A stretch of DNA of 60,724 nt from Paracoccaceae bacterium. GTDB taxonomy: Bacteria; Pseudomonadota; Alphaproteobacteria; Rhodobacterales; Rhodobacteraceae. Below, in pieces: positions 1-60,724 of this stretch (its first letter is position 1; each line of letters begins with the position of its first letter). The translations under genes were made by a program, and so were the position numbers. The notes below the pieces were generated by a model, which did no database searches, was not told where the DNA came from, and was given only the letters and a program-made list of their open reading frames with translations. The stretch is taken from positions 1 through 60,724 of the forward strand of contig JAIOXV010000002.1 of NCBI GenBank assembly GCA_021741465.1, written 5' to 3'.

Positions 1-728
1 GCAAAGGCAAGAAGGGCTTTTGGGGCCTCAAGCCCCAAGTCCGGCAGGATGTCGGTAAAGGGCGCGCCGCTGTCGGCTGCCGATTGCAGGCGGCCAAGGG
101 CGGCGCGGGCGGTGGCGGTCCGGGCAAGTGCCTCGGCCTCGGCGGTGATCTGGGCGGCCTGTGCTTCGGCCTCTTTCAGCCGCGCCTCTGCTTCGGCGGC
201 AATGGCGGCGGTGGGCTCTGTCGCCACATTCGGCGCAGGGTTGGCCGCAGACAACGCCGCAGAAAGGGCCGCAACATCTGCCTGCAATTTGGCAAGCAGC
301 TTGGACTGGGCAGCGGTTTCCTCGGCCCGCTCTGCCGGGCCGGTTTCCAAAGCAGCCATCCGGCCATTCAATGTGGCCAGCGTATCCATAACCGGCGACA
401 GATCAGGCGTGGGTTGGCTGGCGGCTTGCGCAGACAGATCAGATTGCAGCAGCGCGATGGACGCGGCCTGCTCTGCAATCTGCTGTTCCAGCACATCGGT
501 ACGCGGAAGCGGCCAACCGCCGGGCACAAGCTGGGCAAGGCCAAAGCCCAACCCCGCAGCCAGCACGCCGCCAAGCAAGGGGGCGACAAAGCCTTTGGAC
601 CGTGGCGCGGGTGGGTTCTGAAGTGGCGCTTCGTCAACCCCGATTGCGCTGGGCGATTCTTGGGAGGCAGGCTCGGGCAAAACAACGGCGCCTTCAGCCG
701 GGCTGGTTTGATCGTCGGAACTGGTCAT
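1..728 (-). CDS. Mitofilin-like (COG4223) inner-membrane protein, C-terminus beyond the window
   Basis: The reading frame stays open from an ATG at 728 to the left edge, so about 242 residues are visible and the C-terminus is missing. The N-terminal 45 residues are acidic and Pro-rich. One hydrophobic segment follows at about residues 48-68 (APLLGGVLAAGLGFGLAQLV), then an Ala/Gln/Glu-rich coiled-coil region with many Glu-Ala repeats. This is the layout of bacterial mitofilin-like proteins that commonly follow hemD in alphaproteobacteria. It lies 68 bases downstream of hemD on the same strand, so the two probably form one operon. A GGAGG-like site sits just before the ATG. The role (membrane organisation) is inferred from the family; no catalytic motif is seen. 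Confidence 0.8.
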   Translation of the reverse strand, partial: MTSSDDQTSPAEGAVVLPEPASQESPSAIGVDEAPLQNPPAPRSKGFVAPLLGGVLAAGLGFGLAQLVPGGWPLPRTDVLEQQIAEQAASIALLQSDLSAQAASQPTPDLSPVMDTLATLNGRMAALETGPAERAEETAAQSKLLAKLQADVAALSAALSAANPAPNVATEPTAAIAAEAEARLKEAEAQAAQITAEAEALARTATARAALGRLQSAADSGAPFTDILPDLGLEAPKALLAF

Positions 729-796
729 CTTGTCCTCCATCCATTCCGCACCGAACCATGCGCGCCTTCCAAGCTACTGCCTTGCCGCGCCCGGGT

Positions 797-1534
797 TCAA
801 GCGCCGAAGGGCAAAGAAAGCATCTCCGCGACCGCGTGAAGCATGCTTTCGCCATTTGGCTGGGCCGCGATCACGGTTCGAGCAGGCCGCAGCACCAAGG
901 CGGCCTCGGCCACCGCTGGGCTAAGTGCTGTAACCCAAATGGGTGTCGAGGTGCCCAGAGGCAAGGCGGCGGCAAGAAGGCTGGCAGAACGCGGAGAAAA
1001 CAGCGGGATCAGGACTGGCAAACCCTGGCCAAAAACTTCGATGGCCTTGGCCGAAAGGGGGTGGGGTTCTTGAGCGTAGACGATGACTGAAACAGTCTCT
1101 GTTCCGCCTTTTGTCAAAGTTTCAGCGATATCACCCACACTGTCTTTGCCGCGCAGATGCAAAAGCGGGCCCGCCGAAAACTGGCGCTGCGCCAAAGCGA
1201 CAAGATCGCGCGCATCGCCGGCGGCAGAAAGGGCGTCAAACCCTGCGGCGCGAGCGGCTGTTGCGGTTCGGTCGCCGACGCAAAGCGCGCGTTTGGGAAA
1301 GTTGTGCATCGTTGCGGCCAACCGTCCTGCCGCCTCGGCCCCGGTTTCGGATGTAAGAAGCAGCGCCCGATAGGGCAGGTCGAGCAACACTGGGTCAAGA
1401 AAGCGGGTCTGCATCAAGGGGGAAAGGACAATCTCAACGTCGCCGATCTTGGCGCGCAGCTGGTCTGCAAAGCGTTGGCCTTGCCGGTCGGGCCGGGTCA
1501 GCAGAACGATAGGGGCGCGGGATTGTCTGGCCAT
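797..1534 (-). CDS. hemD: Uroporphyrinogen-III synthase HemD
   Basis: A 245-residue protein starting [15 protein letters not shown]. It has the loosely conserved HemD pattern: the opening LLTRP, a central [15 protein letters not shown], and a C-terminal [16 protein letters not shown]. HemD closes and rearranges hydroxymethylbilane to uroporphyrinogen III, the branch point for heme, bacteriochlorophyll and cobalamin. The frame could extend 12 codons upstream to 1570, but the ATG at 1534 begins at the family's conserved N-terminus. It is divergent from tsaD and leads into the mitofilin-like gene, a common alphaproteobacterial arrangement. Identification rests on weak motifs plus context, since HemD sequences diverge strongly. 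Confidence 0.88.
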
Positions 1535-1582
1535 GCCCAAGGTGTTACCTCCGCAAGAGCCCCGAAGCAACTTCGGACCATC

Positions 1583-2680
1583 ATGACCCAGACGCTGACC
1601 CTTCTTGGCATTGAATCAAGCTGCGACGATACCGCCGCCGCCGTGGTTCGGCACGTGGCAGGACAGGCGCCGCAGATCCTGTCATCGGTGGTGGAAGGGC
1701 AGGTTGCGCTTCATGCGGCTTTTGGCGGGGTTGTGCCGGAAATCGCCGCGCGCGCCCATGCTGAACGTCTTGACCATTGCGTCGAAGCGGCGCTGCAAGC
1801 GGCCGGGGTTTCGCTGACAGATCTTGATGCGGTTGCGGTCACCGCAGGGCCAGGGCTGATTGGCGGGGTTTTATCGGGCGTCATGCTGGCGAAGGCACTT
1901 TCAGCCGCCAGCGGGCTGCCTTTGGTCGGGGTTAACCACTTGGCCGGGCATGCGCTGACCCCGCGATTGACCGACCAGATGCCGTTTCCTTATCTGATGC
2001 TGCTGGTGTCAGGCGGACATTGTCAATTTCTGATTGCCCATGATGCCATCCGCTTTGAACGGCTTGGTGGCACCATCGATGACGCCCCGGGCGAAGCTTT
2101 TGACAAAACGGCAAAGCTTTTGGGCCTGCCACAACCCGGCGGCCCCGCCGTACAGGCCGAGGCAGAGCTGGGCTGCGCGCGGCGCTTTGCGTTCCCACGG
2201 CCGCTTTTGGACCGGCCGGGCTGCGATATGTCTTTTTCCGGCCTGAAAACCGCACTTTTGCGGGCGCGCGATGCGCTGGTGGCAGAAAAAGGGGGGATCA
2301 CGGTGCAGGATCGCCGCGATCTTTGCGCCGGGTTTCAAGCCGCTGTTGCCGATGTGCTGGCCGAAAAATCCCGCCGCGCGCTTGAAACTTATCTGGCGCT
2401 GGCACCGCAAGAGCCGGCCTTGGCCGTCGCCGGGGGGGTGGCCGCAAATACCGCCATCCGCGCGAGGTTGACCGACCTTTGCGCGCAGATGGGGGCCCGG
2501 TTTCTGGCCCCGCCGCTGGCCCTTTGCACCGACAATGCCGCCATGATTGCATGGGCAGGGATCGAGCGGTTTCGCGCAGGGGAAAGAGATGATTTCTCGC
2601 TTGTCGCGCGCCCGCGCTGGCCCCTTGATCCTTCGGCGGCGCCGATGATCGGACATGGCAAGAAGGGGGCAAAAGCATGA
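1583..2680 (+). CDS. tsaD: tRNA t6A37 threonylcarbamoyltransferase TsaD
   Basis: A 365-residue protein of the Kae1/Qri7/TsaD family, which transfers the threonylcarbamoyl group to A37 of ANN-decoding tRNAs together with TsaB and TsaE. Visible signatures are the N-terminal [14 protein letters not shown], the metal-binding NHLAGH (His119 and His123), LLVSGGHCQ, and the C-terminal [12 protein letters not shown]. Start chosen at the ATG giving [13 protein letters not shown]; the frame is open far upstream, but that part overlaps hemD in antisense. It is the first gene of a tsaD-gpsA-YciI-EVE operon and overlaps gpsA by 4 bases (ATGA). Its partner tsaE is 11 kb away in this window. Confidence 0.96.
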
Positions 2681-3618
2681 TCGCAATTGCAGGGGCCGGA
2701 GCATTCGGAACCGCGCTTGCCATCGCCTTGGGGCGCGATGGGCGCAACGTGGCGCTTTGGGCGCGTGAGGTTTCCGACCTCGCCGCCAGCCGTCAGAACA
2801 GCCACTACTTGCCGGGTGTGACATTGCCCGATTCAGTCTCTGTTACGGCGGATAGTGATGCATTTTTGCACAGTGATGTGGTCTTGCTGGCGATTCCGAT
2901 GCAGGCGCTTTCAGGATTCTTGCAAAGCCATTCTGCCGCGTTGCGTGGCAAGGTTCTGGTGGCCTGTTGCAAGGGGATTGATCTGGTTAGCCTTGAAGGG
3001 CCAAGTGCCGTGATCCGCGCGCAATGCCCCGAGGCGCAGATTGCCGTGCTGACCGGCCCCAGCTTTGCGGCAGACATCGCGCGCGGCATGCCGACAGCCC
3101 TGACACTGGCAGGTGCGGATGAAAATCTGCAAACCCTGCTGTCAACGCCAACCCTTCGACTTTATCGCAGCAGCGATGTCATCGGGGCCGAATTGGGCGG
3201 TGCTTTGAAGAATGTCATGGCCATCGCCGCAGGGGTGGTCATGGGCGCAGGCCTGGGGGACAGCGCCCGCGCTGCGCTGATGACCAGAGGTTTTGCCGAA
3301 ATGCAGCGCTTTGCCCTTGCCAAGGGCGCCAAGCCCGAAACCTTGGCCGGTCTTTCAGGACTGGGCGATCTGGTGCTGACCTGCACCTCGGCCCAGTCGC
3401 GCAACTTTCGCTTTGGCCAAGCCATTGGCCAAGGCACCGGGTTTGACCCAAAGATTACCGTCGAAGGTGCGGCAACCGCGCGGGCCATGGCCGAAATGGC
3501 GCGGCGTGATGGCATCGACATGCCGATCACGCAGATGATTGCCGCCCTCGTCGCACAGAAAATCACCTTGCCTGACGCGATTCAGGCCCTGTTGTCCCGC
3601 CCTTTGAAAGAGGAATGA
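2677..3618 (+). CDS. gpsA: Glycerol-3-phosphate dehydrogenase [NAD(P)+] GpsA
   Basis: A 313-residue soluble dehydrogenase that reduces dihydroxyacetone phosphate to sn-glycerol-3-phosphate for phospholipid synthesis. The N-terminal Rossmann motif GAGAFGT is at residues 6-12. The conserved [16 protein letters not shown] and the [12 protein letters not shown] segment with the catalytic lysine follow, then [11 protein letters not shown] near residue 228. Length is normal for the family. Translation is coupled to tsaD by an ATGA overlap, and the next gene starts 3 bases after its stop. Confidence 0.96.
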
Positions 3619-3621
3619 CTC

Positions 3622-3894
3622 ATGCGCTTTGCCCTTATTTGCACTGACAAGGCCGACCATATCGATGTTCGCAAAGCCAACCGTGACGCGCATCTGGAAC
3701 ACATCCGTGCCTCGGGCGTGGTGGAAATGGCCGGACCATTCCTGAATGACAAGGGCGAGATGTCGGGGAGCCTCGTCATCCTTGATGTGGGCTCAAAGCT
3801 GGAAGCCGAGGCTTGGGCCACAGCCGACCCCTATGCCAAGGCCGGGCTTTTCGCCAAAGTGCGGATCGAGGAGTGGAAGAAGGTCATCGGATGA
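3622..3894 (+). CDS. YciI-like family protein
   Basis: A 90-residue protein starting MRFALICTDKADHIDVRKANRDAHL. It has the YciI layout: a beta strand, the R..HL..I..SG block near residues 20-35 (AHLEHIRASGVVEMAGPF), and a C-terminal DPYAKAGLFAKVRIEEW, the DPF/Y..AGL motif of the family. YciI-like proteins form a dimeric ferredoxin-like fold with a buried His-Asp pair; their substrates are mostly unknown. It starts 3 bases after gpsA and overlaps the EVE gene by 4 bases, so it is co-transcribed. The physiological role cannot be deduced here. Confidence 0.9.
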   Translation: MRFALICTDKADHIDVRKANRDAHLEHIRASGVVEMAGPFLNDKGEMSGSLVILDVGSKLEAEAWATADPYAKAGLFAKVRIEEWKKVIG

Positions 3895-4310
3895 ACCATT
3901 GGCTGTTCAAATCCGAGCCTGATACCTGGGGTTGGGCTGACCAGCTTGCCAAAGGCGCGGCGGGCGAAGAATGGCATGGCGTGCGGAATTATCAGGCGCG
4001 CAACAATATGCGGGCGATGAAGCTTGGCGATCAGGGGTTTTTCTACCACTCGAACATCGGCAAAGAGATTGTCGGTATTGTCGAGGTGATGGCTGAAAGC
4101 GCGCCCGACAGCACCACGGATGATCCGCGCTGGGATTGCGTCACCATCCGCGCGGTCAGAGCCTTTTCCAGACCGGTTTCGCTGGACGCGTGCAAGGTTC
4201 AGCCGGGGTTGGAGAAGATGGTTCTTGTCAACAGCCCACGTCTTTCCGTGCAGCCGGTCAGCCCCGAAGAGTGGCGTATCATCTGCGCGATGGGGGGCGT
4301 CGCGCCCTGA
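3891..4310 (+). CDS. EVE domain (PUA-like) protein
   Basis: A 139-residue single-domain EVE protein, starting MNHWLFKSEPDTWGW. The diagnostic blocks are the N-terminal WLFKSEP, GVRNYQARNNMRAMKLGDQGFFYHSN and the C-terminal LSVQPVSPEEW. EVE domains resemble PUA and YTH folds and are thought to bind modified bases in DNA or RNA. The start codon overlaps the stop of the YciI gene (ATGA). Its place at the end of a tsaD operon fits a nucleic-acid-modification role, but that is inference. The next gene is convergent. Confidence 0.92.
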   Translation: MNHWLFKSEPDTWGWADQLAKGAAGEEWHGVRNYQARNNMRAMKLGDQGFFYHSNIGKEIVGIVEVMAESAPDSTTDDPRWDCVTIRAVRAFSRPVSLDACKVQPGLEKMVLVNSPRLSVQPVSPEEWRIICAMGGVAP

Positions 4311-4372
4311 GTTCGGAACTGGGATCAGGCCGGAATTTGGGTGCGCGCGCGGATCTGCGGGATAAAACGAAT

Positions 4373-4402
4373 GAAGGGCCTCGCACCCCTACGAGACCCT
4401 TC
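4373..4402 (-). terminator. Hairpin, probable minus-strand terminator
   Basis: Two 11-base arms (4373-4383 and 4392-4402) enclose an 8-base loop. On the minus strand all 11 pairs form, with one G-U wobble; on the plus strand the same position is an A-C mismatch. The minus-strand transcript then reads AUUCGUUUU, a short U-rich tail. This points to termination of minus-strand transcription, either fsr read-through or a small transcript starting inside the intergenic region. Confidence 0.5.
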
Positions 4403-4457
4403 ACCACCCCACGCGCTCCCCTAGCACCGCACGTGTTCTGTATAAGGTCTCGGACAT
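4401..4457 (-). CDS. Candidate 18-residue small ORF in a convergent intergenic region
   Basis: In the 226-base gap between the EVE gene and fsr, the minus strand holds an ATG at 4457 preceded by a CAGGG Shine-Dalgarno-like motif. It encodes MSETLYRTRAVLGERVGW and ends inside the outer arm of the 4373-4402 hairpin. A weak promoter-like pair (TTGCGT, 17-base spacer, TAGGGT) lies just upstream on the same strand. It could be a small protein, or the ORF could be accidental within a small RNA that ends at the terminator. No downstream gene on this strand could be under attenuation control, since the neighbouring operon is convergent. Confidence 0.3.
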   Translation of the reverse strand: MSETLYRTRAVLGERVGW

Positions 4458-4536
4458 GATGCCCTGCCAGATGACCCTAGCCAGAATCAGCCTGCAACGC
4501 AAAGGCGAAGCAATTAAGGTTTGAGGTGAATCGCGC

Positions 4537-5730
4537 CTAGTGCCGCGCGTCGGGCAAAAGGAAGGCCACAAGCCCCAGCATCGGCAGGAAGGCGCAGATG
4601 CGATAGACCGCGACGATGCCGAAATGGTCAGCCAAGACCCCCAGAATGGCAGCACCTATCGCCGCAATTCCGAAAGCCAGACCGAACAGCAGGCCAGCCA
4701 CCATGCCGGTGTTTTGCGGCATCAGGTCCTGAGCATAGACCACCATGGCCGGAAAGGCAGATGCCAGCACCATTCCAGCCACGCCTGCCACGATGACGGT
4801 GGGAAGAAGCGGCAGGAAAGGCAGCACCAGCGACAAGGGCAGAATGCCAAGAATGGACCACAGGATCACCCGCCGGCGGCCAATTCGGTCTCCGATTGGA
4901 CCGCCGATCATGGTGCCCGCCGCAACGGCTGCGAGAAAGATGAACAGGCACAGGTTTGCTTCGGATTTTGAAAGCGAGAAGCGTTCGATCAGGTAAAACG
5001 TGTAGTAGCTGGAAAAAGATACCGAATAGACGAATTTTGAAAAGATCAGCAGGATAAGAAGCGACATGCCTCGGCGGGCAACCTCGGGCGGTGGGGCGGC
5101 GGCAAGGGCGCGGGCCTTGCGATGGGCGGCACGGGCCGCCCCGGCAGCCTGATACCAGCGGCCGATAAAGAACAAGAGCACCATCCCGGCCAGCGCCACG
5201 ACGGCAAACCATTCTATCGATACCTGCCCTCGCTCCAATACAATGAAGGCGGCGGCCAGCGGGCCCAAGGCTGATCCGGCATTACCGCCCACCTGAAACA
5301 CCGATTGCGCAAAGCCCGGACGCATTCCGGCCGCAAGGCGGGCAATGCGCGAAGCTTCGGGGTGAAAAATCGAAGAGCCAAGGCCAATCAGCGCAACCGA
5401 CACAAGCACAAGACCAAAGCTGGTAGCATGGGCCAACATCACCAGCCCCACCCCGGTGGAGGCCATGCCCGCAGACAGGGCATAAGGCATGGGCCGCTTG
5501 TCGGTGTATCGGCCAACCAAGGGCTGCAAGATGGACGCCGTGCCCTGAAAGACCAAGGTGATAAGCCCGATCTGCGTATAGCTGAGCGCCAGATTTTCCT
5601 TCAGCAGCGGATAGCCTGCCGGGATCAGCGACTGCATCAGATCATTCAGAAAATGGCCCAAGGCTATGGCGAAGATAACCGATGTGACGGTGCTTTCAGC
5701 TGCCTTAGCGGTTTGAGACTGTTCAACCAT
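4537..5730 (-). CDS. fsr: MFS exporter related to fosmidomycin resistance protein Fsr
   Basis: A 397-residue major facilitator protein with about 12 hydrophobic segments. It shows clear Fsr-type blocks: HFLNDLMQSLIPAGYPLLKE in TM1, GSSIFHPEASRIARLA near residue 118 and SVFQVGGNAGSALGPL near residue 144. These resemble the E. coli fosmidomycin exporter. The GRYTDKRPMPYALS loop after TM2 is the MFS motif A region. It probably exports a small molecule; resistance to fosmidomycin itself is not shown. The ATG at 5730 is followed by a polar N-terminus. It lies 74 bases downstream of the DUF2853 gene, with a hairpin between them. Confidence 0.88.
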   Translation of the reverse strand: MVEQSQTAKAAESTVTSVIFAIALGHFLNDLMQSLIPAGYPLLKENLALSYTQIGLITLVFQGTASILQPLVGRYTDKRPMPYALSAGMASTGVGLVMLAHATSFGLVLVSVALIGLGSSIFHPEASRIARLAAGMRPGFAQSVFQVGGNAGSALGPLAAAFIVLERGQVSIEWFAVVALAGMVLLFFIGRWYQAAGAARAAHRKARALAAAPPPEVARRGMSLLILLIFSKFVYSVSFSSYYTFYLIERFSLSKSEANLCLFIFLAAVAAGTMIGGPIGDRIGRRRVILWSILGILPLSLVLPFLPLLPTVIVAGVAGMVLASAFPAMVVYAQDLMPQNTGMVAGLLFGLAFGIAAIGAAILGVLADHFGIVAVYRICAFLPMLGLVAFLLPDARH

Positions 5731-5755
5731 GAGCCGGGCCTATTCAGAATACAGA

Positions 5756-5777
5756 CGGGCGGCACATTGGCCGCCCG
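5756..5777 (-). terminator. Intergenic hairpin between DUF2853 gene and fsr
   Basis: A perfect 8-base GC stem (CGGGCGGC / GCCGCCCG) with a 6-base loop lies 28 bases after the stop of the DUF2853 gene. No good U-run follows on the minus strand (UCUGUAUU), so termination may be partial or Rho-assisted. Confidence 0.45.
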
Positions 5778-5804
5778 GATGTGAAACTTCAATGCCCTAA
5801 GGCG

Positions 5805-6146
5805 TTATTTATAGACGGCTTCTTTGCCGAAATGCTTGACCAGAAGATAGTAGAAGACGGCGCGGTACTTGTTGCGTTCCGACTTGCCGTAGGTGTCGAT
5901 GGCGGCATTGATGCCTTCCATCAGCTTTGGGCTGTCAGCCAGGCCCAGTTTCTTCATCAGGAAATTCTTCTTTACCGTTTCCAGCTCGGTCTCTTGGCCG
6001 GCGGCGACGGTTTGCGCGTCATTGTCATAAATGGAAGGTCCGCAGCCAATGGTAACCTTGGTCAGCAGCGCCATATCCGGCGTAACCTTGCATTTGGTTT
6101 TCAGATCGTCTGCATATTTGGCGATCAGATCGTCTCTCTTGCCCAT
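5805..6146 (-). CDS. DUF2853 family protein
   Basis: A small soluble protein of 113 residues, starting MGKRDDLIAKYADDLK and ending in Lys-rich HFGKEAVYK. The pattern of Asp/Lys-rich helices and the conserved YGKSERNKYRAVFYYLLV matches DUF2853, a family of alpha-helical proteins of unknown function common in Rhodobacteraceae. The start at 6146 is supported by a GAGGA site 9 bases upstream; a longer frame to 6239 would add a Ser/Arg-rich, unconserved tail. It stands as its own unit between the ahcY terminator and fsr. A weak promoter-like pair (TTTGTC, 17 bases, TAGACT) lies upstream. Confidence 0.85.
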   Translation of the reverse strand: MGKRDDLIAKYADDLKTKCKVTPDMALLTKVTIGCGPSIYDNDAQTVAAGQETELETVKKNFLMKKLGLADSPKLMEGINAAIDTYGKSERNKYRAVFYYLLVKHFGKEAVYK

Positions 6147-6269
6147 ATTTAAAATCCTCACTGTTGATGGCACGGCAGTCCAGGCGGATGGCCGGGCGGA
6201 TGGCCCGCCGAAGTCTAGGACACTGGCCAAGATTGACAAAGGGAAATGTCGCCGCGGCTTCCCCCCAAG

Positions 6270-6296
6270 AAAAAGGCCCCACGAGGGGGCCTTTTT
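6270..6296. terminator. Strong bidirectional Rho-independent terminator
   Basis: A perfect 11-base stem (AAAAAGGCCCC / GGGGCCTTTTT) with a 5-base loop. Both strands therefore have a GC stem followed by a run of five T. It lies 17 bases past the stop of ahcY and terminates that gene on the minus strand. Confidence 0.92.
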
Positions 6297-6313
6297 GCCG
6301 AATTTGGGTCAGA

Positions 6314-7702
6314 TCAATACCGGTAATGTTCAGACTTGAACGGGCCGTCTACCCCGACACCGATGTAATCGGCCTGATCCTTGCGCAGTTCGGTCAGTTT
6401 CACGCCGATCTTTTTCAGATGCAGGCGGGCGACTTTTTCGTCCAGCGCCTTGGGCAGGATATAGACGCCGGGGGCATAGTCTTGGCCTTTGGTCCAAAGC
6501 TCAATCTGCGCCAGAACCTGATTGGTAAAGCTGGCCGACATCACAAAGGACGGATGGCCCGTGGCATTGCCAAGGTTCAAAAGGCGGCCTTCGGACAGCA
6601 AGATCAGACGATTGCCCGAAGGCATCTCGATCATATCCACCTGTTCTTTGATATTGGTCCATTTGTGGTTGCGAAGGCTGGCGACCTGAATTTCGTTATC
6701 GAAATGGCCGATGTTGCCGACGATGGCCATGTCCTTCATCTCGCGCATGTGCTCGATGCGGATGACATCGCGGTTGCCGGTGGTGGTGATGAAAATGTCG
6801 GCGCTGGCGACTTCGTCTTCCAGCAGGGTGACCTCAAAGCCATCCATCGCGGCCTGCAGGGCGCAGATCGGGTCAACTTCGGTGACCTTCACGCGGGCAC
6901 CTGCGCCACGAAGCGAGGCGGCAGAACCCTTGCCCACGTCGCCATAACCGCAGACCACGGCGACCTTGCCGGCCATCATGGTGTCGGTGGCGCGGCGGAT
7001 GCCGTCGACCAGCGATTCCTTGCAGCCGTATTTGTTGTCAAACTTGGACTTGGTCACGCTGTCATTCACGTTGATCGCCGGGAAGGGCAGCTGACCGGTC
7101 TTGTGCAGTTCATACAGGCGATGCACGCCGGTGGTGGTTTCCTCGGACACGCCCTTGATGGCGGCCTTGGTCTTGGCGAACCAGCCGGGGGATTGCTTCA
7201 TCCGCTTTTGGATTTGCAGCTTGATGACCTCTTCTTCTTCCGACTGCGGCACAGACAGCACGTCTTCGCCTGCCTCCATGCGGGCGCCAAGAAGAACGTA
7301 AAGCGTGGCGTCGCCACCATCATCAAGGATCATGTTGGGCCCTTCGGGGAACATGAAGGAGCGATCAAGGTAATCCCAATGCTCGGTCAGGGTCTGGCCC
7401 TTGACGGCAAAGACCGGGATGCCAGCGGCGGCAATGGCGGCGGCGGGGTGGTCTTGGGTTGAAAAGATGTTGCAAGAGGCCCAGCGCACATCAGCACCCA
7501 GTTCGACGAGCGTTTCAATCAACGCGGCGGTCTGGATGGTCATGTGAAGCGAGCCCACGATCCGCGCGCCTTTCAGCGGCTTTGTGGTGCCAAACTCCTC
7601 GCGGCAGGCCATCAGGCCAGGCATTTCGGTTTCAGCGATGGTCAGTTCCTTGCGGCCAAATTCGGCCAGGGCAATATCTTTTACGATGTAATCGGCGGCC
7701 AT
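6314..7702 (-). CDS. ahcY: Adenosylhomocysteinase (SAH hydrolase)
   Basis: A 462-residue enzyme that splits S-adenosylhomocysteine to homocysteine and adenosine, keeping the methylation cycle running. It has the long bacterial form with the insert around residues 165-200 ([20 protein letters not shown]). The NAD-binding loop [10 protein letters not shown], the conserved [18 protein letters not shown] and C-terminal PFKSEHYRY are all present. The start is supported by AAGGAGAG upstream. In Rhodobacter, ahcY is a known neighbour of hvrA and the reg genes, as here. No SAH or SAM riboswitch is visible in the 75-base gap to the divergent HD gene. Confidence 0.97.
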
Positions 7703-7777
7703 AGCGACGCTCTCCTTGATACTTTGATTGCGGGGCAGATAGCATTATCAAGGCGTTTCGACAACCGAGGCAACGAC

Positions 7778-8368
7778 ATGAAACAACCCCGCGCGTGGCA
7801 ACGCATGTTATCGGGCCGCAGGCTGGACCTGCTGGACCCCACGCCGATGGACATCGAGGTGGAGGATATCGCCCACGGACTGGCCTTTGTCGCCCGGTGG
7901 AACGGCCAGACCAAGGGCGACTGGCCCTATTCGGTGGCTGAGCATTCGCTTTTGGTCGAAGAGATCTTCTCTTGGCAAAATCCGGGGATCGCGCCGCGCT
8001 GGCAACTGGCGGCTCTTTTGCATGACGCACCAGAATATGTGATTGGCGATATGATAAGCCCGGTGAAGGCGGCAATCGGGGCGCAATATGGCGAATTGGA
8101 TGCTCGGCTGACGGCGGCTGTGCATTTGCGTTTTGGCTTGCCTGCGCAATTGCCAGTGGCAATCAAGAAGGCCATCAAATCTGCTGACAAGATTTCGGCC
8201 TGGGCCGAAGCGGTTCAAATTGCAGGGTTTTCAGAAACCGAAGCCGACAAGCTTTTTGGCAGGCCCGAAACGGCGCTTATGCGGGGCCTGGTGATCCGAC
8301 TAGAACCGCCAAAGGTTGTAAGGGCGGCCTTTATTGCGCGACATGACGCATTGCTGGCCGCCCTTTAG
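7778..8368 (+). CDS. HD-domain phosphohydrolase, YfbR-like
   Basis: A 196-residue protein starting MKQPRAWQRMLSGRRLDLLDP. The metal-binding HD signature is visible as VAEHSLLV (His), LLHDAPEYVIGD (His-Asp), and a later Asp in IKSADKISAWAEA. This is the arrangement of COG1896 5'-deoxynucleotidase-like HD proteins, so a nucleotide phosphatase role is likely but unproven. It diverges from ahcY and ends 3 bases before the stop of the convergent hvrA, sitting on the opposite strand between hvrA and ahcY. Confidence 0.88.
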   Translation: MKQPRAWQRMLSGRRLDLLDPTPMDIEVEDIAHGLAFVARWNGQTKGDWPYSVAEHSLLVEEIFSWQNPGIAPRWQLAALLHDAPEYVIGDMISPVKAAIGAQYGELDARLTAAVHLRFGLPAQLPVAIKKAIKSADKISAWAEAVQIAGFSETEADKLFGRPETALMRGLVIRLEPPKVVRAAFIARHDALLAAL

Positions 8369-8371
8369 GTA

Positions 8372-8689
8372 TTAGATCGACAGATCTTCCGGGCTTTTGC
8401 CAGCCTTCAAAGCGGCATCGAACCAGCGTGGCTTGCGACCACGTCCGGACCAGGTGTCGGTTTTGTCAGCGGGGTTGGCATATTTGGGCGTAGCAGGGGC
8501 GCGCTTGCGTATTTTCACCGCGCCACCTGTCAGCTCTGCAAGGGAAAATCCCATTTGCCGAGCCTTTTCTTCAAGCTCTGTCAAAGCTTGCTTCTTCTTG
8601 CGTTCTTCAAAAGAGGCAATTGTCCTTGTCACTTGGGACTGGAGGTCTTTCAGTTCTTTAAGCGACATAGAATCAAGGTTTATTGCCAT
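8372..8689 (-). CDS. hvrA: H-NS family trans-acting regulator HvrA (Spb-like)
   Basis: A 105-residue nucleoid-associated regulator. The N-terminal half is an amphipathic coiled coil rich in Lys and Glu (oligomerisation). The C-terminal half holds the H-NS DNA-binding motif TWSGRGRKPRWFDAAL at about residues 79-95. The ATG at 8689 has AAGGAA upstream; an earlier in-frame ATG at 8707 is less likely. It lies 69 bases downstream of regA on the same strand. In Rhodobacter HvrA/Spb tunes photosynthesis and nitrogen-fixation genes with light and oxygen; the role here is inferred from family and position. Confidence 0.93.
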   Translation of the reverse strand: MAINLDSMSLKELKDLQSQVTRTIASFEERKKKQALTELEEKARQMGFSLAELTGGAVKIRKRAPATPKYANPADKTDTWSGRGRKPRWFDAALKAGKSPEDLSI

Positions 8690-8758
8690 AACTATTTCCT
8701 TATACAACTACGAATGCCGCATTTTAATCCAGCACGTCATATTTGGCAAGAAACTCCG

Positions 8759-9313
8759 CTACTTGGGGCTGCGCTTGGCAAGAATACGCTGCAAGGTGCG
8801 GCGATGCATCGAAAGCCTGCGGGCGGTTTCAGAGACATTGCGATCACACATTTCATAAACGCGCTGGATGTGTTCCCAACGCACTCTGTCAGCGGACATT
8901 GGGTTTTCGGGCGGGGCGGGCATTGCCTCGCCCTTGGCCAAAAGCGCGTTCGTAATGTCATTGGCGTCAGCCGGCTTTGACAAATAGTCTGTTGCCCCGA
9001 TTTTTACTGCAGCAACAGCCGTGGCAATGGCGCCATAACCCGTCAACACAACAATGCGGCAATCGGGCCGGCGTTCGCGCAGGGTTTCAACAACATCCAG
9101 ACCGTTGCCATCTTCAAGTCGCAAATCCACAACCGCATAGGCCGGTGGGCGCGACACCGCAATCGCGCGACCTGCCGCAACACTTGAGGCGGTTTCAGGC
9201 TCGAAGCCGCGCTTTTCCATGGCCTTTGCCAGGCGCTTTACGAAAGCTTCATCATCATCAACCAGCAGCAGAGTGCGGTCGGCACCAATTTCGGCTGAAA
9301 GCTCGTCCACCAT
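8759..9313 (-). CDS. regA: Redox response regulator RegA (PrrA)
   Basis: A 184-residue two-domain response regulator. The receiver domain carries the acidic pocket (Asp19-21), the phosphorylation site Asp63 in VVDLRLEDG, Thr91 and Lys113. A Pro-rich linker follows (PAPPENP). The C-terminal Fis-type helix-turn-helix NVSETARRLSMHRRTLQRIL binds DNA. Length and residue positions match the Rhodobacter RegA/PrrA family, the global activator of photosynthesis, respiration, CO2 and nitrogen fixation genes at low oxygen. AAGGA lies 7 bases before the ATG. Its kinase regB is divergent, beyond senC. Confidence 0.97.
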   Translation of the reverse strand: MVDELSAEIGADRTLLLVDDDEAFVKRLAKAMEKRGFEPETASSVAAGRAIAVSRPPAYAVVDLRLEDGNGLDVVETLRERRPDCRIVVLTGYGAIATAVAAVKIGATDYLSKPADANDITNALLAKGEAMPAPPENPMSADRVRWEHIQRVYEMCDRNVSETARRLSMHRRTLQRILAKRSPK

Positions 9314-9343
9314 TGTTTGATCCTTGCGGTTTAGATGAGTTTA

Positions 9344-9372
9344 TACCTAGGGCGCGCTGCCAGCAGCGTCAA
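9344..9372 (-). promoter_or_regulatory. Candidate sigma-70 promoter for regA
   Basis: On the minus strand TTGACG (9372-9367) is followed after 17 bases by TAGGTA (9349-9344), about 30 bases before the regA start. It would let regA-hvrA be transcribed apart from senC. An overlapping TATAAA gives too long a spacer, so the exact -10 is uncertain. Confidence 0.4.
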
Positions 9373-9394
9373 ACGGCGGGCAACAGCCAGATGG

Positions 9395-10015
9395 TCAGGA
9401 TTTGGCCTTTTCAACAAAACAGGCGGTTCGGGCGGCCATGGCGTCAGCACTGTCTTCGCGTTTGAAAAATTCGACAAATCCGATTTTGGGAAGAACCAGA
9501 TAGGTGAAGGTCGAGTGATCGACGAGATAGAATTCGTCTGTGGCTTCCTGCTTTTTGAAATAGGTTTTGTACGCGAGGGACGCGGCTTTGACCTGTTCTT
9601 CGCTGCCGGTCAGACCAACCATCTTCGGGTGCAAATTGGCTGCAAAGTCGCGCACAACCTCAGGCGTATCGCGTCCCGGGTCGATGGAAATGAAGGCGGG
9701 CTGAACGTCAAAGCCCTTTTCTTCGAGAATATCGACCGCCTCGGCGTTGCGGGCATTGTCCATGGGGCAGACATCAGGGCAAAATGTATAGCCAAAATAC
9801 AAAAGCGTCGGCTTTGTAAAAATCTCGGCATCTGTAACGGGCTGCCCCTGGCCATTCACCAGCGACAAGGGGCCGCCAATAGCGCCCCCTCCGATGGCGC
9901 CGGATCGGCACTCGGCAAAGCGATCGTCAGGGCGCCCTGACTCGATCGCGAACCAGGTGCCGCCAAGAAGAGCCACAATCGCCAAGCTGGCCACGCCCGC
10001 ATAAAGTCTTGTCAT
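9395..10015 (-). CDS. senC: SCO1/SenC/PrrC family copper-thiol protein
   Basis: A 206-residue membrane-anchored thioredoxin-fold protein. One N-terminal transmembrane segment (residues 5-22) exports the rest to the periplasm. The copper ligands are Cys79 and Cys83 in TFCPDVC and His167 in LVDHSTF. SCO proteins deliver copper or reduce the CuA site of cytochrome oxidase; in Rhodobacter this gene also influences RegB signalling. The ATG at 10015 has GGAG 9 bases upstream; another at 10030 is possible. It precedes regA on the same strand with an 81-base gap holding a possible regA promoter. Confidence 0.94.
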   Translation of the reverse strand: MTRLYAGVASLAIVALLGGTWFAIESGRPDDRFAECRSGAIGGGAIGGPLSLVNGQGQPVTDAEIFTKPTLLYFGYTFCPDVCPMDNARNAEAVDILEEKGFDVQPAFISIDPGRDTPEVVRDFAANLHPKMVGLTGSEEQVKAASLAYKTYFKKQEATDEFYLVDHSTFTYLVLPKIGFVEFFKREDSADAMAARTACFVEKAKS

Positions 10016-10037
10016 GGCGCGATACTCCATCTTTACA

Positions 10038-10052
10038 GGTTCACGTTGAACC
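10038..10052. promoter_or_regulatory. Inverted repeat between senC and regB
   Basis: GGTTCA-CGT-TGAACC is a perfect 6-base dyad in the 88-base divergent region between senC and regB. Its place suggests an operator acting on one or both promoters. It does not match the GC-rich RegA site pattern I know, so the binding protein is unknown. Confidence 0.35.
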
Positions 10053-10103
10053 GGGCCGGTTACAGCCTTAACAATCGCTGGATCAGCATCAAGACCGAAT
10101 ATC

Positions 10104-11486
10104 ATGAAATCTGCAGACAGCCTTGGCGACTTTCACCCAGAGCGCAGCAATTGGCTGCGCTTGCAAACATTGGTGCTGCTGCGGTGGCTGGCCATTGCCG
10201 GGCAATTGGCGGCCATCGGGGTTGCCACGCGGGGCTATGGCATAACCTTGCCCTTGGGCCTGTGCTATCTGGTGGTTGGTGCGGCGGTGATTGCCAATCT
10301 GGTGTTGGTATCGATCTATCCGGCCAATAAACGGCTGAATGTGATTGAGGCCTTCGTTGCGCTGCTATTCGACCTTGGGCAACTTTCTGTGCTGCTTTTC
10401 CTGACCGGCGGTCTGGCAAACCCTTTTGCCTTGTTGATCCTGGCGCCTGTTACCGTATCGGCCAGCACGTTGCCCCTGCGGGCGACCGTGTTTCTTGGCG
10501 GGCTTGCCGTCGCGTTTGTGACCATTCTGGCGCTTTTCAGCATTCCAATGCAACTCGGCGGCGCGGCGTTTCAGGTTCCGGCAATTTTTGGCTTTGGGTT
10601 TTGGCTTTCGCTTGTGATCGGGATCGTGTTTCTTGGGATTTATTCCCACCGCGTCGCCAGTGAAAAGCGGTCGATGTCGGATGCGCTTTTGGCAACCCAG
10701 ATGGCATTGGCGCGCGAACAGAAGCTGACCGATCTGGGTGGCGTGGTGGCCGCCGCAGCGCATGAGCTGGGCACCCCCCTTGCCACCATAAAGATGGTCA
10801 GCGCCGAAATGATGGACGATCTGGCCAGCCAGCCCAGCCTTTTTGACGACGCGCGGCTGATCCATGAACAGGCAGATCGGTGTCGCGATATTCTCAGATC
10901 CATGGGCAAGGCTGGAAAAGACGATCTGCACTTGCGTCAGGCCCCGTTGAGCGCCGTTCTGCGCGAAGCCGCAGAGCCCCATCTTGACCGGGGCAAGACG
11001 GTGATCTTTTCGCCCGCGCCTGCAGCCGGCGGCGCGCTGATCGAACCGGAAATACTTCGTCGGCCCGAAATGATTCACGGGCTGCGCAATCTGGTGCAGA
11101 ACGCGGTGGATTTCGCCCGATCGCAGGTTTGGGTTGACAGTTCTTGGTCACAAAACACCCTGACCTTGCGGATCATTGATGATGGAAACGGCTTTTCGCC
11201 ACAGGTGCTTGGCCGTATCGGCGACCCGTTTTTGCGCGCAAGGCGCGAAGACAGCACCCAGCGGGACCGGCCTGAATACGAAGGCATGGGTCTTGGGCTT
11301 TTCATCGCCAAAACCCTTCTTGAACGAACCGGGGCCGAGCTTTCGTTCGCCAACGCCTCGAACCCTTTCCCGACAACCGGGGAAAGGCCTGTTCGCTCTG
11401 GCGCAATCGTCGAGCTGGTTTGGCCCTTGGCGCGCGTCGTGGCGCAACGCGGGCAAGCGCTGGGAGAAAATCAGCCGAACGCGTGA
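10104..11486 (+). CDS. regB: Redox sensor histidine kinase RegB (PrrB)
   Basis: A 460-residue sensor kinase. Six hydrophobic segments span about residues 20-182. The quinone-sensing motif GGLANPF is at residues 102-108. The H-box AAAHELGTPLATIK carries His220, and the redox-active cysteine is Cys260 in ADRCRDIL, corresponding to His225 and Cys265 of R. capsulatus RegB. The N, G1 and G2 boxes (NLVQNAVDFA, DDGNGF, GMGLGLFIAKTLLE) complete the ATPase domain. RegB phosphorylates RegA at low oxygen. It is divergent from senC-regA, the conserved arrangement of the group. Confidence 0.97.
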   Translation: MKSADSLGDFHPERSNWLRLQTLVLLRWLAIAGQLAAIGVATRGYGITLPLGLCYLVVGAAVIANLVLVSIYPANKRLNVIEAFVALLFDLGQLSVLLFLTGGLANPFALLILAPVTVSASTLPLRATVFLGGLAVAFVTILALFSIPMQLGGAAFQVPAIFGFGFWLSLVIGIVFLGIYSHRVASEKRSMSDALLATQMALAREQKLTDLGGVVAAAAHELGTPLATIKMVSAEMMDDLASQPSLFDDARLIHEQADRCRDILRSMGKAGKDDLHLRQAPLSAVLREAAEPHLDRGKTVIFSPAPAAGGALIEPEILRRPEMIHGLRNLVQNAVDFARSQVWVDSSWSQNTLTLRIIDDGNGFSPQVLGRIGDPFLRARREDSTQRDRPEYEGMGLGLFIAKTLLERTGAELSFANASNPFPTTGERPVRSGAIVELVWPLARVVAQRGQALGENQPNA

Positions 11487-11509
11487 AGCCGCGGAATTCT
11501 TCCACAACG

Positions 11510-11549
11510 TTAACCCCCCCTTAACCTTGTCTTCCTTAAGTTGTAGGCA
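11510..11549 (+). promoter_or_regulatory. Perfect CtrA box overlapping a candidate promoter
   Basis: TTAA-N7-TTAA is present exactly at 11510-11524 with seven C as spacer. The second half lies in a possible -35 (TTAACC, 11521-11526), which is followed after 17 bases by TAGGCA (11544-11549). CtrA sites overlapping the -35 are typical of CtrA-activated promoters. It lies about 60 bases before the PAS gene start. Confidence 0.65.
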
Positions 11550-11585
11550 GGTTGAAGAGTTCCCGACAAACGGAGGGTGGGTTTC

Positions 11586-13178
11586 GTGGACTGGCTGCTG
11601 GCGCTAGCATTGGTTTTGATTGCATTTGTCGCCGCGATTGGCGGTCTTTTGGCGGTAAGCGCGCTTCAGGGCACGCCAAAGCGGGCGTCGGCGTCGATCT
11701 TTGCTGATATGACGCTTTCAGGCGACGCTCAGGCCGCGACCGTGTTCCTTTTTGACGGCGAAACCTTGGTTGATGCCACCCCAGGGGGGCGACAGATTTT
11801 GTCCTCCAGCCGCGGCAGGGGCAGCAATTGGCTGCGGCTGATCGGCTATCTCACGCTTTACTTTCCCGATGTGGAACAACAGCTTGCGCGGGTGTTGGAA
11901 GAAGGGCAGATCATTCTTGATGGGCGTTCCTCGCGTGGGAAAACCTTGGTCATGACAGCCGAGTTTAGGGGCGGATTGACGCGGATCGCGCTGACAGATC
12001 CCGCGCAAGACGGCCGACCAATGGCCACAGATCCGCTAGCCCATAGCGCCATGATCCAAGAGGTGGAGCTGTTGCGCGACGTGCTGGCGCAGGCCCCGAT
12101 GCTGATCTGGCGCGAAAACCCAGCGGGCGAGGTGGTTTGGGCCAATGGCAGCTATCTGATGAAGGCGATGGCCACCCTTGCCTCGGGTCGGGAGTTGGGC
12201 TGGCCCTTGCCGCGGCTTTTCGACAAACTGGCCAGCCAAAGCACCGTTCGCGGCCAGCGCGCTGCGGTCACGGTTCCGGGGGAAGATCAGGCCTGGTTTG
12301 ACCTGATCGGTATGCAAAGCGGTGATGAACGGCTGGTCTTTGCCCTGCCAGCCGACGCCGCCGTCAACGCCGAGGCGGCGCTGCGCGACTTCATGCAGAC
12401 GCTGACAAAAACCTTTGCGCAGCTGCCGACAGGTCTTGCGATTTTTGACCGCCAGCGCCAGCTGCAGCTTTTCAATCCCGCGCTGCTGGATCTGACAGGC
12501 CTGCCCGCTGATTTTCTGTCCATGCGCCCCTCGCTTTTGTCGGTTCTGGATGCCCTGCGCGATCGCAACATGATCCCTGAGCCGAAGGATTATCGCCACT
12601 GGCGGCGCCAGCTTGTCGAATTGGAAAAGGCCGCAGCATCGGGCGTTTATGAAGAAACCTGGAACCTGCCTGATGGCCAGACCTTCAAGGTTGTAGGCCG
12701 CCCCCACCCGAATGGCGCGCTGGCCCTGATGATCGAAGACATCACCAGTGAAGTTTCACGCAGCCGGCGGTATCGGTCTGATCTGGAGCTGGGTCAGGCG
12801 GTGATTGACGAAATGGAAGAAGCGGTCGCGGTCTTTTCGGCTTCGGGACAGCTTGTCATGTCAAACCTCGCCTATGCTTATCTGTGGGCGCATGATCCTG
12901 AAGACGAGATGCAAAGCGATTCCATCCGGTCCGTGGCGGCGCATTGGCGCATGCAGTCAGCGCCGGCAACCCTGTGGTCCGAGGCTGAAGAGTTCATTTC
13001 CACCGTCGGAAACCGTGTGGCCTGGAAGGCGGACACCCGGCTGCTGGATGGGCGGCTTTTGTCTTGCCGCTTTGCGCCGCTGGCTGGCGGGGCAACGCTG
13101 GCGGCCTTTCATGCGCGTGACACATCCGATGGCGTGCGCACGGTTGTGACGGGGTCAGAACGGCAGAAATCTGCTTGA
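11586..13178 (+). CDS. Membrane-anchored multi-PAS protein, DivL-like candidate
   Basis: A 530-residue protein. A transmembrane segment covers roughly residues 3-23. PAS-like units follow, at about 165-260 (the VLAQAPMLIW block), 283-390 (FAQLPTGLAIFD), and 405-500 (IDEMEEAVAVFS). No histidine-kinase ATPase motifs are seen. The GTG at 11586 lies 8 bases after GGAGG, better than the in-frame GTG at 11577, which touches it. Rhodobacterales DivL, which controls the CckA-ChpT-CtrA relay, is a PAS protein of this kind, and a perfect CtrA box lies at the promoter. DivL identity is an inference. It sits between regB and tsaE. Confidence 0.8.
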   Translation: MDWLLALALVLIAFVAAIGGLLAVSALQGTPKRASASIFADMTLSGDAQAATVFLFDGETLVDATPGGRQILSSSRGRGSNWLRLIGYLTLYFPDVEQQLARVLEEGQIILDGRSSRGKTLVMTAEFRGGLTRIALTDPAQDGRPMATDPLAHSAMIQEVELLRDVLAQAPMLIWRENPAGEVVWANGSYLMKAMATLASGRELGWPLPRLFDKLASQSTVRGQRAAVTVPGEDQAWFDLIGMQSGDERLVFALPADAAVNAEAALRDFMQTLTKTFAQLPTGLAIFDRQRQLQLFNPALLDLTGLPADFLSMRPSLLSVLDALRDRNMIPEPKDYRHWRRQLVELEKAAASGVYEETWNLPDGQTFKVVGRPHPNGALALMIEDITSEVSRSRRYRSDLELGQAVIDEMEEAVAVFSASGQLVMSNLAYAYLWAHDPEDEMQSDSIRSVAAHWRMQSAPATLWSEAEEFISTVGNRVAWKADTRLLDGRLLSCRFAPLAGGATLAAFHARDTSDGVRTVVTGSERQKSA

Positions 13179-13219
13179 AGGCTTGCGGTTGCGGGTGGGC
13201 TGGATAGAGTCGCCCCAAC

Positions 13220-13702
13220 ATGACCCACACTCCTGCGCCCGTGATCTTGCATCTTGCAGATGCCGATGAAACCGCCCGATTGGGGTCCTGGTTTGGCCAG
13301 CGGCTTAGTGCCGGCGATTGCCTTCTGCTGGAGGGGCAAATCGGCGCAGGAAAAAGCCATCTTGCCCGCGCCCTGATCCGGGCGAGGTTGGGCCGGGAAG
13401 AAGATGTGCCGTCACCTACCTTTACGCTTGTTCAGACCTATCAGGCCGATGTGGAAATTTGGCACGCCGATCTTTACCGGCTGAGCCATCCCGATGAGGT
13501 GCTGGAACTTGGTCTGGAAACCGCCTTTGACGATGCAATCTGCCTTGTCGAATGGCCTGACAGGCTGGGCCGCCATCTGCCAAAGGGTGCCATTCGCGCC
13601 ACCATCTCCCTGTGCGACGAGGGTCGTGATGTGATGCTGGACATGGGCAACCGCGCCGATCTGATCGCCGGCCTTGAACAGGAATTCGCCGTACATGCCT
13701 GA
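13220..13702 (+). CDS. tsaE: tRNA t6A biosynthesis ATPase TsaE
   Basis: A 160-residue P-loop ATPase. The Walker A motif GQIGAGKS is at residues 39-46; SPTFTLVQTY and HADLYRL follow, and VEWPDRLG is the Walker B region. TsaE cycles the TsaB-TsaD complex during t6A synthesis. It heads a compact operon tsaE-amgK-murU-addB-addA, overlapping amgK by 8 bases. Confidence 0.95.
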   Translation: MTHTPAPVILHLADADETARLGSWFGQRLSAGDCLLLEGQIGAGKSHLARALIRARLGREEDVPSPTFTLVQTYQADVEIWHADLYRLSHPDEVLELGLETAFDDAICLVEWPDRLGRHLPKGAIRATISLCDEGRDVMLDMGNRADLIAGLEQEFAVHA

Positions 13703-14699
13703 CCGCAAGGCCCTTTCCCGAAGATTCCTCGCACAGGCAGGCTGGGCCACTGCAGAGCGGCGCTTTTTGGCCGGCGATGCCTCGGACCGCAGCTATGATC
13801 GGCTTCGCCTGGGCGCCGAAACTGCGGTTCTTATGGATGCCCCGCCCGGCAAGGGCGACGATCCTGCCACGTTCCTGCAGGTCGGCGCGCATCTTCTGGG
13901 CCTTGGCCTGTCAGCGCCGCGCTGCATGGCGCAGGATCTGACGCATGGCTTCTTGTTGCTGGAGGATCTTGGCGACGGCATTTTCGCCCGGCTGATCGCT
14001 GCCGACGCGGGTCTGGAAGCGCCGCTTTATCAGGCCGCAACCGATGTTCTGCTGACGCTTCAGCGCAACGCCCCCCTGCAAGGCTTGACGAACCTGACAG
14101 CGGCAGACTGGGCCGAAGCGGGTTGTTTCGCGCTGGATTGGTACCGCAAAGCCATCACGGGCGACGCGGGCAAGCGCGACGATTTTCGCAGCGCGCTGCA
14201 AGATGCCATGACGGCCTATGCCGACGGGCCGCGTGTGATGATCCTGCGCGATTATCACGCCGAAAACTTGCTGTGGTTGCCCGAAAGACCGGGCGTTTCA
14301 CGGGTTGGCGTGCTGGACTTTCAATTGGCCCAGATGGGGCAGCCCGGCTATGATCTTGTTTCCCTTTTGCAGGATGCACGGCGCGAGGTTTCCCCACAAA
14401 CCGAGGCCGAGATGATCCGATATTTCATGGATGCAACAGGCGCCGACGCGGGGTTCACGGCGTCTTATGCCGTGCTGGGCGCGCAACGGGCGTTGCGGAT
14501 TATCGGTATCTTTGCCCGGCTTTGCATCAGCGCGGGAAAGCCCGGCTATCTGCGGCTGATCCCGCGCGTCTGGGGGCAGTTGCAGGCCAATCTTGCCCAT
14601 CCGGCGAATGCCCGTCTTGCCGCGATTTGCCAGTCCATCTTGCCGCCGCCCACGGCGCAGAACCTTTCCCTCATAGGTGACCAATGCCCTTCCCCTTAA
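13695..14699 (+). CDS. amgK: Anomeric MurNAc/GlcNAc kinase AmgK
   Basis: A 334-residue aminoglycoside-phosphotransferase-fold kinase. N-terminal FLAGDASDRSYDRL is the nucleotide loop, LRDYHAENLLWL the catalytic loop and GVLDFQLAQMGQPGYDL the metal-binding segment. Followed directly by murU, it matches the AmgK-MurU cell-wall recycling bypass, in which AmgK phosphorylates MurNAc at C1. An upstream in-frame ATG at 13674 is possible, but the ATG at 13695 gives the typical MPDRK start and the ATGCCTGA overlap with tsaE. Confidence 0.9.
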   Translation: MPDRKALSRRFLAQAGWATAERRFLAGDASDRSYDRLRLGAETAVLMDAPPGKGDDPATFLQVGAHLLGLGLSAPRCMAQDLTHGFLLLEDLGDGIFARLIAADAGLEAPLYQAATDVLLTLQRNAPLQGLTNLTAADWAEAGCFALDWYRKAITGDAGKRDDFRSALQDAMTAYADGPRVMILRDYHAENLLWLPERPGVSRVGVLDFQLAQMGQPGYDLVSLLQDARREVSPQTEAEMIRYFMDATGADAGFTASYAVLGAQRALRIIGIFARLCISAGKPGYLRLIPRVWGQLQANLAHPANARLAAICQSILPPPTAQNLSLIGDQCPSP

Positions 14700-15379
14700 T
14701 GGTCTTTGCCGCTGGTTTTGGCACAAGGATGGGCGCCCTTACCGCGAACCGCCCCAAACCCCTGATCGAGATTGCCAAGCGTCCGCTGATTGACCATGCG
14801 CTAGATCTTGCCAAAGAGGCGGGCGCCGCACCGGTGGTGGTGAACGTACATTATCTGGCCGGGCAATTGGCCGAACATCTTGCCGGGCAAGCGGTTGTTC
14901 TTTCGCATGAACGCGACAAGATTCTTGAAACCGGGGGCGGGCTGCGGGCGGCCCTGCCGCATCTGGGCGCTGGGCCGGTGATGACCTTGAACAGCGATGC
15001 GGTTTGGACAGGGCGCAACCCGTTGGCCCAGCTTGCCGCCGCATGGGATGCCAGCCGCATGGACGCGCTTTTGCTGCTGCTTCCGGCTGGCAAAGCGCTG
15101 GGCCACAGTGGTGCGGGCGATTTCGTGATCGACGCCGCGGGCCGGATCAGCCGGGCGAACGGCCGCGCTGGCGGCGTTTATCTGGGTGCGCAAATTCTGC
15201 GGACCGAAAGGTTGGCCGAGATTGACGCCGAGGTTTTTTCGCTGAACCTGCTGTGGGATCGGATGATCGCGGAAGGCCGCGCCTTTGGCTTGATGCATCA
15301 GGGTGGCTGGTGCGATGTTGGGCGGCCCGAAGGCATCGCGCAGGCCGAAACGCTTTTGCAGGGGGCGTTGGATGTTTGA
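14684..15379 (+). CDS. murU: MurNAc-1-phosphate uridylyltransferase MurU
   Basis: A 231-residue nucleotidyltransferase. The signature AAGFGTRMGALTANRPKPL lies near residues 9-27, LETGGGLRAALP near residue 84 and NSDAVW near residue 105 supply the sugar-1-phosphate and metal-binding parts. C-terminal GWCDVGRPEG is typical. It makes UDP-MurNAc from MurNAc-1-phosphate made by AmgK. The start is preceded by AGGTG and overlaps amgK by 16 bases; its stop overlaps the addB start. The kinase plus uridylyltransferase pair fits peptidoglycan recycling that bypasses de novo synthesis. Confidence 0.92.
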   Translation: MPFPLMVFAAGFGTRMGALTANRPKPLIEIAKRPLIDHALDLAKEAGAAPVVVNVHYLAGQLAEHLAGQAVVLSHERDKILETGGGLRAALPHLGAGPVMTLNSDAVWTGRNPLAQLAAAWDASRMDALLLLLPAGKALGHSGAGDFVIDAAGRISRANGRAGGVYLGAQILRTERLAEIDAEVFSLNLLWDRMIAEGRAFGLMHQGGWCDVGRPEGIAQAETLLQGALDV

Positions 15380-18323
15380 AGCCCCCGGCCCCCGCCTTTA
15401 CGCCTTGCCCCCCGGGGCCGACTTTCCGCTTGCGCTGGTAGACGGGCTGATCGCGCGGATGTCATCGGCCCCACCCGAGGCGATGGCCCAGGTCGAGGTT
15501 TTCCTGAACACGGCCCGGATGCGGCGAATGGTGACCGATTTGTTCTTGCAGCGCGGGCCAAGGCTGCTGCCGCGCCTCAGGCTGGTCACCGATATTGCCG
15601 ATGTGCCAGGGCTTGCACTGCCCCCGGCCATTCCGTCTTTGCGGCGACGGCTGGAGCTGGCGCAGCTTGTTGCGGCGCTGCTGGATGCCGAAAAGGGGCT
15701 TGCCCCGCGTCATGCGCTTTATGATCTGGCCGATAGCCTTGCACAGCTGATGGCCGAAATGCATGTGGAAGGCGTGCATCCAAGCGTTCTTGCGGCGCTG
15801 GATGTATCAAACCACGCAAGCCACTGGGCGCGGACGCAGGCCTTTTTGGGGATCGTGGCCCAGTTCTTTGACGAAAGCGCCCCGCCCGAAGCCGCGGCAC
15901 GGCAAACGCTGGCAATCAATCTGCTTGCCCAGCGCTGGGCCGAAGCACCGCCAAGCCATCCGGTTTTGATTGCAGGATCCACGGGATCGCGCGGCAGCAC
16001 CCTGCGCCTGATGGAGCTTGTGTCGCATCTGCCGCAAGGCGCCTTGGTTCTGCCGGGCTTTGACTTTGATCTTCCGCTGCAGGTCTGGGACCAGATGGAT
16101 GACGCCCTGACCGCAGAGGATCATCCGCAATACCGTTTTCGCCGCCTGATGGACCGGCTGGGACTGGGCCCGAACGATGTGGTGGAATGGCTGCCGGATC
16201 TTGCGCCCGCGCCGCTGCGCAATGCGCTGGTTTCATTGGCGCTCAGGCCCGCGCCAGTGACAGACCAATGGTTGACCGATGGGCCGAAGCTGACGGATCT
16301 GGCCCGCGCAACCGCCGATCTGACGCTGATCGAGGCGCCATCAACACAGATCGAGGCGCAGGCGATTGCGCTTGTGCTGCGCCACGCGGCCGAGGGCGGC
16401 AAGACGGCGGCCCTGATTTCACCTGACCGAAATCTGACGCGACAAGTCACGGCGGCGCTGGACCGTTGGGGCATTCTTCCTGATGATTCCGCAGGCCGGC
16501 CGCTGGCCCTTTCGCCGCCCGGCCGTTTCCTTAGGCAGATCGCGCGGCTTTTGGGGCAAAAGCTGTCGGCAGATCAGCTTTTAGCGCTGTTGAAACACCC
16601 GCTTGCGGCATCGGGCGGGGACAATCGCGGCACGCATCTGCGCCTGACCCGTGATCTTGAGCTTTCGCTTCGCCGTTACGGCCCCGCATTCCCGAAGGCT
16701 GGCGATCTGGCCAATTGGGCGGCACAGCGCGACGATCCGCAAGCGGGCGATTGGGCCGCTGTGATTGGCGCCGTGATTGGCCGGTTGGAGCCGGCGACAA
16801 CCGCCCCTCTTTGTGACCTTGTTGCGTTGCACCGTGATCTGGCCGAAACGTTGGCCCGCGGCACCGCACCCGATGGCAGCGGCGCGCTTTGGGAAAAGGC
16901 GGCAGGCGAAAGCGCGCTGGCGACGTTCCAATCCTTGCAGGATGAATCAGCCCATGGCGGCAGCTTTCGCCCTTCGGAATATGCCCATCTTTTTGAAAGC
17001 ATCGTTGCGGCAGGAGAGGTGCGTGAGACGGTTCAGGCCCACCCGCGCATCATGATATGGGGCACGCTGGAGGCGCGGGTTCAGGGGGCAGATCTGGTCA
17101 TTCTTGGCGGGCTGAACGATGGCGTCTGGCCAAAAGCGCCCGAACCTGACCCCTGGCTGAACCGAGATATGCGCAAAAAAGCGGGCCTACTTTTGCCAGA
17201 GCGGCAAATCGGCCTGTCCGCACATGATTTCCAGCAGGCGATCGGCGCCTCGCGCGTTGTTCTGTCGCGCGCCACCCGGGACGCTGACGCTCAGACCGTT
17301 GCCTCCCGCTGGTTGAACCGGATGAAGAACCTGATGCTGGGTCTGTCTGATACAGGCGGGCCCGAGGCGCTGACCGCGATGAAGGCGCGGGGCGATGCAT
17401 GGGTTTTGATGGCGCAAGCGCTTGATCGGCCCAGTGCTGCGCTTCGCGAGGATCTGCGGTTGCGGCCTGCAAGACGCCCTGCACCGCGCCCGCCGGTTTC
17501 GGCCCGGCCCCAGCGGCTTTCGCTGACCCAGATCACAACCTTGATCCGCGATCCTTTCGCGATCTACGCGCGCCATGTTCTGGGCCTGCGCCCGCTGGAC
17601 CCGTTGCGCGCAGCGCCCGACCCGCGCGATCGTGGCAGCATCCTGCACGAGATTCTGGAACGCTTTGTCCGCGCCAGACCCAAGACCGAAACCCGCGACG
17701 CAGCCCGCGCGCGGCTGTTGGAAACGGCGGCCGACGTGCTGGCCACAGGCACACCCTTTCCCGCCGCGCGGATCATGTGGCTGGCCCGGCTGGAGCGGGC
17801 GGCCGAGTTTTTCCTGACAGAAGACACCAAACTTGGCGGCGCGCCGGTCGTGCTTGAAACCCCGGGCAGCCTGCGGCTGGATCCGCCCGGCTTTACCCTT
17901 ATCGGCAAGCCTGACCGGATAGACGTCCTGCCAGATGGGCGTCTGCATCTGATCGATTATAAAACCGGCAGCCCCCCCGACCACAAGCAGCAAGACAGTT
18001 TCGAAAAGCAGCTTCGGCTGACGGCCATCATGGTTGAAAGGGGTGGTTTTGAAGGTGTTGGCCCGGCAGAGGTGGCGGGGTTTTCCTATATCGGCCTTGG
18101 GTCCAAGCCCAAGACAATCTGGTCCGATCGGGCTGACGTTGACCTTGAAAAAGAATGGGAAAGGTTCACCCGGCTTATCCAGCGCTATGCCGAGCGCGCC
18201 ACGGGATATGCCGCGCGACGGGCGATTTTTGAAATCAGGTACGAAGGCGATTACGACCATCTGTCGCGCTATGGCGAATGGCAGATGACCGACCATGCCG
18301 AGCCGGAGGATGTTGGCGAATGA
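15372..18323 (+). CDS. addB: Double-strand break repair protein AddB
   Basis: A 983-residue AddB subunit of the alphaproteobacterial AddAB helicase-nuclease. Visible landmarks are IMIWGTLEARVQGADLVILG with GGLNDGVWP near residue 580, SLTQITTLIRDPFAIYARHV near 718-737, and the C-terminal nuclease motif IDYKTGSPPDHKQQ near residue 862. AddAB resects DNA ends for RecA loading. The ATG at 15372 overlaps the murU stop. A longer frame upstream runs inside murU and is not used. It is coupled to addA by an ATGA overlap. Confidence 0.96.
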   Translation: MFEAPGPRLYALPPGADFPLALVDGLIARMSSAPPEAMAQVEVFLNTARMRRMVTDLFLQRGPRLLPRLRLVTDIADVPGLALPPAIPSLRRRLELAQLVAALLDAEKGLAPRHALYDLADSLAQLMAEMHVEGVHPSVLAALDVSNHASHWARTQAFLGIVAQFFDESAPPEAAARQTLAINLLAQRWAEAPPSHPVLIAGSTGSRGSTLRLMELVSHLPQGALVLPGFDFDLPLQVWDQMDDALTAEDHPQYRFRRLMDRLGLGPNDVVEWLPDLAPAPLRNALVSLALRPAPVTDQWLTDGPKLTDLARATADLTLIEAPSTQIEAQAIALVLRHAAEGGKTAALISPDRNLTRQVTAALDRWGILPDDSAGRPLALSPPGRFLRQIARLLGQKLSADQLLALLKHPLAASGGDNRGTHLRLTRDLELSLRRYGPAFPKAGDLANWAAQRDDPQAGDWAAVIGAVIGRLEPATTAPLCDLVALHRDLAETLARGTAPDGSGALWEKAAGESALATFQSLQDESAHGGSFRPSEYAHLFESIVAAGEVRETVQAHPRIMIWGTLEARVQGADLVILGGLNDGVWPKAPEPDPWLNRDMRKKAGLLLPERQIGLSAHDFQQAIGASRVVLSRATRDADAQTVASRWLNRMKNLMLGLSDTGGPEALTAMKARGDAWVLMAQALDRPSAALREDLRLRPARRPAPRPPVSARPQRLSLTQITTLIRDPFAIYARHVLGLRPLDPLRAAPDPRDRGSILHEILERFVRARPKTETRDAARARLLETAADVLATGTPFPAARIMWLARLERAAEFFLTEDTKLGGAPVVLETPGSLRLDPPGFTLIGKPDRIDVLPDGRLHLIDYKTGSPPDHKQQDSFEKQLRLTAIMVERGGFEGVGPAEVAGFSYIGLGSKPKTIWSDRADVDLEKEWERFTRLIQRYAERATGYAARRAIFEIRYEGDYDHLSRYGEWQMTDHAEPEDVGE

Positions 18324-21300
18324 CGGCCCAGATGACACCCCAAGAACCCGCCAACGAGCGCCAGATTCAGGCCGCCGATCCTGCCGCAAACACGTGGGTT
18401 GCTGCCAATGCCGGGTCAGGCAAGACGCGGGTTCTGATTGACCGGGTCGCACGGCTGTTGCTGGGCGGCGTTGAGCCACAGCGCATTTTGTGCCTGACCT
18501 ATACCAAGGCCGCAGCCACCGAAATGCAGAACCGGCTCTTCAAGCGGCTTGGCGAATGGGCAATGCTGCCGGACGCCAAATTGCGTGACGATCTGGCGAA
18601 GCTTGGCGAAGGACCGCGCTTTGCGGCAGATGACCTTGCCCGCGCGCGCCGCCTTTTTGCCCGCGCCTTGGAAACCCCCGGCGGGTTGCGCATCCAGACC
18701 ATTCACAGCTTTTGCGCCACGCTTTTGCGGCGCTTTCCGCTAGAGGCTGGGATCTCTCCGGGCTTTGCCGAAATGGACGACCGCGCGGCGAAACTGTTGC
18801 GCGCCCGGATCGTCGATGAAATGGCAGAAAGCCGCGCGCCCGGCATTATGGCCGAGGTGGCAGCGCTTTATACCGGCGATGATTTTGGCGCGCTGATGGA
18901 GCAGGTTGCAGGTTCGCGTCACGGTTTTGGCGGCAGCGTGGACGAGGCCGCGATCAGGCTGGCCTTCGGCCTTGATGCGGCGGAAAGCGATGAAAACATC
19001 CTGTCCCGCTGCCTTTTGGGCGATGAGGCGGAGCTGATCGCGGCCTGCTTGCCGGCCTTGAAAATGGGCAAGGCAACGGACGTCAATCTGGCCAACAATC
19101 TGGCCAGCCTTGATTTTTCGGACCCCTTGGCCAATTTGGTCGAAGCGCTGTCAGATGCAATTCTGATAGCCGCCGGCACGGTTCGCAAGCACCTGCCAAC
19201 AGGCGATACCTGCAAGGCTCTTGGTCCGCTTGCCGAAAAACTGCTGGAGCTTTTCGCCCGCGTGGAAGACGCGAACAGGGTGCGGATTGCCCTACAGGCT
19301 GCCCGCAAGACCCTTGTCCTGCACCGCTTTGCCAGCGTTTTTCTGCCGCTTTATGAGGCGGAAAAAGCGGCACATGGCTGGTTGGATTTTGATGATCTTA
19401 TCGCGCGCGCAAAGGGGCTTTTGACAAATCAAAGCGTCGCGCAATGGGTGCTTTACCGGCTGGATGGCGGCATTGACCATATTTTGGTGGACGAGGCTCA
19501 GGACACCTCGCCAGACCAATGGAGGGTGATCGAGCTGCTTGCGGAAGAATTCACCTCTGGCAAAGGTGCGGGGCCAGAGCGGGACCGAACCTTGTTTGTG
19601 GTGGGTGACAAGAAACAGTCGATCTATTCTTTTCAGGGCGCGGATGTGGCGGCCTTTGACCAAAAGCACGGACAATTCTCCACAAAGTTTGCGGCTGTTG
19701 GCAAAGAACTTGTGAACCAAGAGCTGAGCTTTTCGTTCAGGTCGGCTCCGGCCATCCTCAAGCTGGTGGATGAAACCTTTTCCGGCGATTTTGCCGGGTC
19801 TTTGGGCGGCGGGACCAATCACATTCCCTTCAAGAAGGATCTGCCCGGGCGGGTTGATCTGTGGCCGCTGATTTCGCCAAGCGATAAGGGGGAAGACAAG
19901 AACTGGGACGATCCGGTTGATCTTATCCGCGAGACCCATCACACCGCGCAGCTTGCCAATCTTATTGCCGATAGAATCCGCGGGCTGATCGAAAGCGGGA
20001 CGCAGATTCCGGACGAAAACCTTAAGCCCCGCGCGGTTCATGCGGGCGATTTTCTGATCCTTGTGCAAGGGCGATCGCCGCTGTTTTCCGAGATTATTCG
20101 TGCCTGCAAGGCGGCAAAGCTGCCGATCGCCGGGGCGGACAGGCTGAAGCTTGGGGCCGAACTGGCGGTGAAGGATCTGGCGGCCCTGCTGTCCTTCCTT
20201 GCCACGCCCGAAGATGACCTGTCGCTTGCCGTTGCCTTGCGCTCTCCGCTGTGTGGCTGGAGCGAGGATGCGCTTTTCCGGCTGGCCCATGGCAGGACCG
20301 GCTTTCTTTGGGAAAATTTGCGTCACTATCCGGCAGAGAGTGACGGTTTGCGCATGCTGCACGACCTGCGCGACCAAGCTGATTTTCTGCGGCCTTTCGA
20401 TCTGCTTGACCGCGCCCTGACCCGCCACGGCTGCCGCCAACGCCTGTTGGCCCGGTTGGGCGAAGAGGCCGAAGACGGGATAGACGCGCTTTTGGCGCAA
20501 GCCCTTGCCTATGAGCAATCTGACGTGCCCAGCCTGACCGGATTCCTGATCTGGATGGAAACCGACGAAATCACCATAAAGCGGCAGATGGACAGTGCGG
20601 GCGACAAGATCAGGGTGATGACCGTTCATGGTGCCAAGGGGCTTGAAGCCCCGATTGTCATTCTGCCCGACACCACAGACCGCAAGCCACGCGAGCACGA
20701 CGAAATCTATCGTCTGACCGATGGCCTTCCGGTCTGGAAAACCTCTGACACGATGTCGCCTGCTGTGATCCAAGAAGCGCGCGCGGCGCGCAAGGCGGAC
20801 CAAAATGCCGAAAACGCCCGCTTGCTCTATGTGGCGCTGACCCGCCCGCGGACCTGGCTGATCGTGGCGGGTGCGGGCGAGGCCAAGACCGAAACCAGCG
20901 GCCCAAAGCCGGGACCACGGCCGGTAAAAGACTGGTGCTGGTATCGGCAGGTTGAACGGGCGATGCAGGCAATCGGTGCCGAACCGATCGAGGACGGCAT
21001 TCTGCGCTGGGCAAATGGCGACTGGCCTGCGCCCGGGGTCTCAGACGGGCAAAAGGCCGAGATCCTGGCCGCCCTGCCCGATTGGGCATTGGTGCCGGCA
21101 CAGACAGAAGATCGCCCGACGCAAAGCCTTTCGCCGTCAAGCCTTGGTGGCGGAAAGGTGATTTTCACCGAAGGCGAGGCCCAGACGGAAGACATGGCCA
21201 AGCTGCGCGGAACCTTGGTGCATCTTTTGCTCGAACAGCTTCCCCAACTGCCGCAGGCCGAATGGCCTGCCGCCGCTGCCCATCTGATTGGCGACCCCGC

Positions 21301-21685
21301 ACTTTGCGCCGACGCGCTGCGCGAGGCATCCCGCCTGTTGCAAGCGCCCGGGCTGGAATGGATCTTTTCTGCAGACAGCCTGGCAGAACAGCCTTTTGTC
21401 GCACAGCTTGGTGACAGGGTGCTTTACGGCACAATGGACAGGCTGATCATTGGCCCGACCTGCCTGAAAGTCGTGGATTTCAAGTCAAACACGATTGTCC
21501 CGCAAAGCCCAGAGGAGGTTCCCGAAGGCATCTTACGGCAGATGGGGGCATATGTTGCAGCCTTGCAGCAGATATACCCCGGCCGCGAGGTTGCGCCCTT
21601 TGTTCTTTGGACCCGCACCGCTCAGGTGATGCCGCTTGATCGCGACATCGTGAGTGCGGCACTGCAACGCGCCGCTATCCCTTGA
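18320..21685 (+). CDS. addA: Double-strand break repair helicase AddA
   Basis: A 1121-residue UvrD-type helicase with a C-terminal nuclease. Walker A ANAGSGKT is at residues 29-36. CLTYTKAAATEM (motif Ia), DDLI near residue 370, VDEAQDTSPDQW (motif II) and VVGDKKQSIYSFQGA (motif III) follow. MTVHGAKGLEAPIV and LLYVALTRPR are motifs V and VI. The nuclease motif VVDFKSN is near residue 1055. Start at the ATG overlapping the addB stop. Together with AddB it forms the main end-resection enzyme in place of RecBCD. Confidence 0.97.
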   Translation: MTAQMTPQEPANERQIQAADPAANTWVAANAGSGKTRVLIDRVARLLLGGVEPQRILCLTYTKAAATEMQNRLFKRLGEWAMLPDAKLRDDLAKLGEGPRFAADDLARARRLFARALETPGGLRIQTIHSFCATLLRRFPLEAGISPGFAEMDDRAAKLLRARIVDEMAESRAPGIMAEVAALYTGDDFGALMEQVAGSRHGFGGSVDEAAIRLAFGLDAAESDENILSRCLLGDEAELIAACLPALKMGKATDVNLANNLASLDFSDPLANLVEALSDAILIAAGTVRKHLPTGDTCKALGPLAEKLLELFARVEDANRVRIALQAARKTLVLHRFASVFLPLYEAEKAAHGWLDFDDLIARAKGLLTNQSVAQWVLYRLDGGIDHILVDEAQDTSPDQWRVIELLAEEFTSGKGAGPERDRTLFVVGDKKQSIYSFQGADVAAFDQKHGQFSTKFAAVGKELVNQELSFSFRSAPAILKLVDETFSGDFAGSLGGGTNHIPFKKDLPGRVDLWPLISPSDKGEDKNWDDPVDLIRETHHTAQLANLIADRIRGLIESGTQIPDENLKPRAVHAGDFLILVQGRSPLFSEIIRACKAAKLPIAGADRLKLGAELAVKDLAALLSFLATPEDDLSLAVALRSPLCGWSEDALFRLAHGRTGFLWENLRHYPAESDGLRMLHDLRDQADFLRPFDLLDRALTRHGCRQRLLARLGEEAEDGIDALLAQALAYEQSDVPSLTGFLIWMETDEITIKRQMDSAGDKIRVMTVHGAKGLEAPIVILPDTTDRKPREHDEIYRLTDGLPVWKTSDTMSPAVIQEARAARKADQNAENARLLYVALTRPRTWLIVAGAGEAKTETSGPKPGPRPVKDWCWYRQVERAMQAIGAEPIEDGILRWANGDWPAPGVSDGQKAEILAALPDWALVPAQTEDRPTQSLSPSSLGGGKVIFTEGEAQTEDMAKLRGTLVHLLLEQLPQLPQAEWPAAAAHLIGDPALCADALREASRLLQAPGLEWIFSADSLAEQPFVAQLGDRVLYGTMDRLIIGPTCLKVVDFKSNTIVPQSPEEVPEGILRQMGAYVAALQQIYPGREVAPFVLWTRTAQVMPLDRDIVSAALQRAAIP

Positions 21686-21743
21686 CGTTCCGGTCGCGCA
21701 TCCCTAGTTTTCTGGCCTGATCTTTTCCCTCAGGAGTCCCGCC

Positions 21744-22070
21744 ATGGGTGCCAATACCGTCGCCGTCACCGACGCCACTTTCGATGCCGAAGTCCGCAAA
21801 TCGGACATTCCGGTTGTGGTCGATTTCTGGGCCGAATGGTGTGGCCCTTGCCGCCAGATTGGCCCGGCCCTGGAAGAGCTTGCCGCAGAATATGCTGGCA
21901 AGGTGAAGATCGTTAAGGTCAACGTCGATGAAAACCCCGACAGCCCGGCCGTTCTGGGTGTGCGGGGAATTCCCGCGCTGTTCCTGTTCAAGGACGGTCA
22001 GGTTGTATCGAACAAGATCGGCGCGGCGCCCAAGGCTGCACTGGCAACGTGGATCCAATCTGCCATCTGA
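21744..22070 (+). CDS. trxA: Thioredoxin TrxA
   Basis: A 108-residue thioredoxin. It contains the catalytic [15 protein letters not shown] with Cys-Gly-Pro-Cys, the cis-proline [11 protein letters not shown], and the usual beta-alpha fold. It is the general cytosolic disulfide reductase. A CAGGAG site precedes the ATG by 8 bases. It follows addA by 58 bases on the same strand and ends in a strong terminator, closing the tsaE-addA-trxA block. Confidence 0.97.
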
Positions 22071-22091
22071 TCGGCGGATCGTCGTCAATAA

Positions 22092-22119
22092 GGGGGCGGC
22101 CCGTCGTGGCCGCCCTTTT
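22092..22119 (+). terminator. Rho-independent terminator after trxA
   Basis: An 8-base GC stem (GGGCGGCC at 22094-22101, GGCCGCCC at 22108-22115) with a 6-base loop is followed by TTTTGTTTT. It ends the trxA transcript 20 bases after its stop. Confidence 0.88.
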
Positions 22120-22143
22120 GTTTTCCCCCGACCACTTCCATAT
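22115..22143 (+). promoter_or_regulatory. Weak heat-shock (RpoH-like) promoter candidate for hslVU
   Basis: CTTTTGT (22115-22121) and TTCCATAT (22136-22143) are separated by 14 bases, just before hslV. The second element matches 6 of 8 positions of the RpoH -10 CCCCATNT; the first is poor. hslVU is a classic heat-shock operon, which is the main reason to mention it. Confidence 0.28.
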
Positions 22144-22166
22144 TGATCGAAACGATGGAGAGACCC

Positions 22167-22724
22167 ATGGCGGATGACACATTTCCCGGCTGGCACGGTA
22201 CCACCATTCTGGCGGTGCGCCGCGGCGGGCAGGTTGTGGTGGCAGGAGACGGTCAGGTGTCTTTGGGCAACACCGTGATAAAGGGAACGGCCCGCAAGGT
22301 GCGCCGGCTGTCGCCCGGCGGGCATGATGTGGTTTGCGGCTTTGCCGGGTCGACCGCCGATGCATTCACCCTTCTGGAACGGCTTGAGAAAAAACTGGAA
22401 AGTGCGCCGGGGCAAGTGGCGCGCGCCTGTGTTGAACTGGCCAAGGACTGGCGCACTGACAAATACCTGCGCAACCTTGAGGCCATGTTGATTGTCACCG
22501 ATGGCGCTGATCTGTTTGTTCTGACCGGCGCTGGTGATGTGCTGGAACCCGAACATGATGTCGCCGCCATCGGATCTGGTGGCAATTTTGCCTTGGCCGC
22601 GGCGCGGGGGCTGATGCAGTCGGATTTGTCGGCCGAGGATGTTGCCCGGCGCGCCATGGCCATCGCCGCCGAAATCTGCGTGTTCACCAATGGCAATCTG
22701 ACCGTGGAGACAATCTCGAAATGA
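22167..22724 (+). CDS. hslV: ATP-dependent protease peptidase subunit HslV
   Basis: A 185-residue HslV (ClpQ) subunit. The short propeptide ends in GWHG before the catalytic Thr12 of [19 protein letters not shown] and the following [10 protein letters not shown] are conserved, as is [14 protein letters not shown]. It forms the double hexameric proteolytic core served by HslU. The ATG at 22167 has GGAGAG upstream and gives the canonical length; an in-frame ATG at 22143 is rejected. Overlaps hslU by 4 bases. Confidence 0.97.
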
Positions 22725-24019
22725 CCGACCTGACCCCGCGCGAAATTGTGTCCGAGCTTGACCGCCACATCATCGGCCAGCGCGAGGCCAAGCGCGCCGT
22801 TGCCGTGGCCCTGCGCAACCGCTGGCGGCGCAAGCATTTGGCCGATGATTTGCGTGACGAGGTTTATCCCAAGAATATCCTGATGATCGGCCCGACTGGC
22901 GTTGGCAAAACCGAAATTTCGCGGCGCCTGGCAAAGCTGGCCCGCGCGCCCTTTCTGAAGGTCGAGGCAACGAAATTTACCGAGGTCGGCTATGTTGGCC
23001 GCGATGTTGACAGCATCATCCGCGATCTGGTGGATGCCGCGATGATCGACACCCGCGCCCGCATGCGCGACGATGTAAAGGCCCGCGCGCAGAAGGCCGC
23101 CGAAGAACGCGTGATCGAGGCGCTGGCCGGCAAGGACGCGCGCGAACAGACCCGCGAGATGTTTCGCGGCAAGCTGAAGCGCGGCGAGCTGGACAGCACC
23201 ATGATAGAGATCGATGTGCAAGACAGCGCGGTGCCACAGGGCATGTTCGGCATGATGCCCGGCATGGAAAACCAGATGCAGGGGCTGAATGACCTGTTCA
23301 AGGCATTCGGTGGGCGCACCAGCCGCAAACGGGTAACGGTCTCCGACAGCTATGATCTTCTGATCGGCCAAGAGGCGGACAAGCTTTTGGATGATGAGGC
23401 GGTAAAAGCCGCCGCGTTGGAAGCCGTGCAAGAGAATGGGATCGTGTTTCTCGACGAGATCGACAAGATCTGCGCCCGATCAGATGCGCGCGGGGCAGAT
23501 GTTTCGCGCGAAGGCGTGCAGCGCGACTTGCTGCCGCTGATCGAAGGCACGACCGTTTCCACAAAATACGGGCCGGTGAAAACCGACCATGTTCTTTTCA
23601 TTGCAAGCGGGGCCTTCCACATCGCGAAACCGTCAGATCTGTTGCCGGAATTGCAGGGCCGCCTGCCGATACGGGTAGAGCTGGCCCCGCTGACCGAGGA
23701 AGATTTCGTGCGGATTTTGACGGAAACCGATAATGCTCTCACCCGGCAATACACCGCGTTGATGGCAACCGAAGAGGTTACCGTCAGCTTTACAGAAGAT
23801 GGTATCGCCGCCCTTGCCCGCATTGCCGCCGATGTGAACCGCAGCGTGGAAAACATTGGCGCGCGGCGGCTTTATACGGTGATGGAGCGGGTTTTCGAAG
23901 AGCTGTCCTTCACCGCCCCGGACCGCATGGGCGAAAGCGTGACAGTCGACGCGGCCTTTGTCGAAACCCATCTGGGGGCTTTGTCCCGATCGGCAGACAT
24001 CTCTCGTTACGTTCTGTGA
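22721..24019 (+). CDS. hslU: HslU ATPase subunit
   Basis: A 432-residue AAA+ unfoldase. Walker A GPTGVGKT at residues 57-64, the pore motif GYVGRDVDS near residue 88, Walker [12 protein letters not shown] near residue 243 and the sensor [14 protein letters not shown] near 383. The C-terminus RYVL inserts into HslV. HslUV degrades unfolded and regulatory proteins. It begins at ATGA overlapping the hslV stop, and its own TGA is overlapped by the GTG of the next gene. Confidence 0.97.
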
Positions 24020-25134
24020 AACACGCCTTTTCATCGCGTCTCTTTGTCGCCGTTTGTTTTTGCGCGCTGGTGGCCTGCGCGCCGCGAGGGGCGATAACCT
24101 TGGAACCGGCAGCCGCAGCGGTTGGGTTTGTAACGCCGGTTTTCATCGGCACAACGCGGGTGCTCACGGCGGGCGAATTCGGTTCAGAACGATCTGAGGA
24201 GATGCACTTTGCCCGATTTGACATCTCGATCCCGCCAATGCGCTCGGCGGGCGAGATCAACTGGCCAAGCCGCTTTGCCCCAGCCGACCCAAGGCGGCAT
24301 TTTCTAACCACGAAAGAAGTTCTTTACCCACAAGCCACCAATTTCCGCGCAGATTTGAAGCGGCAATTGGCGGCAAATGGCAACGAAGCGGTGATCTTTA
24401 TTCACGGCTACAACAACAACTTTTCCGAAGGCCTGTACCGCATCGCGCAGTTCTCGCATGATCTGCAACTGCCGGGCGCGGTGGTGCATTATGCCTGGCC
24501 TTCCGCGGCCAAACCGCTGGGCTATGTCTATGACAGGGATTCTTCGCTTTTTGCCCGCGATGGGCTGGAGCAATTGCTGGCCGAGGTGGCGGCAGCAGGG
24601 GCGCAGCGCATTTTGCTGGTCGCCCATTCGATGGGGTCCAATCTGGCGATGGAAGCTTTGCGGCAAAGCGCCATCCGGGGTGATCGCCGGGTGCTGAACC
24701 GGCTGGCGGGTGTGATCCTGATTTCGCCCGATATCGATGTGGAATTGTTCCGCGTGCAGGCGCGCGCCGTGGGCAAGTTGCCGCAACCCTTCCTGATTGT
24801 CGGGTCAGACCGGGACAAGCTGCTGGGCCTGTCGGCGCGCCTTACCGGCCAGACAGAGCGGCTGGGGTCGTTATCAGATGTGTCGCGCGTTGCGGATCTG
24901 AAGGTTACCTTTCTGGATGTGGGCGATTTCAGCGAAGGGGCCGGGCATTTCACCCTTGGCGACAGCCCAGCGCTTATCAAGCTGATCGACAGCGTGGCGC
25001 AAATTGAAGGCGCCTTTGAATCCGACCGGGCAAGGCGGATCGGTTTGGTTTCTGGCGTGGTGATGACCGTTCAAAACGCCACCCAGATTGTGCTTTCACC
25101 CGTTGCAGAAATTGCGGCCGGGGTCAGCCAATAG
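24016..25134 (+). CDS. Alpha/beta-hydrolase lipoprotein (DUF900 family)
   Basis: A 372-residue secreted hydrolase with GTG start. Residues 1-20 form a signal peptide ending in the lipobox ALVAC, with Cys21 as lipidation site. The DUF900 pattern follows: [18 protein letters not shown] near residue 128, HYAWPSA near 158, and the nucleophile Ser205 in [13 protein letters not shown]. Asp in the LISPDID or DVGD segments and His in GHFTLGD are likely the rest of the triad. Its GTG overlaps the hslU stop by 4 bases, so it is co-translated with the protease genes. Substrate is unknown. Confidence 0.88.
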
Positions 25135-25746
25135 TCAGCGGCGGCGCAGATAGACGTAATAGGCGCCCGAACCACCGTGGCGCAGGTGGGCCTCGGACAC
25201 CTGCAAAACCACCTGCCCCAAAGGCGGAAGGCGCAGCCATTGCGGCACCTGATGGCGCAGAACGCCCATGCGCTGTGGGATGGGGCCTATGTCTTTGCCA
25301 TGCTTGCCTTTTCCCGTGATCACCAAAACCAGCCGCATGGCTTCGGATTGGGCGTTCAGAATGAAGCGGATCAGTTCGGGATGGGCCTCGGACAGGGTCA
25401 GGCCGTGCAGGTCGATCCGCGCTTCGGGGGCCAATTTGCCGCGTGTCATCTTGCCGTGGGTCTTGGCATCCATCTGCAAAGGGGCCGCGGCAAGCGCCTG
25501 AGCCGGCGTTGGCTGCAGGTCTATGCCGCTTTTGTGCCGGGTTTTTTCGCCAAGCTGAAACAGCGGCATGCGCATATGGGTATGGCCGTGCGGCGGTGGG
25601 GCGTCGAAATGGACAGGCACGGCAGTGGCGGATGCCTCTACTTCCTTCAGGAAAAGCTGGCGGCCCGGATGCAACGGTGTCGCAGTTCGTGCGACAGCGG
25701 CCCAGATTTCCGCCTCATCAGGGCGCAAGGTGCGACGGCGCGCCAT
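25135..25746 (-). CDS. Smr/MutS-domain protein
   Basis: A 203-residue protein. The C-terminal Smr domain starts with DLHGLTLSEA at residues 112-121, contains VITGKGKHG near residue 144, and ends in LRHGGSGAYYVYLRRR. The first 100 residues are a poorly conserved, Pro/Thr-rich extension. Smr domains are nucleases or RNA-binding modules without a direct mismatch repair role here. The stop directly abuts that of the convergent lipoprotein hydrolase. It overlaps nothing but lies 2 bases downstream of mltA, so it is in its operon. Confidence 0.93.
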   Translation of the reverse strand: MARRRTLRPDEAEIWAAVARTATPLHPGRQLFLKEVEASATAVPVHFDAPPPHGHTHMRMPLFQLGEKTRHKSGIDLQPTPAQALAAAPLQMDAKTHGKMTRGKLAPEARIDLHGLTLSEAHPELIRFILNAQSEAMRLVLVITGKGKHGKDIGPIPQRMGVLRHQVPQWLRLPPLGQVVLQVSEAHLRHGGSGAYYVYLRRR

Positions 25747-25748
25747 GT

Positions 25749-26774
25749 TCAGCCCTCGGGCAGCATGGCATAGGCGCGGTCGATCGGCAAAAGCACGATC
25801 ATCCGCCCGCCATCCTTGACGGTTCCGGCGGCATTGCCCGCGGCATCGCCCGTGCCAAAAAAGATGTCTGCGCGCTGCGGCCCCTTGATGGCCCCGCCAG
25901 TGTCTTGGGCAACCATCAAGGATCGGATGGGATCAGCGCCATCTTTTTCGATCCACACCGGTGCGCCAAGGGGGGTGTAATAGGGATCTATCGCCACCGA
26001 CCGCATGGCCGAAATAGACCGGCCCATCGCACCAAGCGGGCCCTTTTCTGCCGGCAGATCGTCAAGTTTGCGAAAGAACACGTAAGACGGGTTGTGATTA
26101 AGAAGTGCGCTGCCTGCCCTGCCGTTCCGTTTGACCCAAGACCGGATCTCCTGCGCCGAAACCTGGTCAGGCGTATGCGTGCCCAAGCGAACCATCTCGG
26201 CCCCGACCGAGCGGTAGGGGTGGCCGTTCTTGCCGCCGTATCCCACGCGCATCACCCGCCCGTCGGGCAGGCGAATGCGGCCAGAGCCTTGAATCTGCAA
26301 GAAATAAACCTCGACTGGGTCTTCAAGCCAGGCAAGCTCTAGCCCGCGGCCGCGCAAGGCGCCAGACTCGATCGCGGCGCGGTCCAGATAGGCCTGACCA
26401 TCGGTCAAATCTGGCGGCTTGCGATAGATCGGATAGGCAAAACGCGGGCTGCGGGTCAAAGAGCCTGCAAGTTCGGGCTCATAATAGCCGGTGAAAAGCG
26501 CGGGCGGGGTGCCGATGATGACCGGCTTGAAGAACAGTTCGAAAAACGCCTTGGCCGAGGCGTCGGACGCGCCGGCATCTTCGGCAAAAGCGCAAATCGG
26601 CTTCCAGTCCGGGTCTGTCAGCTTGTCACATGTTGAAAGAAACGCCGTCAGCGCGGCGCGATGATTGTCGCCATCCCACCCGCTCAGCCCCTCGAAATCG
26701 AGCATCTGGGCCGGCGCAGGGCCAGCCCCGGTCATGCCAAGAGCCAGAAGGCAAAGGGCAGCGAAGGCACGCAT
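25749..26774 (-). CDS. mltA: Membrane-bound lytic murein transglycosylase A (MltA)
   Basis: A 341-residue exported lytic transglycosylase. The first 22 residues form a signal peptide ending APAQ; no lipobox Cys is seen, so it is probably periplasmic rather than a lipoprotein. Conserved MltA blocks are LFTGYYEPEL near residue 118, YFLQIQGSGRIRLPDG near 164-179 and the catalytic-Asp region VAQDTGGAIKGPQRADIFFG near residue 290. It cleaves the glycan chain to 1,6-anhydro-MurNAc. Its first base overlaps the last base of the Tim44-like gene, so these are co-transcribed. Confidence 0.95.
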   Translation of the reverse strand: MRAFAALCLLALGMTGAGPAPAQMLDFEGLSGWDGDNHRAALTAFLSTCDKLTDPDWKPICAFAEDAGASDASAKAFFELFFKPVIIGTPPALFTGYYEPELAGSLTRSPRFAYPIYRKPPDLTDGQAYLDRAAIESGALRGRGLELAWLEDPVEVYFLQIQGSGRIRLPDGRVMRVGYGGKNGHPYRSVGAEMVRLGTHTPDQVSAQEIRSWVKRNGRAGSALLNHNPSYVFFRKLDDLPAEKGPLGAMGRSISAMRSVAIDPYYTPLGAPVWIEKDGADPIRSLMVAQDTGGAIKGPQRADIFFGTGDAAGNAAGTVKDGGRMIVLLPIDRAYAMLPEG

Positions 26775-27433
26775 CAGTCCCCGGTGGCCACAAGCTGCCA
26801 GTTCGGGTCTTGAACCCCCATCCGGCGCGCAAAGGTCCAGCTGTCGCGTTGGCGTTTGACGCTGGTCGGGTGACCATCGACCACCTCGCCCGCCTTGTTC
26901 TTGACCACAGAAATCAATTCGCCGGTAAAGCGCACGGTGATTTCGGCGGTTTTGCTGGTGGCATCAAATTCGGCTTCGGAAAGCGTCAGCTCTCGCAGGC
27001 CGACAAAATTCGCCTCGACTTTCAGGCCTTCGCGTTCGCGCGCGTTGATGGCCTGGGCGAAGCTGGCTTCGACCTCATCGTTCAGGAAGGGGCGGATCGC
27101 CTCGATATCGCCGCGCTCGAAGGCCATGAGGATCATCTCATAGGCGCCGCGCGCACCGGTCAGGAACTCTGAAACCGAAAAGCCGGGTTCAGCGTGTTTC
27201 ATGGCGGCAAGGGCGCGGGCGTTGTCCGAACCATCTTCGACATGGTCGATGATGTCACGATCAGGGCCGCCTTCGATAACCTCGAAGGGGCGCTTTGCGC
27301 GCGGGCGGACGTCTTCCACCGGAACGGGCGGCTTTTCAAAGCCTTCGCGCGTGCCCAAAACGGACCGAAGTTTCAAAATCAGAAAGATGGCAATCCCGGC
27401 GAGGACCAGAAGCTGCAGAAGAGATGAATTCAT
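26774..27433 (-). CDS. Tim44/TimA family membrane adaptor protein
   Basis: A 219-residue protein starting MNSSLLQLLVLAGIAIFLILKLRSVLG, with one transmembrane segment at residues 5-21. A charged linker follows, then a Tim44-like domain from about residue 80 (FLTGARGAYEMILMAFERGD). C-terminal SVKRQRDSWTFARRMGVQDPNWQLVATGD is the family's typical end. TimA proteins are inner-membrane adaptors of alphaproteobacteria; their partners are unclear. An upstream in-frame extension to 27748 overlaps fxsA in antisense and is rejected. Divergent from fxsA; followed by mltA. Confidence 0.93.
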   Translation of the reverse strand: MNSSLLQLLVLAGIAIFLILKLRSVLGTREGFEKPPVPVEDVRPRAKRPFEVIEGGPDRDIIDHVEDGSDNARALAAMKHAEPGFSVSEFLTGARGAYEMILMAFERGDIEAIRPFLNDEVEASFAQAINAREREGLKVEANFVGLRELTLSEAEFDATSKTAEITVRFTGELISVVKNKAGEVVDGHPTSVKRQRDSWTFARRMGVQDPNWQLVATGD

Positions 27434-27545
27434 TGTGCCCTCGGTACGAAATGCGCCTTGCGGGGGTTGGTGCTTTCGGCGCTTGGACCCTATGTAGGTG
27501 CTGGGGGCGTTCAAGTCCAGTTTGCAGCGCCCAGAGGATGAAAAC

Positions 27546-27995
27546 ATGTGGCCATTCGTGCTGATACTTGCCGTTCCGCTGATTGAGATCGGGCTTTTCG
27601 TGACATTGGGTGGCGCGATTGGCCTGTGGGGAACGCTGGCCTTTGTGCTTGGCTCTGCGGTTTTGGGCATGGCGGTGCTGCGGCAGAGTGGGCTGACAAG
27701 ACCTGTGGCGGGCCGGGGCCTGATGGTGCAGATCGCGGGGCAAAGCATGACGATGCTTGCGGGGGTTTTCCTGATCCTGCCGGGTTTTCTTACCAGCGCG
27801 CTGGGCGGGCTGCTTTTGCTGCCACCCGTTCAGGCGGCTGTGGTCTGGGCTTTGCGACACAGGCTTGGCGCGGGCCGCTTTGGCGGTATGGATGGTGACA
27901 GCCCAAGCGCGCCTGATGTGATTGATGCCGAATATGAAATCGTGCCTCCGCGCCAGGACCAGCAGCGCCCCCCTTCAAGGTGGACGCAGGATTGA
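27546..27995 (+). CDS. fxsA: FxsA family cytoplasmic membrane protein
   Basis: A 149-residue membrane protein with three to four hydrophobic segments in residues 2-105 and a Pro/Gln-rich cytosolic tail. It has the FxsA motifs: PLIEIGLFVTLG near residue 12, GLMVQIAGQSMTMLAGVFLILPGFLTS near 60-85 and LLLLPPVQ. E. coli FxsA suppresses F exclusion of phage T7; the natural role is unknown. Start at the ATG giving MWPFVLIL; an upstream ATG at 27498 is not conserved. It lies 57 bases before secB. Confidence 0.9.
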   Translation: MWPFVLILAVPLIEIGLFVTLGGAIGLWGTLAFVLGSAVLGMAVLRQSGLTRPVAGRGLMVQIAGQSMTMLAGVFLILPGFLTSALGGLLLLPPVQAAVVWALRHRLGAGRFGGMDGDSPSAPDVIDAEYEIVPPRQDQQRPPSRWTQD

Positions 27996-28051
27996 GGCCA
28001 CTGGCGCGACCTGATAGGAACAGCCAAGACCGATCAATGAGGAGAGATGAT

Positions 28052-28540
28052 ATGGCCGAAGAGAACGGCGAGGCACCGCAGGTTCGGATGTCTGTTCTGG
28101 CACAGTTCGTGCGTGACATGTCTTTTGAAAACATGGCGGCCCAAAAGGGCCTTACCGGCGCCGACGTGCAGCCCGATATTCAGGTGGCCGTCAGCCTTGA
28201 TGCGCGCAAGCGGCAGGCCGACCATCAGTTCGAGATTGTGACGAAGTACAAGGTCACCTCGAAGAACAAGGCCAATGATGAGGTCTTGTTCCTGCTTGAA
28301 GTCGATTATGGCGGGGTTTTCCATGTGGAAGGCGTGCCGGAAGACCAGTTGCACCCGTTCTTGCTGATCGAGTGCCCCCGGCTGTTGTTCCCCTTTGTGC
28401 GCCGGATCATTTCGGATGTGACACGCGACGGGGACTTTCCGCCGCTGAACATCGACACCGTCGATTTCTTGGCGCTGTATCGTCAGGAAATGGCCCGTCG
28501 CGCCCAGGCATCTGTGCCGGCGCAGACCGTAGCGAACTGA
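28052..28540 (+). CDS. secB: Protein-export chaperone SecB
   Basis: A 162-residue tetrameric chaperone that keeps preproteins unfolded for SecA. Family blocks seen: VLAQFVRDMSFENM, PDIQVAVSLDARK, FLLEVDYGGVF and LLIECPRLLFPFVRRIISDVTRDGDFPPLNIDTVDF (typical C-terminal core). The ATG at 28052 follows GGAGAG by 7 bases. In alphaproteobacteria secB usually neighbours dnaQ and the Tim44 gene near the origin, as here. Confidence 0.97.
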   Translation: MAEENGEAPQVRMSVLAQFVRDMSFENMAAQKGLTGADVQPDIQVAVSLDARKRQADHQFEIVTKYKVTSKNKANDEVLFLLEVDYGGVFHVEGVPEDQLHPFLLIECPRLLFPFVRRIISDVTRDGDFPPLNIDTVDFLALYRQEMARRAQASVPAQTVAN

Positions 28541-28574
28541 TCTTAAAGCAAAATCCGCTTTTCAAACCTGCGGT

Positions 28575-29273
28575 TCAGGCGCGCTTTTTCCAAAGCGCGC
28601 CTTCGCCCATTTTGACCATGAATTCGGCATGCGCGCGGGCCTCATCCTCGGTTATGCGGGGGGGGAGGGGTTCGGGCCTGGGGCGCGGGCGCCAGTCATC
28701 AGCGGCGCCGTTGGCTGTTGTGGCTGATTTCATCGGCTGGTTTGCGAGGCCAAAATCCGGCTGCCTGCCACCGATCAGTTCAAGATAAACCTCTGCCAGA
28801 ATTTCACTGTCGAGAAGTGCGCCGTGTTTTTCGCGCGCCGAGTTGTCGACGCCAAAGCGGCGGCACAACGCATCCAGCGAGGCCGGAGAGCCGGGGAATT
28901 TCTGCCGGGAAATGGCCAGCGTGTCGATGGCGCGCGACCATTCGATGGTGGACAGGCCGGCCAGCTTCAGTTCGAAATTCAGGAACTTCACATCGAACGC
29001 CGCGTTGTGAATGACCAGTTTTGCATCGCCTATGAAGTCGAGAAAATCTCGGCCGATGTGTTTGAACACAGGTTTGTCCCGCAGAAAATCATCGCCAAGG
29101 CCATGCACCTCGAACGCCTCTTTCGGCATGTTGCGTTCGGGATTGATGTACTGATGATAGGTTTTGCCGGTTGGCATGTGGTTTTCCAGCTCTACCGCGC
29201 CGATTTCGACGATGCGGTGGCCTTCGCTGGGCTCAAAACCTGTGGTTTCGGTGTCGAGGACGATTTCACGCAT
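28575..29273 (-). CDS. dnaQ: DNA polymerase III epsilon subunit DnaQ
   Basis: A 232-residue 3'-5' proofreading exonuclease. Exo I VLDTETTGFEP carries Asp7 and Glu9; Exo II VIHNAAFDVKFLNFEL carries Asp; Exo III REKHGALLDSEILAEVYLEL has the His and Asp. It ends with a proline-rich tail and the alpha-binding C-terminus. Start chosen at the ATG beginning MREIVLDTETT; the longer frame lies inside coaE. Overlaps coaE by 8 bases on the same strand. Confidence 0.97.
   Translation of the reverse strand: MREIVLDTETTGFEPSEGHRIVEIGAVELENHMPTGKTYHQYINPERNMPKEAFEVHGLGDDFLRDKPVFKHIGRDFLDFIGDAKLVIHNAAFDVKFLNFELKLAGLSTIEWSRAIDTLAISRQKFPGSPASLDALCRRFGVDNSAREKHGALLDSEILAEVYLELIGGRQPDFGLANQPMKSATTANGAADDWRPRPRPEPLPPRITEDEARAHAEFMVKMGEGALWKKRA
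28578..28601. repeat. Strong hairpin over the 3' end of dnaQ
   Basis: GGCGCGCTTT and AAAGCGCGCC form a perfect 10-base stem with a TTCC loop, lying within the last codons of dnaQ. It is 37 bases after the secB stop, so it may act as a bidirectional transcription stop for these convergent genes, though no T-run follows. Confidence 0.5.
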
Positions 29274-29859
29274 GGTGGGTCTCGCGGATGTGGCTGATGA
29301 GGGCCCGCACATAGGCGCGGGTGCTGTCCATCGACAGGGTTTCAACGATATGTGCGGCGCGGGCGCGCTTTTCTCCATCGGGCATCTGGCGTGCCAGAAT
29401 TGTCTCTAATTGGCTTATCGTCATGGTTCCGCGCGCCAGAACCCGCGCTTTCTGCAACGGGGCGGGCGCGGTGCAAAGCAAGGTTGCATCCATCTGCGCC
29501 TCGGTTCCCTTTTCAAACAGCAGGGGTATGTCGAAAACCACGATATCGGCCGTGGCAGCCACGATGAAAGCATCACGATCTGCGGCGACAAGCGGGTGGA
29601 CGATGGATTCAAGTTTGGCCAGCGCGCTTTGGTCACGGGCAATCCAGCCTTTCAGCGCCACGCGATCAATTCCGGCGGATGAGGCAGCGTTTGGGCACAG
29701 GGCGGCAATGGGCGCGACTGCGGCACCCCCGGGCGCATAAAGCCGGTGGGTCGCAGCATCAGCATCCCAGACCGGGAGACCTTCGGCTGCAAACATTGCG
29801 GCGGTTGTGGATTTGCCCATGCCGATTGAGCCGGTAAGGCCAAGACGAAAGGGGATCAT
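29266..29859 (-). CDS. coaE: Dephospho-CoA kinase CoaE
   Basis: A 197-residue P-loop kinase, last step of CoA synthesis. Walker A GSIGMGKS is at residues 10-17; VWDADAATHRLY follows, with the conserved DAD substrate site; FDIPLLFEKG near residue 109 is the Walker B/lid region. Start preceded within aroE's 3' end: overlaps aroE by 4 bases (ATGA) and dnaQ by 8, so maf-aroE-coaE-dnaQ is one operon reading away from the origin. Confidence 0.96.
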   Translation of the reverse strand: MIPFRLGLTGSIGMGKSTTAAMFAAEGLPVWDADAATHRLYAPGGAAVAPIAALCPNAASSAGIDRVALKGWIARDQSALAKLESIVHPLVAADRDAFIVAATADIVVFDIPLLFEKGTEAQMDATLLCTAPAPLQKARVLARGTMTISQLETILARQMPDGEKRARAAHIVETLSMDSTRAYVRALISHIRETHHA

Positions 29860-30695
29860 GACCCAAGCACGGCTTGGCGGGTTGCTTCATCGACGGCAGG
29901 CGTCGGGCCAAACCAGCGTTCAAACCCTGGCGCTGCCTGGTGCAAGAGCATGCCCAGACCATCAACCACTGTGGCACCCCGCGATTCGGCCTCGATCAGG
30001 AAGCTGGTCTTGAGGGGGTTATAGACCAGATCATTCACCACCGCCCCCGGATGAAGCGCATCAAGCGGCACCCGAAAGTCAGGCTTTCCCGCCATGCCGA
30101 GCGAGGTTGTGTTGATGACTGAGACTGCGCCCTCCAGCATATTGGCCGCCTGCACCCATTCATAAACCGAAACTTTGGCCCCAAAATCGGCACGCAACGC
30201 ATCAGCCCGGGCCCGACTGCGGTTGGCAATGCGGATTTCAGGGGCGCCAACCTCGATAAGGGCGGCAACAACGGCGCGGGAGGCGCCACCTGCGCCCAAA
30301 ACAGCGGCGGGGCCAGCGGCGGGGTTCCAGCCAGGCGCGTTCTGCCGCAAGTTGGCGACAAAGCCGGCGCCATCGGTGTTGTCGGCGTGGATCTTGCCGT
30401 CTTTGCGGAAGATAAGCGTGTTGGCGGCCCCGATCAGCGCAGCACGGTCGGATATGACGTCGGCAATCTTCAAGATCGCCTCTTTGTGGGGGATGGTGAC
30501 ATTCAGCCCAACAAAACCGATCTTTGGCAGCAGACGAATTGTGGATTCAAGATCGGCTGGTGCCACATCCATAGGGATGTAGTGCCCCTTCACCCCATAG
30601 CGACGCAGCCAATAGCCATGCAGCGCGGGCGAGCGGCTGTGGGCTATCGGGTGGCCGATCACGCCGGCGAGTGGGATTTTTTGCAACTCGGTCAT
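29856..30695 (-). CDS. aroE: Shikimate dehydrogenase AroE
   Basis: A 279-residue NADPH enzyme reducing 3-dehydroshikimate to shikimate. Substrate motif HSRSPALHGYW, catalytic Lys71 in NVTIPHKEAI and Asp108 in HADNTDGAGF. NADP-binding GAGGASRAV near residue 134 and NRSRARADAL (phosphate-binding Arg) follow. C-terminal DGLGMLLHQAAPGFERWFG is typical. ATGA overlap with both maf and coaE. Confidence 0.96.
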   Translation of the reverse strand: MTELQKIPLAGVIGHPIAHSRSPALHGYWLRRYGVKGHYIPMDVAPADLESTIRLLPKIGFVGLNVTIPHKEAILKIADVISDRAALIGAANTLIFRKDGKIHADNTDGAGFVANLRQNAPGWNPAAGPAAVLGAGGASRAVVAALIEVGAPEIRIANRSRARADALRADFGAKVSVYEWVQAANMLEGAVSVINTTSLGMAGKPDFRVPLDALHPGAVVNDLVYNPLKTSFLIEAESRGATVVDGLGMLLHQAAPGFERWFGPTPAVDEATRQAVLGS

Positions 30696-31294
30696 GCGGG
30701 AATAAAACCTCGGGTCGCAAGGTAGGACAAGAGGGGAAGAAGTGGCAAACCAAGGATTGTGAAGTAATCGCCATCGATGCGGTCAAAAAGCCGGATGCCT
30801 TCCGCCTCGAGCATATATCCGCCGACCGAGTGGCTGATCTGGGGCCAGTTTCGCGACAGATAGGCGTCGAGATAGTCTTCTGAGAAATTGCGCATGACAA
30901 GGCGGGCCTGACCGACATGACGCCAGATCGGGCGCGCGTTTTCGTAAAGAACGGCGGCAGAGAGCAAAGAGTGGCTTTCGCCGCGCAGGGCAAGCAGCTG
31001 GGTACGGGCCTCGTCAAGGCTTTCAGGTTTGGAGAAAATCCTGCCCTTGAAATCAAGCACCTGATCGCAGCCGAGAACAAGTTCGCCCGGCATGCGGTCA
31101 GACAGCTTTGCAGCCTTCATTTCCGCCAGCGCATCGGCAACGTCGCGGGGGCCGGCGTTTTCAGCTTCAAGGCTGCGGCGGATGGTGTCTTCGTCGATCC
31201 GCGCAGGGTGAGCGTGAACGCTCAGACCCGCCGTTTGCAGCATGTGCAGGCGGACCGCCGAGTTGGAAGCGAGGATCAGTGGTCGGGACATCAT
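30692..31294 (-). CDS. maf: Maf family nucleoside-triphosphate pyrophosphatase
   Basis: A 200-residue Maf protein that hydrolyses non-canonical or excess nucleotides to monophosphates. Signatures: LILASNSAVRLHMLQTAGL (usually ASxSpRR), ARIDED near residue 32, ELVLGCDQVL with the catalytic Asp, and HSVGGYMLEAEGIRLFDRIDGDYFTILGLPLLPLL. Two adjacent ATG (31294 and 31291) are possible starts. The usual ASxSPRR is here ASNSAVR, a mild deviation. It is the first gene left of the origin, and a perfect DnaA box abuts its start codon. It heads the maf-aroE-coaE-dnaQ operon. Confidence 0.93.
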   Translation of the reverse strand: MMSRPLILASNSAVRLHMLQTAGLSVHAHPARIDEDTIRRSLEAENAGPRDVADALAEMKAAKLSDRMPGELVLGCDQVLDFKGRIFSKPESLDEARTQLLALRGESHSLLSAAVLYENARPIWRHVGQARLVMRNFSEDYLDAYLSRNWPQISHSVGGYMLEAEGIRLFDRIDGDYFTILGLPLLPLLSYLATRGFIPA

Positions 31295-31303
31295 TGTGGA
31301 TAA
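31295..31303 (-). promoter_or_regulatory. Perfect DnaA box TTATCCACA abutting the maf start
   Basis: The exact consensus reads on the minus strand and ends directly at the first ATG of maf. DnaA bound here could also affect expression of the maf operon. Confidence 0.8.
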
Positions 31304-31677
31304 AGCCGGGAGGAATGACGGGAAGTTTGGTGGAAACGAGCCTCTTTCGAGAGTTTGGCAAAGGAGGCGGTGGTTTACCCCATATTGTCAAGGCAACACA
31401 GGCGGGTTCTCCACATCTGGACAAGCCAAAACATATGGTGGGGAAGATCAGCTTTCCACAGGGGTGAGAACGATGAAGATAGGTCGGACTGGTTCATTAA
31501 CCAATTGTAAATGAATGAAATAGTGAACGGTTTGTAAACTTCGGGCCCGTTTTCCACAGGGATGTTCAATGTGGACAAGATGGTGGGCGAAAGCTTGTAT
31601 TCCGATACCCACAGGGCTTACATCATCATCATCTTATTTCTATCTTGATTAGTAATAAGAAGAGCAGCGAGGCGCAG
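31295..31677. other. Chromosomal replication origin (oriC)
   Basis: This 383-base region has no gene and is the only long gap in the window. It holds a perfect DnaA box (TGTGGATAA, 31295-31303), three near-perfect ones (TTCTCCACA 31407-31415, TTTTCCACA 31550-31558, TGTGGACAA 31570-31578), and weaker two-mismatch copies at 31416, 31452 and 31605. An AT-rich stretch with an ATC repeat (31620-31660) is a plausible unwinding site. A CtrA-like TTAA-N7-TAAA lies at 31497-31511. Genes on both sides read away from it, and parABS lies 3-9 kb off, as in other alphaproteobacteria. No experimental proof is possible here. Confidence 0.85.
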
Positions 31678-32142
31678 ATGGGCGGATTTTTGGCGGACTG
31701 GTATCTTTGGACCAAAGCCTTGCATGTGGTTTCCGTGATCTCATGGATGGCCGGGCTGTTCTATCTGCCCCGGCTTTTTGTTTATCATGTTGAGGGGCTG
31801 AAGAAGCAGGGCGTTGAAGCTGGCAGCGATGTTGATCTGTTGTTTCAGCATCAAGAGCGGTTGCTTTTGAAAGCGATTATGAACCCCGCAATGATTGCCA
31901 CCTGGGCCTTTGGGTTGGGACTTGTTTTCACTCCGGGTGTGGTTTCGTGGGACATGGCTTGGCCTTGGGTCAAGGTTGTGGCTGTGGTCGGCATGACGGT
32001 GTTTCACATGTGGTTGGCAGGGCGGCGCAAGGATTTCCTGAAGGGCCAGAACAGCCTGTCTGGAAGAGCCTTTCGCATGATGAACGAGGTGCCGACGGTT
32101 TTCATGCTGATGGCGGTCTTTGCAGTGATCTTGAAGTTCTGA
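31678..32142 (+). CDS. hemJ: Protoporphyrinogen IX oxidase HemJ
   Basis: A 154-residue integral membrane protein, with four hydrophobic segments (about residues 9-30, 56-75, 86-103, 130-153). The HemJ family pattern includes WTKALHVVSVISWMAGLFYLPRLFVYH with the conserved His and Arg. HemJ oxidises protoporphyrinogen IX in bacteria lacking HemG and HemY oxidase. The ATG at 31678 has GAGG 7 bases upstream; an extension to 31645 would run into the AT-rich origin edge. First gene right of the origin; rho follows 121 bases later. Confidence 0.93.
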   Translation: MGGFLADWYLWTKALHVVSVISWMAGLFYLPRLFVYHVEGLKKQGVEAGSDVDLLFQHQERLLLKAIMNPAMIATWAFGLGLVFTPGVVSWDMAWPWVKVVAVVGMTVFHMWLAGRRKDFLKGQNSLSGRAFRMMNEVPTVFMLMAVFAVILKF

Positions 32143-32146
32143 AAGC

Positions 32147-32175
32147 TTGACTTGCCGATGTTGCGGGACTATCCG
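32147..32175 (+). promoter_or_regulatory. Candidate promoter for rho
   Basis: TTGACT (32147-32152) and TATCCG (32170-32175) with a 17-base spacer lie just after hemJ and about 90 bases before the rho start, leaving a leader RNA. The -10 is weak. Confidence 0.35.
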
Positions 32176-32263
32176 GGCGGTCATGCGTGGGCCGTCCGGC
32201 CGGAAGCGCTTTCCCGATCTTGCAGAGCTGATCGTCCGCAATGGACGGCAATAGGAATATTCC

Positions 32264-33535
32264 ATGACCGTTGAGCATTTGAATCTTGCTGATCTTAAGG
32301 CCAAGACCCCGGCAGAGTTGCTGGCGATGGCCGAGGAATGGGAGATTGAGAACGCGCCGAGCATGCGTAAAGGCGAGATGATGTTCTCGATCCTGAAGGA
32401 GCATGCTGAAGAAGGTTGGGAAATTGGCGGCGACGGTGTGTTGGAGGTTTTGCAGGACGGGTTTGGGTTCCTGCGCTCACCTTCTGCGAACTATCTGCCT
32501 GGGCCGGATGATATTTACGTCAGCCCCGAGATGATTCGGCAGTTTTCGCTTCGCACCGGGGATTCGATTGAGGGTGTCATTCAGGCCCCACGCGAGAACG
32601 AGCGTTATTTCAGCCTTATTAAGGCGACAAAGATCAATTTCGATGATCCTGAAAAGGCCAGACACAAGGTTCACTTTGACAACCTGACGCCGCTTTATCC
32701 GGATGAGCGGTTGAAGATGGAGACCGAAGACCCGACGATCAAGGATCGCTCGGCGCGGATCATTGATCTGGTTTGTCCGATTGGGAAAGGCCAAAGGGCT
32801 TTGATCGTGGCCCCGCCCAGAACCGGTAAGACGGTGCTCCTGCAGAACATCGCCCATTCGATCGCGACAAATCACCCGGAATGCTATCTGATTGTTCTGT
32901 TGATCGATGAACGGCCTGAAGAAGTGACAGACATGCAGCGCTCGGTCAAGGGTGAGGTGGTGTCTTCTACCTTTGACGAACCGGCGACGCGCCATGTTGC
33001 CGTGGCTGAGATGGTGATTGAAAAGGCAAAAAGACTGGTCGAGCACAAGCGCGATGTTGTCATCTTGCTGGATTCGATCACGCGTCTTGGACGCGCGTTC
33101 AACACAGTGGTTCCGTCATCGGGTAAGGTCTTGACCGGCGGGGTTGATGCGAATGCTTTGCAGCGGCCGAAGCGCTTTTTCGGTGCGGCGCGGAACATTG
33201 AAGAGGGCGGTTCGCTTACCATCATTGCGACAGCCCTGATCGATACCGGAAGCCGGATGGATGAGGTTATCTTTGAAGAATTCAAGGGCACCGGCAACAG
33301 CGAGATTGTGCTGGACCGTAAGGTCGCAGACAAGCGCGTCTTCCCTGCTATTGATATCTTGAAATCTGGAACGCGGAAGGAAGATCTGCTGGTTGACAAG
33401 ATCGACCTTCAGAAGACGTATGTGCTGCGCCGAATCTTGAACCCGATGGGGACGACTGACGCGATCGAATTCCTGCTGACAAAGCTGAAGCAAACGAAGT
33501 CGAACGCAGAATTCTTCGAATCCATGAACGCGTAA
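32264..33535 (+). CDS. rho: Transcription termination factor Rho
   Basis: A 423-residue hexameric RNA helicase. The N-terminal cold-shock-like RNA-binding domain has [23 protein letters not shown]. Walker [13 protein letters not shown] is near residue 185, [18 protein letters not shown] and the Q-loop region follow. An AGGA site precedes the ATG by 9 bases. It starts the plus-strand run rho-mnmE-mnmG-rsmG-parA-parB. Confidence 0.98.
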
Positions 33536-33562
33536 AGCGGTTTATTATCAAGGGATTGAGTG

Positions 33563-34843
33563 ATGGAAACGATTTTCGCCCTGGCAAGTGCCCGGGGGAA
33601 GGCGGGTGTTTCGGTCATTCGGATATCGGGTGATCGGGCCTTTGCTGCCGCTGAAAAGCTTTGTGGAACTCTGCCCGAACCGCGGCGCGCATCGTTGCGG
33701 CGGCTGACGCTTTCTGGTGAACTGCTGGATGAGGCGCTGGTTGTTGTTTTTGAGGCTGGAGCGAGTTTCACCGGAGAGCCAAGCGTTGAGTTGCAGGTTC
33801 ATGGCGGCTTGGCGATTGTAAAAGCTGTTCTCGCCGCGCTGGGTGATACGGCGGGGCTCAGGCCGGCCGAGCCTGGTGAATTCAGCCGGAGAGCCCTTGA
33901 GAACGGCCGCATGGACCTGACACAGGTAGAGGGCCTCGCGGACCTGATTGACGCCGAAACTGAAGCTCAACGGCGGCAGGCCGTCGCGGTGATGTCCGGT
34001 GGGTTGCGGCGCATTGCTGATGGTTGGCGTGAGGATTTGGTGAAATCTCTGGCGCTGCTAGAGTTGACCATTGATTTCTCTGATGAAGATGTGCCCGAAG
34101 AGACATCGGGAGAGGTTCTACGGATTTGTAGTGGGGTTTTGGACGGCGTGCGTCGGGAGCTTCGGGCTTCTGGTGCCGCAGAACGGATCCGCGACGGGTT
34201 TGAGGTGGCGATTATTGGGGCGCCCAATGTCGGAAAGTCGACGTTGCTCAATGCTTTGGCGGGCCGGGATGCGGCGATCACATCAGAGATTGCCGGAACC
34301 ACGCGCGATGTGATCGAGGTTCGCATGGATATTGCGGGGCTGCCGGTTACCTTGTTGGATACTGCTGGTTTGCGCGATACGAATGATATTGTTGAGCGGA
34401 AGGGCATCGAGCGCGCCTTGGAAAGGGCGAGGATCGCCGATTTGCGTATATTCCTTATGGATGGCGCTGAAGAGTTAGCCTTGCAGCCTGTGGATGGCGA
34501 TATTGTTGTGAAGGGCAAGGCGGACCTTCGCAGTAACACTGTCGGTGCGGTGTCAGGAGTGACGGGTGCGGGTCTTGATCGTTTGGTCGGCGAGATTGGT
34601 AGTGTGTTGGCATCCCGGGTGGTCGGCTCGGGTCTTGCTATCAGAGAGCGCCATCGGCATGCTTTGCGGGTGGCTGAGCAAAGCCTGGAGGCAGCAAGTG
34701 GGATATTGTCAGGATTTGGCCCGGTAGAGTTGGCGGCGGCAGATCTTAGGCGGGTTGTGCTGGCGTTGGAAATCATGATCGGCAGAGTTGGTGTCGAAGA
34801 TCTGCTGGAAGAGATTTTTTCCAGATTTTGCATCGGAAAATAG
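33563..34843 (+). CDS. mnmE: tRNA U34 modification GTPase MnmE (TrmE)
   Basis: A 426-residue GTPase. The N-terminal formyl-THF domain begins [23 protein letters not shown]. The G domain has [14 protein letters not shown] (G1), [11 protein letters not shown] (G2), DTAGLRDT (G3), while the NKxD motif is replaced by a VVKGKADL (weak G4). It ends with the catalytic FCIGK C-terminus. With MnmG it makes the cmnm5U34 modification. The ATG at 33563 is used; a GTG lies 3 bases earlier. The adjacent mnmG starts 3 bases after its stop. Confidence 0.95.
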
Positions 34844-34845
34844 GG

Positions 34846-36717
34846 ATGTTTCACGTGAAACATTATGATGTCATCGTTGTTGGCGGCGGTCATGCGGGCA
34901 CGGAAGCGGCGGCTGCGGCTGTTCGAATGGGCGCAAGAACCGCACTGGTTACCCTGCGGCGCGACTCTATTGGAGCCATGTCGTGCAATCCGGCGATCGG
35001 CGGCTTGGGGAAAGGACATCTCGTGCGCGAGATCGACGCGCTTGATGGAGTGATGGGGCGAGCGGCCGATCGCGCCGGGATCCAGTTTAGGTTGCTAAAC
35101 AGAAGGAAGGGGCCGGCGGTTCAGGGACCGAGAGCGCAAACAGATCGTAAGCTTTACAGGGCTGCGATTCAGGAATTCTTGACGGAAGAAGCCTTACTGA
35201 CCATTGTCGAGGACGAAGTTGTTGGGCTTCGCCTTTTCGGCGACAGGTTTGAAGGCGTTGATCTGGCCAATGGCGGCGCGCTCTCTGCAAGAGCGGGAAT
35301 TTTAACCGCTGGAACCTTCCTGAATGGAGTGATCCACGTTGGAAATGAACGGTCTTCGGGCGGGCGGATGGGTGACCCACCGTCGGTCCGGCTCGCGGGG
35401 CAGATGGCCGAGATTGGCGTAAAGGGCGGCAGATTAAAGACGGGAACACCGCCAAGGCTGGATGGCCGCACGATTGATTGGTCCAGAACAGAAAGCCAAC
35501 CCGGTGATGAAGAGCCATCGCTTTTCTCTTTTATGAGCAATAAGCCCTTTGTGCGACAGGTGTCTTGCGGCATTACCCACACAAATGAGCAAACGCATGA
35601 TATCGTGCGAAAAAACCTTCATCTTTCAGCCATGTACGGTGGCCACATTGAGGGCGTGGGTCCAAGATATTGTCCGTCACTGGAAGACAAGGTGGTTCGA
35701 TTTGCGGACAAGGCATCCCATCAAATCTTTCTGGAACCCGAGGGGCTGGATGATGATACGATCTATCCGAACGGCATATCCTCATCCCTTCCGGTTGAGG
35801 TTCAAGATGCCTATGTTCGGTCCATCAGGGGTTTAGAACAGGTAAAAATACTGCAGCCGGCCTATGCCATCGAATATGACTTCTTCGATCCTCGCGGACT
35901 TGGTCAAACTCTGATGTCGAGGAGCCTTGAAGGGCTTTTCCTTGCTGGCCAGATCAACGGTACGACAGGCTATGAGGAGGCGGCGGCACAGGGGCTTGTC
36001 GCGGGCCTTAACGCTGCTCGCTTGGCTGTTGACGGCGAGCGGGTGCTTTTCGGCAGGGCTGACAGCTATATCGGGGTTTTGATAGATGACCTCATCCATC
36101 GTGGGGTAACAGAGCCGTATCGCATGTTCACATCGCGGGCTGAGTTCAGGCTTTCCTTGCGGGCCGACAATGCAGACCAAAGGCTCACGCCGTTGGGGGT
36201 GGATCTGGGTTGCGTGCGGCCAGATCGCGCGCGCGTTTACGAGACCAAATCCGAAGCGCTGGAGACGGGCCGCTCTTTGTTGGCCGGTCGCGAGAGCAGC
36301 GCCAAAGAGTTGCGGTCTGTGGGCATCAATGTGAACTTGGACAGTGGCAAGCGCAGTCTTCTGCGCCTTCTCTCCATGCCGGGCGTGACCCGCGACCAGA
36401 TTGACGATCTTTGCCCGGATGCGCGGCTTATTGCGCCCGAAATCCGTACGCAGATTGAGAATGATGCGCTATATCAGCAGTATCTTGACCGCCAACAGAA
36501 TGACGTGGACGCCATGCGGCGGGAAGAAGAGGCGATAATTCCCGCCGGGCTTGAGTATCGCGGGTTGCCCGGGCTATCAGGAGAACTGGCCGTAAAGTTG
36601 CACGGGCGACGCCCAGAAACTCTTGCGCAGGCGGCAAGAATCGAAGGAATGACGCCAGCAGCCTTGGCCTTGATCCTCGCGCATGTAAAGAAAGCCAAGC
36701 GAGCCGTGGCCAAATGA
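34846..36717 (+). CDS. mnmG: tRNA U34 carboxymethylaminomethyl synthase MnmG (GidA)
   Basis: A 623-residue FAD enzyme. It starts [20 protein letters not shown], with the FAD loop at residues 12-17. Conserved [24 protein letters not shown], the FLNGVIHVG and [13 protein letters not shown] blocks, and C-terminal [10 protein letters not shown] follow. The first residues MFHVKH are dictated by a parS site (see that entry). An in-frame start 18 bases earlier lies inside mnmE. Overlaps rsmG by 4 bases. Confidence 0.97.
34847..34862. other. parS centromere site, perfect
   Basis: TGTTTCACGTGAAACA, the 16-base palindrome bound by ParB, is intact. It lies inside the first codons of mnmG, 3.2 kb right of the oriC region. 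Confidence 0.95.
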
Positions 36718-37349
36718 GGCGTTTGGAAATACCCCAGAGCGATTGCAGCGCTATCCGTTTGGTTTCTGAGGACGGAGTAAAGAAGCTCGAGAGGTTTGCA
36801 GAGCTTGTTTGCAGGTGGACGACGAAGATCAATTTGGTCTCGCGCTCTACGATCCCAGAGCTTTGGGATCGTCATATTGTTGACTCGGTCCAACTGTTTT
36901 CCTGTGCAAATGAACAGCAAAGGCTTTGGCTTGATATCGGCAGTGGAGGGGGATTTCCTGGAATTGTGATAGCCGTTCTTGCCGAAGAGTTCACCCCAAA
37001 GCTGGGTGTTACGTTGGTAGAGAGCGACAAGCGAAAGTCGGTCTTCCTGTCAGAGGCTTGTCGTCAACTTGGTCTCGCGGCAACGGTTCATTGCCAAAGA
37101 TCCGAGAATTTGGCGCCTCAGGCGGCTTGCGTGGTTTCGGCAAGGGCGCTGGCGCCGCTGACTCAGCTTTGTGCGCACGCAGAGCGTCACCTTCGTTCAG
37201 GTGGCACCTGTGCTTTCTTGAAAGGAGCAAGCGCCGATGACGAGGTTGTTGAGGCGCGGAAATTGTGGAAGTTTGATCTTGATCGTCTTGAAAGCCTTAC
37301 CGACAAGCGGTCGTCAGTCTTGTTTTTGAAAGGGCTTGGGCGTGTCTGA
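36714..37349 (+). CDS. rsmG: 16S rRNA G527 N7-methyltransferase RsmG (GidB)
   Basis: A 211-residue SAM methyltransferase. The SAM site [19 protein letters not shown] is near residues 71-89, and [19 protein letters not shown] near residue 103 binds the cofactor ribose. [21 protein letters not shown] is the family's N-terminal motif. It starts with ATGA over the mnmG stop, and the last codons overlap the parA start by 8 bases. Confidence 0.95.
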
Positions 37350-38181
37350 TTTGTTTGGGAACCCTGGCCCTCGGATCTTGGCGGTGGTGAACCAGAAGGG
37401 TGGCGTCGGCAAGACAACCACGGCGATCAACTTGGCGGCGGCTTTTGTCGAGCAGGGTGCGCGCGTTCTGCTTGTCGACCTTGATCCGCAAGGGAATGCG
37501 TCAACAGGGTTAGGCATTTTGCCGGCCGATCGGAAGCTTTCTTCCTTTGATCTGTTGGTCGACGAGGTTGCGCTGAGCGAAGTTGTAAAGGAAACCGCTT
37601 ACCCCGGGCTTTATCTTTGCCCGGCATCCTCGGATCTTTCATCAGCAGATATCGAACTGGTTTCGCGAGAGAAAAGAAGCTTTTTGCTGCACGATGCGCT
37701 GCGACAGCCCGATATTCACGAGCTTGATCTGAATTATGTTTTGATTGATTGTCCACCCTCTCTGAACCTGTTGACCGTTAACGCTCTTGTCGCCAGTCAT
37801 GCGGTTCTCGTTCCCCTGCAGACCGAGTTTTTTGCGCTTGAGGGTCTGTCGCAACTGATGCTGACCATCCGAGAGGTCAGGCAGGCAGCAAATCCGACCC
37901 TTCGGATCGAGGGTGTTGTCCTGACGATGCATGATCTGCGCAACCGTCTTGCGCAGCAGGTAGAGAAGGATGCACGAGAGGCGTTAGGGGATCTTGTTTT
38001 CCACGCGACTATTCCGCGAAATGTTCGGGTGAGTGAGGCGCCGTCATATGCACAACCGGTTCTCTCTTACGACGGCTCCTCCAAGGGCGCCGAGGCTTAC
38101 CGCGCCTTGGCCCGGGAAATCCTCTCGCGGCACCCCATAAAGCAGACAAACAAGGACCTGGATCATGGAAAAGAAGACTGA
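37342..38181 (+). CDS. parA: Chromosome partitioning ATPase ParA
   Basis: A 279-residue deviant Walker ATPase that moves ParB-parS complexes. KGGVGKTTTAINLAAAF is near residues 19-35, VLLVDLDPQGNASTGLG follows, and DYVLIDCPPSLNLLTVNAL is present (as LNYVLIDCPPS). GTG at 37342 is 7 bases after GAAAGGG and gives [12 protein letters not shown]; a TTG at 37336 is also in frame. It overlaps rsmG and parB, so it belongs to the same operon. Confidence 0.95.
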   Translation: MSDLFGNPGPRILAVVNQKGGVGKTTTAINLAAAFVEQGARVLLVDLDPQGNASTGLGILPADRKLSSFDLLVDEVALSEVVKETAYPGLYLCPASSDLSSADIELVSREKRSFLLHDALRQPDIHELDLNYVLIDCPPSLNLLTVNALVASHAVLVPLQTEFFALEGLSQLMLTIREVRQAANPTLRIEGVVLTMHDLRNRLAQQVEKDAREALGDLVFHATIPRNVRVSEAPSYAQPVLSYDGSSKGAEAYRALAREILSRHPIKQTNKDLDHGKED

Positions 38182-39079
38182 ACGCCGGGGGCTTGGGCGC
38201 GGCCTTTCGTCATTGATGTCCGACATTAATCTTTCACCGGAGTTTGGGGTGGATGGGCCTGCGCGTAGGGCCGATTTGCAGGTTCCGATCGAGGATATTG
38301 CCCCCAACCCGCATCAGCCGCGGCAAAGGTTCGACACTGCCGCCCTCAACGAACTGGCGGATTCAATTCGGCAGAAGGGGATTATTCAGCCTTTGATCAT
38401 CAGGCCGATGAGCGGAAAGATCCCTTTTGAAATTGTTGCCGGCGAGCGGCGCTGGCGCGCTGCGCAAATCGCGCAGTTACATGTTGTTCCGGCCATTGTT
38501 CGCGACTTCTCTGACGCAGAAGTGCTTGAAATTGCTATTATCGAAAACATCCAGCGCGCTGAGTTGAACGCCGTCGAAGAGGCGCTTGCCTATCGCCAAC
38601 TCATGGATAAGTTTGGACATACCCAAGAGAAGCTGGCTGAGGCGCTTTCCCGCAGTCGCAGTCACATAGCCAACACGCTGCGCCTCCTTAGCCTTCCCGC
38701 CGAGGTTCAGTCGATGGTTGCAACAGGTAAGCTGTCAGCTGGCCATGCGCGGACACTTATCACCGCCCCCAATGCTCTGGATCTTGCGGCGGTTGTGGTA
38801 GGGAGGGGGTTGTCTGTACGCCAAACAGAAGAACTTGTTAGGAAATCCGCTCTGACCGGCGTTTCACAAAGAAAATCCCAGAAGGCTCCAGAAAAAGATG
38901 CTGATACGCGCGCTCTTGAGGCCGATCTGAGCGCCGGGCTCCATATGGGGGTTCGGATCGACCATGATATTTCTGGAAGTGGCCGATTGACGATTTCCTA
39001 TGGAAACCTTGATCAGCTGGACTTGTTATGCAGGGCGCTTTCCGCTGCGGCCATGGACGCTAGCCTAGATCAGCGATGA
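38165..39079 (+). CDS. parB: Chromosome partitioning protein ParB
   Basis: A 304-residue ParB. N-terminal RRGLGRGLSSLMSD includes the Arg-rich ParA contact. The CTP-binding N-domain has PNPHQPRQRFD, GIIQPLIIRP, and GERRWRAAQIA near residue 92-102; the central helix-turn-helix is TQEKLAEALSRSRSHIANTLRLLSLP. It spreads from parS sites. Begins 17 bases before the parA stop. Ends the operon; hemW converges 16 bases later. Confidence 0.97.
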   Translation: MEKKTERRGLGRGLSSLMSDINLSPEFGVDGPARRADLQVPIEDIAPNPHQPRQRFDTAALNELADSIRQKGIIQPLIIRPMSGKIPFEIVAGERRWRAAQIAQLHVVPAIVRDFSDAEVLEIAIIENIQRAELNAVEEALAYRQLMDKFGHTQEKLAEALSRSRSHIANTLRLLSLPAEVQSMVATGKLSAGHARTLITAPNALDLAAVVVGRGLSVRQTEELVRKSALTGVSQRKSQKAPEKDADTRALEADLSAGLHMGVRIDHDISGSGRLTISYGNLDQLDLLCRALSAAAMDASLDQR

Positions 39080-39095
39080 GGTCGCGACAGCGGTC

Positions 39096-40274
39096 CTAGT
39101 CTGCGGCAAGCTCTCGCAAAATGGCATTGAGCACCATGCGTCCCGCAGGGGTGGTGTAGACGCGGTCGCCCGAATTTTCCAACATCCCAAGATCGACCAA
39201 CTTATCGACGCGGGTTTTCGGCAAGGGGCTGCTCGACATCTTGTGATACCGGTCAAGAGACATCCCTTCTGACGTTCGAAGCGACATAAGCAGGTACTCA
39301 AGGGCGCACTCAGAAGCCGTAAGGGCAGTCCTGCTCGATGCTTCGGTGTGGGGGTGCTGATGCGCGTTTAGCCATGTGTTGGGATTCTTTTGCGATTCGA
39401 TCGCCCAGCGCCCAGTCTCATTGGTAATCCGGCCATGCGCCCCAGGGCCGATGCCAACATAGTCGCCGGCTCGCCAGTAGATCAAATTGTGGCGCGATTC
39501 TTTTCCTTCTTTTGCGTGATTTGAAACCTCATAAGCCAGCAGGCCGGCGCGGTCGCAAATTTCCTGCGTAAGCTCGTAAAGATCTGCCGAAAGGTCTTCA
39601 TGCGGAAGCCCCTTTAGGCTGCCTTTCGCGGCCCGATCAGCAAAAGCTGTGCCGTTCTCGATGGTCAGCTGGTAAAGCGACAGATGTTCACCCGCGAGTT
39701 CGATGGCCAAATTGAGCTCATCGCGCCACTCTGAAAGGGTCTGGTCTTGGCGGGCATAAATCAAATCAAAGCTCACGCGATCAAAGGTGTTGCGCGCAAT
39801 TTCCAAGGCGCGGACCGCCTCACTGACGGAATGCCGCCTTCCAAGTGCCTGAAGGGCCCTTTCGTCCAATGCCTGAATGCCGACAGAAACGCGGTTGATC
39901 CCGGCATCGCGGTAACCCATGAAGCGACCCGCTTCGACAGAACTTGGATTGGCTTCAAGCGTGATTTCAATGTCATTCACGGTGGCCCAGGTCGATCGTG
40001 CGGCTTCCACCACAGCCGAAACGACGTCTGGCTGCATCAGGGACGGCGTTCCGCCCCCGAAATAGATTGTCTGCAGGATCCGGCCGCTTGTCTCGCGACC
40101 ATAGCGCTGAATCTCGGAGACATATGCGGCAAGCCAAGCCTTGTGGTCGATGCTCTTGGCAACGTGACTGTTGAAATCGCAATATGGGCATTTGGATTCA
40201 CAGAACGGCCAATGAACATAAAGGCCAAACCCCCCTGCTTTCCAGTCATACATCGCGCTGCCCAATTGTTTCAC
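39096..40274 (-). CDS. hemW: HemW-type radical SAM protein (CPO-III-like)
   Basis: A 392-residue radical SAM protein. The [4Fe-4S] motif is in GLYVHWPFCESKCPYCDFNSHV (Cys-x3-Cys-x2-Cys). FGGGTPSLM and the EANPSSVEAGRF block follow, and the C-terminal HemW domain has GIGPGAHGR. It is a heme chaperone, formerly called coproporphyrinogen oxidase HemN-like. The start is either the GTG at 40274, which overlaps the rdgB stop (GTGA) inside the second parS, or the ATG at 40253 giving MYDWKAGGFG. I list the first because of coupling; the second is equally plausible. Confidence 0.92.
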   Translation of the reverse strand: MKQLGSAMYDWKAGGFGLYVHWPFCESKCPYCDFNSHVAKSIDHKAWLAAYVSEIQRYGRETSGRILQTIYFGGGTPSLMQPDVVSAVVEAARSTWATVNDIEITLEANPSSVEAGRFMGYRDAGINRVSVGIQALDERALQALGRRHSVSEAVRALEIARNTFDRVSFDLIYARQDQTLSEWRDELNLAIELAGEHLSLYQLTIENGTAFADRAAKGSLKGLPHEDLSADLYELTQEICDRAGLLAYEVSNHAKEGKESRHNLIYWRAGDYVGIGPGAHGRITNETGRWAIESQKNPNTWLNAHQHPHTEASSRTALTASECALEYLLMSLRTSEGMSLDRYHKMSSSPLPKTRVDKLVDLGMLENSGDRVYTTPAGRMVLNAILRELAAD

Positions 40275-40282
40275 GTGAAACA
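40267..40282. other. parS centromere site, second perfect copy
   Basis: TGTTTCACGTGAAACA again, at the junction of rdgB and hemW, 1.2 kb right of parB. It supplies the rdgB stop and the possible hemW GTG. Confidence 0.95.
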
Positions 40283-40882
40283 GGCGTTTGAGAGCAATTG
40301 AAACGCCTGCGCCCTGTGGCTAAGCGCGTTCTTGGCGCTTGCACTCATTTCCGCGAATGTCTGCGTATGCCCGGATGGCTGGAACATCGGATCATAGCCA
40401 TGGCCCAGAGCCCCTCGCAAAGGCCAGACAAGGTTTCCCTCGACCGTCCCTTCAAAGGCCTCGTCGTGCCCGTCCGGCCAGGCCAACACCAAAGCGCAAC
40501 AAAAGCGCGCCGAGAAAGGCGCCGGCTGCCCCGAGGCCTTGACCAAATCCCAAGTCTTTGTCATCGCCACGAGAAAATCACGGCCAACGGGCGTTTCAGC
40601 CCAATCAGCAGTGTAAATCCCGGGCGCTCCCGATAGCGCGTCAACGCAAATGCCTGAATCATCGGCCAAAGAGGGCAAGCCTGTCGCCCTGGCAACCACA
40701 TGGGCCTTTATCCGCGCATTCCCAACAAAGCTGGATTCTGTTTCTTCGGGCGCTGAAAGGCCAAAATCGGCCGCTGACCGCACAGAAACACCAAAGGGCG
40801 CGAACATAGCGGTCATTTCGTCAACTTTGCCCTGGTTGTGCGTTGCAAGAACCAGGCTGTCTGCCGTAAATTTCCGCGCCAT
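40271..40882 (-). CDS. rdgB: Non-canonical purine NTP pyrophosphatase RdgB
   Basis: A 203-residue Ham1-type ITPase that removes dITP, XTP and dUTP-like precursors. Motifs: LVLATHNQGKVDEM near residue 11, LPSLADDSGICVDALSGAPGIYTADWA near residue 70-96, GHGYDPMFQPSGHTQTFAEMSASAKNALSHRAQA near the end. Overlaps rph by one base and hemW by 4, in the operon rph-rdgB-hemW. Confidence 0.96.
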   Translation of the reverse strand: MARKFTADSLVLATHNQGKVDEMTAMFAPFGVSVRSAADFGLSAPEETESSFVGNARIKAHVVARATGLPSLADDSGICVDALSGAPGIYTADWAETPVGRDFLVAMTKTWDLVKASGQPAPFSARFCCALVLAWPDGHDEAFEGTVEGNLVWPLRGALGHGYDPMFQPSGHTQTFAEMSASAKNALSHRAQAFQLLSNACFT

Positions 40883-41598
40883 TACCGCCCCAAAGCACGT
40901 TTTTGTGCAGCAACCAGGGCAGAAGCGCCGATATTTGCCAGATCGAGAAGTTGCATCATCTCGTCCCGCGAAAAGCTGCTGCCCTCCGCCGACATTTGCA
41001 CTTCAACCAACCGCCCGCGACCCGTGACAACAAAGTTTCCGTCGGTGCCGGCATTCGAATCTTCGGCGTAGTCCAAATCCAGTACGGGCTGGCCGGCATA
41101 AATCCCACAGGAAACCGCCGCGATGTGGTCAATCAGCGGGTCGCTCGCGATCGCGCCGGTTTTTAAAAGACCGTCAACCGCCAATCTCAAGGCAACCCAA
41201 CCGCCGGTGATCGACGCGCACCGGGTTCCCCCATCCGCCTGAAGCACGTCGCAGTCGATCACGATCTGCCGCTCACCCAAGGCCGCCCGGTCAACTCCGG
41301 CCCTCAAAGATCTTCCGATAAGCCTTTGAATTTCCTGCGTTCTTCCTGATTGCTTGCCCGCCGCCGCCTCGCGCCGCGTGCGGCTGTGCGTGGCGCGCGG
41401 CAACATTCCATATTCTGCCGTCACCCAACCCAAGCCGGTGTTCTTAAGAAACGGCGGGGTTTTTTCCTCTATGGAAGCAGAACACAGAACATGCGTCTGC
41501 CCCACCTTGATAAGACATGAACCTTCCGCATGCGCCATCGGGTTGATCTCAATCGAAATTTCCCGTGGTTCATCAAGTTTTCTGTTCGAAGGGCGCAC
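40882..41598 (-). CDS. rph: Ribonuclease PH
   Basis: A 238-residue phosphorolytic 3' exonuclease for tRNA processing. It begins [17 protein letters not shown], the usual MRPSGRxxDxxR, with GTG start; AGGAG lies 8 bases before it. Conserved [51 protein letters not shown] and [18 protein letters not shown], and C-terminal [26 protein letters not shown]. The frame is open to 41655 but that extension has no RBS. Divergent from hrcA. Confidence 0.96.
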
Positions 41599-41661
41599 GC
41601 TTTTTCTCCTTATCTGGTTAGCAACCTGATAGGCCTTCGCAATGTGCCGATGCAACCCTCA

Positions 41662-41689
41662 TTGACGCCGCGCGCCGCGCGAACATAAT
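41662..41689 (+). promoter_or_regulatory. Strong sigma-70 promoter directly before hrcA
   Basis: TTGACG (41662-41667) and CATAAT (41684-41689), 5 of 6 each, with a 16-base spacer. The start of transcription would fall at about 41695-41698, at or just before the hrcA ATG (41699). No CIRCE operator is seen. Confidence 0.6.
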
Positions 41690-41698
41690 CGGTAGAAG

Positions 41699-42769
41699 AT
41701 GACAGACAGCAAAGACCTCCTTACCGAACTCAATGACCGCTCGCGCGAAGTCTTTCGGCGCGTCGTCGAAAGCTATCTGTCGTCCGGCGATCCTGTCGGC
41801 TCGCGCACCTTGACCCGCAGCATGTCCGAACGCCTTTCGGCAGCCACAATCCGCAACGTCATGCAGGATCTGGAATATCTTGGCCTGCTCGACAGTCCTC
41901 ATGTTTCGGCTGGCCGCATTCCAACCCAGCAAGGCTTGCGCCTTTTTGTTGACAGCCTGCTAGAGGTTGGCTCGGTTGCAGATGAAGACCGCGTTGTCAT
42001 GGACGCGGCCCTATCATCTGGCGAGCGTGACGTCTCCAGCATGCTGGATCGCGTCAGCGACAGCCTTTCGGCCATCACGAATGGTGCCAGCCTTGTCTTG
42101 TCACCCAAACAAGACGCCGCCATCCGCCATATCGAATTTGTCAGCCTTGCGCCTGACCGGGCGCTCGTCGTTCTGGTTTTCGCAAATGGCCATGTTGAAA
42201 ACCGTATGATCACGCCGCCCGCAGGTCAGACGCCGTCATCAATGCGCGAAGCAGCGAATTTTCTCAACTCGCTTGCCGAAGGAAAGACCCTCGCGGAACT
42301 GCGCCGCAGTTTCACCCAGGAAATTGCCCGCCGCCGCCAAGAGATCGATTCTCTGGCTCGCGAACTGGTCGAAAGCGGTCTCGTGGTCTGGCAAGCACAA
42401 GAGGATGAGCCCGAGCGCCTCATCGTTCGCGGCAGGGCCAACTTGCTTGCCGAAAGCAGCGAGGCACAAGATATCAGCCGGATTCGTCACCTTTTTGATG
42501 ACCTTGAGCGCAAGCGCGACATTGCCAATTTTCTTGAACTGACCGAAGGCGGCGACGGAGTTCGCATTTTTATTGGCTCTGAAAACAAGCTTTTTTCACT
42601 TTCGGGTTCCTCTTTGGTCGTCTCTCCCTATATGAACGCAGATCGACAGATTATCGGCGCCGTTGGCGTGATCGGACCGACCAGGCTCAATTACGGCCGA
42701 ATCGTTCCCATCGTTAACTATACGGCGCAGTTGGTTGGCAGGCTCTTGTCGGAACGTGGCAGGGGCTAG
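41699..42769 (+). CDS. hrcA: Heat-inducible transcription repressor HrcA
   Basis: A 356-residue repressor. N-terminal winged helix with ESYLSSGDPVGSRTLTRSMSERLSAATIRNVMQDLEYLGLLDSPHVSAGRIPTQQGLRLFVD, the family's signature. C-terminal IGSENKLFSLSGSSLVVSPYMNADRQIIGAVGVIGPTRLNYGRIVPIVNYTAQLV. HrcA binds CIRCE elements of groE and dnaK. The grpE gene follows 31 bases downstream. Confidence 0.96.
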   Translation: MTDSKDLLTELNDRSREVFRRVVESYLSSGDPVGSRTLTRSMSERLSAATIRNVMQDLEYLGLLDSPHVSAGRIPTQQGLRLFVDSLLEVGSVADEDRVVMDAALSSGERDVSSMLDRVSDSLSAITNGASLVLSPKQDAAIRHIEFVSLAPDRALVVLVFANGHVENRMITPPAGQTPSSMREAANFLNSLAEGKTLAELRRSFTQEIARRRQEIDSLARELVESGLVVWQAQEDEPERLIVRGRANLLAESSEAQDISRIRHLFDDLERKRDIANFLELTEGGDGVRIFIGSENKLFSLSGSSLVVSPYMNADRQIIGAVGVIGPTRLNYGRIVPIVNYTAQLVGRLLSERGRG

Positions 42770-42800
42770 GCTCAGTAAGGACAAGACAAGGAAGACGACC

Positions 42801-43334
42801 ATGGCGCAAGATATTCCGCCGAACGAAGATCTGAACCTCGAAGAACTCGACGACTTCATCGAAGCCGATGAACTGGAAGCTCTGCGCGCAGAGCGCGACG
42901 AACTGCGCGACAGGTTCATGCGCGCCCTTGCAGACGCCGAAAATTCGCGCAAACGCGCCGAACGTGACCGGCGCGAAGCCGAGCAATACGGCGGATCAAA
43001 GCTCGCGCGCGATCTCTTGCCTGTTTTCGACAATCTCAAGCGCGCACTTGACGCCACCAATGACGAAACGCGCACCCAGGCCGCCGCACTGATTGAAGGC
43101 GTGGAACTTACCCTGCGAGAGCTCACCAGCGTGCTGACCAAGCACCACGTGGCGCCAATCGAGCCGGCAATCGGGGAAATGTTTGACCCTCAGTTGCACC
43201 AGGCCATGTTCGAAGCCCCGCTTCCCGGCACAAAGGCTGGTCAGATCATTCAGGTCATGACCGTGGGATTTATGCTGCACGACCGGCTTTTGCGCCCGGC
43301 GCAGGTCGGCGTCTCGTCGAATACAGGCGCTTGA
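42801..43334 (+). CDS. grpE: Nucleotide exchange factor GrpE
   Basis: A 177-residue co-chaperone for DnaK. The N-terminal acidic segment is followed by a long coiled coil (ALRAERDELRDRFMRALADAENSRKRAERDRREAE). The C-terminal beta domain contains IEPAIGEMFDPQLHQAMFE. Start at MAQDIPPNED; an upstream frame lies in hrcA. It shares the hrcA transcript, a usual heat-shock pairing. Confidence 0.95.
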   Translation: MAQDIPPNEDLNLEELDDFIEADELEALRAERDELRDRFMRALADAENSRKRAERDRREAEQYGGSKLARDLLPVFDNLKRALDATNDETRTQAAALIEGVELTLRELTSVLTKHHVAPIEPAIGEMFDPQLHQAMFEAPLPGTKAGQIIQVMTVGFMLHDRLLRPAQVGVSSNTGA

Positions 43335-43339
43335 TGTAA

Positions 43340-43362
43340 AGGGGGCGGCGTCAAGCGCCGCC
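43340..43362. terminator. Hairpin between grpE and mutS
   Basis: GGCGGCG (43344-43350) and CGCCGCC (43356-43362) pair over a 5-base loop, in the convergent grpE/mutS gap; it also covers the mutS stop. There is only a short TT tail. Confidence 0.45.
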
Positions 43363-46002
43363 TTCAAGCATCGCGCGCAATTCGTAAATCATCGACAAAG
43401 CCTCTTTCGGCGTCAGATCATCAGGATGAACGGCCCGCAAGTGGCTCTCAACAGCCGAGGTTGCCGGGGTGGGCTTTGGTTGTGGCGACTGAGGGGCCGC
43501 CCGAAACAGCGGCAGATCATCGATCAAGGCCTTCTGACGCCCCCCGCCCTCGCGTTCCCCGGATTCAAGCGCTTCAAGAACGGCGCGCGCGCGTTCGATC
43601 ACCGCATTTGGCAACCCTGCAAGCCGCGCAACCTGCACCCCGTAACTGCGATCCGCGGCGCCCTTTCTGACCTCGTGCAGAAAGATCAGCTCTCCTTCCC
43701 ATTCCTTTACGGTGACTGTTGCATTCTCAACCCCGGGCAACCTTCCCGAAAGCGCGGTCATCTCGTGATAATGGGTTGCAAACAGCGCTCTGCAGCGATT
43801 GGCACCGTGCAAATGCTCCAACGTGGCCCAAGCAATCGAAAGCCCGTCATAGGTCGCCGTACCACGGCCAATCTCATCAAGGATGACAAAGGCCCGGTCA
43901 TCTGCCTGATTAAGGATAGCGGCGGTTTCAACCATTTCGACCATAAAGGTGGACCTGCCACGCGCCAAATCATCGCTGGCCCCGACGCGGCTGAACAATT
44001 GGCTGACCAACCCAATATGGGCGCGCTCAGCCGGAACGAAGCTGCCCGCTTGCGCCAGCAAGGCGATCAAAGCGTTCTGACGCAAGAAGGTTGACTTGCC
44101 GGCCATGTTTGGCCCGGTCAAAAGCCAGATGGCGGGCGTGTCATTCGATGTCAGATCACAATTATTGGCAACAAACTGTCCGCCGCCCTGCCGGCGCAAT
44201 GCGCGCTCCACCACCGGGTGCCGGCCGCCCTTCACCATGAAGGCGTGGCTCATATCAAGTGTTGGCTCGACCCAGTCCTCCGCTGCCGCCAGATCGGCAA
44301 AGGCTGCCGCAACATCAATCTCGGCCAAGGCGCGTGCAGCCAGGCCGATCGGTCCAGATTTGGCCAAAATAGCATGTCTAAAGGCCTCATAGTGACGCTT
44401 TTCAAGCTCTATCGCGTGATTGCCCGCATTCAAGATACGGGTCTCGATCTCGCTAAGGGGCAATGTGGTAAAGCGCACCTGGTTGGCGGTGGTCTGTCTG
44501 TGGATAAAGGTTTCAGACAGGGGTGGTGCAAACATCTTTTCGGCGTGCGCTGCCGTCGTTTCAATGAAATAGCCCAACACGTTGTTGTGCTTGATCTTAA
44601 GGCTTTGCACGCCGGTCAGCCTGACATAATCCGCCTGCATCTCGGCCACCACGCCGCGCCCCTCGTCGCGCAGGTGCCGCGTTTCGTCCAATTCGCGGTC
44701 ATGGCCGCTTTCGACAAAACCCCCGTCCCGCACCAAAAGCGGCGGTTCCGCCACCAAGGCATGCTCCAAAAGCGAAACGATTTCGTCATGTCCCCGCAGA
44801 TCGCCCCCGGCATTTGCGAGCAGCGCAGGCATGTCTGCAGCGATCATCCCTGCAATCCGCATCGCACCCTGCAGGCCGGCGCGAATCGCCGCCATGTCGC
44901 GCGGCCCCCCGCGCTCCAAGGCCAGCCGCGACAGCGCCCGATCCATATCTGGCACGCGCCGCAATTCGGCGCGCAGCGTTTCGCGAAGGGGGGCCGCGTC
45001 CCGCAGAAACCTGACGGCATTCATCCGGTCGGAAATAACGGCAAGGTCGCGCGATGGTCCTGACAAGCGCCGCTCCAACAGCCGCGATCCCGCCGCCGAC
45101 ACGGTTCGATCCACCGCCGCAAGCAGTGATCCCTCGCGACCGCCCGAAAGCGCCTGGGTGATTTCCAGATTTCGCCGGGTGGCCGCGTCGATCTGCATCG
45201 CACTGCCTGCGGCCTCACGTTGCGGCGCGCGCAACAGCGGCAGTTTTCCCCGCTGGGTAAGATCAAGATAGTCAATCAAAGCACCCATGGCGGCAAGTTC
45301 CGCCCGGCCAAAGCTGCCAAACGCGTCAAGAGAACTGACGCCAAAAAGATCACAAAGCCGCTTTCCCGCGCCGGTTGAATCAAAGCTGCCGCGCGACAGA
45401 ACCGTTACCGCGGCGCCTGCGTCTTCTATCACCGCGGCCAGCCGCTGTTCATGAGTGTCGCTTACCAAGACCTCTCGCGGGCCAAGCCGCGCCAGTTCTG
45501 GTGCAAGCCGCGGCTCAGGGCACAGCGTCACCCGCAACTCGCCGGTCGAAATATCCGCCCATGCCAAGGCGGCCTCATCGCGGACCTCGGCCCAAGCTGC
45601 CAGAAAGTTGTGCCGCCGCGCCTCAAGCAGGCTGTCTTCGGTCAGCGTGCCGGGCGTTACAAGCCGGACAACATCCCGCCGCACCACCGATTTCGAGCCG
45701 CGCTTCTTTGCCTCGGCCGGATCTTCCATCTGTTCGGCGATCGCCACGCGAAAGCCTTTGCGAATAAGAGACAGCAAATAGCCCTCGGCGGCATGAACCG
45801 GCACGCCGCACATCGCGATCGGCTCTCCCAGATGAAAGCCGCGCTTTGTCAACGCGATGTCCAGCGCCTCGGCGGCGGCGACGGCATCTTCAAAGAACAT
45901 TTCATAAAAGTCGCCCATCCGGTAAAACAGCAGGGCACCGGGGTTGCGGGCCTTGATCTCCAGATACTGCGCCATCATCGGCGTGACGCTGTCATCGCTC
46001 AC
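43351..46002 (-). CDS. mutS: DNA mismatch repair protein MutS
   Basis: An 883-residue mismatch sensor. The mismatch-reading motif is in RMGDFYEMFFED (Phe32-x-Glu34). Walker A LTGPNMAGKSTFLRQ is near residue 633, Walker B is FVILDEIGRGTATYDGLSIAWA near 711. C-terminal helix-turn-helix and the KPTP-rich tail follow. Length is normal. The gene is alone on the minus strand, convergent with grpE. Confidence 0.97.
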   Translation of the reverse strand: MSDDSVTPMMAQYLEIKARNPGALLFYRMGDFYEMFFEDAVAAAEALDIALTKRGFHLGEPIAMCGVPVHAAEGYLLSLIRKGFRVAIAEQMEDPAEAKKRGSKSVVRRDVVRLVTPGTLTEDSLLEARRHNFLAAWAEVRDEAALAWADISTGELRVTLCPEPRLAPELARLGPREVLVSDTHEQRLAAVIEDAGAAVTVLSRGSFDSTGAGKRLCDLFGVSSLDAFGSFGRAELAAMGALIDYLDLTQRGKLPLLRAPQREAAGSAMQIDAATRRNLEITQALSGGREGSLLAAVDRTVSAAGSRLLERRLSGPSRDLAVISDRMNAVRFLRDAAPLRETLRAELRRVPDMDRALSRLALERGGPRDMAAIRAGLQGAMRIAGMIAADMPALLANAGGDLRGHDEIVSLLEHALVAEPPLLVRDGGFVESGHDRELDETRHLRDEGRGVVAEMQADYVRLTGVQSLKIKHNNVLGYFIETTAAHAEKMFAPPLSETFIHRQTTANQVRFTTLPLSEIETRILNAGNHAIELEKRHYEAFRHAILAKSGPIGLAARALAEIDVAAAFADLAAAEDWVEPTLDMSHAFMVKGGRHPVVERALRRQGGGQFVANNCDLTSNDTPAIWLLTGPNMAGKSTFLRQNALIALLAQAGSFVPAERAHIGLVSQLFSRVGASDDLARGRSTFMVEMVETAAILNQADDRAFVILDEIGRGTATYDGLSIAWATLEHLHGANRCRALFATHYHEMTALSGRLPGVENATVTVKEWEGELIFLHEVRKGAADRSYGVQVARLAGLPNAVIERARAVLEALESGEREGGGRQKALIDDLPLFRAAPQSPQPKPTPATSAVESHLRAVHPDDLTPKEALSMIYELRAMLEGGA

Positions 46003-46130
46003 GTTCTTCTCCCCATCGGTCCAGATGACCCTACAAAAGCCGCCTTGCGACGAAAAGCCTGAATACGCCGACTATGCAGGCGCGATCAGGAACGCTAAGA
46101 CCCATTGGCCTGCAGAAGGATAGCCCCCTG

Positions 46131-48386
46131 ATGACGAAGACCAAAATCACCCCCGAAGAGGCGCTTGCCTATCACCTAGAGCCGCGCCCCGGCAAATACG
46201 ATATTGTGGCCTCAACCCCAATGGCGACCCAGCGCGACTTGTCTTTGGCCTATTCGCCGGGGGTCGCTGTGCCAGTGCAGGCGATCGCAGACAACCCAGC
46301 AACAGCCTATGACTACACCGTCAAGGGCAACATGGTCGCGGTTATTTCAAACGGCACCGCCATTCTGGGCATGGGCAATCTTGGCGCGCTGGCATCCAAG
46401 CCGGTGATGGAAGGCAAGGCGGTCCTTTTCAAGCGCTTTGCTGACGTTAACGCCATCGACATCGAACTTGACACAGAAGACGCCGATGAAATCATCAAGG
46501 CGGTCAGCCTGATGGGCCCAACGTTTGGCGGCATCAATCTGGAAGACATCAAAGCGCCGGAATGCTTCATCATCGAACAGCGCCTGAAGGAAATCATGGA
46601 CATCCCGGTGTTCCATGATGACCAGCACGGCACGGCGGTGATCTGTGTCGCGGGTCTTATCAATGCGCTCGAGATTTCGGGCAAAAAAATCGAAGATTGC
46701 CGCATCGTTCTGAATGGCGCCGGCGCAGCCGGGATCGCCTGCCTAGAGCTTATCAAGACCATGGGCGCCCGGCATGACAACTGCATCATGTGCGATACCA
46801 AAGGCGTCATCTATCAGGGCCGCACCGAGGGTATGAACCAGTGGAAATCTGCCCACGCCGCCAATACCACCGCCCGCAGCCTGGAAGACGCCATGAAGGG
46901 CGCCGATGTGTTCCTTGGCGTGTCCGCCAAGGGTGCGGTGACGCCTGAAATGGTCGCTAGCATGGCCGATAACCCGGTCATTTTTGCCATGGCCAACCCC
47001 GATCCGGAAATCACCCCCGAAGAAGCCCATGCCGTTCGTGCCGATGCGATCGTGGCCACGGGCCGCAGCGACTATCCCAACCAGGTCAATAACGTGCTTG
47101 GCTTTCCCTATCTTTTCCGGGGCGCCTTGGACATTCACGCCCGCGCCATAAATGACGAGATGAAACTGGCCTGCGCCCGTGCACTTGCAGCCTTGGCCCG
47201 CGAAGATGTGCCAGACGAAGTGGCAATGGCCTATGGCCGCAAGCTTTCCTTTGGCCGGGATTATATCATTCCCACGCCCTTTGACCCCCGGCTGATCTAT
47301 GTCGTCCCCCCTGCGGTCGCCAAAGCGGGCATGGATACCGGCGTCGCCCGTCGCCCGATCGTTGATCTGAAAGCCTATGCACAAAATCTAAAGGCGCGGA
47401 TGGATCCTACGGCCAGCATTCTGCAGGGCATTCACGCCCGCGCCAAGCAGGCGCAGGCCCGGATGATCTTTGCCGAAGGCGATGACCCGCGGGTCCTGCG
47501 CGCGGCTGTTGCCTATCAAAGGGCCGGGCTTGGCAAGGCGCTGGTCGTGGGCCGCGAAGGCGATGTTAAGGATAAGCTGGAAGCGGCCGGTCTTTCTGAC
47601 GCTGTGCGCGAGCTTGAAATTGTCAACGCCGCAAACTCTCGCCACCTCGATCAGTACAAGGACTTTCTGTACCAGCGCCTGCAACGTCAGGGCTTTGACA
47701 AACACGACGTTCACCGCCTGGCTGCGCGCGACCGGCATGTGTTTTCCGCCCTTATGCTGCAGCATGGCCATGGCGATGGGTTGATCACGGGTGTCACCCG
47801 AAAATCGGCCCATGTGCTTTCGCTTATCAATCATGTTTTCGACGCCCGGGCAGCCGATGGTGCCGTGGGGGTTACGGCCGTTCTGCATAAGGGGCGGATC
47901 GTGTTGATCGCGGACACTTTGGTGCAGGAATGGCCCGAACCTGAAGATCTGGCCACCATCGCTATCCGCGCTGCTGGTGTTGCCCGCAGCCTGGGGCTGG
48001 AGCCGCGCGTTGCTTTCGTTTCGTTTTCAACCTTTGGCTATCCGGTTTCCGAACGCGCGACGAAGATGCATCTCGCGCCGCAGGTGCTGGACCAGATGAA
48101 GGTTGATTTCGAATACGAAGGCGAAATGACGGTGGATGTCGCGCTGAACCCCGACGTCATGGCGCAATACCCGTTCTGCCGTCTGACCGCACCCGCGAAT
48201 ATTTTGGTGGTTCCGGCCCGACATTCGGCCTCGATTTCGGTGAAGTTGATGCAGGAAATGGCCGGTGCAACGGTCATCGGCCCAATTCTGGCCGGGGTGA
48301 CCAAACCCATTCAGATTTGTTCAACCAATTCTACGGTGAATGACATTCTGAACATGGCAGTGATGGCGGCCTGCAAAGTAGGCTGA
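46131..48386 (+). CDS. maeB: NADP-dependent malic enzyme MaeB with phosphotransacetylase domain
   Basis: A 751-residue fusion. The N-terminal malic enzyme (residues 1-430) has DLSLAYSPGVAVP, NDQHGTAV-type FHDDQHGTAVI, the NADP site GAGAAGIACLELIK and ANPDPEITPEEA. The C-terminal 320 residues are a phosphotransacetylase-like domain starting near EGDDPRVLRAAVAYQ. It makes pyruvate plus NADPH; the PTA part is regulatory. The ATG at 46131 gives MTKTKITPEEAL. Monocistronic. Confidence 0.96.
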   Translation: MTKTKITPEEALAYHLEPRPGKYDIVASTPMATQRDLSLAYSPGVAVPVQAIADNPATAYDYTVKGNMVAVISNGTAILGMGNLGALASKPVMEGKAVLFKRFADVNAIDIELDTEDADEIIKAVSLMGPTFGGINLEDIKAPECFIIEQRLKEIMDIPVFHDDQHGTAVICVAGLINALEISGKKIEDCRIVLNGAGAAGIACLELIKTMGARHDNCIMCDTKGVIYQGRTEGMNQWKSAHAANTTARSLEDAMKGADVFLGVSAKGAVTPEMVASMADNPVIFAMANPDPEITPEEAHAVRADAIVATGRSDYPNQVNNVLGFPYLFRGALDIHARAINDEMKLACARALAALAREDVPDEVAMAYGRKLSFGRDYIIPTPFDPRLIYVVPPAVAKAGMDTGVARRPIVDLKAYAQNLKARMDPTASILQGIHARAKQAQARMIFAEGDDPRVLRAAVAYQRAGLGKALVVGREGDVKDKLEAAGLSDAVRELEIVNAANSRHLDQYKDFLYQRLQRQGFDKHDVHRLAARDRHVFSALMLQHGHGDGLITGVTRKSAHVLSLINHVFDARAADGAVGVTAVLHKGRIVLIADTLVQEWPEPEDLATIAIRAAGVARSLGLEPRVAFVSFSTFGYPVSERATKMHLAPQVLDQMKVDFEYEGEMTVDVALNPDVMAQYPFCRLTAPANILVVPARHSASISVKLMQEMAGATVIGPILAGVTKPIQICSTNSTVNDILNMAVMAACKVG

Positions 48387-48398
48387 GGCCGCCATTTC
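48363..48398 (+). terminator. Terminator hairpin overlapping the maeB stop
   Basis: ATGGCGGCCT and AGGCCGCCAT (10 bases) pair around a 13-base loop and are followed by TTTC. The stop codon of maeB lies in the loop. Confidence 0.55.
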
Positions 48399-48420
48399 AT
48401 CTGCGCCAAGATTGGGGCGG

Positions 48421-49050
48421 TCAGTGCGAAAAAGCCTGATCTCCCCAGATCTGCTTGACGCGGGCATCGCGACCGCAGGCCTTGCGATAAAACTTGTAGG
48501 CGCTGGATTGCTTCTTGGGGCCGGCGCGGGTCAGCACGATGTTCGTGCCGCGATAATAGTCCTGATGATAGTCTTCGGCTTTCCAGAACGTGCCCGCGGA
48601 AAGAACGGGCGTCACGATATCGCGGCCAAGCGATGCTCCGGCCTCTGCAACGGCGGCCTGGGCTGTGGCCTTCTGTTCGGCATTCAGCGCGAAAATGGCG
48701 GTCCGGTAAGCGCTGCCCCGATCACAGAACTGGCCACCAGAATCGGTGACATCTATTGACCGAAGGAACCTTGCCATCAGCTCGGCATAGCTGATGCGAT
48801 CCGGATCGAAGACGATTTCCACCGCCTCGTAATGACCCTCGTGATCTTCATAGGTCGGGTTGGCCTTGTTGCCACCGGTATAGCCGGACACTGCTGAAAT
48901 AACCCCCGACATCGATTCCACGTCTGATTCCACGCACCAGAAACACCCACCGGCCACGATTGCCTTTTCGGTGCGCGCCTGTGCAGGCGCACCCTGCGCG
49001 ACAAGTAGCAGCGATGAGAGCACAAGCGTAAGAACTGTTGGAAGCCGCAT
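48421..49050 (-). CDS. msrA: Peptide methionine sulfoxide reductase MsrA, exported
   Basis: A 209-residue MsrA. A signal peptide ends at about residue 25 (APAQA). The active site is GGCFWCVESD with Cys36; GHYEAVEIVFDPDRISYAELMARFL and the C-terminal Cys in RKACGRDARV are resolving-site candidates. It repairs Met-S-oxide in periplasmic proteins. Convergent with maeB. Confidence 0.94.
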   Translation of the reverse strand: MRLPTVLTLVLSSLLLVAQGAPAQARTEKAIVAGGCFWCVESDVESMSGVISAVSGYTGGNKANPTYEDHEGHYEAVEIVFDPDRISYAELMARFLRSIDVTDSGGQFCDRGSAYRTAIFALNAEQKATAQAAVAEAGASLGRDIVTPVLSAGTFWKAEDYHQDYYRGTNIVLTRAGPKKQSSAYKFYRKACGRDARVKQIWGDQAFSH

Positions 49051-49196
49051 CTTTGAATTCCTTTCATGAACCGTCCAAGCCTTGCCCTTTCCGGCGCGGC
49101 ACGCAATTCACCCCAGCGTGAGGTAACGCGCTGGTGATGAGGGCTTGGCCTTTCGCACAACAACCAATAGCGTCGCCAAGAAAAATGGAGACTCCG

Positions 49197-50096
49197 ATGG
49201 CGGACAATGTTTCAACCCATCTGGCAGAAGAAGATGCCCGAAACGAAGCTATTCTGATCTGGGTGAATGGCAAGATCGTCCCCAAGGCGCAGGCCATGGT
49301 TTCAGTCTATGACTCGGGCTTCATGCTGGGCGATGGCGTTTGGGAAGGGCTGCGGCTCTACAACGGCAATTGGTCTTTTGTGGACGAGCATCTTGACCGC
49401 CTGTTTGAGGCGGCCAAGGCCATTGACCTGGACATTGGCATGTCAAAGGCAGACCTGACCCAGGCGCTGTTGGACACACAAGCCGCCAACCAGATGGTCA
49501 GCAATGCTCATGCGCGGTTGATGGTGACGCGGGGGGTCAAGACCCGCCCGTTCCAGCACCCGAAACTGTCGCAGCGCGGGCCGACGGTGGTTATCATCAT
49601 GGAGCATAGCCGCCCAAAGCTTCCCCGCCCGATCCGTCTGGCCACGGTGCCTCACCTGCGCGGCTTGCCGATGACGCAGGATCCAAAGCTGAACAGCCAC
49701 TCAAAGCTGAACTGTATTCTCGCCTGCATCGCGGCCGAAAAGGCTGGGGCGGACGAGGCCTTGATGCTGGATGTCCATGGCTTCGTGAACACAACGAACG
49801 CCTGCAACTTCTTTATCGTCAAGAAAGGTCAGGTTTGGACCAGCACCGGCGACTATTGCATGAACGGCATTACCCGCCAAAAGGTGATCGATCTGTGCAA
49901 GGCCAATGGGATTGCGGTTTTCGAGCGCAACTTCAGCCTTGTAGAGACGTATTCGGCTGATGAAGCCTTTCTGACAGGCACCTTCGGCGCGCAGACCCCG
50001 GTTGGCGAAATTGATGGGCGCGTCATTGGCAGCGGCCAGTTGGGCCCGGTCACCGAACGGATCCGCGGGCTTTATAAAGAGCTTGTTGGCGCATGA
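49197..50096 (+). CDS. Class IV (branched-chain/D-amino-acid-type) aminotransferase
   Basis: A 299-residue PLP enzyme. N-terminal IWVNGKIVPKAQAMVSVYDSGFMLGDGVWEGLRLYNG, the candidate Schiff-base Lys170 in LNSHSKLN, GFVNTTNACNFFIVKKG and ITRQKVIDL match fold type IV. It may be a BCAT or a D-amino-acid or omega-type transaminase; the specificity is not readable. GGAG lies 6 bases before the ATG at 49197. Its end overlaps the sulfotransferase gene by 4 bases, an unusual coupling. Confidence 0.9.
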   Translation: MADNVSTHLAEEDARNEAILIWVNGKIVPKAQAMVSVYDSGFMLGDGVWEGLRLYNGNWSFVDEHLDRLFEAAKAIDLDIGMSKADLTQALLDTQAANQMVSNAHARLMVTRGVKTRPFQHPKLSQRGPTVVIIMEHSRPKLPRPIRLATVPHLRGLPMTQDPKLNSHSKLNCILACIAAEKAGADEALMLDVHGFVNTTNACNFFIVKKGQVWTSTGDYCMNGITRQKVIDLCKANGIAVFERNFSLVETYSADEAFLTGTFGAQTPVGEIDGRVIGSGQLGPVTERIRGLYKELVGA

Positions 50097-50836
50097 CCCC
50101 CAATCCCAATCCCGACCCCAAGCGCATCGCAATGTGGTCTGGCCCGCGAAATCTTTCGACGGCGATGATGTATTCCTTTGCTGCCCGGGGCGATTGCCGG
50201 GTCTGGGACGAGCCGTTCTATGCGGCCTATCTGAACGCAACCGGCATTGACCACCCGATGGGGGGCGATGTGATTGCGTCGGGGATGACCGACCCAACAG
50301 CGGTTGCAGACGCCTGCATAACGTCACAAAACGCCGAACAGAGCCTGTTTTACCAAAAGCACATGACCCTTCACATGATCCCCGAGTTTGATCGGGGCTT
50401 CATGCGCGCGCTTACAAATGTGTTCTTGATACGCCATCCGGCCCGCGTGATCGCCAGCTATGCCCAAAAGCGCGAGGCGCCGACCCTGGCCGATATTGGC
50501 TTTGTTCAGCAGGCCCAGATGTTTGACCAGGTGGCCGATTGGTTGGGCAAGCCCCCGATCGTTATCGCCGCCGAAGATATTCGCGCCGCACCGCGGGAAA
50601 TGCTGACCCGGCTTTGCGATGCGCTTGGCCTGGGTTTTGTCGAGACAATGCTGCGCTGGCAGGCCGGACCGAAACCTTATGACGGGGTTTGGGCGCCGCA
50701 CTGGTATAATGCGGTTCACGCCTCGACCGGATTTGGGGCCGCAGAGGGGCCGCTGCCGACCCTGCCGTCAGACTATCATGAACTGTTGGATCAGGCACTG
50801 CCGCACCACGCCCACCTTGCGCGCTATAAGCTTTAG
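50093..50836 (+). CDS. PAPS-dependent sulfotransferase-like protein
   Basis: A 247-residue protein. The PAPS 5'-phosphosulfate loop is SGPRNLSTAMMYSFAAR near residue 17; the 3'-phosphate loop is NVFLIRHPARVIASYA near residue 108-123. Both match the sulfotransferase fold. ATGA overlap with the aminotransferase ties their functions, but the acceptor is unknown. It is followed by a hairpin and the convergent argG. Confidence 0.82.
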   Translation: MTPNPNPDPKRIAMWSGPRNLSTAMMYSFAARGDCRVWDEPFYAAYLNATGIDHPMGGDVIASGMTDPTAVADACITSQNAEQSLFYQKHMTLHMIPEFDRGFMRALTNVFLIRHPARVIASYAQKREAPTLADIGFVQQAQMFDQVADWLGKPPIVIAAEDIRAAPREMLTRLCDALGLGFVETMLRWQAGPKPYDGVWAPHWYNAVHASTGFGAAEGPLPTLPSDYHELLDQALPHHAHLARYKL

Positions 50837-50846
50837 CTTCGTACCA

Positions 50847-50867
50847 TGCCGCCTCATCGGGGCGGCA
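50847..50867. terminator. Hairpin between the sulfotransferase gene and argG
   Basis: TGCCGCC and GGCGGCA form a 7-base stem around a 7-base loop, in the 60-base convergent gap. There is no T-run, so it is a weak terminator at most. Confidence 0.35.
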
Positions 50868-50896
50868 CGGCCAATGTTCATGCCAAAACGGTAATA

Positions 50897-52129
<1,233 letters not shown>

Positions 52130-52247
52130 GGGGGCCTCCTAATGCGCGCCCTGCGCTTAGCGGGATTTCCCTAAAAGGGCAAGCCAAGCAGCGTTAAGCG
52201 TCGGTCAAGACTTGCACAAATCGTGCGGCTTCGGCACATCATGGACA

Positions 52248-53495
52248 ATGACCCAGTTTGCCGATGCTGCCCGCCAGACCACCCGCGCCCTGCGCGACCT
52301 GTTTTCGCGCACGCCCCTGCAGCGAAACGACTTTCTGTCGCGTAAATTTGGGGCCGATATCTGGCTGAAACGCGAAGACTTGTCGCCTGTGCGCAGCTAC
52401 AAACTGCGTGGGGCCTACAACGCCATGCGCAAGGTGCGGGCCGCCAATCCTGCCCAGCGGCACTTCGTTTGCGCCTCTGCGGGAAATCATGCCCAGGGTG
52501 TTGCCTTTGCCTGCCAGCATTTCGGGGTTCAGGGCACGATTTTCATGCCGGTGACGACGCCGCAGCAAAAGATCGACAAGACCCGCGCGTTTGGGGGTGA
52601 CAATGTGCGCATCATCCTTACCGGCGATTATTTCGATCAGACCCTTACCGCCTCGCAGCGGTTTTGCACCGAGGAGGGCGCGCATTTCCTGTCGCCCTTT
52701 GATGATGATGACGTGATCGAAGGTCAGGCCTCGGTTGCCGTTGAAATCCTTGACCAGCTTGGCCGCTCGCCGGATCTTGTGATCCTTCCTGTTGGTGGGG
52801 GTGGGCTGTCGTCTGGGGTGACGCGCTATTTGCGCACGGAATCTCCTGAAACCGTCTTTCGTTTCGTGGAACCCAAGGGTGGTGCCAGCCTGACGGCTGC
52901 TCTTGCCGCGCATGAACCCGTCACGCTGAAACGCGTGGACAATTTCGTTGATGGGGCGGCAGTTGCCCGTATCGGCGACCGCACCTTTGCCGCCCTGTCT
53001 TGGGTCAAACCGGCAGAGGTGTTGATTGCGCCCGAGGATCGCATCTGCACCACCATGCTGACGATGCTGAACACCGAAGGCATTGTGCTGGAACCTGCGG
53101 GTGCCTTGGCGGTCGATGTGTTGGCTGATCTCGCCCCTGAAATCGCAGGCAAGACGGTGGTTTGCGTGACCTCTGGCGGCAACTTCGATTTCGAGCGTCT
53201 GCCAGAGGTGAAAGAGCGCGCGCAGCGGTACTCTGGGGTGAAGAAATATTTCATCCTGCGCATGCCGCAGCGGCCCGGTGCTCTGCGCGAGTTTCTTGCC
53301 ATGCTGGGCCCGGACGATGACATTGCCCGCTTTGAATACCTGAAGAAATCTGCGCGCAACTTCGGCTCGGTTCTGATCGGGATCGAAACCAAAGACGCGC
53401 TGAACTTTCCCAAGCTTTTCGATCAGCTTGATGCGGCCGCCTTCCAATACCGCGATATCACGCAAGATGAAATTCTGTCTGAATTCCTGATCTAA
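52248..53495 (+). CDS. ilvA: Threonine dehydratase IlvA
   Basis: A 415-residue PLP enzyme making 2-oxobutyrate for isoleucine. The PLP lysine is Lys52 in VRSYKLRGAYNAM; CASAGNHAQGVAFACQ and PVGGGGLSSG bind the cofactor phosphate. One C-terminal regulatory ACT-like domain (YFILRMPQRPGALREFLAMLG) is present, so this is the short-form type with one such domain. MTQFADAARQTTRA start; the Shine-Dalgarno is weak. No leader peptide or attenuator seen. Confidence 0.95.
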   Translation: MTQFADAARQTTRALRDLFSRTPLQRNDFLSRKFGADIWLKREDLSPVRSYKLRGAYNAMRKVRAANPAQRHFVCASAGNHAQGVAFACQHFGVQGTIFMPVTTPQQKIDKTRAFGGDNVRIILTGDYFDQTLTASQRFCTEEGAHFLSPFDDDDVIEGQASVAVEILDQLGRSPDLVILPVGGGGLSSGVTRYLRTESPETVFRFVEPKGGASLTAALAAHEPVTLKRVDNFVDGAAVARIGDRTFAALSWVKPAEVLIAPEDRICTTMLTMLNTEGIVLEPAGALAVDVLADLAPEIAGKTVVCVTSGGNFDFERLPEVKERAQRYSGVKKYFILRMPQRPGALREFLAMLGPDDDIARFEYLKKSARNFGSVLIGIETKDALNFPKLFDQLDAAAFQYRDITQDEILSEFLI

Positions 53496-53630
53496 GCGCC
53501 AGGCCCAAGACACCTTGCGCCACCGCCCGCGCTGCTGGCGGACAGCTTTTCATCGGTTGGGGCCTGTTTGACCTCTTCCATCCATGACGATCCGTGTTAG
53601 CCATAAGAAACTCCAAACCATAGGTTTCCA

Positions 53631-54704
53631 ATGCCCCGCGCACGTGATCTTGGTCTGCCTTTCCCCGGCATTCCTGGCCCGTTCAATGCCATTACCGATG
53701 TCGCGGGCCTGACTGTGGGCTTCAAGACATTGGTTGATCCGGCACGCCACATGCGCACGGGTGTTACCGCCATTGTTCCGCGAATGGACGCCGGACACCC
53801 GGAACCGGTTCGCGCGGGTCAGGCCACGCTGAACGGCAATGGCGAAATGACGGGAAGCCATTGGATCAATGATGGCGGCTATTTTCTTGGCCCCATTCTT
53901 ATCACCAATACCCACGGCATCGGTGCCTGTCACACCGGGGCGACCCGCTGGATGATTGATCGCTATTCAGACCATTTCCGCAATGGCATCGCTTGGGCCA
54001 TGCCCGTTGTTGCTGAAACCTATGATGGCATTTTGAATGACATCAATGCCATGTTCGTGCAGCCTGAACATGCTGTCGAAGCGCTGAACAGCGCCACATC
54101 TGGCCCTGTGCCCGAAGGTGCCGTCGGTGGTGGCACCGGGATGATCGCCTATGAGTTCAAGGCTGGCACCGGCACCGCATCGCGCCGGGTCACGGTTGCA
54201 GGCGAAACCTATACCGTTGGCGTTTTGGTTCAGGCCAACCATGGCAAGCGGCCTTGGTTCAACGTTTTGGGTCAGCCGGTTGGCCGCCAGATGCCATTCG
54301 AAGGGCTGGTGCCAAAAGAGACCGGATCTATCATTGTGGTCATCGCGACGGATGCGCCTTTGTCGACCATATCGTTGAAACACCTTGCCCGCCGCGCCGG
54401 GCTTGGCCTTGGCCGGGGCGGCACGCCGGGGGGCAATTCGTCGGGCGATATCTTTGTGGCCTTTTCCACCGCACCCTTTGGCCCGATGCCGCAGGCCGCG
54501 GGTGCCCTTATCCACCGCAGCGAGTTGAATGCCGAAATGATCGACCCGATCTATCTTGCCGCGGTGGAGGCTGTCGAAGAATCGGTTGTGAATGCCATCG
54601 TTGCGGGCAGCGACACCCCAACCTTCCGATTTCCGGGCAAAACCATTCCCGGCATAGACAAAGACGCCCTTGCCGCCATGTTCCTGCCCGTCAGGGGGGC
54701 ATAA
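53631..54704 (+). CDS. P1 family (DmpA/BapA-like) aminopeptidase
   Basis: A 357-residue self-processing Ntn-type peptidase. ITDVAGLTVGFKTL at the N-terminus, GGGTGMIAYEFKAGTGTASR near residue 166, and GRGGTPGGNSSGD near residue 262 are the family blocks. Autocleavage is expected at Asn269-Ser270, making Ser270 the nucleophile. The family splits N-terminal D- or beta-amino acids from peptides. It lies 135 bases after ilvA and converges with the ferredoxin gene. Confidence 0.9.
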   Translation: MPRARDLGLPFPGIPGPFNAITDVAGLTVGFKTLVDPARHMRTGVTAIVPRMDAGHPEPVRAGQATLNGNGEMTGSHWINDGGYFLGPILITNTHGIGACHTGATRWMIDRYSDHFRNGIAWAMPVVAETYDGILNDINAMFVQPEHAVEALNSATSGPVPEGAVGGGTGMIAYEFKAGTGTASRRVTVAGETYTVGVLVQANHGKRPWFNVLGQPVGRQMPFEGLVPKETGSIIVVIATDAPLSTISLKHLARRAGLGLGRGGTPGGNSSGDIFVAFSTAPFGPMPQAAGALIHRSELNAEMIDPIYLAAVEAVEESVVNAIVAGSDTPTFRFPGKTIPGIDKDALAAMFLPVRGA

Positions 54705-54728
54705 GGAAAACCGCCCGGCCGGCCTGCG

Positions 54729-55040
54729 TTACTGCGGCACGATCAGGGTGATGCCATCAAGATCGGCCGACATCACGATCTGGCAGGACAGACGCGATGT
54801 GCCTTGGCGCTCTGCCTCGGCGACATCCAGCATCGCGTCTTCAAATTCACCCGCAATACCGGTCTTGGCGGCCCAATCTGGCGCGACATAGACATGACAG
54901 GTCGCACAGCTGAGCGACCCGCCACATTCACCGATCACGCGGGGCACATTGTTGGCGACGGCCGCCTCCATGAGATTTTGGCCTTCGCGCACATCTGCAG
55001 TGATGGTCTTGCCGTCACCAAGGATCCAGGTGGCTTTCAT
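54729..55040 (-). CDS. [2Fe-2S] ferredoxin, adrenodoxin/putidaredoxin type
   Basis: A 103-residue ferredoxin. Cluster ligands Cys39, Cys45 and Cys48 (ECGGSLSCATC) and Cys86 (SRLSCQI). It ends in LDGITLIVPQ, close to P450-type redoxins. It follows the glutamine-synthetase-like gene by 9 bases in the P450 operon, so it should be the electron donor of that P450. No ferredoxin reductase gene is in the window. Confidence 0.94.
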   Translation of the reverse strand: MKATWILGDGKTITADVREGQNLMEAAVANNVPRVIGECGGSLSCATCHVYVAPDWAAKTGIAGEFEDAMLDVAEAERQGTSRLSCQIVMSADLDGITLIVPQ

Positions 55041-55049
55041 GGCTTCTCC

Positions 55050-56342
55050 TTAAACATACCAGATGTACCAATCACGCAGCGCATCGCCGGCAAGATCGGA
55101 GGTTTTTTCAACTTCAGCGCGCTTCATGTAAATGTGGTTTTCGACCAGCCCAGACCCTAGAGCCGCGCAAAGTGCGGTGTCGGCCTCAAGATCGTTCAGC
55201 GCCTCGGTCAGCGATGCTGCCACGCCGTGGGGTGCGTCATTGTGGGTGAAGCCGTCGCCGGTTTCCATGGGTTGCAGCGGGTAGTTGTTCTGCACGCCAA
55301 GAAGGGCCGCCTGAAGGACGGTCGCGACGACGGTATAGGGGTTTGCGGCTGCATCCGCCATACGGTGTTCAAGGCGGGCCTTCTTGCCCCCTTCGGCCGA
55401 GACGCGCACCGTCACATTGCGGTTGTCGCCGCCCCAATTGCACCAGAACCCCGAAAGGCTGGCCGGTTGCAGCCGGTCATATGACAGGGCGTTGGGGGCG
55501 ATCAGGCCCGCCATTGCCTTGTGGTGCTGCATCCAGCCGGAAATACAGCCCCTGGCGATATCATTCAGGTTCTTGGGGTCACCCACATCGCCGTTGGCCA
55601 AGGCATTGGCGCCGCTGTGATCGGTAAAGGACAGGTTTACATGCATGCCCGATCCGCCCTTTCCCGGGATGGGTTTGGGCAGGAATGACAAGATCACCCC
55701 ATGATCCCAGGCCACTTCGCGCGCCATCTGGCGGAACAAGACAACAGTGTCGACATGGGCAACCGCCGAATCGAAGGTCAGCGTGAACTCATATTGCGGG
55801 GTGTCATATTCGGCGGTGATAAGATCCAGCGGCAGGCCGATTTCCTGCGCCTTGTTCCAGATGGCATCTGTAAAGCGGCGCGGGTCGGTGAAATTGCCGG
55901 TGCCATAGACCACCCCGCCGGGCGTGTCATAAGGCGAAATGGTGCCATCGTCATTGCGAACGAAAGCATAGGCCTCAAGCTCGATCCCGACTTTCGGGGT
56001 AAGACCGATCGCCTCCCAGGCCGCCACGGCACGTTTCAGCGCGCCGCGGGGGCACATCGGAATTGGCGTGCCATCGCCGCCATAAAGATCGCCCGTCACC
56101 ACTTTGGTATTCGGCTCCCAGCCGGGGCGAATTTCGTCTGCCTTCCACCGCAAAGCCATATCCGGGATGCCCTCAAGGCACATTGTGCCCGGGGCCTCGA
56201 CCAAAAGATCCTTGTCGTAATGCACCGAAAACGTCGGGCGGGCGAAACGGCTTTCGTCGTCGCGCATTTTGGAGGCAGGCAAGTACTTGCCGCGCATGAT
56301 GGACAGATGATCGCAGAACATCGCGCGAAGGCGGTCGGACAT
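55050..56342 (-). CDS. Glutamine-synthetase-like ligase
   Basis: A 430-residue GS-fold enzyme. MFCDHLSIMRGKYLP near the N-terminus; KVGIELEAYAF near residue 117; PKPIPGKGGSGMHVNLSF near 222-239; APNALSYDRLQPASLSGFWCNWGGDNRN near 285-312; EHRMADAAANPYT near 328. The spacing fits the gamma-glutamyl ligase branch (PuuA/aniline-GS type) rather than the housekeeping GlnA, as no GlnA adenylylation Tyr region is seen. It probably couples glutamate to an amine. Lies between P450 (32 bases) and ferredoxin (9 bases). Confidence 0.88.
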   Translation of the reverse strand: MSDRLRAMFCDHLSIMRGKYLPASKMRDDESRFARPTFSVHYDKDLLVEAPGTMCLEGIPDMALRWKADEIRPGWEPNTKVVTGDLYGGDGTPIPMCPRGALKRAVAAWEAIGLTPKVGIELEAYAFVRNDDGTISPYDTPGGVVYGTGNFTDPRRFTDAIWNKAQEIGLPLDLITAEYDTPQYEFTLTFDSAVAHVDTVVLFRQMAREVAWDHGVILSFLPKPIPGKGGSGMHVNLSFTDHSGANALANGDVGDPKNLNDIARGCISGWMQHHKAMAGLIAPNALSYDRLQPASLSGFWCNWGGDNRNVTVRVSAEGGKKARLEHRMADAAANPYTVVATVLQAALLGVQNNYPLQPMETGDGFTHNDAPHGVAASLTEALNDLEADTALCAALGSGLVENHIYMKRAEVEKTSDLAGDALRDWYIWYV

Positions 56343-56374
56343 GGTTAACTCCCTGAGATGCGGTCTTGTGCCGC

Positions 56375-57637
56375 TTATTGCAGTGTTACTGTAACGGGCA
56401 ATTCCTTGATGCCGCCAATGAAATTCGACCGTAAAAACTTCTGTTGCCCGGCGGGCTCGATGGTTTTCAGGCGTTTCGCCAGCTCTTCAAACAAGATCCG
56501 CACCTCAAGTCTTGCCAGCCACATGCCAAGGCAGACATGGGGCCCCCCCTGACCAAAAGACACATGGCGGTTCGGCGTGCGGAACAGATTGACGCGGAAA
56601 GGGTCTTCGAAGGCGCGCTCGTCGCGGTTGCCGCTTGCCCACCAAAGCAGAACTTTCTGACCCTGTTTGATGTGCTTGCCGTGAAATTCAAAATCCTGCG
56701 CGGCGGTTCGCCGGAAATAGGTCGTCGCACTTCCCCAGCGGATGATCTCATCCGGAGCGGTTTCCCAAACACCGCCGCCCGCCTGCATCTGGCCCAAAAG
56801 CTCGGGCTGATGGGCCAGCGCCTGAATGCCCGCCGCGATGGAATAGCGGGTCGTATCATTGCCTGCCGCGACGGCAAGGCAGAAGAAATTGCGAAATTCG
56901 TTCTCGGGCATGACCGTGCCATCGGGCCCGGGCTGCAACAGCAAGTGCAGAATGCCAGAGGTGTCGCCGGCCTTTTTCTGGCGCGCCAACAAGTCTTTGG
57001 CATAAACGAAAAGCTCTGCCCCGGCGGGAGAGTTGAAGGGCATCATGCGAAATTCGTCTGTCGTCATTCGGTCCAGGACATGGGTGGTAAAGTCCGGGTC
57101 AGTATTGGCGATCAGCTGATCGCCTTTCTCCACCAGCCAGGGCAAATCTTCGTCCGGCAGGCCCAAAATACGGCCGAGCATCCGCATGGGCAGTTGGCGG
57201 GCAATTTCCTTGGTCGCATCGAAACTACCCTTTTCAAGGGCCGCATCCAGAATGGGGGCCGTCAGGTCGCGGATCACCTGTTCAAACCCAGCCACAACGG
57301 GTTTGGAAAAGGCCTTGGCCAGTTTGATCCGGCTTTTCATGTGATCGGGGTTGTCGGTTTCCTGAAACGTGCGGCGGGCAAGGTATTCTTCGTAGGTCTG
57401 GTCTTCCATCCGAATGCCGCGGGCCGAAGACATGATCTGGGGCTGACCATTCAGCTTCATGATGTCTTCATGGCGGGTGACGGACCAATAGCCCTCACCG
57501 CCCGACCAGTCAGACCAGTGCATAGGGTCTTCATCCCGCAGCCGCTTGAACGTGTTGTAGGGCGCACCGGACAGAAAGCTGTCGTGGCTGCCAAGATCGG
57601 CGTGGCCGTTGTCGGTCGGGGTCCAGACGGTCATCAT
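56375..57637 (-). CDS. Cytochrome P450, CYP125-like
   Basis: A 420-residue soluble P450. I-helix AAGNDTTRYSIAAG; ExxR in APDEIIRWGSAT; heme loop FGQGGPHVCLG with Cys369, one residue longer than the common FGxGxHxCxG but like CYP125. The end GGIKELPVTV resembles steroid C26-hydroxylases. The ATG at 57637 has GGGAGAG just upstream. First gene of the P450/GS-like/ferredoxin operon. Substrate is unknown: terpenoid, steroid or amine compounds are possible. Confidence 0.92.
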   Translation of the reverse strand: MMTVWTPTDNGHADLGSHDSFLSGAPYNTFKRLRDEDPMHWSDWSGGEGYWSVTRHEDIMKLNGQPQIMSSARGIRMEDQTYEEYLARRTFQETDNPDHMKSRIKLAKAFSKPVVAGFEQVIRDLTAPILDAALEKGSFDATKEIARQLPMRMLGRILGLPDEDLPWLVEKGDQLIANTDPDFTTHVLDRMTTDEFRMMPFNSPAGAELFVYAKDLLARQKKAGDTSGILHLLLQPGPDGTVMPENEFRNFFCLAVAAGNDTTRYSIAAGIQALAHQPELLGQMQAGGGVWETAPDEIIRWGSATTYFRRTAAQDFEFHGKHIKQGQKVLLWWASGNRDERAFEDPFRVNLFRTPNRHVSFGQGGPHVCLGMWLARLEVRILFEELAKRLKTIEPAGQQKFLRSNFIGGIKELPVTVTLQ

Positions 57638-57668
57638 TACTCTCCCTTGCCGCAGGGGCAATTTGGAA

Positions 57669-57693
57669 ATATACTAAACAGGTTCATAAATAT
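57669..57693. promoter_or_regulatory. AT-rich dyad between the two divergent operons
   Basis: An imperfect dyad (ATATACTAAAC / GTTCATAAATAT) sits in an unusually AT-rich 72-base gap between the P450 and the amidotransferase gene. A minus-strand TTTACA with TAGTAT 16 bases later overlaps it, so this may be an operator plus promoter for both operons. Confidence 0.35.
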
Positions 57694-57709
57694 GTAAAGC
57701 TGGAAGATC

Positions 57710-58390
57710 ATGCATATCGCTGTCTTGATGACGAACACGGATGAATCGGAATTCGCCCAGGCCCGTCCGAAAGACGGCGAAAAATTCACCACCATGATTC
57801 ATTCGGTTCGGCCCGATTGGCGGGTGACGGTTTTCCCGGTGAAAGACGGGGTTTTCCCGCCCGCAAATGCCCGGTTTGACGGCTGGTTGATCGGAGGAAG
57901 CCCCGCCTCGGTGCATGATTCTGACCCTTGGGTCGGGCAGCTCTTTGCCCTGATCCGGCGGTTGGTCAGCGACGGGCAGGCGATCTTTGGCGCGTGTTTT
58001 GGCCATCAGGCCATCGCGATGGCGCTGGGCGGGCATGTTGGCCCCAACCCGGGCGGCTGGGTCTTTGGGTTGGTGGAAACCACGATTGAGGGCGCGCCGC
58101 TCAAGCTTTATGGCAGCCATATGGAGCAGGTGCTGCAGTTGCCAAAAGGCGCCGTCATTCTTGGCGGAACGCCCGATTGTCCGGTGGGCAGCTTTGCCAT
58201 CCCCGGTCAGGTGATGACCACCCAATATCATCCCGAAATGACCCATGACTTCATCGGCGATCTGGTCGAAGAATATGCCGACGATCTTCCCAAGACCGTG
58301 GCAGATCGTGCCCGCCAGTCACTGGCCCAGCGTGCCGACAGCCGCGCGATTGCCGAACGCATTGCGTGTTTCTTCGAAGGCCAGCGTTAG
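57710..58390 (+). CDS. Class I glutamine-amidotransferase-like protein
   Basis: A 226-residue GATase domain protein. Cys96 in AIFGACFGHQAIAMALGG is the nucleophile; His in TTQYHPEM is the partner; a Glu follows in this segment. It is stand-alone, without a synthetase domain, resembling amidotransferase-like proteins of amine loci. It begins the plus-strand operon with the ThDP enzyme (135 bases later) and hydantoinase. Confidence 0.88.
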   Translation: MHIAVLMTNTDESEFAQARPKDGEKFTTMIHSVRPDWRVTVFPVKDGVFPPANARFDGWLIGGSPASVHDSDPWVGQLFALIRRLVSDGQAIFGACFGHQAIAMALGGHVGPNPGGWVFGLVETTIEGAPLKLYGSHMEQVLQLPKGAVILGGTPDCPVGSFAIPGQVMTTQYHPEMTHDFIGDLVEEYADDLPKTVADRARQSLAQRADSRAIAERIACFFEGQR

Positions 58391-58525
58391 CCACGGCCGC
58401 GGTTGGCGGGCAGACAGACCGTGGCGATCGACAAGCAAAAATTGTCAAACGCCCGCAAATCTTGATTTCAGTTTCCCCGCTTTGCAGTCAGGATGCCCGA
58501 AAGGCCGATCAGGCCGTGAAAGGGC

Positions 58526-60196
58526 ATGAACATGCAAAATGGCGGGCAGCTTTTGGTGAAAAGCCTTGTGGCGCTGGGCGCCCGCAAGGCTTTTGGCGTG
58601 CCGGGCGAAAGCTATCTGGCGGTTCTGGACGCCCTTCATGACACCGCCGGAAAGTTGGACTTCGTTTTGTGCCGCAACGAAGGTGGGGCAGCCTTTATGG
58701 CGGCGGCCTTCGGAAAGCTCACGGGCCAGCCCGGCATTTGCATGGTGACGCGCGGGCCGGGGGTGACAAACGCCTCGATCGGGATCCATACCGCCATGCA
58801 GGATTCTGCGCCGATGCTGGTCTTTGTTGGCCAAGTGGGCACCGACATGAAGGGGCGAGAGGCGTTTCAGGAAATAGACTATCGCGCCATGTTTGGAACG
58901 GTGGCGAAATGGGTGGTCGAGATTGACGACGCCGACCGCCTCCCGGAAATTCTGTCCCGCGCCTGGATCACCGCGACAACTGGGCGTCCCGGCCCTGTTG
59001 TTGTGGCGCTGCCCGAAGACATGCTGACCAGCCAAACCGCCGCGCCGGCGTTGACGGGCCCCGCCCGTATCGCCGAACCCGCACCCGAAGCAGGCGCCTT
59101 GCGCGATGCCATGGCGCTTTTGGCTTCGGCCAAACGCCCGGCGATCTTGCTTGGTGGCTGCAACTGGACAGAAGAAGGCAAGGCCGCCCTAAAGGCCTTT
59201 GCCGAGGCGTCGGATATCCCGGTCGTGGCCGCGCTGCGTTATCAGGACATGTTCGACAACCACTCACCCGCCTATGCGGGCGATCTGGGGCTGGGGCTGG
59301 CTGCTGGTGTACGCAAAACCATCGCCGAAGCCGATGTCGTTTTGGCACTGAACACCCGCTTTGGTGAAATTTCGACCGAAGGCTACACACTGTTTGCGGT
59401 GCCGAATCCCACGCAGAAAATCATTCATGTGCATGGATCGGACCGCGAGCTTGGCAAGATTTACATCCCTCAGATCGGCATTCATGCCGGGCCAAATGCT
59501 TTTGTCGCAGCGCTGACGCCGGTCAAAGGCGATTGGGCCGATTGGCGCGCACGGGCGCGGGCCGATTACGAAGCGACATTCGCACTTCCGCCCCAGCCCT
59601 CGCCGGTGGATATGGTCGAGGTGACGGTGCATCTGAACAAGGTCTTGCCGCCAGACGCCATTTTGACCAATGGCGCAGGAAACTTCACAATCTGGCCCAA
59701 CAAGTTTTTCAAGTTTGGCCCAAAGGCACGGCTTTTGGCCCCACAATCGGGTGCCATGGGGTATGGGCTGCCCGCCGCCATTGCGGCAAAGGTGGCCCAC
59801 CCGACGCGCACCGTTCTTTGCTTTGCCGGGGACGGCGATTTCCAGATGAATTGCCAAGAGCTTGGTACCGCCATGCAGGCCGGTGCGCAGCCGATTGTTC
59901 TTATTCTGAACAACGGCACCTATGGCACGATCCGCGCCCATCAAGAACGGAACTATCCTGCCCGCGTCTCGGGCACCGATTTGCACAATCCCGATTTCAC
60001 CACGCTCGCCCGCGCTTATGGCTTTCACGCCGAACGGGTTGAAACCACCGCCGAGTTCGCTGCAGCCTTTGACCGTGCCTTGGCCTCAACCACCGGGGCC
60101 GTTCTTGATCTGAACATTTCACCCGAGGCGCTTACGCCGCGTGTCACGCTAAGCCAGATGCGCGCCACGGCATTGGCGACCCAAGAGAAGAAATGA
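58526..60196 (+). CDS. Thiamine-diphosphate-dependent enzyme, acetolactate-synthase-like
   Basis: A 556-residue ThDP enzyme. The activating Glu52 is in LCRNEGGAAFMAAAFGKL; VTRGPGVTNA follows. The ThDP motif FAGDGDFQMNCQELGTAM...ILNNGTYG is near residues 430-475. It is shorter than biosynthetic IlvB, has no IlvN partner nearby, and could be a decarboxylase, carboligase or oxidase. It overlaps the hydantoinase gene by 4 bases. Confidence 0.9.
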   Translation: MNMQNGGQLLVKSLVALGARKAFGVPGESYLAVLDALHDTAGKLDFVLCRNEGGAAFMAAAFGKLTGQPGICMVTRGPGVTNASIGIHTAMQDSAPMLVFVGQVGTDMKGREAFQEIDYRAMFGTVAKWVVEIDDADRLPEILSRAWITATTGRPGPVVVALPEDMLTSQTAAPALTGPARIAEPAPEAGALRDAMALLASAKRPAILLGGCNWTEEGKAALKAFAEASDIPVVAALRYQDMFDNHSPAYAGDLGLGLAAGVRKTIAEADVVLALNTRFGEISTEGYTLFAVPNPTQKIIHVHGSDRELGKIYIPQIGIHAGPNAFVAALTPVKGDWADWRARARADYEATFALPPQPSPVDMVEVTVHLNKVLPPDAILTNGAGNFTIWPNKFFKFGPKARLLAPQSGAMGYGLPAAIAAKVAHPTRTVLCFAGDGDFQMNCQELGTAMQAGAQPIVLILNNGTYGTIRAHQERNYPARVSGTDLHNPDFTTLARAYGFHAERVETTAEFAAAFDRALASTTGAVLDLNISPEALTPRVTLSQMRATALATQEKK

Positions 60197-60724
60197 ACGT
60201 TCGGCTTGGAGCAGATATCGGCGGCACGTTCACCGACGTTGTGCTCGAGGTTGGGGCCAAGCTTTACTCGACCAAGATTTTGACAAACCACGCCCTGCCC
60301 GAACAGGCCATTCTTGATGGAATGGCCGTGGTTTTGGCAGAGGCGGGCCTGACGCCTGCCGATCTTCAAATCGTGATCCACGGCACCACCCTTGCGACGA
60401 ACGCGCTGATCGAAAGGCGCGGGGCAAAGGTGGCCTTCGTGACAACCGAAGGGTTTCGCGATGTGATCGAGATGCGAACCGAAAGCCGCTTTGACCAATA
60501 TGATCTGAACCTTCGCCTGCCCCCGCCCTTGGTGCCGCGCGAAGACCGTCTTGTGGTGTGCGGCCGGATCGGCGCGCAGGGGCAAGAGCTTGCGCCTTTG
60601 GACGAGGCAGGGCTTGCCGCCATCGCCAACCAAATTGCCGCCGGCGGTTACGAAGCGGTCGCGATCGGCTTCATCCACGCCTATATGAACCCCGCGCATG
60701 AGGTTCGGGCACGCGAGATCATTG
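60193..60724 (+). CDS. Hydantoinase/oxoprolinase HyuA-type subunit, N-terminal part
   Basis: 177 residues visible; the gene runs off the right edge. It begins MNVRLGADIGGTFTDVVLEV with the ATP-binding ASKHA-type glycine motif and continues with HGTTLATNALIERRGAKVAFVTTEGFRDV, the HyuA pattern. HyuA works with HyuB (expected beyond the window) in ATP-driven opening of lactam or hydantoin rings, or in carboxylations. ATGA overlap with the ThDP gene ties it to this operon. Confidence 0.93.
   Translation, partial: MNVRLGADIGGTFTDVVLEVGAKLYSTKILTNHALPEQAILDGMAVVLAEAGLTPADLQIVIHGTTLATNALIERRGAKVAFVTTEGFRDVIEMRTESRFDQYDLNLRLPPPLVPREDRLVVCGRIGAQGQELAPLDEAGLAAIANQIAAGGYEAVAIGFIHAYMNPAHEVRAREII

Follow-up and report, generated by a model that had tools for sequence, protein, structure and literature searches.

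The window, that is, the whole stretch of 60,724 bases that makes up contig C140 of the Paracoccaceae genome G000, ends in six genes on either side of a divergent intergenic region (Table 1). All six open reading frames given in the initial annotation were found at their places and match their families by profile comparison; the gaps of 32 and 9 bases between the three minus-strand genes and the 4-base overlap of the ThDP and HyuA genes were likewise confirmed. The HyuA frame is cut by the end of the contig. Since P450 orthologues begin with MT(V/I)W.P in an alignment of 23 of the 60 listed sequences plus the window, translation of the P450 gene probably starts at an ATG at about 57637/57634 and not at the TTG at 57661.

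Table 1 Features at the right end of the window
Feature	Position	Strand	Evidence
2Fe-2S ferredoxin, putative electron donor of the P450	54729..55040	-	Fer2, 38.7 bits; C-x5-C-x2-C...C motif; 9 bases after the GS-like gene
GS-like gamma-glutamyl amide synthetase, GoaS type, proposed tyramine/phenethylamine ligase	55050..56342	-	Gln-synt_C, 240.5 bits
Cytochrome P450 monooxygenase	ORF 56375-57661, probable gene 56375..57637	-	p450 family match
Divergent P450/GATase intergenic region, likely shared promoter region	57638..57709	.	Gene coordinates
Class I GATase-like putative gamma-glutamyl hydrolase, divergent from P450	57710..58390	+	GATase match
ThDP-dependent enzyme (PRK08199), neighbour judged outside the system	58526..60196	+	775 bits (cut-off 539)
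Hydantoinase/oxoprolinase A (HyuA), N-terminal part, neighbour judged outside the system	60193..60723	+	Hydant_A_N, 159.6 bits

Conservation of a four-gene core

Four of the genes form a core, the GATase gene being divergent from P450, GS-like and ferredoxin genes, that recurs among 59 loci (window included). Counting genes no more than 4 kb from the GS-like gene, P450 and GATase are each found in 56 of the 59 loci and ferredoxin in 36. The P450 gene immediately precedes the GS-like gene in the same orientation in 54 loci, 40 of which also have an adjoining divergent GATase gene. This arrangement is far from chance. The GS-like gene is present in 45 of 198 genomes of the family (44 of 197 genera). 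The 59 loci include L018 (titled Rhizobiaceae), L002 (titled Alphaproteobacteria) and L057, which was retained although its contig ends just past the GS-like gene. Left out were a fragment (L021), loci that by length and match are on the same contigs as L004, L005 and L015 (L047–L049), two loci of 3–4 kb (L027, L078), one locus with a single small frame called (L125 of G033) and the short 3–4 kb loci L023–L042 wherever they were replaced by a longer stretch; a separate count was kept for other lineages (L022, L044–L046, L154–L161, L163). Genes were called by a codon-usage script, which can miss small or AT-rich genes, and family labels were transferred by blastp from one annotated representative per cluster. 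The fetched stretches are 5–25 kb long, so that partner genes can be missed, and 24 of the 59 loci have no partner gene within them. An S58 peptidase gene adjoins the core in 5/59 loci and was left out of the proposed system.

The initial annotation had regarded all six genes as one system, a reading that would require their joint conservation in relatives. A ThDP gene adjoins the core in 2/59 loci (the window and L009, both with ThDP-HyuA) and shows no co-occurrence with the GS-like gene among the 198 family genomes (p = 0.40), and a single six-gene unit was therefore rejected. On the same numbers, the suggested end of the pathway by lactam or hydantoin opening and C-C cleavage by the ThDP enzyme finds no support. 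In 2 of 22 genomes, which belong to a single genus, the ThDP gene is no more than 25 kb away from the GS-like gene (0.3 expected, p = 0.034), and in G178 (L126) ThDP, HyuA and HyuB run together. The ThDP and HyuA genes look like an unrelated neighbour.

Active sites of the core proteins

Judged from conserved positions, the GS-like protein is predicted to have a GS catalytic domain with metal- and nucleotide-binding residues: E121, E123, E178, E185, H234, R308, R313, R323, E325 and R327 are invariant in all 33 aligned sequences (32 of the 64 listed plus the window), and we take these ten residues to have the metal- and nucleotide-site roles of their GlnA counterparts. The flap glutamate of solved GlnAs, presumably a part of the ammonia site, aligns with Leu296, a position that is occupied by Leu in 26 and by Met in 7 of the 33 sequences. 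The protein falls well short of the GlnA, PuuA and type III GS cut-offs. The initial annotation had set the ligase apart from GlnA, and by profile score it is indeed not GlnA-like (162.7 bits, cut-off 429); identity with GlnA was rejected on this score, and identity with PuuA, the type of the best NCBIfam match, on a score of 193.7 bits (cut-off 650). With the ammonia-site flap glutamate lost and a score below the GlnA cut-off, the protein is most likely not an ammonia-using GlnA. Its AF2 model (pLDDT 78.8) matches GS structures including that of 1-naphthylamine GS; residues 301–307 around the flap are below pLDDT 50, and because of this uncertainty we make no claims on the substrate pocket.

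The haem cysteine, the EXXR motif and the I-helix Thr-Thr pair of the P450 are invariant in all 24 sequences of the alignment mentioned above, the pair being preceded by Asp in 23 and by Glu in one. The nearest solved chain is ‘CYP125MRCA’ (1.2e-87), followed by CYP124 (1.8e-61). In the GATase, the Cys96/His174/Glu176 triad is conserved in 26/26 aligned sequences (25 of 51 listed plus the window), and the AF2 model (pLDDT 95.5) has Arabidopsis gamma-glutamyl peptidase 1 (GGP1) as its nearest fold (3.3e-21, TM 0.88). The protein thus appears to be a stand-alone domain with a Cys-His-Glu triad that resembles gamma-glutamyl hydrolases.

Genomic partners of the core

Co-occurrence was determined for the 45 genomes with and the 153 genomes without the GS-like gene, kinship being ignored in all p-values. 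HpaD of the homoprotocatechuate pathway is present in 38/45 versus 28/153 genomes (p = 5e-16), the PRK07481 aminotransferase in 42/45 versus 43/153 (p = 1e-15) and an aromatic amino acid decarboxylase in 40/45 versus 54/153 (p = 1e-10). Of genomes with both genes, HpaD is located within 25 kb of the GS-like gene in 9/38 (0.5 expected) and PRK07481 in 22/42 (0.7 expected). An hpaF-E-D-decarboxylase-G-H cluster adjoins the GS-like gene at L082, and in G176 the core, a transporter, a transaminase and hpa genes are found within one stretch. Four genomes of one other genus have an operon ALDH-HpaD_Fe-HpaG-ADC-(decarboxylase)-P450-GS-Fdx, the decarboxylase being present in three of them; the gene 3′ of the operon in the same direction is identified by Pfam as a ferredoxin reductase in L156, where the decarboxylase matches DOPA decarboxylase 7xin (1.6e-218), and a fused APH-M23-Aminotran_3 (kinase-aminotransferase) protein adjoins the operon of L157. 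In the HpaD_Fe-type loci L022, L044, L045 and L154–L157, the fetched stretches carry no gene labelled as GATase or PRK07481-type transaminase; the HpaD_Fe of L022 scores far below its cut-off (124 versus 316).

The genome of the window has an hpaFEDGHI operon (L164), whose HpaD scores 392 bits (cut-off 321.4) and whose HpaE, F, G, H and I have 71, 39, 59, 68 and 71% similarity to labelled neighbours at other loci; the host is thus predicted to have the homoprotocatechuate ring-cleavage set HpaD plus E, F, G, H and I. Its copy of the aromatic amino acid decarboxylase gene is unlinked to the core. PRK07481 was not found in this genome, which is 82% complete, and is present in G178 of the same genus; HpaB_N likewise gave no match in the 82% complete genome. 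Among the 38 genomes that have both HpaD and the GS-like gene, HpaB was detected in 5, so that another ring hydroxylase would be needed if the substrate is a monophenol. HpaB is, however, also missing from 22 of the 28 HpaD genomes without the GS-like gene, and its absence is therefore not a specific pointer to the P450; nor was a specific complementarity of HpaB and the GS-like gene detected (5/45 versus 14/153, p = 0.77).

Proposed pathway and alternatives

For anilines it is established that gamma-glutamylation precedes oxygenation by a Rieske dioxygenase, and the best reading of the core, by analogy, is a P450 variant of this GS/GATase/oxygenase logic. Both the core and the aniline and 1-naphthylamine systems (AtdA1-A5, TdnQT..., NpaA1-A5) combine a GS-like amide synthetase and a GAT-like hydrolase with an oxygenase, which in the latter leads to a catechol pathway (PMC11335346). 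The GATase is 38% identical over 183 residues to that of a Comamonas plasmid cluster which also encodes a GS-like protein and a Rieske dioxygenase, and the GS-like protein of this cluster is 27% identical to that of the core and has the same Ser-Leu at the flap position. The core has a P450 and a Fer2 ferredoxin where Atd/Tdn/Npa have a two-subunit Rieske dioxygenase and a reductase, and it therefore presumably works like these systems without being a member of them; moreover, its GATase gene is divergently transcribed and its partners are Hpa and decarboxylase/transaminase genes, which indicates an aralkylamine rather than an arylamine. The aniline-like gamma-glutamylation route for an amine of the initial annotation is hence supported by the Comamonas identities, whereas its extension to an N-heterocycle fits poorly with the partners that recur, namely Hpa genes, aromatic amino acid decarboxylase, amine transaminase and aldehyde dehydrogenase.

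We tentatively propose, as a reading that may quite possibly be correct, that the core serves as an accessory upper module in the breakdown of phenethylamine-type aromatic amines, most likely tyramine, and feeds Hpa ring cleavage. The gene set, its linkage and co-occurrence, the hpa operon of this genome and the active-site residues are observations; as to substrate, order of steps and regiochemistry of the P450, we infer the following. An aromatic amino acid decarboxylase, encoded in relatives and by the unlinked copy here, would form the amine, to which the GS-like enzyme would ligate L-glutamate with ATP. The P450 and the ferredoxin could then hydroxylate the gamma-glutamyl amide, most simply at the ring (for example gamma-glutamyl-tyramine to gamma-glutamyl-dopamine), with the glutamyl group as a handle that also masks the amine. 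Hydrolysis of the gamma-glutamyl bond by the GATase would give back glutamate, and the PRK07481 amine transaminase and an aldehyde dehydrogenase would yield homoprotocatechuate for ring cleavage by HpaD-E-F-G-H-I. The Hpa meta-cleavage pathway, with HpaD in the hpaF-E-D-G-H-I operon of the window's own genome, would differ from its usual form in that the GS-like/P450 module either takes the place of the upper part or is added to it. It is rather unlikely, though conceivable, that the gamma-glutamyl moiety is a metabolic protecting group for aromatic biogenic amines that lets the P450 make the catechol without cyclisation of the dopamine-type product, and that in the HpaD_Fe operons (L154–L157, L022, L045) ring cleavage precedes removal of the glutamyl group from the nitrogen; if true, this would open a way into central metabolism that differs from pathways starting with an amine oxidase.

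A different role of the P450 would be to hydroxylate gamma-glutamyl-dopamine or -tyramine at the carbon adjoining the amide nitrogen; the product would collapse to arylacetaldehyde and L-glutamine and leave the GATase as a mere safety valve for excess gamma-glutamyl amide. Such a composite amine oxidase would explain L022, L044, L045 and L154–L157, where no GATase or PRK07481-type transaminase is labelled, and a decarboxylase close to DOPA decarboxylase would yield an amine that is already a catechol, so that ring hydroxylation would not be needed. It would also agree with the naphthylamine system, in which the GAT-like NpaA2 is not necessary, and with AtdA2 as an enzyme that holds gamma-glutamylanilide low, both as described in PMC11335346. 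PRK07481, present in 42/45 GS-like genomes, would then be redundant, however, and the GATase is conserved in as many of the 59 loci as the P450; we consider this mechanism rather unlikely. Benzylic (beta) hydroxylation by the P450, after which, following deglutamylation, an APH-family kinase and a PRK06148-type aminotransferase/phospholyase would remove the nitrogen to give arylacetaldehyde, appears improbable: an AT6148 label was found in 5/59 and APH in 4/59 loci and the fused protein adjoins the L157 operon, but the kinase/aminotransferase genes thus occur in a small number of loci, and a phospholyase role is assumed by analogy with related animal enzymes.

The mycobacterial/actinobacterial pip/mor loci hold a CYP151 P450, a ferredoxin and a GS-like gene, and by gene content they resemble the core, in which these three genes form one putative operon; we know of no link of pip/mor loci to Hpa genes. 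A route for a cyclic amine, N-heterocycle or lactam that involves HyuA and the ThDP enzyme could draw on the ThDP-HyuA pair beside the core in the window and L009 and on the linkage within 25 kb mentioned above. It could also draw on the Gulosibacter P450 genes pipA and bioI (52–53%, PipA/MorA-related), which are numbered next to the glutamine synthetases GMOLON4_3052 and 438 (PMC9477822). The missing co-occurrence of ThDP and the linkage to Hpa, decarboxylase and amine transaminase genes nevertheless make this route highly improbable. Polyamine catabolism as in the E. coli Puu pathway, in which PuuA, PuuC, PuuD and PuuE gamma-glutamylate, oxidise, hydrolyse and transaminate, follows the same reaction logic as proposed for the core. 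The GS-like protein would then be gamma-glutamylputrescine synthetase, the aldehyde dehydrogenase PuuC, the GATase PuuD and the class III aminotransferase PuuE, and the best NCBIfam matches are indeed PuuA-type for the GS-like protein and PuuC for the linked aldehyde dehydrogenase of L074 (549.6 bits). Both scores are, however, far below the equivalog cut-offs (650 and 850), the core has a P450 instead of the FAD oxidase PuuB, and P450, HpaD and aromatic amino acid decarboxylase would be left unexplained; we regard a Puu-type function as very improbable.

Among the open-licence PMC matches listed, mostly judged on title and start of the abstract, there was no description of a P450-type pathway such as the tyramine module proposed here. 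If our proposal is correct, it would provide a common route for the use of tyramine- or dopamine-like amines in the family (45/198 genomes) and would assign a role to proteins annotated only as ‘glutamine synthetase family protein’ or ‘type 1 glutamine amidotransferase’, as they are in Ruegeria sp. TM1040, and it opens direct growth and enzyme tests.

Gene content and conservation of the locus

The six open reading frames and the gaps between them lie where the initial annotation had placed them, and every frame matches its family. The window spans all 60724 bases of contig C140, which comes from an 82% complete draft genome (G000), and HyuA is incomplete because the contig ends there. P450 orthologues begin with MT(V/I)W.P, and the start of the P450 gene is therefore probably 57637 or 57634. 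An S58 peptidase gene adjoins the core in the window and in four other loci, which may be simple synteny.

Coordinates of the features discussed
Feature	Sequence	Position	Strand
S58 peptidase	window	53631-54704	
ferredoxin	window	54729-55040	-
GS-like	window	55050-56342	-
P450	window	56375-	-
GATase	window	57710-58390	+
ThDP	window	58526-60196	+
HyuA	window	60193-60723	+
ThDP (PRK08199), HyuA, HyuB, aminotransferase class I/II, NAD-dependent epimerase, FAD-dependent oxidoreductase, LysR	L126 (G178, window's genus)	1248-11008	
styrene-monooxygenase-A-like flavoprotein (410 aa, Smoa_sbd), flavin reductase (164 aa)	L126	17440-19170	
GS-like, GATase, P450	L046 (Sagittula stellata plasmid)	7980-11287	
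APH kinase and PRK06148-type aminotransferase, fused, with M23 domain	L157	12360-15398	

At E <= 1e-60, 45 of the 198 family genomes contain the GS-like gene. Twenty-one loci came from a named genome collection, and flanking stretches were fetched in addition. This lineage contributes 59 loci, the window among them. In 56 of these the P450 is no further than 4 kb from the GS-like gene, and the same number holds for the GATase; the ferredoxin is that close in 36. A same-strand P450 gene is directly upstream of the GS-like gene in 54, with a divergent GATase gene next in 40. A GntR regulator gene was called within the fetched stretch in 30/59 loci.

The proposal that all six genes form one system was not borne out, as the ThDP gene accompanies the core in 2/59 loci only, namely the window and L009, where the ferredoxin is followed on the same strand by ThDP and HyuA until the contig ends. 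The ThDP protein occurs in 109/198 family genomes (E <= 1e-150) and is unrelated to the presence of the GS-like gene (22/45 vs 87/153 genomes, p=0.40). In 20 ThDP stretches fetched from relatives, ThDP, HyuA and HyuB run together in four (L126, L129, L131, L138), and an adjoining HyuA was not found in the remaining ones. The ThDP-HyuA pair is no regular part of the core. A few close relatives may have a local link: in 2/22 genomes, which belong to a single genus, no more than 25 kb separates ThDP from the GS-like gene (0.3 expected, p=0.034; all expected 25-kb counts assume genomes of 3.8 Mb), and in G178 the distance is ~11 kb.

Residues, folds and relation to known systems

Ten residues of the GS-like protein at metal and nucleotide sites are invariant in 33/33 aligned sequences (E121, E123, E178, E185, H234, R308, R313, R323, E325, R327). 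In the alignment with solved structures of ammonia-using GS, their flap glutamate falls on Leu296, a position held by Leu in 26/33 and by Met in 7/33 sequences; an aniline-type plasmid GS (L192) has the same Ser-Leu there as the window's protein. The AF2 model matches GS structures including the 1-naphthylamine GS 8wwu (8.1e-27), which is outranked by archaeal GlnAs (2.3e-30). In the P450, the haem Cys369, E297/R300 and T262/T263 are invariant in 24/24 aligned sequences and D261 is found in 23/24. The GATase triad is invariant in 26/26, and its confident AF2 model is nearest to plant gamma-glutamyl peptidase 1 (3.3e-21; next other enzyme 1.3e-14).

Excerpts of the study on 1-naphthylamine report that NpaA1 glutamylates this substrate, that its authors name such enzymes GoaS and that the GAT-like NpaA2 is dispensable (PMC11335346). 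By analogy, the window's locus may work like the Npa system with a P450. Having this P450 instead of the Rieske enzyme of the aniline/1-naphthylamine type, it is filed as a variant of that system. In Gulosibacter, P450s related to PipA/MorA and certain glutamine synthetases carry adjacent locus numbers, and excerpts of the paper on them discuss these synthetases in terms of ammonium assimilation (PMC9477822). No description of the present gene combination was found in open-licence literature among the matches listed.

Recurrent partner genes

Three sets of neighbours recur: homoprotocatechuate genes, a PRK07481 aminotransferase set and a PLP decarboxylase set. At least one partner-set gene is present in the fetched stretch of 35/59 loci and none in 24/59. 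Representatives of HpaD (386 bits vs cut-off 321) and HpaH (373 vs 352) exceed their cut-offs, HpaI is slightly below (357 vs 369), and HpaG and HpaF are below. The class III aminotransferase PRK07481 (718 bits vs cut-off 575) is accompanied by IclR, a TctABC transporter, a PuuC-like aldehyde dehydrogenase and a Tm-1-like gene, the names IclR, TctABC and Tm-1 being taken from the annotated locus of Ruegeria sp. TM1040, a laboratory strain that carries the cluster. The decarboxylases match best to DOPA decarboxylase 7xin (L156 1.6e-218; L019 4.4e-107), and some genomes add a PRK08132 flavin monooxygenase, DUF2783 and HpaI to this set. In L082, hpaF-E-D-decarboxylase-G-H adjoins the GS-like gene, and in genome G176 one stretch holds the core, the transporter, the transaminase and hpa genes.

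Across the family, GS-like genomes are enriched in HpaD (38/45 vs 28/153 others, p=5e-16), PRK07481 (42/45 vs 43/153, p=1e-15) and the decarboxylase (40/45 vs 54/153, p=1e-10), all p values being uncorrected for phylogeny; HpaB, like ThDP, gave a null result under the same sampling (5/45 vs 14/153, p=0.77). HpaD lies within 25 kb of the GS-like gene in 9/38 genomes (0.5 expected) and PRK07481 in 22/42 (0.7 expected). The window's own genome encodes HpaD (392 bits) within an hpaF-E-D-G-H-I operon on contig C112 and a decarboxylase on contig C183, unlinked to the core; this 82% complete draft yielded no match to PRK07481 or HpaB.

Four genomes from a different genus (L154-L157) share an operon that runs ALDH, HpaD_Fe-like, HpaG-like, ADC-like, decarboxylase (3/4), P450, GS-like and ferredoxin, followed by a codirectional gene that is, by Pfam, a ferredoxin reductase in L156; upstream, L156 has a MarR gene and an amino acid permease. 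The same partners surround P450 and GS-like genes in L022 (actinobacterial), L044 (Novosphingobium) and L045 (Streptomyces), the GS of L045 being only 31% identical to that of the window. Each of these seven loci has an ADC-family gene, MppR-like in L156 (4jm3, 9.4e-44), alongside its HpaD_Fe-like and HpaG-like genes; it may take over the step of a hydratase or aldolase.

Further genes were observed near the core. The styrene-monooxygenase-A-like and flavin-reductase genes recur in L005, L009 and L064, and an OYE-type flavoenzyme (677 aa, upstream of the P450) lies beside the core in L006, L007 and L020, that of L007 being close to, and below the cut-off of, the mycofactocin-associated FadH/OYE family 2. 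The run in L046, whose P450 is 37% identical to the window's and whose GS-like protein shares 24% with its counterpart over 259 residues, lies next to genes for a salicylyl-CoA 5-hydroxylase and a ring-hydroxylating dioxygenase. It represents a second branch of the GS/GATase/P450 type, with different partners.

Mechanistic considerations

The analysis establishes gene content, linkage, co-occurrence, conserved residues and folds, and the reaction chain is inferred. Different reactions can be considered for the P450. N-dealkylation with release of glutamine fits better to the HpaD_Fe-type loci of other lineages, in which neither a GATase nor a PRK07481-type transaminase is labelled among the annotated part of the frames. 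In the family studied here, the transaminase (42/45) and HpaD (38/45) are already present in GS-like genomes, so that deaminating the amine by another route as well would be superfluous; ring hydroxylation is therefore preferred. Beta-hydroxylation is the other alternative: APH kinase and PRK06148-type aminotransferase genes recur near P450-GS loci (L157, L055, L063, L074, L112, L123) and possibly provide a kinase/phospholyase route for beta-hydroxylated amines. Ring hydroxylation is further favoured because HpaB is missing in 33/38 genomes with GS-like and HpaD genes, a weak point since 22/28 HpaD genomes without the GS-like gene lack HpaB as well. In the proposed chain, an amine would be converted to a gamma-glutamyl amine, then to the P450 product, the free amine, an aldehyde and finally homoprotocatechuate, and the core would represent an upper module that feeds a tyramine-like, phenethylamine-type amine into homoprotocatechuate ring cleavage.
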